A DNA stretch of 25,582 nt from Chloroflexota bacterium (lineage in GTDB: Bacteria > Chloroflexota > Anaerolineae > Caldilineales > Caldilineaceae), in the NCBI GenBank assembly GCA_003577005.1, contig QEUW01000215.1:1-25582 (forward strand), in the 5' to 3' direction. A model generated the notes under the pieces. It did not search any database, was not told the DNA's origin, and saw only the letters and a list, made by a program, of their open reading frames with translations. The number at the start of each line of letters is the position of its first letter. Within the stretch, counting starts at the first letter, position 1. Position numbers and translations under genes: made by a program. Below, in pieces: positions 1 through 25,582 of this stretch.

Positions 1-66
1 ACGCACGGGCGCACCTCGGCCCGGTCATGCGCCGCCGGACAAATGTCAACAGAACCTAGTCCAGAG

Positions 67-154
67 CGGCGTAAGTAAGCCAATCGTTGCGACGATGGAC
101 GATAGACGATGGTCCATCGTCTATCGTCGGCAAGTTACCAGTCGACTTACGCCG
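67..154. repeat. Heptad-repeat palindrome nested in a 10-bp inverted repeat
   Basis: From 91 to 132 the sequence runs in steps of seven: GACGATG, GACGATA, GACGATG, then GTCCATC, GTCTATC, GTCGGCA. The second half is the reverse complement of the first. Positions 98-112 and 114-128 form 15-bp arms around a single base. An outer perfect inverted repeat, CGGCGTAAGT at 67-76 and ACTTACGCCG at 145-154, encloses this core. The same design, with different words, recurs at 17044-17085 and 25514-25569. No coding potential is convincing here. Function is unknown. Confidence 0.75.
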
Positions 155-170
155 TCATGCACTAGCGCTA

Positions 171-252
171 AGAAACTATCTCAAAATCGGTTGTGGCTCT
201 GGAATGCTCTCGAACATCACCGGTGTGGCACAGAGATTTTGAGATAATTTCT
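171..252. repeat. 82-bp element with 18-bp terminal inverted repeats, beside the methyltransferase stop
   Basis: Positions 171-188 and 235-252 are inverted copies that match at 17 of 18 positions. The one mismatch (176/247) is A-C on the plus strand but becomes a G-U pair in minus-strand RNA. The right arm overlaps the stop codon of the minus-strand methyltransferase gene (251-253), and a short T-rich stretch follows on the minus strand. It could be a long-stem terminator for that gene or a small MITE-like insertion. The sequence alone does not decide. Confidence 0.5.
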
Positions 253-1864
253 AAATGATCGCGACAAAAATTCCTTCATGGCCCAAAAGATCGCTGATGC
301 GGACTGCCACCGTGGTGGACGCCGCAGGCGCCGGAAAGGTGTAGTGGCCGATCACCTGCTCGCTCTTCTTGCGTGGGGCATCGACGATGACGCTGCGAAA
401 AACCTGCCCGTCGTAGGCCGGGTCAATTGCGATGGTATCGATGACGGTGCGCCAGCCACCGGCGGCCAGCGTCGCCGCCCTGGCCGACTGTTCCACCAGC
501 GCCATGACCGCCGCCGAGTGAACAGCCTCAATCACAACTGTGATCATAGCAGGGTTGTCTGTCGGCCTGTCAAACCGCACCTGAGCTTGAATCATGCTGG
601 TCGCCGGCAAGCCTACGTTCGCCATCCGGTACACCGCAAACCCTGGTGGCAACGCTGCCTCAAGATGGTCTAACGCCTGCAGCCGCCGACGAGTGGTCTG
701 CACGGCGCCATAGTTGTTGTCGCACCCGATCCAACGGCGGCCCAGCATCTGCGCCACTGCCAGCGTCGTGCCCGAACCCATAAAACAGTCGAGCACCAGG
801 TCACCTGGATTGGTCGCCGTGGCGATAATGCGTTCGAGCAAGGCTTCGGTCTTTTGCGTCGGGTAACCCAGGTCCTCGCCAGGGGTCACGCCCAAACCAG
901 GGATATCATCCCACACATTGTCGATGGCCCGCTCCACCGCCCACTTGCCACGCCCTAACGCTTTCAAATAGTACTTGACGCCCAGATTGCCGCCGTTCGA
1001 CGCATAGATGCGTTGGGCCGCTTCATCGATCACGACTTCTCCACCGTAGGGGGCATACAACCGCCCCTCGGCATGAAGCGCTTTCAGGCTGGCAAAGCTG
1101 TAGGTCCCTGGGTCCGACGTGCGAAAAAATCCGCGCTCATCGCGCAGATAGGCGCGGGCGACCTCTGCTTCGTGTAGTACGATTTGTTTTTTGGGGGGGT
1201 GCCAGGTCGGCGGCGCCTGGCGGTTGCGGGCGAAAATCTCCAGATAGTGGGCGCTAAAGGGCAAGAAGAAGGCGTTGACCTTTGCCCCACGCGCCACCTG
1301 GCTGCGCCAGATCACGGTGTTCAAATAGTTCTCGCCGCCAAAAACCTCTTGCAAGAGCACACGCAGGTGGTGCGCCTGGCGATGGTCGCAGTGGAGCCAG
1401 AGGCTGCCGTCCTCGGCCAGCAGTTCGCGGAGGAGCGGCAACCGGTCATAGATAAACTGGAGATAGGAGCCATCGCGCCAGCGGTCATGGTATTGCGCCT
1501 GTGCGCCAACCACCGCATCGGCTGCGGTCTGCATGGTAGGGGCCTTGGGCGCACGCATCCGCACTTTGCGCCGATGGATCGTACCCGTATCAAAAGGTGG
1601 GTCGATATAGACTAGCTTGATCTTGCCGCGCAGCCCCCGTTCAAGCAGATAGGCCAACACATCCCGGTTGTCGCCGAAAAAGAGGGCGTTGAAGTCTTGT
1701 GGGGCAGTGGTCGCGCCATCGCTGGCGGGTGTGTCTGCGTATTTGGGCGCAAAATGCTCGATCAACTGCGCCTCGCCCGGTTGCGCCGGGGTAGGAGAGC
1801 GCTTGCCCGGCCAGTGGAGAACAGGCCATTCGTTGGCCGCATGTTGCTTCCGCCGCACCGCCAT
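251..1864 (-). CDS. Beta-class site-specific DNA methyltransferase (type III Mod-like), orphan
   Basis: Predicted S-adenosylmethionine-dependent DNA methyltransferase of 537 aa. Catalytic motif IV (DPPF, residues 88-91) comes before the SAM-binding motif I (FMGSGT, 361-366), which is the beta-class order of type III Mod subunits and related adenine or N4-cytosine enzymes. The long stretch between them would hold the target recognition region, and GYPTQKTE (333-340) precedes motif I as is usual in Mod proteins. The frame is open up to 1915, but I choose the ATG at 1862-1864 because it overlaps the trmB stop codon as TAATG, a typical coupling arrangement. No Res or other restriction gene is nearby, so it looks like an orphan methyltransferase. 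In the coding strand there is a C7 run followed directly by A6 (1199-1187) within the presumed recognition region, a possible slippage site. The recognised base is unknown. Confidence 0.88.
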   Translation of the reverse strand: MAVRRKQHAANEWPVLHWPGKRSPTPAQPGEAQLIEHFAPKYADTPASDGATTAPQDFNALFFGDNRDVLAYLLERGLRGKIKLVYIDPPFDTGTIHRRKVRMRAPKAPTMQTAADAVVGAQAQYHDRWRDGSYLQFIYDRLPLLRELLAEDGSLWLHCDHRQAHHLRVLLQEVFGGENYLNTVIWRSQVARGAKVNAFFLPFSAHYLEIFARNRQAPPTWHPPKKQIVLHEAEVARAYLRDERGFFRTSDPGTYSFASLKALHAEGRLYAPYGGEVVIDEAAQRIYASNGGNLGVKYYLKALGRGKWAVERAIDNVWDDIPGLGVTPGEDLGYPTQKTEALLERIIATATNPGDLVLDCFMGSGTTLAVAQMLGRRWIGCDNNYGAVQTTRRRLQALDHLEAALPPGFAVYRMANVGLPATSMIQAQVRFDRPTDNPAMITVVIEAVHSAAVMALVEQSARAATLAAGGWRTVIDTIAIDPAYDGQVFRSVIVDAPRKKSEQVIGHYTFPAPAASTTVAVRISDLLGHEGIFVAII

Positions 1865-2730
1865 TAGACTGCTGCCTCGGTTGTAAATGGGCGGCGGACA
1901 AAGTAATAGGTCCACACGGGGAGATTATGTTGCCGGCACCAGAATTCGCGCTGCGTCGGCACGTGTTCGCCGATGCGCGCCGCCTGCGCCGGGTCGTGCG
2001 GTGAAAAGGCCGGATGGTTTTCCACCAGGTAGCGCACTAGTTCGCCATACTCCTGTACATCGCTTTTGAAAAAGAGCAGCCCACCAGGCTGCAGCTTGGC
2101 CGCCAGCAGATCGACAAAAGGAGGGGAAAAGAGACGTTTCACCCGGTGTTGCTCCTTCCACCACGGGTCGGGAAAGAGAATGTGAACTATCTCAACCCGC
2201 CTATCGGGAATCACGCGCGGCAGGTTGAAGCGGCAATCGTCATCGCTCAGCCACAGATTGTCGATGCCAAAACGCTCGATGCGTTGCAGACAGAGACGTG
2301 TGGCTTTAGTCTTGGTCTCGTAGCCGATCAAGAGCCGCTCAGGATGGCGTAAAGCCCGGTCAAGCAGAAAGTCACCACGGCCAAAGCCGATTTCGATCTC
2401 CAACGGGCGAGCGGTCGCCAGTTCGGCGCGCAGCCGGGCGCCGTTGTCGCCGCGCGGGTCATCCAGCGCCAGCGCCCGGAAGAAGGGCTGGTTGACCCCC
2501 CAATCGGGCAGGCGGTCGGCATTGGGCCGGTGGCGTGGGTCGCCGCCGATGAGGCCCTTGCCGGCTGCCCAATCGGCATACGCCTGGCGGCGCTCCTCCT
2601 CGCTCAACTCTTCCCAGGTAAAATCCATCCGCCCCTGGGTAAAGCCGGTTGCGTGGTAGTCGAGCAGAGGTTGATCGGGTGCCCGTCTGGCTCTTGCTGA
2701 GCTCTCTTTGTTCGTCGTTGTGTTCACCAC
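1864..2730 (-). CDS. trmB: tRNA (guanine-N7-)-methyltransferase TrmB
   Basis: Methylates N7 of guanine 46 in the variable loop of tRNAs, using S-adenosylmethionine. Diagnostic motifs are the SAM loop EIGFGRGDF (113-121), GYETK (136-140), and FPDPWWK (186-192), followed by [12 protein letters not shown] and a PGG turn before FKSD. The SAM motif lies about 45 residues later than in the E. coli enzyme (recalled length about 240 aa), so the N-terminus is extended. The chosen start is a GTG at 2730 without a clear ribosome binding site. An ATG at 2628 (residue 35) is a possible alternative and would give 254 aa. The stop codon overlaps the methyltransferase start by one base (TAATG), so the two are probably translationally coupled. 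Function is very secure; the start is not. Confidence 0.93.
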
Positions 2731-2813
2731 AATAGGTTAAGGCGGGGCTCTAGATTTCAAACTTATGATCTGGATAAGCCGAAAAATTACGAGTTGGTGC
2801 TTGCCGCTCCGGG

Positions 2814-3644
2814 TCAAACACGAATCAGCGCCGCCACCAAGTTAAAATAACGGGCAGCATATGGCGCAATCTCTGTTGGCGGGCGCCCCCCTTGTGCCGT
2901 TACATGCGGCGCCAGATCTTCCATTGCGGCGGCGAGCCGGCGCAGGTAATCGATACGCAATAGTGGCTCCTCCGGTGGTGGTGATTGGTCTATCCCTTCC
3001 GGCAAGGTGACATCGGCAAAACGCGCCACCTGTTGCAACGAACCCACTGGTGGCGCCAGCACTTCCTCTCTGGGTGAGCGGGCAATGTACTTGGCCGTGA
3101 TCAGCAGCATCGCCCAAAACATATTGGCCTCCTGCGTCGCCACCTCCTCCGGCGGGCGTGGCGGGACGGGCTGGTAGGTGAAGTGGGCCGGCGTTTCCTG
3201 TTTGGGCAGCCCGGCGCGGTCGAACAAAACCTTTGTTTCGCTTGGGATAGCGGCGACGGACCGGCGCACCCAATACCAGTCTATCTGGTGTGGGCCATCA
3301 TCGCCGGGGTAGAGCGCCATATTATAGACGCCGCCCGGCGGCCAGTTTTGCGGCGCTTCGAGGATAAGCAACGGTTCCCCCAGTTGGGCCATAAAGGCAG
3401 GGCGGTTGGCCACAATCTCGTCGTGATACTCGTCGGCGGTGACCACAAAGAGGTCAATGTCGCTGAGTTCGTCGGCATCGCCGCGGCCGAGCGAGCCAAA
3501 GAGCCATGCCGCCACCACGCGTTGATCCGCATTGAGCACACTTTGCGCCTGTACTAACAAACGGTCACGTTCATGTTCAAAGTGCCGCAGACGCGTGCGC
3601 AGGTACGGGTCTGTATCGTTGTGCCGCAGGACTGATTTAGCCAT
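2814..3644 (-). CDS. Nucleotidyltransferase-fold protein (pol beta superfamily, ANT-like)
   Basis: A 276-aa protein with the pol-beta-superfamily metal site [16 protein letters not shown] (50-65), the GSxxRG...SDxD pattern of aminoglycoside and other small-molecule nucleotidyltransferases. A later QIDWYW (about 122-127) may supply the third carboxylate. The C-terminal half is helical and proline-rich, with no second family I can name. I take the ATG at 3644, which overlaps the end of thrC by 8 bases (ATGGCTAA). An ATG at 3662 would add six residues, and neither has a strong Shine-Dalgarno. The overlap suggests co-transcription with thrC. The substrate cannot be told: drug modification is possible, but the context is housekeeping, not a resistance cassette. 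Confidence 0.8.
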
Positions 3645-5031
3645 TTCGGGCCGCCGATTCATCCAACCTGCGGGCAATGGTCTCGTTGACAATCCGGGCG
3701 TCGGCTGGCAGATAGACGGGTGGATTGGCAAGCTGGCTCTCGACTTCGTCCAGGCTGCCCTCGTGATAGCCCACCTTAAAGCCGGTAAACTTTAGCCCGT
3801 GCGCCGTGCTGATCACCACGACCCGGTCAGACGATCCGATTACGCCCCGGTTGACCAGCTTGAAAAGAACCGCAAGCGCTACCCCCGTGTGCGGACAGGT
3901 ATACATGCCGGTCAGGTCGGCCAGGGCAGCAGCATGGGCCAGCTCGTGTTCGCTGGCCTGTTCGACGATGCCGTCGGTCATCTGCACGGCCTGCACCGCC
4001 TTTTCGTAGCTCACCGGGTCGCCGATCTGGATGGCCGAAGCCAGCGTCTTGCCGGCAGCCAGCCGTTTCTTTTCTTGAAACCCGGCCAGATAACTCTGAT
4101 AGAACGGGTTGGCCTTTTCCGCCTGCGCCGCTACCAGCCGTGGCAGCTTGTCGATAAGACCCAGGTCGAGCAGCAGCTTGAGTCCTTTATAGAGCGCGCT
4201 GATGTTGCCCAGGTTGCCAACGGGAATGACGATCCAGTCGGGCACCTCCCAGTCGAACTGGCGCACGATCTCGATTGCGACCGTCTTTTGTCCTTCGACC
4301 CGGATGCTGTTCATCGAGTTCGCCAGATAGATGCGGTTGTCCTGCGTCACCTCTTGCACAATGCGCATACAGCCGTCGAAGTCGGTGTCCAGTGCCAGGA
4401 CGTGGGCGCCGTTGGCGACGGGCTGGATCAGCTGTGCGGTGCTCACCTTGCCCGCCGGCAAAAAGATGATGGCCGGGATGCCAGCGCAGGCGGCGTAGGC
4501 GGCCAGCGCTGCACTGGTGTCGCCGGTGCTGGCGCAGGCCACCGCCTGGGGCGCAACCCGGCCTGGTCCGGCGTCGGCCATCATCTGTTTGACGACGCTG
4601 ACCAGCACAGTCATGCCCAGGTCTTTGAAGCTGCCGGTATGGCTGTTGCCACAGAGCTTGACCCACAGGTCGGCGACGCCGATCTGCTTGCCCAGCCGCT
4701 CGGCCCAGTAGAGATTGGTGTTGCCCTCGTACATGCTGACCACATTTTCGTCGCGCACATCGGGCGCCACCCACTCGCGCATCCCCCACACGCCGCTGCC
4801 GTAGGGCCAGGTCGTCGCGCCGACGCGACTGTCGATCAGCCGGCGCCATTCGTCTGCGCTGCGCTGGCGCAAGGCCGGCAGATCGTGCTGCACCTCTAGC
4901 AGCCCCCCACAGGTGGGGCAAGTGTAGATGACCTCATAGAGCGAATATTCGCCCGGACAGCCGCGAAAACAACGAAATGCGGCGCGATAGGGCACAGCCG
5001 TAGCCGCACGTGCATCGGTTAACGTGGTCAT
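3637..5031 (-). CDS. thrC: Threonine synthase with N-terminal zinc ribbon
   Basis: PLP-dependent enzyme that converts O-phosphohomoserine to threonine, the last step of threonine synthesis. The 464-aa product has the PLP-lysine motif GSFKD (Lys136) within [10 protein letters not shown], which is preceded by SMYEGNTNL, the substrate-side loop. A zinc-ribbon-like pair, C21-x3-C25 and C38-x2-C41, sits at the N-terminus, as in the longer archaeal/actinobacterial/Chloroflexota-type ThrC. Downstream are a glycine-rich phosphate loop region ([10 protein letters not shown]) and the [12 protein letters not shown] segment. The frame is open to 5274, but the ATG at 5031 is chosen because it has AAGGG about 9 nt upstream and begins just before conserved sequence. 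A promoter candidate lies at 5134-5163. It is the first gene of the probable thrC-NTase-trmB-methyltransferase operon. Confidence 0.93.
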
Positions 5032-5133
5032 ACTTCTACCCTTGGCATGGATTTGTCGGTTCGTGTGATAACCTGACCCAAAGACGTGTAATGGTCGGGC
5101 GCAAATCCTTCTCTCGTCAAACCGCCGGGTAAA

Positions 5134-5163
5134 AGTATGCGTTGGCAACGGGTGCAATGTCAA
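5134..5163 (-). promoter_or_regulatory. Sigma-70-like promoter for thrC
   Basis: On the minus strand there is a perfect TTGACA (5163-5158) and, after an 18-bp spacer, CATACT (5139-5134), which matches 4 of 6 positions of TATAAT. Transcription would start near 5127, giving a leader of roughly 95 nt before the thrC ATG. No T-box or other riboswitch is recognised in that leader. Confidence 0.5.
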
Positions 5164-5249
5164 ATTGTCTGGCGGATAGCCAACAATTCCAAAGTTGAAA
5201 GCGATGGAGCGCGGGTTTGGCGGTTGAGGCGGGTATAGGCTCCTCTCGG

Positions 5250-5285
5250 CAACAACAAAGACGAGGACAGCCACAGCTGTCCTCG
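5250..5285 (-). terminator. Intrinsic terminator of the first exoprotein gene
   Basis: A perfect 10-bp stem, CGAGGACAGC (5262-5271) with GCTGTCCTCG (5276-5285), has a 4-nt loop. Read on the minus strand it is followed by the T-rich tract TCTTTGTTGTT. It lies about 90 bp after the stop codon of the 5375-6982 gene and separates it from the thrC promoter. Confidence 0.75.
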
Positions 5286-5374
5286 CGGGTAACGGTCGGC
5301 TATCACAGAATCAACTGGCTGCTCTCACCAGGCTGGGACAGTCTGGCGGAGGTTCGGGCCGATGTTGCCGTCCC

Positions 5375-6982
5375 TCAATTCCGTGTAATGGGCAAGAAGA
5401 CCCGATGGGCAAAGCCTGTCTCGTTCAATTCTTCGGGCTGAGGCGAGGCGTACCCTTCGCCCCAAATGCGGGCTGCACGGACACCCGTCGTAGGCGCCAG
5501 ACAGGTGTAGAGCAACCCGATCGAATCATTGGCGTAGAAGCTCCAGTCGGCCTCAAATGGGATGTCAAGAACCAGTTCCTGCACCATCATCTGGTTGTCG
5601 ATGGTCTGATAGGGGTTGGCCGTATCGCCATCGGCGATCCAGGCGTTGACCCGGTTATCGTCGTCGTCGTCGATCACTACAGCACCCATGGTGATACCCG
5701 GCCCGATCCGGCCGATGGGAAAGGCCCCATGGAGCGCCTGCGGGAACTGGCAATCCCCGGCGCAGGCCCACACACGCTCCCTTGACGATTGCGCTGTATA
5801 GTGTTGCTGATCGCCAACCGCCACACCCGGCTCCACCACAAAGCGGAAGGGGCTAAATCGCTTCACCACAAAGAGGTCGTAGCCAGCAGGCAAGATGTAG
5901 GAGCCGCTGCCCTCGCCCAGGTAAGTGACCTTTGGCAGTTCGAGCACACCGTACAGGTCAACCGGACAGACAGTGGTGATGGGAATACCGTAGTAATGAC
6001 TAGGATCAGTATCGGTCACCGGGATGGTTGGGTCGGCTGGTGTCTGCGCTGTTACAGTTGCCATATTTGCGTATTGGCCCAGACGCGCCACGCCCTCCAA
6101 TGTGCAGGTCATGCTTTCGCCTACCGCCAATGTCGTCTGTGGACAGCGGACCGTTCCCTCTTCGTCATCTACCAGTTGCACATCGACCAGCGGTGTGTCG
6201 CCCGTGTTGCGGATGACGTAGGTCCATGTAACCTTTTCGTCTACCGGGATCAGGGGCCCAGTAGCCAGGTCAGCATCTTCGCCATTCGTCGCCTTTTCCA
6301 GGTCAATGGCCGGGTTGAGCGCCGCCTGAAAGATGTACTTCACGGTGATAGTGGCCGAGGCGGCGGTGTCGTAGACAAGCGAAAGATTGCCGCCACCTTG
6401 CCCGCTTACGCTGCCGCTTGCCTTCACAGTCATCTGGATCTGGCCGGGGCCGCTAAAGAGGGCCAACTCTTCCGGCGTGTCGAGCACGGTGGTTTCGGCC
6501 AGGTCAGCTGCAACCAATTGCGGAAAGACGCCACCGGACAGGCCGCTGTAGTCAAGCGCGCCATCGAACGGAGCCAACAGGATTGAGCGAGAGGTGCGCG
6601 GGTTTGCGCTAGCCAGCGTAACGCCATCGGGCCCAATCAATTCAAGCCAGCCGGCCATCTCGGTCGTGACCAATGTCTCACTGGCGTCGAGGCTTTCGAA
6701 ACGCACCGAGCCTTCCAACCGGCTGGAGAAGGAGATCTCCACGCGTTGGAGCGCCCCCAGTTGCGTGTTGAACTTTGGCACAGCCACCGGGCTGACGAAG
6801 TCAGTCGCAGTCAAGGGTATCTCGCGCGTGATGATGTTATCGGCGGCCTTTGCTGCGGTAGCCGGCGAGAGCGCGAAGAGCCAGATGCCGACAGCTGTAC
6901 CGAAGAAGTACAGCCAGACCGATCGGGTCACACGGCGCTCCGTCCCCACTGATTGCATAAGCGGTCTTATCATGCTGCTCAT
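5375..6982 (-). CDS. Secreted choice-of-anchor-E/DUF11-like protein with unrecognised C-terminal domain (exoprotein 1)
   Basis: A 535-aa predicted exported protein. The start at 6982 is fixed by AAGGAG 7 nt upstream; the frame is open to 7093. A basic n-region and hydrophobic core (about residues 20-40) with an ATAAKA-like cleavage region form a signal peptide. Residues about 48-245 resemble the choice-of-anchor E domain, which includes FNTQLGALQRVEISF and the GSVSGQGGGNLSL stretch. One DUF11-like beta-sandwich domain (about 248-350) starts with IDLEKATNGEDAD and contains WTYVIRNTG. The last ~180 residues form a domain I cannot name, with RVWACAGDC, PGITMGAVVIDDDDDNRVN and IPFEADWSFYANDS, also found in exoprotein 3. 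The protein ends in RVFLPITRN. No transmembrane anchor, LPXTG or PEP-CTERM is present. Probable cell-surface or matrix protein; the role is unknown. Confidence 0.85.
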   Translation of the reverse strand: MSSMIRPLMQSVGTERRVTRSVWLYFFGTAVGIWLFALSPATAAKAADNIITREIPLTATDFVSPVAVPKFNTQLGALQRVEISFSSRLEGSVRFESLDASETLVTTEMAGWLELIGPDGVTLASANPRTSRSILLAPFDGALDYSGLSGGVFPQLVAADLAETTVLDTPEELALFSGPGQIQMTVKASGSVSGQGGGNLSLVYDTAASATITVKYIFQAALNPAIDLEKATNGEDADLATGPLIPVDEKVTWTYVIRNTGDTPLVDVQLVDDEEGTVRCPQTTLAVGESMTCTLEGVARLGQYANMATVTAQTPADPTIPVTDTDPSHYYGIPITTVCPVDLYGVLELPKVTYLGEGSGSYILPAGYDLFVVKRFSPFRFVVEPGVAVGDQQHYTAQSSRERVWACAGDCQFPQALHGAFPIGRIGPGITMGAVVIDDDDDNRVNAWIADGDTANPYQTIDNQMMVQELVLDIPFEADWSFYANDSIGLLYTCLAPTTGVRAARIWGEGYASPQPEELNETGFAHRVFLPITRN

Positions 6983-7267
6983 TGTTACGCTCCTTATGTT
7001 ACGCTTTCCATTACAGTGTTTATAAACTCTATTGCACCTTCTTGAGCCTCCCGGCAGGAAGAGCAAGCTAACAACCGGGGGTCTATCGTACAATATACGA
7101 ATATGCTACGACATTTATACGTCTTGCCGTTGTCATTCTGTCATCCTCTTGACGTATCTAATACGTAAATCGTTCCCCGATATGTAAATCCTTCGATTGA
7201 GCAAGATATTGGCCGGGAATAGATAAAAGGATGTACCCCTTTTCTGCTTGTTGGGGGACCGGTCAAA

Positions 7268-7319
7268 AGATAGCTAGAATGCAACGACCCCAGCTGTTCC
7301 AAAACAGCCGGGGTCGTTG
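7268..7319 (-). terminator. Intrinsic terminator of the repeat exoprotein gene
   Basis: Arms 7282-7298 and 7303-7319 form a 17-bp stem with a 4-nt loop. The only irregular pair (7292/7309) is A-C on the plus strand but G-U in minus-strand RNA, so the stem is complete only in the transcript of the minus-strand gene ending at 7343. It is followed by a moderately T-rich stretch (CATTCTAGCTATCTTTTG). Confidence 0.7.
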
Positions 7320-7342
7320 GGGGCCTGTGCGAGTTTGCGATA

Positions 7343-10177
7343 CTACCGGTGTTGCTGCACAAATGGCAAGAGGAGGCGGGTGCTTTGCCCCACCGCTGGT
7401 TCCTCGCTCTCGTCGAGCGAACTTGGTCGTGGATTGCAGTAGTGGCTGGGGTCGGTGGCGACCAGGTCGAGCACGCGTACGGTGGCAAGATTAAAGTAGG
7501 TGCTGCGGGTAACGTTGGCCTCGTCGCGGCAGCCGTCGACAATGATGACACCGGCGGTGGTTTCGAGGTTAACAGCGGTGCTCATGGCAAAATAGCGCCA
7601 CGATTCACCCGGCGCCAGCAGATCATCGCCATCATCGCTGGCGGGGTCGAAGAGAGGCGCCACGGTTGTGTAGCTATCGGTCACGGTGATTTGGGCGCGG
7701 GGAAAGGTGATCGTGCCGGTGTTGGTGATGATAAAGGTCCACGTGACTGGCCGGCCATCCTCGATCACCGGCACATCCGCCCCATTGGGGTCATCGGCGT
7801 CGGCGCCATTGGTGAATTTCTTGATGGTGATGCCCGGGACGACACCCGCTTCCGGCGGGTTGCAATAGTGTGCAGGGTCCTCGTCTTCTGCGCCGGGGAT
7901 GACCACTCGCCCGATGTTGCGATAGGTGTTGCGCAAAACGGGGAACCCAAACCCGAGGGGGTCGCAGCCATTGATCACCGTTGTATTGGGGCTCGGGTTG
8001 TCCAGATCTTCCACCTGGGTGGTGGCAAAGTAGCGCCAGGTTTCGCCGGGCGAGAGAATCTCGTCGCCGTCGTCGCTGGCGGGGTCAAAGATGGGCGTGA
8101 CCGCCGGATGGCTGTCTGTCACGACCACGTCGCTGCGGTTGAAGGCAAGATTCCCAGTATTGGTCACCAGGTAGGTCCAGGTGACGACCGCGCCCGGGTT
8201 CAACTCGGGCACATCGACATCGTTTGGATTGTCGGCATCGGCGTTGTTGACGAATTTCTTGATGACGATGTTTGGCCCAGGCGGGTTACAATAGTGCGCC
8301 GGGTCCTCGTCTTCTGCACCGGGGACCGTCACCTGTCCCATGTTGCGGTAGGTCTCTCGTTCGCCTGGCACGGCCAGACCACCGGGATTACAACCATCGA
8401 CAACAACCGTGCCGGGTTCGGGTGTTCTCAGTTCCTGGGCAACGGCAGAGGCGCGATAGAACCAGGTTTCGCCCGGCGAGAGAATCTCATCGCCGCCTGC
8501 ATCGCTGAGGGGATCGAATAGCGGTGTCACACCAGGCTGGCTGTCGGTGACGACTACGCTGGCGCGTAGAAAGGGTAGGTTGCCCGTATTGGTCACGCGG
8601 TAGAGCCAGTTGACCGTTTCGCCCGGCACCAGTTGGGGAACATCGGGGGCGTTCGGGTCATTGGCGTCGGCGTTGTTGACCAGTTTGACGATTTCGATCC
8701 CCGGCGCCGGTGGGTTGCAGTAGTGGCTGGGGTCAAAATCAGTCAGCGTGTTGACGATCACGGTTCCCACATTGCGGTAGGTTGCGCGCGCCAGCCCGGT
8801 TCCCGACGGGTCGCAGCCGGGCACAGTGACCGTACCGATAGCGGTGCTGAGCAGGTTTTGCGCCACGCCCACCACCTGATACCGCCAGACTTCCCCCGGC
8901 GCCAGGAAAGCGTCGCCGTCGCCGTCATCCACCAACACCGGTGTTACCCCCGGTTGGCTGTCGGTGACGACCACGCTGGCGACCGGGTAAGAGACGGTGC
9001 CAGTATTGGTGACTACATAGGTCCATGTCACCGTGGCGCCCGGCGCAATGAGCGGCACATCAGGGTCATTGGGGTTGTCGGCATCGGCGTTATTGGTAAA
9101 TTTCTTGATTTCGATCCCCGGCGCCGGATTGCAATAGTGGCTGGGGTCCGTGTCGGTCAGGTTGTTGACGGTCACTGCGCCGATGTTGCGATAGGTGTTC
9201 CGTGTAAGACCGGTGCCGCTGGGGTCGCAGCCCGGCACGATGGTCGTACCGCCGGTGGCGTTGCTCAGATTTTGCGCCGGCAGCGTCGCGACATAGAGCC
9301 AGACTTCGCCCGGGTCGAGGATGCCATCGGCGCCCACATCGCTCGCCGGCACAAACTGGGGTGTGACGCCAGGTTGGTCATCGGTGACGACGACTTCAGC
9401 CAGGGTAAACGGAACCGTGCCTGTGTTGCGGACGCGGTAGGTCCAGACCACCGTATCTCCCGGTGGAATCTGCGGCACATCTCCGTCATTGGGGCCATCG
9501 GCGTCGCGCCCATTGGTAAACTTCTCAATGTCGATGCCTGGGGTGGAAAAAAAGTACGTGATCGACACCACCACCGACGCAGCCTGTGCTCGCAACAGAG
9601 CGCTCAGATTGCCTGGCCCGCGAATAAAGGAGATGCCCGAAGCCAGCGCTGGGATTGAAACATTACCCGTTCCGATAAAAGGAGCCATATCCACGGCGCC
9701 GGTCAGGGTGAGCGAAATCTCCTTGGTATTGGAGATGGAGAAGGTTCGGCCTGACAGCCCATCAAAGTCGAGCACATTGTCAAAGGGCGGAACCAGTTCG
9801 ACGCGAGTGGTTGAGGGAATACTCTCTACGGCAAGGTTATTTGGCAAAGTGACATGGATGGTAACGCTGTGTGTGGCTGAAATGAGCGCAGCATTGGGGC
9901 CTGTATTCTCGTACTGAACATCACCCTGAACAAAACCTTCGACGGCGATACGGACGGCGTTTAGCTCTCCCAGTGCAGGGTCGAATTGAGGCAGGGCGAG
10001 TGTGCCGCTCCAGTTCGTCGGCGTTACCGGCCCAGAGCGACAGTCGTTCGTCGGGCTGGGTGGGAATGCGGCGCAATAGCTGATCTCAGCCGCGTTGGCC
10101 GTGCGGCTTGCCAACGCCCACAGCCCAAACGCAATGAAACAGACAACAAGTGGACGGATTGCTAGCGCACTCTTCAT
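7343..10177 (-). CDS. Large secreted protein: choice-of-anchor-like domain plus five DUF11-like repeats (exoprotein 2)
   Basis: A 944-aa exported protein. The ATG at 10177 has AGGAT about 8 nt upstream. A signal peptide occupies residues 1 to about 29 (hydrophobic core VVCFIAFGLWALA, cleavage after ANA). Residues about 30-210 are a beta-rich domain that resembles the N-terminal domains of exoproteins 1 and 3 (FDPALGELNAVRIAVEG, FDNVLDFDGLSGRTF, GTGNVSIP). Five tandem domains of about 140 aa follow. Each begins like PGIEIKKFTNNADADNPN, contains WTYxVTNTG and VVVTDSQPGVTP, and ends in DPSHYCNP; each carries two conserved cysteines. These match the DUF11/DUF7507 type of repeat found in bacterial surface proteins. 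The Asp-rich starts may bind calcium (inference). The tail is TRLLLPFVQQHR. There is no membrane anchor. Likely an extended surface or matrix stalk. Confidence 0.87.
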   Translation of the reverse strand: MKSALAIRPLVVCFIAFGLWALASRTANAAEISYCAAFPPSPTNDCRSGPVTPTNWSGTLALPQFDPALGELNAVRIAVEGFVQGDVQYENTGPNAALISATHSVTIHVTLPNNLAVESIPSTTRVELVPPFDNVLDFDGLSGRTFSISNTKEISLTLTGAVDMAPFIGTGNVSIPALASGISFIRGPGNLSALLRAQAASVVVSITYFFSTPGIDIEKFTNGRDADGPNDGDVPQIPPGDTVVWTYRVRNTGTVPFTLAEVVVTDDQPGVTPQFVPASDVGADGILDPGEVWLYVATLPAQNLSNATGGTTIVPGCDPSGTGLTRNTYRNIGAVTVNNLTDTDPSHYCNPAPGIEIKKFTNNADADNPNDPDVPLIAPGATVTWTYVVTNTGTVSYPVASVVVTDSQPGVTPVLVDDGDGDAFLAPGEVWRYQVVGVAQNLLSTAIGTVTVPGCDPSGTGLARATYRNVGTVIVNTLTDFDPSHYCNPPAPGIEIVKLVNNADANDPNAPDVPQLVPGETVNWLYRVTNTGNLPFLRASVVVTDSQPGVTPLFDPLSDAGGDEILSPGETWFYRASAVAQELRTPEPGTVVVDGCNPGGLAVPGERETYRNMGQVTVPGAEDEDPAHYCNPPGPNIVIKKFVNNADADNPNDVDVPELNPGAVVTWTYLVTNTGNLAFNRSDVVVTDSHPAVTPIFDPASDDGDEILSPGETWRYFATTQVEDLDNPSPNTTVINGCDPLGFGFPVLRNTYRNIGRVVIPGAEDEDPAHYCNPPEAGVVPGITIKKFTNGADADDPNGADVPVIEDGRPVTWTFIITNTGTITFPRAQITVTDSYTTVAPLFDPASDDGDDLLAPGESWRYFAMSTAVNLETTAGVIIVDGCRDEANVTRSTYFNLATVRVLDLVATDPSHYCNPRPSSLDESEEPAVGQSTRLLLPFVQQHR
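7431..9543 (-). repeat. Five in-frame tandem repeats of 411-440 bp inside exoprotein 2
   Basis: Repeat boundaries, judged from the recurring PGIxIxKF start, are near 9543, 9123, 8707, 8282 and 7842, with the last unit ending near 7431. The protein copies are clearly alike, but the DNA has diverged, so these are old domain duplications and not a recent DNA-level array. Confidence 0.85.
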
Positions 10178-10468
10178 GATGGTTATCCTATCTTGATCAC
10201 TGTGGGCGAATTGCGGCGGGAGACGATGAGTGGCATCAGTGCAATCAGGTCGACGCTCATCAGGACGGCGCGTCCCGACCCAGGCTCCGGCGAGTTCAAA
10301 CAGCCGGTAGCTTTCCGGAGACTATAGTGTACCGAACAAACGAGCGGTTACGCCGGCCCTGCAGCGGCGAGTGAGTTCTGAGGTATATATCCGGCCAATG
10401 CATCCCCTCACCGGCCGAATCAGGGCCTAAGGTGGCGTTCAACGTTATCCGAAATATTCCTTTACATC

Positions 10469-10496
10469 ATCAATGTATCAAGATCAATGTATCAAG
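10469..10496. repeat. Perfect 14-bp tandem duplication
   Basis: ATCAATGTATCAAG occurs twice head to tail (10469-10482 and 10483-10496) in the leader region upstream of exoprotein 2. It could be a recent slippage duplication or a doubled regulator site. Confidence 0.9.
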
Positions 10497-10671
10497 CTGG
10501 ATACGAGGCCGGCGGCAGCGCTGAATGCCACCGGTCGCTAAAGCGAACATTTACATTATACTGATTTCGTAAAAATATGCATCTCGCATCAAGCGATGTA
10601 GGGGTTTGTCTACCTGTAGCGTCTCTTGCCGTGACCAGCCGGTGGTGAGGAGCTTTCTCGGGTGGCTGTGC

Positions 10672-10720
10672 TCGCCTGGGTTATATGGGCCCGGCAGGTA
10701 CACCCATGTGACCCAGGCGA
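10672..10720 (-). terminator. Long inverted repeat after exoprotein 3 (possible terminator)
   Basis: Arms 10672-10689 and 10703-10720 pair over 18 positions with two exceptions, around a 13-nt loop, 8 bp after the stop codon of the minus-strand gene ending at 10728. The two exceptions are U-G pairs in plus-strand RNA but A-C mismatches in minus-strand RNA, and no T-run follows on the minus strand. The placement fits a terminator, but the pairing does not favour that strand. Confidence 0.45.
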
Positions 10721-10727
10721 CTATCAC

Positions 10728-12320
10728 TCAACGTTCACTAGCAAAGATGGTTGGGAGAAAGAGTTGGCGATTTGGTTGTGAATCCGCGTTGCCGGCGCGC
10801 CGGGCGCCGCTTGGGCCGACGACATCTGGCGACCAGCCAAGCCCCGGCGGCATGATACAGACATGGACAATGCCCACTGAGTCGGCTGCATAGTAGCTCC
10901 AATTGGCCGCCATGGGGATCTCAAAGATGAGATGTTGCACCATCACTTGTTCTTCGATGGGATACTCGGTAGTCACACCGTTTACCTCACCGACCCAGCG
11001 ATTGACGCGTTTATCATTGTCATCATCGATCACCACGGCTCCAATCGTAATGCCTGGTTCAAGGTAACCCAGTTCGACGGGGCCATCCACATGTGCAACA
11101 AAGTCACAGTCACCTGTGCAGGCCCAGACGCGCTGCTGGATATCTTGTCTAGGATTGATGTCTACCGGGAGGTCGAGCACGCGTTCCCCGCCGGCGTTGA
11201 CCTCGCCTAGGACGGTTTCAAAGTGGAAGTGGCGGCCTGTCGAGATACGTCGTTTGACAATAAAGACGTCATACTCGTCGGGCAAAATATACGTGCCGTG
11301 CCCAAAGCCTAGAAACTGGATGTCCGGTGTCTCCACGTGTCCATCGCCGTCGAGCGGGCAGAGGGAAACCGTACTGGCATAATAGTTGCTGGGGTCGCTG
11401 TCATGCACCTCACGCCTGGGGTTGACGCCATCATCAGGTGTCTTAGCTGTTACTGTGGCGACGTTGGTGTATTGCCCAACCTGGGCGCCTGTTGTGCTTG
11501 CCAACGTGCAGAGCATGGTGTCGCCGGCGGCCAGCGTGGTGCCAGGGCAGGAGATCGTCCCTTCCTGGTCATCCAGAATCACCACCTCTTCCAGATCGAC
11601 CGTGCCCGTGTTGGTCACAATGTAGGTCCACGTTACAGGATCGCCAGGGGCAAGAAAAACGCCAGGCGCGTCGTCAGCGTCCTCGCCATTGGTGAATTTT
11701 TCGAGATCAACGCTGGTGCCCTGGTATAAATAAGTGACGGTTACAAAGGCCGAGGCTTCGGTGATATAACTGAGCGCCAGGTTGCCGCCCCCCTGTCCGC
11801 TTGCCCTTCCACTGGCGTTGACCGGGAGCAGGATCGAACCTTCGCCGGTAAAGAGGGTGAGATCGGTCGCTTCGGTAAAGATATCGCTTTCGACGATATG
11901 GATACCAACCAGGCGGGGGAAGAGACGCCCCGACTCGCCGGCAAAATCGATGACGCCATCAAATGCGCTGACCGCTTCTGTAACCGAAGCCACGGGGATC
12001 GACTCGATAATCGTGGAGCCATTGGGTCGCTGTAAGGCCACGTTGGCCGACATCCCAACGGTGACCTGGGTAGCCTGGGCGTCGAGGCTCTCAAAGCGCG
12101 CTTGGCCCTGCAAACGACCATCCAGGACAAATTCAACGCCGGTGAGGAAGCCAATATCGGCGTCAAAACGGGGAAAGCGCATTGCATCCGACCAGTCGGT
12201 GGGTTGAAGGTCAATGGTGTCGGTATAGACCTGGCGCGCCTGTGCATATGTAGTCGTAGGGAGCAAACAGACAAGCCACGCGATTACAGCCGCAATGAGA
12301 AACCTGGAGAGCACGCACAT
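10728..12320 (-). CDS. Secreted choice-of-anchor-E/DUF11-like protein, paralogue of exoprotein 1 (exoprotein 3)
   Basis: A 530-aa exported protein. The ATG at 12320 is chosen because AGGAGG lies 7 nt upstream and a signal peptide begins there (hydrophobic FLIAAVIAWLVCLL, cleavage near TYAQA); the frame is open to 12518. Residues about 28-235 are the choice-of-anchor-E-like domain (FDADIGFLTGVEFVLDG, SGQGGGNLALSY). One DUF11-like domain follows (SVDLEKFTNGEDAD, WTYIVTNTG). The C-terminal ~185 residues match the unrecognised domain of exoprotein 1: LCPLDGDG, GTYILPDEYDVFIVKR, RVWACTGDCDF, PGITIGAVVIDDDNDKRVN, MAANWSYYAADS. The tail is RQLFLPTIFASER. Order and domain content equal those of exoprotein 1, so the pair arose by duplication, with exoprotein 2 between them. 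Function unknown; probably at the cell surface. Confidence 0.85.
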   Translation of the reverse strand: MCVLSRFLIAAVIAWLVCLLPTTTYAQARQVYTDTIDLQPTDWSDAMRFPRFDADIGFLTGVEFVLDGRLQGQARFESLDAQATQVTVGMSANVALQRPNGSTIIESIPVASVTEAVSAFDGVIDFAGESGRLFPRLVGIHIVESDIFTEATDLTLFTGEGSILLPVNASGRASGQGGGNLALSYITEASAFVTVTYLYQGTSVDLEKFTNGEDADDAPGVFLAPGDPVTWTYIVTNTGTVDLEEVVILDDQEGTISCPGTTLAAGDTMLCTLASTTGAQVGQYTNVATVTAKTPDDGVNPRREVHDSDPSNYYASTVSLCPLDGDGHVETPDIQFLGFGHGTYILPDEYDVFIVKRRISTGRHFHFETVLGEVNAGGERVLDLPVDINPRQDIQQRVWACTGDCDFVAHVDGPVELGYLEPGITIGAVVIDDDNDKRVNRWVGEVNGVTTEYPIEEQVMVQHLIFEIPMAANWSYYAADSVGIVHVCIMPPGLGWSPDVVGPSGARRAGNADSQPNRQLFLPTIFASER

Positions 12321-12795
12321 GCAAATTCCTCCTGTGTTACTGATCATCTGAGCGTATTGACAAGAACAAAGGGATGATGAGTCCGGTCGCTGACCCAAAG
12401 GCTTTGTCCGGTGAGCAAGGAAGGTAAGATTCTCCAGGTACCGACCAAACGCTGTGGTTGTCGTGGCAAGTACCGCAGAGCATCGGTCTACCGTTGCGTG
12501 GCCGCAGTGTTGACGCACAATGGTTGACGGGTAATAGTATAGATGAAGTATGAGGCTGCGTCAAAATTATACAAAGTTAATTTATGATTGTACGATAATT
12601 TCATGAATGATTGGCATATAATCATGTTAATCTAAATACTTGCTCAAAATGAATTGAGCATAACTTACTAAACAACGGTCGATGCTGCGCATCCGTTTGG
12701 GTGGCAGAAAATGTCCAATTGACATACCAATCGTCAGTAGGGCGACTCTTTTGGGTGTGCGTGGTGTTGAGGAGTATGTACCCGGTGGGCGCCCG
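12321..12795. other. 475-bp intergenic region, AT-rich in part, upstream of exoprotein 3
   Basis: No gene is supported. A minus-strand TATAAT (12571-12566), with a weak CGTACA 17 bp upstream, is the likely exoprotein 3 promoter and gives a leader of about 240 nt. The leader contains CCGG-N21-CCGG (12383-12411) around the self-complementary CAAAGGCTTTG. Around 12545-12660 the sequence is markedly AT-rich compared with its surroundings and contains a 7-bp inverted repeat, TGCTCAA/TTGAGCA (12641-12647 with 12654-12660). The remainder lies between this and the truncated SDR gene. Confidence 0.55.
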
Positions 12796-13512
12796 CTAGC
12801 TGCTGGCCGGGGACGCAAGAAACAGTACAGCGGCCGCAACTTCAGCGGCTGTACCCAAACGCCGGATAGGTGTATCTGCGTGCCAGCGCAACCGCTCTTC
12901 CTCCGTAGCCCCGGCGCCCAATAGATCAGTCTCGATGCGGCCCGGCGCTACGGCGTTGACGCGTATGTTGTGCCCGATCACCTCGCGCGCCAGCGAACGG
13001 GTGAAGGCGATCAACCCGCCCTTGGCTGCGGCATAATGGGCGTGATAGGCCGAACCACGCTGACCGGCTATCGATGCGATGTTGATGATTACGCCCGAAC
13101 GGGCGGCGATCATGGCGGGCAGCACGGCGCGGCAGCAGTAGAACGCCCCAGTCAGATTGGTGCGCAACACCTGCTCCCATTCCTCATCGCTTATCTCTAC
13201 CACCGGTGTACGTGGAAAAATACCGGCATTGTTGACCAGGATATCAAGGCGGCCATGCTCCGCCAGCACGTTCGCCACCAGGGTATCGACTGCGCTGCGG
13301 TTGCTCACATCGACCTGGCGCGCTGTTACCCGGCCATCCAGGCCGATGTGAGCAACCGCAGCGCAGACTGCCTCTGCCGCCGCATGGTCACTGTGATAAC
13401 AAAAGGTGACAGCACAGCCCGCCGCAGCCAGCGCCAGCGTAACCGCCCGGCCGATCCCGCGCGAGCCACCGGTTACCAGGCCGACTGCACCGGAAAATTG
13501 AGGATCTCTCAT
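12796..13512 (-). CDS. Short-chain dehydrogenase/reductase, C-terminally shortened
   Basis: A classical SDR of 238 aa that would use NAD(P)H. It has the TGGSRGIG dinucleotide loop (14-21), NNAG (94-97) and the catalytic set Ser147, Tyr160 and Lys164 with normal spacing. The closest family type is FabG-like 3-oxoacyl/polyol dehydrogenase. It starts 6 bp after the kinase gene stop, so it is almost certainly in the same operon, perhaps oxidising a polyol to the sugar the kinase phosphorylates (inference). The end is odd: the protein stops at FLASPASS, where the family normally continues through a VTGxxxxVDGG segment of about 12-15 residues. Reading past the TAG in frame gives RAPTGYILLN, which resembles that missing segment, so the gene may carry a nonsense mutation or a rearranged end. 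Whether it is active is uncertain. Confidence 0.85.
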   Translation of the reverse strand: MRDPQFSGAVGLVTGGSRGIGRAVTLALAAAGCAVTFCYHSDHAAAEAVCAAVAHIGLDGRVTARQVDVSNRSAVDTLVANVLAEHGRLDILVNNAGIFPRTPVVEISDEEWEQVLRTNLTGAFYCCRAVLPAMIAARSGVIINIASIAGQRGSAYHAHYAAAKGGLIAFTRSLAREVIGHNIRVNAVAPGRIETDLLGAGATEEERLRWHADTPIRRLGTAAEVAAAVLFLASPASS

Positions 13513-13518
13513 TGGACT

Positions 13519-15045
13519 TTACGCTATATCCGCCAACTTTTGGAACGATTCTTTCAACGCTGGATAAAGCCCCCGGTATACCGGGTACAACGCATCATAG
13601 CGCCTGGCGACTGCGGGCTGGGGTTGATAGATCGCGCCCCGTTGCACCATGCCCACCACCGCATCCTCCACGCTCGGGTAAAGCCCAACCGCCGCGGCTG
13701 CCACAATCGCATCCCCCAGCGGCGCACCTGTGGCGGCTGCCGGCAGGTGCAGCGGGCGGTTGAGCACATCGGCCTTGATCTGATTCCAGATCGCACTGCG
13801 CGAACCGCCGCCAACGCAGGCCAGTCTTGCCAGCGGGAAGCCGCCAGTCGCAGCCGCTTCGACATTGTGGCGTAGACCAAAGGCGGCCCCTTCCATGATG
13901 GCGCGCACCAGGTCGGCCTTTTGGGTCGCCAGGGAGAGGCCAAAAAAGACGCCGCGCGCATCACTGTCCCAGATCGGTGACCGCTCGCCGTACAGATAGG
14001 GCAAAAAGAGCAAGCGATTGGCCCCGGGTGGACTTTGTGTGGCAAGCTGGCTCAGCCGCTCAAAAGGGTCGATGCCCAGCCGTTCCGCCTCGTGACGTTC
14101 GACCTCACCCAGTTGGTCGCGGAACCAACGCAGCGCTCCACCCGACGCCACTAGCGCACCCACCACCAAATGCTTGCCCGGTACGGCGTGACCTAGCGGG
14201 ATCAGTTCGTTACCCAGATAGGAACGGTCACTGCAGATGAGCAAGACGGTGGACTGGCCGGTCATTTCCACGGCGTCACCGGCGTTGACCAGACCGGCCT
14301 CCACTGCCGCGGCCGTCCCGTCGGTCATGCCGGCGATAACGGGAGTGCCCGACGCCAGCCCCGTTGCCTCGCCTGCGCTGGCGGTCACCTCACCCACGAT
14401 TGCGCCGCAAGGCTGGAGCGCCGGCAGCCGGGCAGGGTCGATCCCCATCTGCTCTAACAATGGCTCTGACCAGTTCTGACGCTTGCTATCAAAACAGAGG
14501 GTAATCGGCCCATGCGAAAGGTCCATACCAAAGACGCCACACAGATGCCGGACGATATAGCCATTGGCCTGCAATACCTGGTGCGTTTCGCCATAGCGGT
14601 CGGCAGCGTGCTCTTTGAACCAGAGCAATTTGGGCGCCAGATAGTAGGGGTCGATGCGCCCGCCATTGGTCTGGGTGATCACCTCTTCGCCAATCTGTTC
14701 CCGCAACCAGGCGCATTGCGGTTCCGAGCGCCGGTCCATCCAGATCAGGGCCGGCGCCAGCGGGCGGCCCTGGCGATCCACTGCCGTCATTGTGGGCGCC
14801 TGGCAACTGACGCCCACCCCGGCGACGGCCCGAGCATCGATCCCGTGCTGCGTAAAAAGCTGGCGCAGCACAGCACAGGTTGCCCGCCACCAATCCTCCG
14901 GGTCCTGCTCGGCCCAGTTGGGCTGGGGGTAGTGGGTCGGATATTCCTGACCGGCCTGGGCCAGGGGTGTGCCAGCAGGGTCAAAGACCACAGCCTTGGC
15001 GCTCGTCGTACCGATGTCGATGCCGATCAAGAGGCGTTTTGGCAT
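13519..15045 (-). CDS. xylB: FGGY-family sugar kinase, xylulokinase-type
   Basis: ATP-dependent sugar kinase of 508 aa, the usual FGGY length. Features are the N-terminal phosphate loop GIDIGTTSAK (8-17), WMDRR, the conserved GMTDGTAAAVEAGLVNAGD region with EMTGQST, and the C-terminal ATP-site GGGSRSAIWNQIKADVLNRP. The sequence fits xylulokinase (D-xylulose to D-xylulose 5-phosphate) best, but related FGGY kinases for other ketoses or polyols cannot be excluded. The start at 15045 has AAAGGAG 6 nt upstream; the frame is open to 15246. The SDR gene follows after 6 bp. No xylose isomerase or sugar transporter is in the window, so the substrate is unproven. A palindromic operator-like site overlaps its likely promoter. 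Confidence 0.85.
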   Translation of the reverse strand: MPKRLLIGIDIGTTSAKAVVFDPAGTPLAQAGQEYPTHYPQPNWAEQDPEDWWRATCAVLRQLFTQHGIDARAVAGVGVSCQAPTMTAVDRQGRPLAPALIWMDRRSEPQCAWLREQIGEEVITQTNGGRIDPYYLAPKLLWFKEHAADRYGETHQVLQANGYIVRHLCGVFGMDLSHGPITLCFDSKRQNWSEPLLEQMGIDPARLPALQPCGAIVGEVTASAGEATGLASGTPVIAGMTDGTAAAVEAGLVNAGDAVEMTGQSTVLLICSDRSYLGNELIPLGHAVPGKHLVVGALVASGGALRWFRDQLGEVERHEAERLGIDPFERLSQLATQSPPGANRLLFLPYLYGERSPIWDSDARGVFFGLSLATQKADLVRAIMEGAAFGLRHNVEAAATGGFPLARLACVGGGSRSAIWNQIKADVLNRPLHLPAAATGAPLGDAIVAAAAVGLYPSVEDAVVGMVQRGAIYQPQPAVARRYDALYPVYRGLYPALKESFQKLADIA

Positions 15046-15076
15046 AACAAACTCCTTTGCCTGGTTGCGTGCCGCG

Positions 15077-15113
15077 ATTATAGCGCAAGAAGGGATGCTG
15101 GCATAGCATCCCT
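15077..15113 (-). promoter_or_regulatory. Kinase promoter with overlapping palindromic operator
   Basis: On the minus strand a perfect TATAAT lies at 15082-15077, about 32 nt upstream of the kinase ATG. Immediately upstream is a perfect 9-bp palindrome, AGGGATGCT (15091-15099) and AGCATCCCT (15105-15113), with a 5-bp centre that covers the spacer and -35 position. No good -35 box is present. This is the expected position for a LacI/GntR-type repressor site or for an activator; which regulator is not known. Confidence 0.55.
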
Positions 15114-15247
15114 CATACCTGGGATTAAAGTCACGCAAGACAAGAAGTCGGTAGTTGCACCCTTGCGACATCTCTTGTTCAAACAGCCTATAACTGGAGA
15201 TGAGAACGTTTGGCGTGGCACAGAGAATCGAGTAGACTGGCGCCATA

Positions 15248-16621
15248 ATGGTACGAGATTATCGCACGATACGGCGCGTTCTATTGATCACTTTTGCCCT
15301 CAACCTGCTGGCCACCGCTCCCAAGCTGGGTGTTGGCATCTGGACGGGCGCGCTCAGCCTCATCGCCGACGGATTGGATTCGCTCTTTGATGGCCTCTCC
15401 AATCTCATCGGTGTGATCGCCGTGGGCATCAGCAGCCAGCCACCCGACGACGAGCATCCCTATGGTCATCGCAAGTTCGAGACCCTGGCCGCGCTCTTTA
15501 TTGCCGGCGCTCTCTTTTTGTCGGCCTGGGAACTGGCAAGCGGTGCGATTGCCCGGCTGCTCGACCCGCCACCGCTGGTGGTCAACCGGTGGATGATCGG
15601 CGCGCTGCTCTTTGGCGCCGTCATCCAGGCCGCCGCTGGGCTGTGGGAACTGCGTCAAGGGCGCCGGTTAGAGAGCGAGGTGCTCATCGCCGACGCCCGC
15701 CACACCCTGGCCAGTATCAGCGTGAGTGGCGTTGTGCTGATCGGATTAGGAGTGGTCTGGCTGGGATACGGCTGGGCTGACCCGGCGGTGGCGCTGGTAG
15801 TGGCCGCGCTGATCGCACGGATTGGGGTCCAGACAGTGCGCGAAAATATACCAGCGCTCGTGGATCGGGCGCCGCTTGACGCCGCCCATATCGGCGCCAT
15901 TGTGGCCGCGGTCAGCGGTGTGGAGAGCTACCATCGTATCCGCAGCCGGGGGCCGGCGGACACGGTGGCCATAGACCTGCATGTGCGGGTGGCGCCCAAC
16001 CTCTCGGTGCAAGAAGCCAACGCTATCGCCGATGAGGTGCGGCGCCGGCTGCTCGCCCAACCCGGTGTGGACGATGTCACCGTGCATGTCGAGGCCCAGC
16101 GCGGGCCGGACGCCGCCCCCGATCTTTACGCCGCTACCCGTCTTGCCGCCCAAGAAATCGGCGTCACGATCCACGAATGGTGGGTGCAGATGACCGACCA
16201 GCAGTTGAGTTTGCATCTACATGTTGGTGTTGACCCCAACCTGACGCTGGCCGAGGCGCATAGCCTGGTCGATCAACTGGAGCAGCTTCTCTGCGAACGG
16301 CAGCCGGAGATCCAGTCGATCCACACGCACCTGGAACCGGCCAGCGCCGAGATTTTGCCCAGCGCGCGCGTGAGCAGCGGTTTGCAGGAACGGGTACGGG
16401 CGGCCGTTGTGGCAGCGGCTGCACAGATCCCCCACTTGCGCGAACCGCACGAAATCCAGGTGCGCCAGGTGGAGGGCAAGCTGTTCGTGACGCTGGATGT
16501 TCTTGTGGATGGCGGTCTTTCGATGACCGAAGCGCATGATCTGAGCACCCAGTTGCAAGACGCCATCCGCACCAATGTGCCCAACGTGGGTGAGGCGTTG
16601 GTGCATCTGGAGCCGCGCTAA
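15248..16621 (+). CDS. Cation diffusion facilitator transporter with three C-terminal dimerisation-like domains
   Basis: A 457-aa CDF-family inner-membrane protein expected to exchange divalent metal for protons. Six membrane segments can be placed in residues 1-200. Compared with the YiiP metal site (Asp45, Asp49, His153, Asp157), this protein has Asp44 and Asp48 (in ADGLDSLFD) and His152, but Ser156 in ARHTLAS replaces the last aspartate. The loop DDEHPYGHRKFE (67-78) is a normal CDF motif. After residue 205 come three successive ferredoxin-like domains of the CDF cytoplasmic type, at about 212-290, 295-370 and 380-457; most family members have one. The last two each carry a LxxAHxLxxQL-type helix and end in HLEP. 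The ATG at 15248 has no strong ribosome site. It is divergent from the kinase operon with about 200 bp between. Confidence 0.88.
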   Translation: MVRDYRTIRRVLLITFALNLLATAPKLGVGIWTGALSLIADGLDSLFDGLSNLIGVIAVGISSQPPDDEHPYGHRKFETLAALFIAGALFLSAWELASGAIARLLDPPPLVVNRWMIGALLFGAVIQAAAGLWELRQGRRLESEVLIADARHTLASISVSGVVLIGLGVVWLGYGWADPAVALVVAALIARIGVQTVRENIPALVDRAPLDAAHIGAIVAAVSGVESYHRIRSRGPADTVAIDLHVRVAPNLSVQEANAIADEVRRRLLAQPGVDDVTVHVEAQRGPDAAPDLYAATRLAAQEIGVTIHEWWVQMTDQQLSLHLHVGVDPNLTLAEAHSLVDQLEQLLCERQPEIQSIHTHLEPASAEILPSARVSSGLQERVRAAVVAAAAQIPHLREPHEIQVRQVEGKLFVTLDVLVDGGLSMTEAHDLSTQLQDAIRTNVPNVGEALVHLEPR

Positions 16622-16651
16622 GGGTCCATAAAAGAATAAACTCCCGAAGAG

Positions 16652-16690
16652 CGTAGGTGCGGTTTCCATACCACACCTACGGTTTATGGT
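16652..16690 (+). terminator. Hairpin after the CDF gene (candidate terminator)
   Basis: A 12-bp stem, CGTAGGTGCGGT (16652-16663) with ACCACACCTACG (16670-16681), has one mismatch and a 6-nt loop. It begins 30 nt after the CDF stop codon and is followed by GTTTATGG. The T-run is poor, so termination is plausible but not certain. Confidence 0.45.
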
Positions 16691-16732
16691 CGCTGTTCGG
16701 TCGGGAAGTAGTATTTTTATGAACCCTAATAT

Positions 16733-16874
16733 TACAACGAGACTTCGCGTGATAGGTCCAACCCGACCTCCGGGAGGGGACCAGAATCAACTTCGTCGAC
16801 CAGATTATTTCTGGTCACGGGGGCCCTTTGGGCGCGGAGGTCTCGACGGCGACAATGGTCAAAGTCTCGTTGTA
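16733..16874. mobile_element. MITE-like palindromic element with TA flanks
   Basis: Perfect 11-bp terminal inverted repeats, CAACGAGACTT (16735-16745) and AAGTCTCGTTG (16862-16872), are flanked by TA on both sides, the target duplication of IS630/mariner-type transposons. An internal pair, GACCTCCG (16765-16772) and CGGAGGTC (16835-16842), has exactly the same centre of symmetry. A third, GACCAGA/TCTGGTC (16798-16804 with 16810-16816), is slightly offset. It encodes nothing recognisable. A non-autonomous element is the best reading, but no transposase partner is in the window. Confidence 0.6.
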
Positions 16875-16878
16875 GTGC

Positions 16879-17015
16879 TAAGAACCTGTTTGAAAAGGGG
16901 GCTCCACGCTGGTGCGTTGCACCTGCAAGGTGCGTTGCACCTCAGAATTGCCCGGCGGCCCAGGTGCATCGCACGCTGTGCGTGCAACGCACCGAGCCTT
17001 TTCAAACAGCCTCTA
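16879..17015. repeat. Second palindromic element with iterated GTGCGTTGCAC units
   Basis: Outer arms CTGTTTGAAAAGG (16886-16898) and CCTTTTCAAACAG (16997-17009) are perfect over 13 bp. Inside, GGTGCGTTGCACCT occurs twice as a direct repeat (16911-16924, 16929-16942) and its complement GTGCAACGCACC lies at 16982-16993. TA dinucleotides at 16879-16880 and 17014-17015 could be target duplications. It starts a few bases after the element at 16733-16874. A MITE-like or REP-like origin is inferred. Confidence 0.55.
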
Positions 17016-17043
17016 TGAGGCGTTAGTATAGTAAGTTTCGCCC

Positions 17044-17085
17044 AGTAATCAGTGAACAGTGATCACTGTTCACTGTTCACCGTTC
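17044..17085. repeat. Heptad-repeat palindrome downstream of the GNAT gene
   Basis: Six words of seven bases run without gaps: AGTAATC, AGTGAAC, AGTGATC, ACTGTTC, ACTGTTC, ACCGTTC. Positions 17050-17075 are a perfect 26-bp palindrome. It lies just after the stop codon of the minus-strand acetyltransferase gene (17088), so it might also act as its terminator, although there is no loop of normal size and no T-run. Confidence 0.8.
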
Positions 17086-17087
17086 AC

Positions 17088-17564
17088 TCACTCCCGCCCT
17101 GTCTGCAAGCGACTGAACTGGAGGCGATAGCGGCACTTCTTGCGCTCCCCATCGCGATACATCTCCGTGTGAGGCGGAAGGTCAACGATTTCGACAAACT
17201 CAAAGCCCGCCAGTTCGCAGGTGCGGCGCGAGGCATAGTTGTCGGGATTGCAGGTGATCCAAAGTGTGTCCAGCCCATGACGTTGTGCCAGCGGCAGCAG
17301 CAGGCGGACGCTGCGTGCGGCGTAATGGTAGCCGCGATACGCAGGGTACACTTCATAGCCGATGTGGCCGGCATAGCGGCGGATATGCTCGGTGTTGCCA
17401 ATGCGCAGCTCGATTTCCCCCATCTTACGGCCATCGCTCCGTCGCAGCATGTTGAACCGGTAGGCCGGGACGAACTCCTTGATAGGATTGCTGGTAATAG
17501 CCTCGGCCAGGACAAGCTCCAGGTCGCCGTCAACCAGCGGGCCGGGTTCATAAAATTGAAACAT
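17088..17564 (-). CDS. GNAT-family N-acetyltransferase
   Basis: A 158-aa acetyl-CoA-dependent N-acetyltransferase. The core is MGEIELRIGN (beta strand before the acetyl-CoA site), GHIGYEVYPAYRGYHYAARS (motif A with an RGYHYA-type pyrophosphate loop) and TCNPDNYASRRTCELAGFEF (motif B). The length is that of a single-domain GNAT. The ATG at 17564 is preferred over the earlier open frame to 17678: AAAGGAT lies about 10 nt upstream and the preceding residues look non-coding. The acceptor substrate cannot be predicted. It is transcribed away from gltB, with a promoter candidate at 17663-17692. Confidence 0.85.
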   Translation of the reverse strand: MFQFYEPGPLVDGDLELVLAEAITSNPIKEFVPAYRFNMLRRSDGRKMGEIELRIGNTEHIRRYAGHIGYEVYPAYRGYHYAARSVRLLLPLAQRHGLDTLWITCNPDNYASRRTCELAGFEFVEIVDLPPHTEMYRDGERKKCRYRLQFSRLQTGRE

Positions 17565-17662
17565 GAGGCACAATCCTTTCTGGTCGAGTAGCCGGAGTGT
17601 TAAGCGCCAATGTGCGGCCGGTTTCTCCCGTCCGAGTCGCAAGCTCAACGTAGCCGTGTGAA

Positions 17663-17692
17663 AGTATAATCCAAGCAATTTGGAATTACCAA
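17663..17692 (-). promoter_or_regulatory. Promoter candidate for the GNAT gene
   Basis: Minus-strand TTGGTA (17692-17687), an 18-bp spacer and TATACT (17668-17663). Transcription would begin near 17657, about 90 nt before the ATG. Several other TATAAT-like words lie nearby on both strands (for example plus-strand 17703-17708), so the exact promoter is uncertain. Confidence 0.4.
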
Positions 17693-17745
17693 GCAGATAC
17701 AGTATAATTGACAGTTCATACTTTGGTTGATCTGCACGATCTTTT

Positions 17746-17817
17746 GTGTGAAATTTGTCACACAGAGCTCTTTGGTGTATACTGGCGAAACAGAGCTTTC
17801 ATGTGACAAAAATCACA
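17746..17817 (+). promoter_or_regulatory. Promoter with two exact CRP/FNR-family consensus sites, upstream of gltB
   Basis: A strong sigma-70-like promoter, TTGTCA (17755-17760), 17-bp spacer, TATACT (17778-17783), points toward gltB. TGTGA-N6-TCACA occurs exactly at 17747-17762, overlapping the -35 box and extended by one further base pair on each side, and again at 17802-17817, just after the predicted start near 17790. The site centres are 55 bp apart. Binding by a CRP/FNR-family regulator is inferred from the consensus. The first site is centred near -35, which would suit repression or a variant class II activation. The gltB start codon is some 360 nt downstream. Confidence 0.6.
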
Positions 17818-18008
17818 AACTCCGGCCCAATTGTGCCTTTTTTATTTAGCCGATAAATCATTGGATCAATCAGATTAACCAGATGGTTGCGCGCCGCGGT
17901 GATGTCGCGCACTGTCCATAGGATGAACATCTCAGCGAAGTAGCCGCGCAACGACGCGCCGGGTAGCGTCACCCTCCATTCGCCTCGTCCTGTTTCGATT
18001 CCATATTC
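17799..18008 (-). other. Open frame of 69 codons, possible gene remnant, in the gltB leader
   Basis: Reading the minus strand from 18008, just after a stop, to a TGA at 17799-17801 gives an uninterrupted, protein-like sequence with WRVTLPGASLRGYFAEMF and LWTVRDITAARNHL. The only good start inside it is the ATG at 17930, with no clear ribosome site, which gives 43 aa. I do not recognise the family. It may be the C-terminal remnant of a lost gene or chance. The last bases overlap the second TGTGA-N6-TCACA site. Confidence 0.2.
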
Positions 18009-18039
18009 TTAGAGAAGGTCCGAAAAGCCCTACAGAGTG

Positions 18040-18106
18040 ACCCAAAGACGCAAAGATTCGGTCGGAGTTTTCCTTGTGTCCTTTTGTGTCTCGCTCTCTT
18101 TGTGGT
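18040..18106. repeat. CACAAAG-type imperfect hairpin upstream of gltB
   Basis: The left part ACCCAAAGACGCAAAG (18040-18055) is roughly complementary to the right part, which ends CTCTTTGTGGT (18096-18106), with CTTGTGTCC and TTTTGTGTC between. The same family of words, with the same ACCAC/GTGGT ends, occurs at 22818-22890 between gltB and gltD. It is a dispersed repeat that would form a long imperfect hairpin in the gltB leader. Confidence 0.6.
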
Positions 18107-18149
18107 GCTATCGGCTTGACACTCTATCATGAATCAGGGGAGCGTTGGT

Positions 18150-21100
18150 ATGAACCGCACAGATCTGCAAGGACCAGGAGGAATGCCGCCCAAGCAAGGG
18201 TTGTATGATCCAAGCTACGAGCGAGATGCCTGTGGCGTCGGCTTTGTTGTCAATATCCAGGGAGAGCGTAGCCATACGATCGTCAGGCAGGCGCTCAAAG
18301 TGCTGGTCAACCTGAGCCACCGTGGCGCCTGTGGCTGCGAGCCCAACACTGGCGACGGCGCCGGTGTGCTCATGCAACTGCCCCACAAGTTTTTTGCCCG
18401 GGTTGCAACCGAACAAGGCTTCTCGCTGACGGCGCCGGGGCGCTACGGGGTTGCCATGCTCTTTGTGCCCAAAGACGACGAGTTGCGGGCTGAGTTCGAG
18501 CAACAGTTGGCTCAAATTGTAGAAGCCGAAGGTCAAGCAGTCCTCGGCTGGCGCACCGTACCTACCGACAACAGCCCTATCGGCGAGACGGCAAAACGGG
18601 CCGAACCGCTCATGCGCCAGCTCTTTATTGGGCGCAATGACGCTACCCTCACCGGCAGCGATGAACTGGCCTTTGAGCGCAAGCTCTATGTCATCCGCAA
18701 GCGAGCCGAACAGGCGATCCGCTACGGCAGCCACCCGCAAGGCGAACAATTCTACGTCGCCAGCCTCTCCTGCCGGACGGTAGTCTACAAGGGCATGTTG
18801 ACGCCCGAACAGGTGATTACCTATTTCCCCGACTTGACAGACCCCGATGTGGAAGCGAGCATCGTCGTCGTCCACTCGCGCTTTAGCACCAACACTTTCC
18901 CCAGTTGGGAGCGGGCGCACCCCAACCGTTATCTGATTCACAACGGCGAGATCAATACGATCCGTGGCAATGAGAACTGGATGTACGCCCGCCAGTCCAT
19001 TTTGCAATCTCCGCTCTTTGGCGACGACCTGCCCAAGGTGACACAACAGATCATCGACCCTGATGGCTCTGACAGCGCCCGCTTTGACAACGCGCTGGAG
19101 TTTCTTCACCTGGCCGGTCGCTCGTTGCCCCACGCCATGATGATGATGATCCCGGAACCGTGGTCCAATCACGATACCATGAGCGACGAGAAAAAGGCTT
19201 TCTACGAATACCACTCGACGCTCATGGAGCCGTGGGATGGCCCGGCCTCTATCGTCTTTACCGACGGCTCGATGGTGGGCGCCGTGCTCGACCGCAACGG
19301 TCTGCGCCCCTCGCGCTACTATGTGACCAAGGATGGCATGGTGGTGATGGCGTCCGAAGTCGGCGTCCTGGGCGACGAGATCGCACCGGAGAACGTGGCC
19401 GTCAAGGCGCGCCTGCAACCAGGGCGCATGTTCCTGGTGGACACAAAGGAAGGGCGCATCATCGGCGACGAAGAACTCAAGGAGAAGATGGCGCGGGAGC
19501 ATCCTTACCGCTGCTGGCTGGAAGAGAATCTCATCGAATTGGATGATCTGCCGGCAGTGGACGAACCGCTCGACGAAGACCATGCGAGTGTACTCCACCG
19601 CCAGCAAGCCTTTGGTTTTACCTTCGAGGCATTGCGCGTCCTGGTGGCGCCCATGGCCAAGAACGGGGTCGAGGCGCTTGGCGCGATGGGCGATGATGCG
19701 CCTGTCGCTGTCTTGTCCGACCAGCCGCAGTTGCTCTACAGTTATTTCCGCCAGTTGTTCGCCCAGGTCACCAACCCGCCGCTGGATGCGATTCGCGAGG
19801 AGCTGGTGACCGCCACCGATGTCTTTATGGGCACCGAGGGCAACATCCTGGCGACGGCGCCGGAGAATTGCCGCCAGATCCGCTTGAAGTCGCCCATCCT
19901 CTCGAACGAGCAGCTCCAGAAGATCAAGTACCTGAGCCAGCCCGGTTTCAAGGCGCGCGTCCTACCCATGCTCTTCAACATTGCCGACGGCGCCGCCGGA
20001 TTGGAAGGGGCATTGGAAGAACTCTTTGCCACGGCAGATGCGGCTATCGGCGAGGGCGTCAACATCTTCATCCTTTCGGACCGGGGCGTGAACGAAGAGA
20101 AGGCGCCGATCCCTGCGCTGCTGGCGACCTCTGGCCTGCACCATCACCTGATCCGCAACAAGACACGCACTCAGGTGGCGATCATCGTCGAGTCGGGCGA
20201 GCCGCGCGAGGTGCATCACTTTGCTTTGCTCATCGGGTATGGCGCCACGGCCGTCAATCCTTACCTGGCCTACGAGACCATCCACGACATGATCGAGCAG
20301 GGTCTCCTCACCGATATTTCATACGAGAAGGCCAAGTACAACTTTATGAAGGCGGCGCTCAAGGGTGTCATCAAGGTCTGCTCGAAGATGGGCATTTCGA
20401 CCTTGCAGAGCTATTGCGGTGCGCAGATCTTTGAGGCGCTGGGCCTCAGCCAGGCGCTGGTGGATAAATACTTTACCTGGACCCCGACACGGGTCCAGGG
20501 TATCGGGCTGGAGCAGATCTACGAAGAGGTCAAGAAGCGCCATGTGCGCGCCTTCCCGGCCCGCAAGACCGAGCCGGATGTGCTGCCCGCCGGGGGCGCC
20601 TACCAGTGGCGTCACGACGGCGAGCGCCATCTCTTCAACCCGCAGACCATCCACAAGCTCCAGTACGCCGTGCGCCAGCGCGACGAGGCCGTCTGGACCA
20701 ATGGGTACAAGATCTTCAAAGAGTACTCGGCGCTGGTCAACGCCCAGGAGAAGGAATTCTGCACCTTGCGGGCGCTGCTCGACTTCAAGTTTGCACCCAA
20801 TCCGATCCCTATCGAGGAGGTCGAGCCGGCCAGTGAGATCGTCAAACGCTTCAAGACCGGCGCCATGTCCTACGGCTCCATCAGTCAGGAGGCGCACGAG
20901 ACGCTGGCGATAGCCATGAACCGCATCGGCGGCAAGAGCAACACCGGCGAAGGTGGCGAGGCGCCCGAACGCTACCAGTGGAGCAACGACCGGGCCGACT
21001 CGAAGAACAGCGCCATCAAACAGGTGGCGTCGGGTCGCTTTGGCGTGACGAGCCTCTATCTGGTCAAGGCGAAAGAGTTGCAGATCAAGATGGCGCAGGG

Positions 21101-22811
21101 GGCCAAGCCCGGCGAGGGCGGCCAGTTGCCCGGCGCCAAGGTCTACCCGTGGATCGCCCGTGTGCGCCACTCGACGCCCGGCGTCGGGCTGATCTCGCCG
21201 CCTCCGCACCATGACATCTATTCGATTGAGGACCTGGCCGAGTTGATCCACGACCTCAAGAACGCCAACCACCACGCTCGTATCAGCGTCAAGCTGGTCT
21301 CTGAAGTCGGTGTGGGCACGATTGCGGCTGGCGTCGCCAAAGGGCACGCCGATGTCATCCTCATCAGCGGCCACGACGGCGGCACCGGCGCTTCGCCGCA
21401 AACCAGCATCAAGTACGCCGGTCTGCCGTGGGAGTTGGGTGTGGCTGAAACGCATCAGACGCTGGTGCTCAACAACCTACGCAGTCGAGTCGCCGTGGAG
21501 ACCGATGGCCAGCTCAAGACCGGGCGCGATGTGGCGATTGCCGCGCTGCTCGGCGCTGAGGAGTTTGGCTTTGCCACCGCGCCGCTGGTTTCGCTCGGCT
21601 GTATCATGATGCGTGTCTGCCATCTGGACACCTGCCCAGTGGGCGTGGCGACGCAGAACCCGGAACTGCGCAAGAAATTCGTCGGCGAGCCCGAAGATGT
21701 GGTCAACTTTATGTTCTACATCGCCGAGGAGCTGCGCGAGATCATGGCGCAGCTTGGTTTCCGCACCCTTAACGAAATGGTGGGCCGGGTGGACAAGTTG
21801 GAGCCGCGCCAGGCCATCGACCACTGGAAGGCCAGCGGCATCGACCTCTCGGCGCTGTTGTGGGAGCCGCCGGTGGACGATGAGGTGGGCCGCTACTGCC
21901 AGATCCCGCAGGACCACGGGTTGGAGAAGGCGCTCGACAACCGGGTGCTGCTCGGCCTGGCCCAACCAGCGTTGGAGCGGGGTGAACCGGTCAAAGAGAC
22001 GGTGCCGATCCAGAACACCGACCGCGTTGTCGGCACCGTTGTCGGCAGCGAGATCACCCGCCGTTACGGCGCCGATGGTCTGCCCGACGACACCATCCAC
22101 TTCCACTTCCAAGGGTCGGCCGGCCAGAGCTTTGGCGCCTTTATCCCAAAGGGTCTGACGCTCGAACTGGAGGGTGACGGCAACGATTATTTTGGCAAGG
22201 GGCTCTCCGGCGGCAAGATCATCGCCTACCCGCCGCGCGCATCGACCTTTGCCGCCGAGGAGAACATCATCATCGGCAACGTCGCCTTCTATGGCGCCAC
22301 AAGCGGCGAGGCGTACATTCGCGGCGTGGCCGGCGAGCGCTTCTGTGTGCGCAACAGCGGCGTCCATGCTGTCGTCGAAGGTGTGGGCGACCATGGCTGT
22401 GAATACATGACCGGTGGCCTTGTCGTGGTTCTTGGCCAGACCGGGCGCAACTTTGCGGCGGGGATGTCGGGCGGTATCGCCTATGTGATCGACTGGGAGG
22501 GTGATTTTGACATCCGCTGCAACAAAGAGATGGTGCTGTTTGAGAAGCTAGAAGACCCGGTGGAGATCGCCCAGGTCAAGGCGATGGTGCAGCGCCATGC
22601 GGATTATACGCAGAGCGCCCTGGGATACCGGGTGCTGCTACGCTGGGATGAGCTGCTGCCCAAGTTTGTCAAGGTCTATCCGAAGGATTACAAACGCATG
22701 ATGGAGGCATTTGCCGAGGTCAAGGCCAAGGGGTTGAGCGGCGAGGATGCTGTCATGGCCGCATTCGAGATCAACAAGAGCGATGTGGCGGCGCGCGTGG
22801 CAGGAAATTAG
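18150..22811 (+). CDS. gltB: Glutamate synthase, large (alpha) subunit
   Basis: Transfers the glutamine amide to 2-oxoglutarate, giving two glutamates, with GltD as the electron-input subunit; central to ammonia assimilation. The 1553-aa protein has all domains in order. The N-terminal class II glutamine amidotransferase has Cys28 (in DACGVGF) as nucleophile after a short propeptide. The central domain follows, then the FMN-binding (beta/alpha)8 synthase domain (about 895-1100: [33 protein letters not shown]). [3Fe-4S] cysteines 1151, 1157 and 1162 have the family spacing C-x5-C-x4-C. The C-terminal GXGXG beta-helix spans about 1305-1470. I prefer the ATG at 18150 to that at 18129: AGGGGAG lies 7 nt upstream of it and nothing suitable precedes 18129. 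gltD follows after 100 bp that contain a hairpin repeat. Confidence 0.96.
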
Positions 22812-22817
22812 CAGATC

Positions 22818-22890
22818 ACCACGAAGACACAAAGGCACAAAGGAGCACGCTGTTTTCTTCGTGTTCCTTTGAGTCTTTTTCCTATGTGGT
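22818..22890. repeat. CACAAAG-type imperfect hairpin between gltB and gltD
   Basis: Left arm ACCACGAAGACACAAAGG starts at 22818; the right arm ends in CCTATGTGGT at 22890 and contains TTCGTGTTCCTTTGAGTC. The arms are complementary over most of their length with several interruptions. It fills most of the 100-bp gltB-gltD gap and belongs to the same repeat family as 18040-18106. It might modulate the ratio of gltB to gltD message, but no T-run follows, so it is not a classic terminator. Confidence 0.65.
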
Positions 22891-22911
22891 TAGCTTTTAG
22901 GGGAAGATGAG

Positions 22912-24411
22912 ATGGGTAAACCAACTGGTTTTATGGAATATACACGCGAGGCGCCGGCCGAGCGGCCACCGCTAGAGCGGATCAAAGACTTTGAGGAGTT
23001 CCACCTCCATCTTTCGGATCGCACGTTGCAGCAGCAGGGCGCCCGCTGTATGGACTGTGGCATTCCCTTCTGCCATACCGGGCAGATCATCAACGGCATG
23101 GTCTCCGGCTGCCCGGTCAACAACCTGATCCCGGAGTGGAACGACCTGGTCTACCGCGGGCTCTGGCGCGAGGCGTTGGACCGGCTGCACAAGACCAACA
23201 ACTTCCCCGAATTTACGGGGCGGGTCTGCCCGGCGCCATGCGAAGGCTCATGTACGCTGGGGATCATCGACCCGCCGGTGACGATCAAGAGCATCGAGTG
23301 CGCTATTATTGACAAGGGTTTTGAAGAAGGCTGGGTCGTACCCGAACCGCCAGAGCGCCGTACGGGTAAAAAAGTAGCCGTGGTTGGCTCAGGCCCATCG
23401 GGATTGGCAACAGCGGCACAACTCAACAAGGCCGGACACTGGGTCACGGTCTACGAGCGGGCCGACCGCATCGGCGGTCTGCTCATGTATGGCATCCCCA
23501 ACATGAAGCTGGATAAAGAGAAAGTGGTCCAACGCCGCGTCGATCTGCTCAAGGCAGAGGGGATCAAGTTTATCACCAATTGCGAAGTAGGTAAGACCAT
23601 CCCGGCGCAGCAGTTGCTCGATGAGTACGATGCGGTGGTGCTCTGTGGCGGGGCAACCAAACCCAATGATTTCTTTGCCAAAACCGAGGGACGCGACCTC
23701 AAGGGCATCCACTTTGCCATGGAATTTTTGCATGGTAACACCAAACATCTGCTCGACAGCCGGTTCGGCCAGTCGAACAATGGGCATTTCATTTCGGCCA
23801 AAGATAAAGATGTCGTTGTGCTCGGCGGCGGCGACACCGGCACCGACTGTGTCGGCACCTCGTTGCGCCACGGCTGCCGCAGCCTGGTGCAACTGGAGAT
23901 CGTGCCCAAACCACCGCTGGTGCGCGCTGCGGACAACCCCTGGCCGCAGTGGCCGCGAGTCTACAAACTCGATTACGGCCAGACCGAAGCCGCAGCGCTG
24001 TGGGGTGAAGACCCCCGCCGCTACGCCGTCCAGACAACGCGCTTCCTCGGCGACGACAACGGCCATGTGCGGGCGATTGAGACGGTAGAGGTCGAGTGGG
24101 TCAACGACAATGGGCGGCAAGTCCCACGCAACATCCCCGGCACAGAAAAGATTTTGCCGGCGCAACTGGTGCTCTTCGCCCTGGGCTTCCGCGGGCCGGA
24201 GGACTTCATGCTCGAACAGCTTGGTATCGAGCGCGATGCACGCACCAACGCCAAGGCCGAGTATGGTAAATTCCAGACCAGTATCCCCAAGGTCTTCGCC
24301 GCTGGCGACATGCGCCGCGGGCAGAGCCTGGTGGTCTGGGCGATCAACGAAGGCCGCGGCGCTGCGCGTGAGGTAGACCGCTGGTTGATGGGCGAGACCA
24401 GTCTGCCGTAA
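22912..24411 (+). CDS. gltD: Glutamate synthase, small (beta) subunit
   Basis: FAD-containing NADPH-oxidising subunit that passes electrons through [4Fe-4S] clusters to GltB. The 499-aa protein has the N-terminal cysteine clusters C46-x2-C49-x4-C54 with C67, and C106-x3-C110-x3-C114. The FAD-binding GSGPSG (159-164) is followed by [20 protein letters not shown], and the NADPH-binding GGGDTGTD begins near residue 305. The C-terminal FAD segment is [20 protein letters not shown]. Length and motifs are those of standard GltD. The ATG at 22912 has GGGGA about 7 nt upstream. It is co-directional with gltB, and a strong terminator follows at 24442. Confidence 0.96.
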
Positions 24412-24441
24412 GGGAGCTTACCCTCGTAGAAGAATGAACGT

Positions 24442-24475
24442 ACGTCCAGGGTCTAGACCCTGGACGTTTTGTTCT
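24442..24475 (+). terminator. Intrinsic terminator of gltBD
   Basis: ACGTCCAGGGTCT (24442-24454) and AGACCCTGGACGT (24455-24467) form a perfect 26-bp palindrome, followed by TTTTGTTCT. It starts 30 nt after the gltD stop codon. The central bases must open to form a loop, leaving about 10-11 bp of GC-rich stem. Confidence 0.85.
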
Positions 24476-24492
24476 GACTCAGGCAATGATGT

Positions 24493-24498
24493 TATAAT
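24493..24498 (+). promoter_or_regulatory. -10 element of the toxin-like pseudogene
   Basis: A perfect TATAAT 10 bp before the pseudogene ATG at 24508. The best -35 candidates (TTGTTC at 24469-24474 or TGTTCT at 24470-24475) are weak and overlap the T-run of the gltD terminator. If used, the message would be almost leaderless. Confidence 0.35.
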
Positions 24499-24507
24499 TC
24501 TTTGGTG

Positions 24508-24739
24508 ATGAACTCACGCACGACGCGTAGTTTCCGAGCGGCTTATCGTGCGTTACCACCAGATGTGCGGCAACGGGTGCGAAAACCCAACGCTCCCGGG
24601 TCTGCGTTTTAAGCGGGTAGGCGCCGACGTTTCTGTGAGAGTTGGACGCAATTATCGAGCCCTGGATATTCTTGAAGGTGATACTGTCTATTAGTATTGG
24701 GTCGGCAAACACGACGAGTATGACCGGTTGACCGGTTAG
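24508..24739 (+). pseudogene. Broken RelE/ParE-superfamily toxin-like gene
   Basis: The first frame from the ATG at 24508 gives MNSRTTRSFRAAYRALPP, then DVRQRVRK, typical of the start of small RelE-like toxins. The reading then moves to another frame near 24577-24587 and continues as ENPTLPGLRFKRV, SVRVGRNYRAL, LEGDTVY, a TAG at 24692-24694 where the family has Trp, then YWVGKHDEYDRL and a final TAG at 24737-24739. Comparison with the family as I remember it suggests that about six residues (of the AYRLF kind) were lost in a frameshifting deletion. So there are two independent lesions, and the gene cannot make a full product. No antitoxin gene is next to it. It is probably the relic of a type II toxin-antitoxin system. 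Confidence 0.75.
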
Positions 24740-24768
24740 GCGTCTACTGTTCACCGACCCACCTGTTA

Positions 24769-25473
24769 CTACACCGTCACCCTTACCACCCAGCCCGACG
24801 TGGCATCACAATAGAGCAGATCATCCCCATCATTGGAGAGACAGTGCGGCTCCGGGTGTGCTTTGGGCACCTCGATGCGGTCGAGTTCGCGGCCGTCGTT
24901 GACGTCCAGCTTGACGATCACCCGGTCCGCCGTGTGGACGACCCAGACGCCATCCGCCACCCGAACGACGCCATGCGCCCGCTGGTAGGGCAGCGGGAGG
25001 ACGTGCTGCACGCTCCAGTCGCTGATGCGCACCTTGCTCAACGTCTGGCTTTTGAGCGTGGTCAGCCAGATGGTGTCGGGCTCAATGCGGTCGATCTCCA
25101 GACCGTGGGTGCCGCCACCGCCCGGTAGTGGATAGCGCGCCAGCGTCTCACCCGTCTGCGGGTCCACCTTGAGGATCTCGCCGTTGTGGGCCTCGGCATC
25201 ATGGGGTCGCGCCGGTCGCCACAGGTGCGCATCGCCATTGGCCGCCAGCCAGAGCGCCTGACCATCCCACCCCAACCCGCTGGTGTTGGAGGATTGGCTG
25301 GGGATGTCCCGGATCATCTTGCTCACGCCATAACTCTGCACCTGTTCGCCGATCTCGACCAGCGCCACCCGGTCGGTGATCTGGTCAACGATCCACAGCC
25401 CTTCGTCCGTGACTTGTAGCCCGTTCGGCACCGAATAGGGCGCCCGGAACAGTTTCTCAATCGTTCGTGTCAT
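24769..25473 (-). CDS. Beta-propeller (SMP-30/YncE-like) protein
   Basis: A 234-aa protein made of short blade-like repeats, each with a G-x-W-hydrophobic-V/A pattern: DEGLWIVDQITDRV, GWDGQALWLAANGD, EPDTIWLTTLKSQTL, ADGVWVVHTADRVIVKLD and DDLLYCDATSGWVV. This fits a YVTN/SMP-30-like beta-propeller. There is no signal peptide, so it is probably cytoplasmic. The GTG at 25476 and the ATG at 25473 are adjacent; I take the ATG, though neither has a strong ribosome site. The protein is shorter than usual six-bladed members (around 300 aa), so some blades may be missing or partner-supplied. Ligand or enzyme activity cannot be assigned. Confidence 0.75.
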   Translation of the reverse strand: MTRTIEKLFRAPYSVPNGLQVTDEGLWIVDQITDRVALVEIGEQVQSYGVSKMIRDIPSQSSNTSGLGWDGQALWLAANGDAHLWRPARPHDAEAHNGEILKVDPQTGETLARYPLPGGGGTHGLEIDRIEPDTIWLTTLKSQTLSKVRISDWSVQHVLPLPYQRAHGVVRVADGVWVVHTADRVIVKLDVNDGRELDRIEVPKAHPEPHCLSNDGDDLLYCDATSGWVVRVTV

Positions 25474-25512
25474 CACTTAGTCCATTTCGCTTGAATCGAT
25501 CACTTCGTTGAG

Positions 25513-25570
25513 AATGCGTGATGCGTAATACGTATTACGTAATACGTATTACGAATCACGCATTACGCGT
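25513..25570. repeat. Heptad-repeat palindrome upstream of the propeller gene
   Basis: From 25514 the sequence runs in sevens: ATGCGTG, ATGCGTA, ATACGTA, TTACGTA, ATACGTA, TTACGAA, TCACGCA, TTACGCG. CG is at the same two places in every word. Positions 25513-25564 form a 52-bp palindrome with a single mismatched pair (25523/25554). It lies about 40 bp upstream of the minus-strand propeller gene. Confidence 0.85.
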
Positions 25571-25582
25571 TATAGTTACGCA

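Follow-up and report, generated by a model that had tools for sequence, protein, structure and literature searches.

Several families of C-terminal tags occur on exported proteins of prokaryotes. The tags paired with exosortase (PEP-CTERM), rhombosortase (GlyGly-CTERM), archaeosortase (PGF-CTERM) and myxosortase (MYXO-CTERM) are tripartite signals with a hydrophobic transmembrane (TM) segment (PMC11980579). In addition, release 20 of NCBIfam holds two models of a "YLP-box putative sorting motif", NF050076 (sort_motif_YLP) and NF053834 (ultrashort_CTERM), and a model of a divergent sortase, NF053836 (sortase_YLP). No paper on the YLP-box motif was found in the literature, and the letters YLPLV led to unrelated subjects among the matches listed.

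In this work, we describe three exported proteins that share a short Leu-Pro (LP) tail. They are encoded in a stretch of 25,582 nucleotides from a Caldilineaceae genome (phylum Chloroflexota), referred to as the window. The original prediction took this tail for a possibly undescribed signal, a claim that the presence of YLP-box motif models and a sortase_YLP model in NCBIfam overturns.

Exported proteins of the window and their tails

The three proteins (exoproteins 1–3) are encoded by tandem genes on the reverse strand that span positions 5375–12320 (Table 1). The observation of a shared LP tail on them is confirmed: open reading frames (ORFs), predicted signal peptides and hydropathy all agree with three exported proteins that have a Leu-Pro tail and no membrane segment. 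A signal peptide was called in 3/3 by a crude predictor, while a search for TM-like segments gave none; since the mean Kyte-Doolittle value of 19-residue windows past residue 60 never exceeds 1.37, no TM anchor is evident in these proteins. Their bodies had been likened to the choice-of-anchor E family, and all three indeed match NF033208 (choice_anch_E), with E-values of 8e-34, 3e-27 and 1.2e-33 and scores of 117.4, 96.0 and 116.8 bits for exoproteins 1, 2 and 3, all above the curated cut-off of 23.8.

Table 1. Features of the window and their positions
Feature	Position	Strand	Remarks
PLP-dependent enzyme (Pfam PALP; threonine synthase-like by eye)	3637..5274	minus	Conserved neighbour
Exoprotein 1, 535 aa	5375..6982	minus	Start as in database copy P0023; predicted signal peptide, choice-of-anchor E domain, DUF7507 domain, linker, LP tail
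Tail RVFLPITRN, YLP-box-like	5378..5404	minus	C-terminus of exoprotein 1
Exoprotein 2, 944 aa	7343..10177	minus	Start as in database copy P0121; predicted signal peptide, choice-of-anchor E domain, five DUF7507 stretches, acid/Pro linker, LP tail
Tail RLLLPFVQQHR, YLP-box-like	7346..7378	minus	C-terminus of exoprotein 2
Exoprotein 3, 530 aa	10728..12320	minus	Start as in database copy P0001; predicted signal peptide, choice-of-anchor E domain, DUF7507 domain, linker, LP tail
Tail RQLFLPTIFASER, YLP-box-like	10731..10769	minus	C-terminus of exoprotein 3; also in alignment A1

All three tails place a [FYL]-L-P core at the extreme C-terminus, as expected of a YLP-box; the residue after the proline is I, F or T, and 4–7 residues follow to the end. 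The window proteins gave no match to the NCBIfam models of LPXTG, PEP-CTERM or GlyGly-CTERM, and they have neither the layout of an LPXTG substrate (motif, TM helix and basic tail) nor that of a PEP-CTERM protein (PEP motif and TM helix). NF050076 and NF053834 gave no match to the window tails at E ≤ 10, a search in which HMMER filters may drop weak ones. The window tails, unmatched by either model, thus represent a more relaxed variant of the YLP-box. In the family of the window proteins, 7/36 tails match NF050076 and 5/36 match NF053834, and outside the window the two models match 5/7 tails of the [FY]LPL[VIM]xx type. The window shows that present NCBIfam models cover only part of the tail family, and that annotation therefore undercounts the tail.

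Exoprotein 3 has 169 homologues, of which 120 were listed; 21 of those listed cover at least 80% of it, each with an ending of the form [FYL][LF]P plus 4–8 residues. Of these, 19 are foreign and two belong to the window itself, P0001 being exoprotein 3 and P0023 exoprotein 1. In the Caldilineaceae genome CHL12, the same three genes occur in tandem with all three tails kept, at 57–69% identity, and are followed by a threonine synthase-like gene in the same order as in the window. Since both the 19 foreign homologues and this tandem keep the tail, the window tails are not a product of chance. The PALP gene itself lies outside the tail system and serves as a synteny marker with CHL12.

Among the matches listed, an LP-like tail ends 107 of 237 homologues, and in 83 of these 107 the free C-terminus lies 4–5 residues past the proline. 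Identity in alignment A1 is 49% in the seven tail-core columns, 17% in the 30 preceding linker columns and 52% in the body, with the proline of the core kept in 16/16 sequences; body and tail are parted by a variable, gap-rich linker. That the tail stands in place of a known anchor, as originally proposed, is supported by two homologues from other phyla (P0074 and P0117), which carry a hydrophobic stretch and an Arg-rich end at the same position. No solved structure matching alignments A1 or A2 was found.

The tail on unrelated exported proteins of Chloroflexota

YLPLV-type ends on secreted Chloroflexota proteins, which the original prediction had mentioned, are real: [FY]LPL[VIM]xx ends occur on unrelated exported proteins across the phylum. 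Searched as a DNA pattern followed by a stop codon in 301 Chloroflexota genomes, this ending gave 164 matches versus 85 for the reversed control, and 13 genomes reached at least four matches versus 2 for the control; in 100 Actinomycetota, the pattern gave 8 matches versus 13 for the control. NF053834 counts range from 15 to 87 in 13 pattern-rich genomes and are 0 in three large Chloroflexota genomes, against a background in which 2/100 Pseudomonadota genomes reach 12 matches (E ≤ 10). High counts in one NF053834 survey are lower bounds, as about 31 candidates were scored; genome G001 has at least 30 matches there and 49 in another count.

In a 1.73-Mb sample, the strict tail pattern ended 9/330 ORFs with a signal peptide versus 1/1058 others (p = 1.8e-5); the loose pattern was leaky (16/330 versus 10/1058), and the strict one was therefore relied on. 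In 40 stretches chosen for motif matches, a crude signal peptide was present in 34 of the 38 motif-ending ORFs (≥80 aa) versus 43 of the 155 other ORFs. The last residue is Arg or Lys in 34/38 of the motif-ending ORFs, at a position that the search pattern left free. When 36 of these 38 proteins were aligned, the sole invariant columns were L-P-L, fixed by the search pattern. The enrichment on exported proteins that the original prediction called for was thus found. Since the tail follows a variable linker on unrelated bodies, it does not look, at the level of sequence, like the final strand of a single common domain.

The Pfam domains of the tail-bearing cargo are diverse; some cargo families have choice-of-anchor in their names, and some are known with sorting tags in other settings. 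Two of the tailed proteins (L186 and L294) are apparent lipoproteins and thus already possess an anchor. Its consensus can be written as [RKQ]-[LVI]-[FY]-[LIM]-P-[LIF]-[VI], placed on a Pro/acid-rich linker, usually with a basic last residue and mostly ending 4–5 residues past the proline.

Candidate partner enzymes

The divergent sortase family NF053836 is present in some tail-bearing genomes. One of them, G128, with 23 tail matches, encodes a member that combines the sortase His-Cys-Arg residues with a score of 275.4 bits (E = 2.7e-82), above the 125-bit threshold; three further genomes (G029, G436 and G437) have sortase_YLP and one tail match each. His114, Cys195 and Arg206 are invariant in 117/117 sortase_YLP homologues. 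Simple rules find an AxA-type signal peptide in 76/117 of them, and in 71/117 an LPXTG-like motif lies right after the signal peptide, which is a new detail of this family. Our own profile detected nothing NF053836-like in samples, each a small part of its genome, of Caldilineaceae, Roseiflexus-like and Chloroflexus-like genomes. Plasmids gave no match to sortase_YLP, and no solved structure matching the enzyme was found. We infer the link of the tail to sortase_YLP.

Sortases detected by PF04203 occur in 206/301 Chloroflexota genomes and in 29/30 of those with at least 10 NF053834 matches, an association (Fisher p = 1.3e-4) in which genome size and kinship are confounders. As the partner of the tail they were rejected: tail number does not increase with PF04203 sortase number (rho 0.01; −0.31 per Mb, with p = 0.049; 41 genomes, G192 family), and G192, with 15 tail matches, has no PF04203 hit. 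The PF04203 sortases scanned in tail-rich G001 (2/2) and G190 (2/5) resemble class E and do not belong to NF053836. Because PF04203 scores the G128 enzyme at 24.6 bits, below its cut-off, the PF04203 tests say nothing about NF053836. Exosortase was rejected as well, being found in 3/30 tail-rich versus 5/30 tail-poor genomes, and the LPXTG model TIGR01167 is uninformative, as it fires in 14/14 control genomes. Cis-encoded machinery was rejected because no gene recurs beside the tail cargo; the largest neighbour family in 258 ORFs comprises 3 loci.

Role of the tail and comparison with known systems

The little-studied tag of which the LP tail is a variant probably specifies where exported proteins are to be attached. 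We lean slightly towards reading the window tails as divergent YLP-box C-terminal sorting signals, by which proteins exported through Sec would be fixed to the envelope, with a sortase_YLP-type enzyme as the reader. The cargo, with its predicted signal peptide, would be exported by Sec, the short soluble tail would be recognised on the outer side of the membrane, and an acceptor in the envelope (wall or sheath) would then receive the protein. Less certainly, the most likely reader would be an exported, divergent NF053836-type sortase that cuts near the LP and transfers the protein. Several results count against this reading: the window tails match neither YLP-box model and few tails of their family do, no enzyme gene accompanies the cargo, PF04203 sortases do not track the tail, and G029, G436 and G437 have sortase_YLP with one tail match each. 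A bolder extension, which we offer only tentatively and consider doubtful, is that sortase_YLP and the YLP-box together make up a sortase system in which neither side needs a membrane anchor, a fully exported or lipid-anchored enzyme acting beyond the membrane on soluble cargo with tails of about 10 residues. The xPxTG motif at the enzyme's own mature N-terminus would be a pseudosubstrate or an attachment site, and a locally tuned version of looser specificity would act on the tails of the Caldilineaceae window.

The tail might instead never be cut, docking non-covalently as a short amphipathic strand in a groove, whether on a protein of the envelope, sheath or S-layer or on a neighbouring Ig-like domain. 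A hydrophobic core without a TM helix, a C-terminus so close to the proline in those 83 of 107 tails and the lack of a visible cis-encoded enzyme would all suit such docking; NCBIfam, however, couples the motif with a sortase by name, and the strong Leu-Pro core is reminiscent of sortase substrates, so that we regard docking as unlikely. We give less credence to a quality-control or half-life tag that an exported C-terminal processing protease (CTP) recognises or shields, without any anchoring role. PDZ/CTP protease ligands are typically hydrophobic free C-termini, and the two tailed lipoproteins are already anchored, but a fixed proline with a basic last residue is not a usual CTP determinant, and the cargo belongs to families named choice-of-anchor or bearing sorting tags elsewhere.

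A more ordinary origin, in which the tail is just the final strand of a common domain or has been inherited within a single protein family, would agree with all three window proteins being relatives; it is very improbable given that 36 cargo proteins of differing domains share as invariant only the selected tail, and that the linker before it is variable and gap-rich. Lowest of all we place an unrecognised classic tripartite signal (LPXTG, PEP-CTERM or GlyGly-CTERM). The Leu-Pro and basic end do look like a shrunken LPXTG tail, but this explanation is contradicted by the missing TM-like helix, and neither the lack of NCBIfam matches to such signals nor the exosortase counts favour it.

With dozens of exported proteins carrying it in some genomes, the tail offers a direct approach to the way in which Chloroflexota attach enzymes and adhesins to their envelope, and with NF053836 as a candidate enzyme this can be tested in cultured members of the phylum. 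As a sorting signal that lacks a TM helix, the tail would be an exception to the tripartite layout common to LPXTG, PEP-CTERM, GlyGly-CTERM and MYXO-CTERM.

The YLP-box models resemble the window tails in occupying the last 10–11 residues, in their aromatic-Leu-Pro-hydrophobic core and basic end, and in their exported carriers, whereas the window tails match neither model and have I, F or T and 4–7 residues after the proline. With the LPXTG signal the YLP tail shares a Leu-Pro core, a Pro-rich spacer before it and basic residues at the end, but it has no TM helix and few residues after the proline; sortase_YLP, for its part, differs from LPXTG sortases in being barely seen by PF04203 and in having mostly a cleavable-type signal peptide. 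Like PEP-CTERM, GlyGly-CTERM, PGF-CTERM and MYXO-CTERM, the tail is found on numerous exported proteins that are unrelated to one another but come from a single lineage, although those tags possess a TM segment and the YLP tail has none. The C-terminal domain of type IX secretion in Bacteroidota is likewise TM-less, occurs on Sec-exported surface proteins and is removed in a sortase-like manner, but it is a folded Ig-like domain, in contrast to the approximately 10 residues of the YLP tail.

The exoproteins of the window

All three exoproteins carry a predicted signal peptide, called by a crude predictor from the N-terminal hydrophobic segment, and a hydrophobicity scan revealed no second hydrophobic segment of similar kind further along any of them. 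The original prediction of three LP tails on exported-type proteins without a membrane segment is confirmed, with open reading frames (ORFs), tails and predicted signal peptides as described. Each exoprotein matches the choice-of-anchor E model NF033208, far over its cut-off, and Pfam DUF7507; exoproteins 1 and 3 are paralogues (41-43% identity). Close relatives with an organism label are Caldilineaceae (homologue P0009 and locus L001). The other genes of the window look like ordinary chromosomal ones, encoding an N4/N6 DNA methylase, a Methyltransf_4 protein, a short-chain dehydrogenase, an FGGY kinase and a cation efflux protein.

Features of the window. The first and third exoprotein ORFs are open further, to 7093 and 12518; their starts are set as in the database copies P0023 and P0001, respectively.
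Feature	Position	Strand	Length	Remark
Exoprotein 1	5375-6982	minus	535 aa	C-terminal end RVFLPITRN
Exoprotein 2	7343-10177	minus	944 aa	C-terminal end RLLLPFVQQHR
Exoprotein 3	10728-12320	minus	530 aa	C-terminal end RQLFLPTIFASER
Non-exoprotein ORF	251-1915
Non-exoprotein ORF	1864-2730
Non-exoprotein ORF	12796-13512
Non-exoprotein ORF	13519-15246
Non-exoprotein ORF	15248-16621
Two long ORFs	18129-24411			glutamate synthase subunits by eye

Conservation and distribution of the tail

The tail is maintained among exoprotein homologues. Exoprotein 3 has 169 homologues; among the 120 listed, 21 cover at least 80% of its length, and all 21, including the window's own P0001 and P0023, end in [FYL][LF]P followed by 4-8 residues. 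In alignment A1 (16 sequences), identity is 52% in the body, 17% in the 30 columns ahead of the tail and 49% in the seven tail-core columns, whose Pro is kept in 16/16. The tail core reads [RQK][LVI][FY][LIM]P[LIF][VI]. The genome CHL12 (L001:9911-18142) keeps the window order, with three LP-tailed exoprotein genes in tandem and then a threonine synthase-like gene; its tails are QLLLPAIMNNRR, LYLPLVQGNRR and LLYLPIARR, with 57-69% identity to the window counterparts. Two homologue searches listed 237 homologues, 107 of them with an LP-like tail. These were picked with the positions past Pro unconstrained, and the C-terminus lies exactly 4 residues past Pro in 57 and exactly 5 in 26; of the 102 distinct tails, 55 have Arg and 14 have Lys at the very end. 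Many homologues without such a tail are fragments or come from other phyla. The LP tail is missing from three choice-of-anchor E homologues with an Acidimicrobiia or Actinomycetota label: at the C-terminus, P0074 and P0117 show a hydrophobic stretch with an Arg-rich end, and P0069 a Gly/basic stretch.

At the DNA level, the pattern [FY]LPL[VIM]xx-stop was counted against its reversed form. It gave 11 matches vs 0 in CHL12, 26 vs 8 in 14 genomes reached via Chloroflexota-labelled loci, and 2 vs 4 in 10 genomes of other phyla. Across 301 Chloroflexota genomes, the totals were 164 vs 85; genomes with any match were nearly equal in number (69 vs 65), whereas those with at least four numbered 13 vs 2, so the excess sits in a minority of Chloroflexota genomes. 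No excess was seen in 100 Actinomycetota genomes (8 vs 13). For 42 of the 57 pattern matches located within loci, the frame that the match closes runs for at least 80 codons or reaches the locus edge; for the other 15 it is short.

In 40 stretches picked for pattern matches, 38 of the 40 matches end ORFs of at least 80 aa, and a crude signal peptide was predicted for 34 of these 38 vs 43 of the 155 other ORFs that these stretches contain. The pattern leaves the last two residues free, and the last one is Arg in 29/38 and Lys in 5/38, compared with Arg or Lys in 80/330 sampled ORFs with a signal peptide. When 36 of the 38 were aligned (leaving out L197, which is open-ended, and L198, which nearly duplicates L193), the only invariant columns were L, P and L, all fixed by the pattern; thus, nothing else is common to these proteins. 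Their domains include beta-helix, CARDB, DUF11, subtilase, Kelch, GDSL lipase, ExeM/NucH nuclease, pullulanase and choice-of-anchor T. The apparent lipoproteins of L186 and L294 (LAAC and LIAC closing the signal peptide) bear YLP-type tails, which indicates that a lipid anchor does not preclude the tail.

In 1,734,772 bases from seven tail-bearing genomes, the strict tail occurred in 9/330 ORFs with vs 1/1058 without a signal peptide (p 1.8e-5), and a looser pattern in 16/330 vs 10/1058; compared singly, none of the seven genomes reached p 0.05. The enrichment on signal-peptide proteins is present in the pooled sample. In pattern-free motif discovery at the C-termini, YLP was the most enriched 3-mer (7 vs 0, p 4.1e-5, 2166 3-mers seen), but it did not survive Bonferroni correction. 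The excess over the reversed control, together with the signal-peptide enrichment, bears out the YLPLV-type ends proposed for exported Chloroflexota proteins. As judged from these sequences, the LP tail is a lineage-wide feature of predicted exported proteins, with its excess concentrated in a minority of genomes.

YLP-box models and the candidate enzyme sortase_YLP

The signal had been proposed as possibly undescribed, which does not hold, since NCBIfam already has the models NF050076 ('sort_motif_YLP') and NF053834 ('ultrashort_CTERM'), which share the description 'YLP-box putative sorting motif-containing protein'. We found no relevant paper on the YLP-box, its accessions or YLPLV in the openly licensed literature. 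When the last ~60 residues were scanned, five of seven other tailed proteins matched one of the models, and the window's three tails matched neither; among 36 window-family tails, NF050076 matches 7 and NF053834 matches 5. The window tail is a putative YLP-box variant scoring under the present NCBIfam models. NF053834 counts were 15-87 in 13 pattern-rich genomes and 17 in genome G262, but three large Chloroflexota genomes had no match, a fourth had 2, and two genomes of other phyla had a single match each. At least 10 matches were found in 30/301 Chloroflexota genomes; two of 100 Pseudomonadota genomes reached 12, and because of this background the threshold alone is not proof.

As for partner enzymes, PF04203 sortases occur commonly in Chloroflexota, but their distribution does not follow that of the tails, and one tail-bearing genome has none; nor does the distribution of exosortase follow the tails. 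A scan covered nine sortase-like proteins, together with one neighbour protein, from six genomes. A 223 aa protein of the Bellilinea-like genome G128 (L243:1968-2636) matched NF053836, 'sortase_YLP' (E 2.7e-82), with a PF04203 score under the cut-off; hence the names in NCBIfam already link the tail to a divergent sortase. The other eight are class-E-like, including both from CHL12 and two of five from G190. The G128 protein is 76-83% identical to Bellilinea-labelled P0242, P0245 and P0248, and has 772 homologues, the named ones among the 120 listed being Bellilinea, Thermanaerothrix, Anaerolineaceae or Anaerolineae. NF053836 matched 10/10 scanned family members. Among the 120 listed (P0238-P0357), 117 have at least 195 aa, and in all 117 His114, Cys195 and Arg206 are invariant, in agreement with the sortase triad.

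By simple rules, the N-termini of these 117 look like AxA signal peptides in 76 and like lipoprotein signals in 10, with 31 unclear cases; from this signal-peptide look, many of the enzymes would have no stable anchor in the membrane once exported. The motif [IVLM]PxTG lies within the first 70 residues of 71/117 (median position 29, directly past the signal peptide; 42 are IPVTG) and later in 1, with an average of 0.6 in shuffled sequences, as if sortase_YLP carried an LPXTG-like motif on its own mature N-terminus (loci L334, L337, L340, L342, L345 and L351; IPTTG in L339).

Weak PF04203 matches led to 20 stretches, that of G128 among them, and 15 of the 20 encode sortase_YLP, which occurs in at least 11/41 genomes of the G192 family and in G029. 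In genomes of that family, many sortase domains lie within very long open frames, ~650 to 4000 codons, far above usual sortases (G240:C5:216506-216907, G445:C13:283295-283696, G440:C25:4385-4786). The sortase_YLP gene is adjoined by yebC-ruvC-like genes (by eye) in five loci (L333, L339, L341, L342 and L243/L352), and is convergent with a second sortase gene in two genomes, G128 and G457 (L243/L352, L333). No YLP-tailed gene lies beside it in the fetched stretches. Genomes bearing sortase_YLP have NF053834 counts of 1 to 23, so its presence does not predict many model-scoring tails.

Proposed mechanism and known sorting tags

The LP tail most likely acts like a C-terminal sorting tag. The cargo would be exported by Sec, and a Pro/acid-rich linker would keep the tail free, both steps being supported by sequence. 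The tail would then be read outside the membrane and the cargo fixed to the envelope, as suggested by tail position, cargo type, the C-terminal spacing that the tails favour and the pairing in NCBIfam. The candidate reader is NF053836 sortase_YLP, which is the least certain step for the Caldilineaceae of the window. The cargo without a transmembrane helix and the signal-peptide look of sortase_YLP fit together, and on this basis the system may be read as an anchor-free sortase system. The main text of PMC11980579, in which 'chloroflex' is absent, describes the LPXTG, PEP-CTERM, GlyGly-CTERM and MYXO-CTERM tags as including a transmembrane segment; the LP tail of the window, in contrast, has none and is a member of none of these classes.
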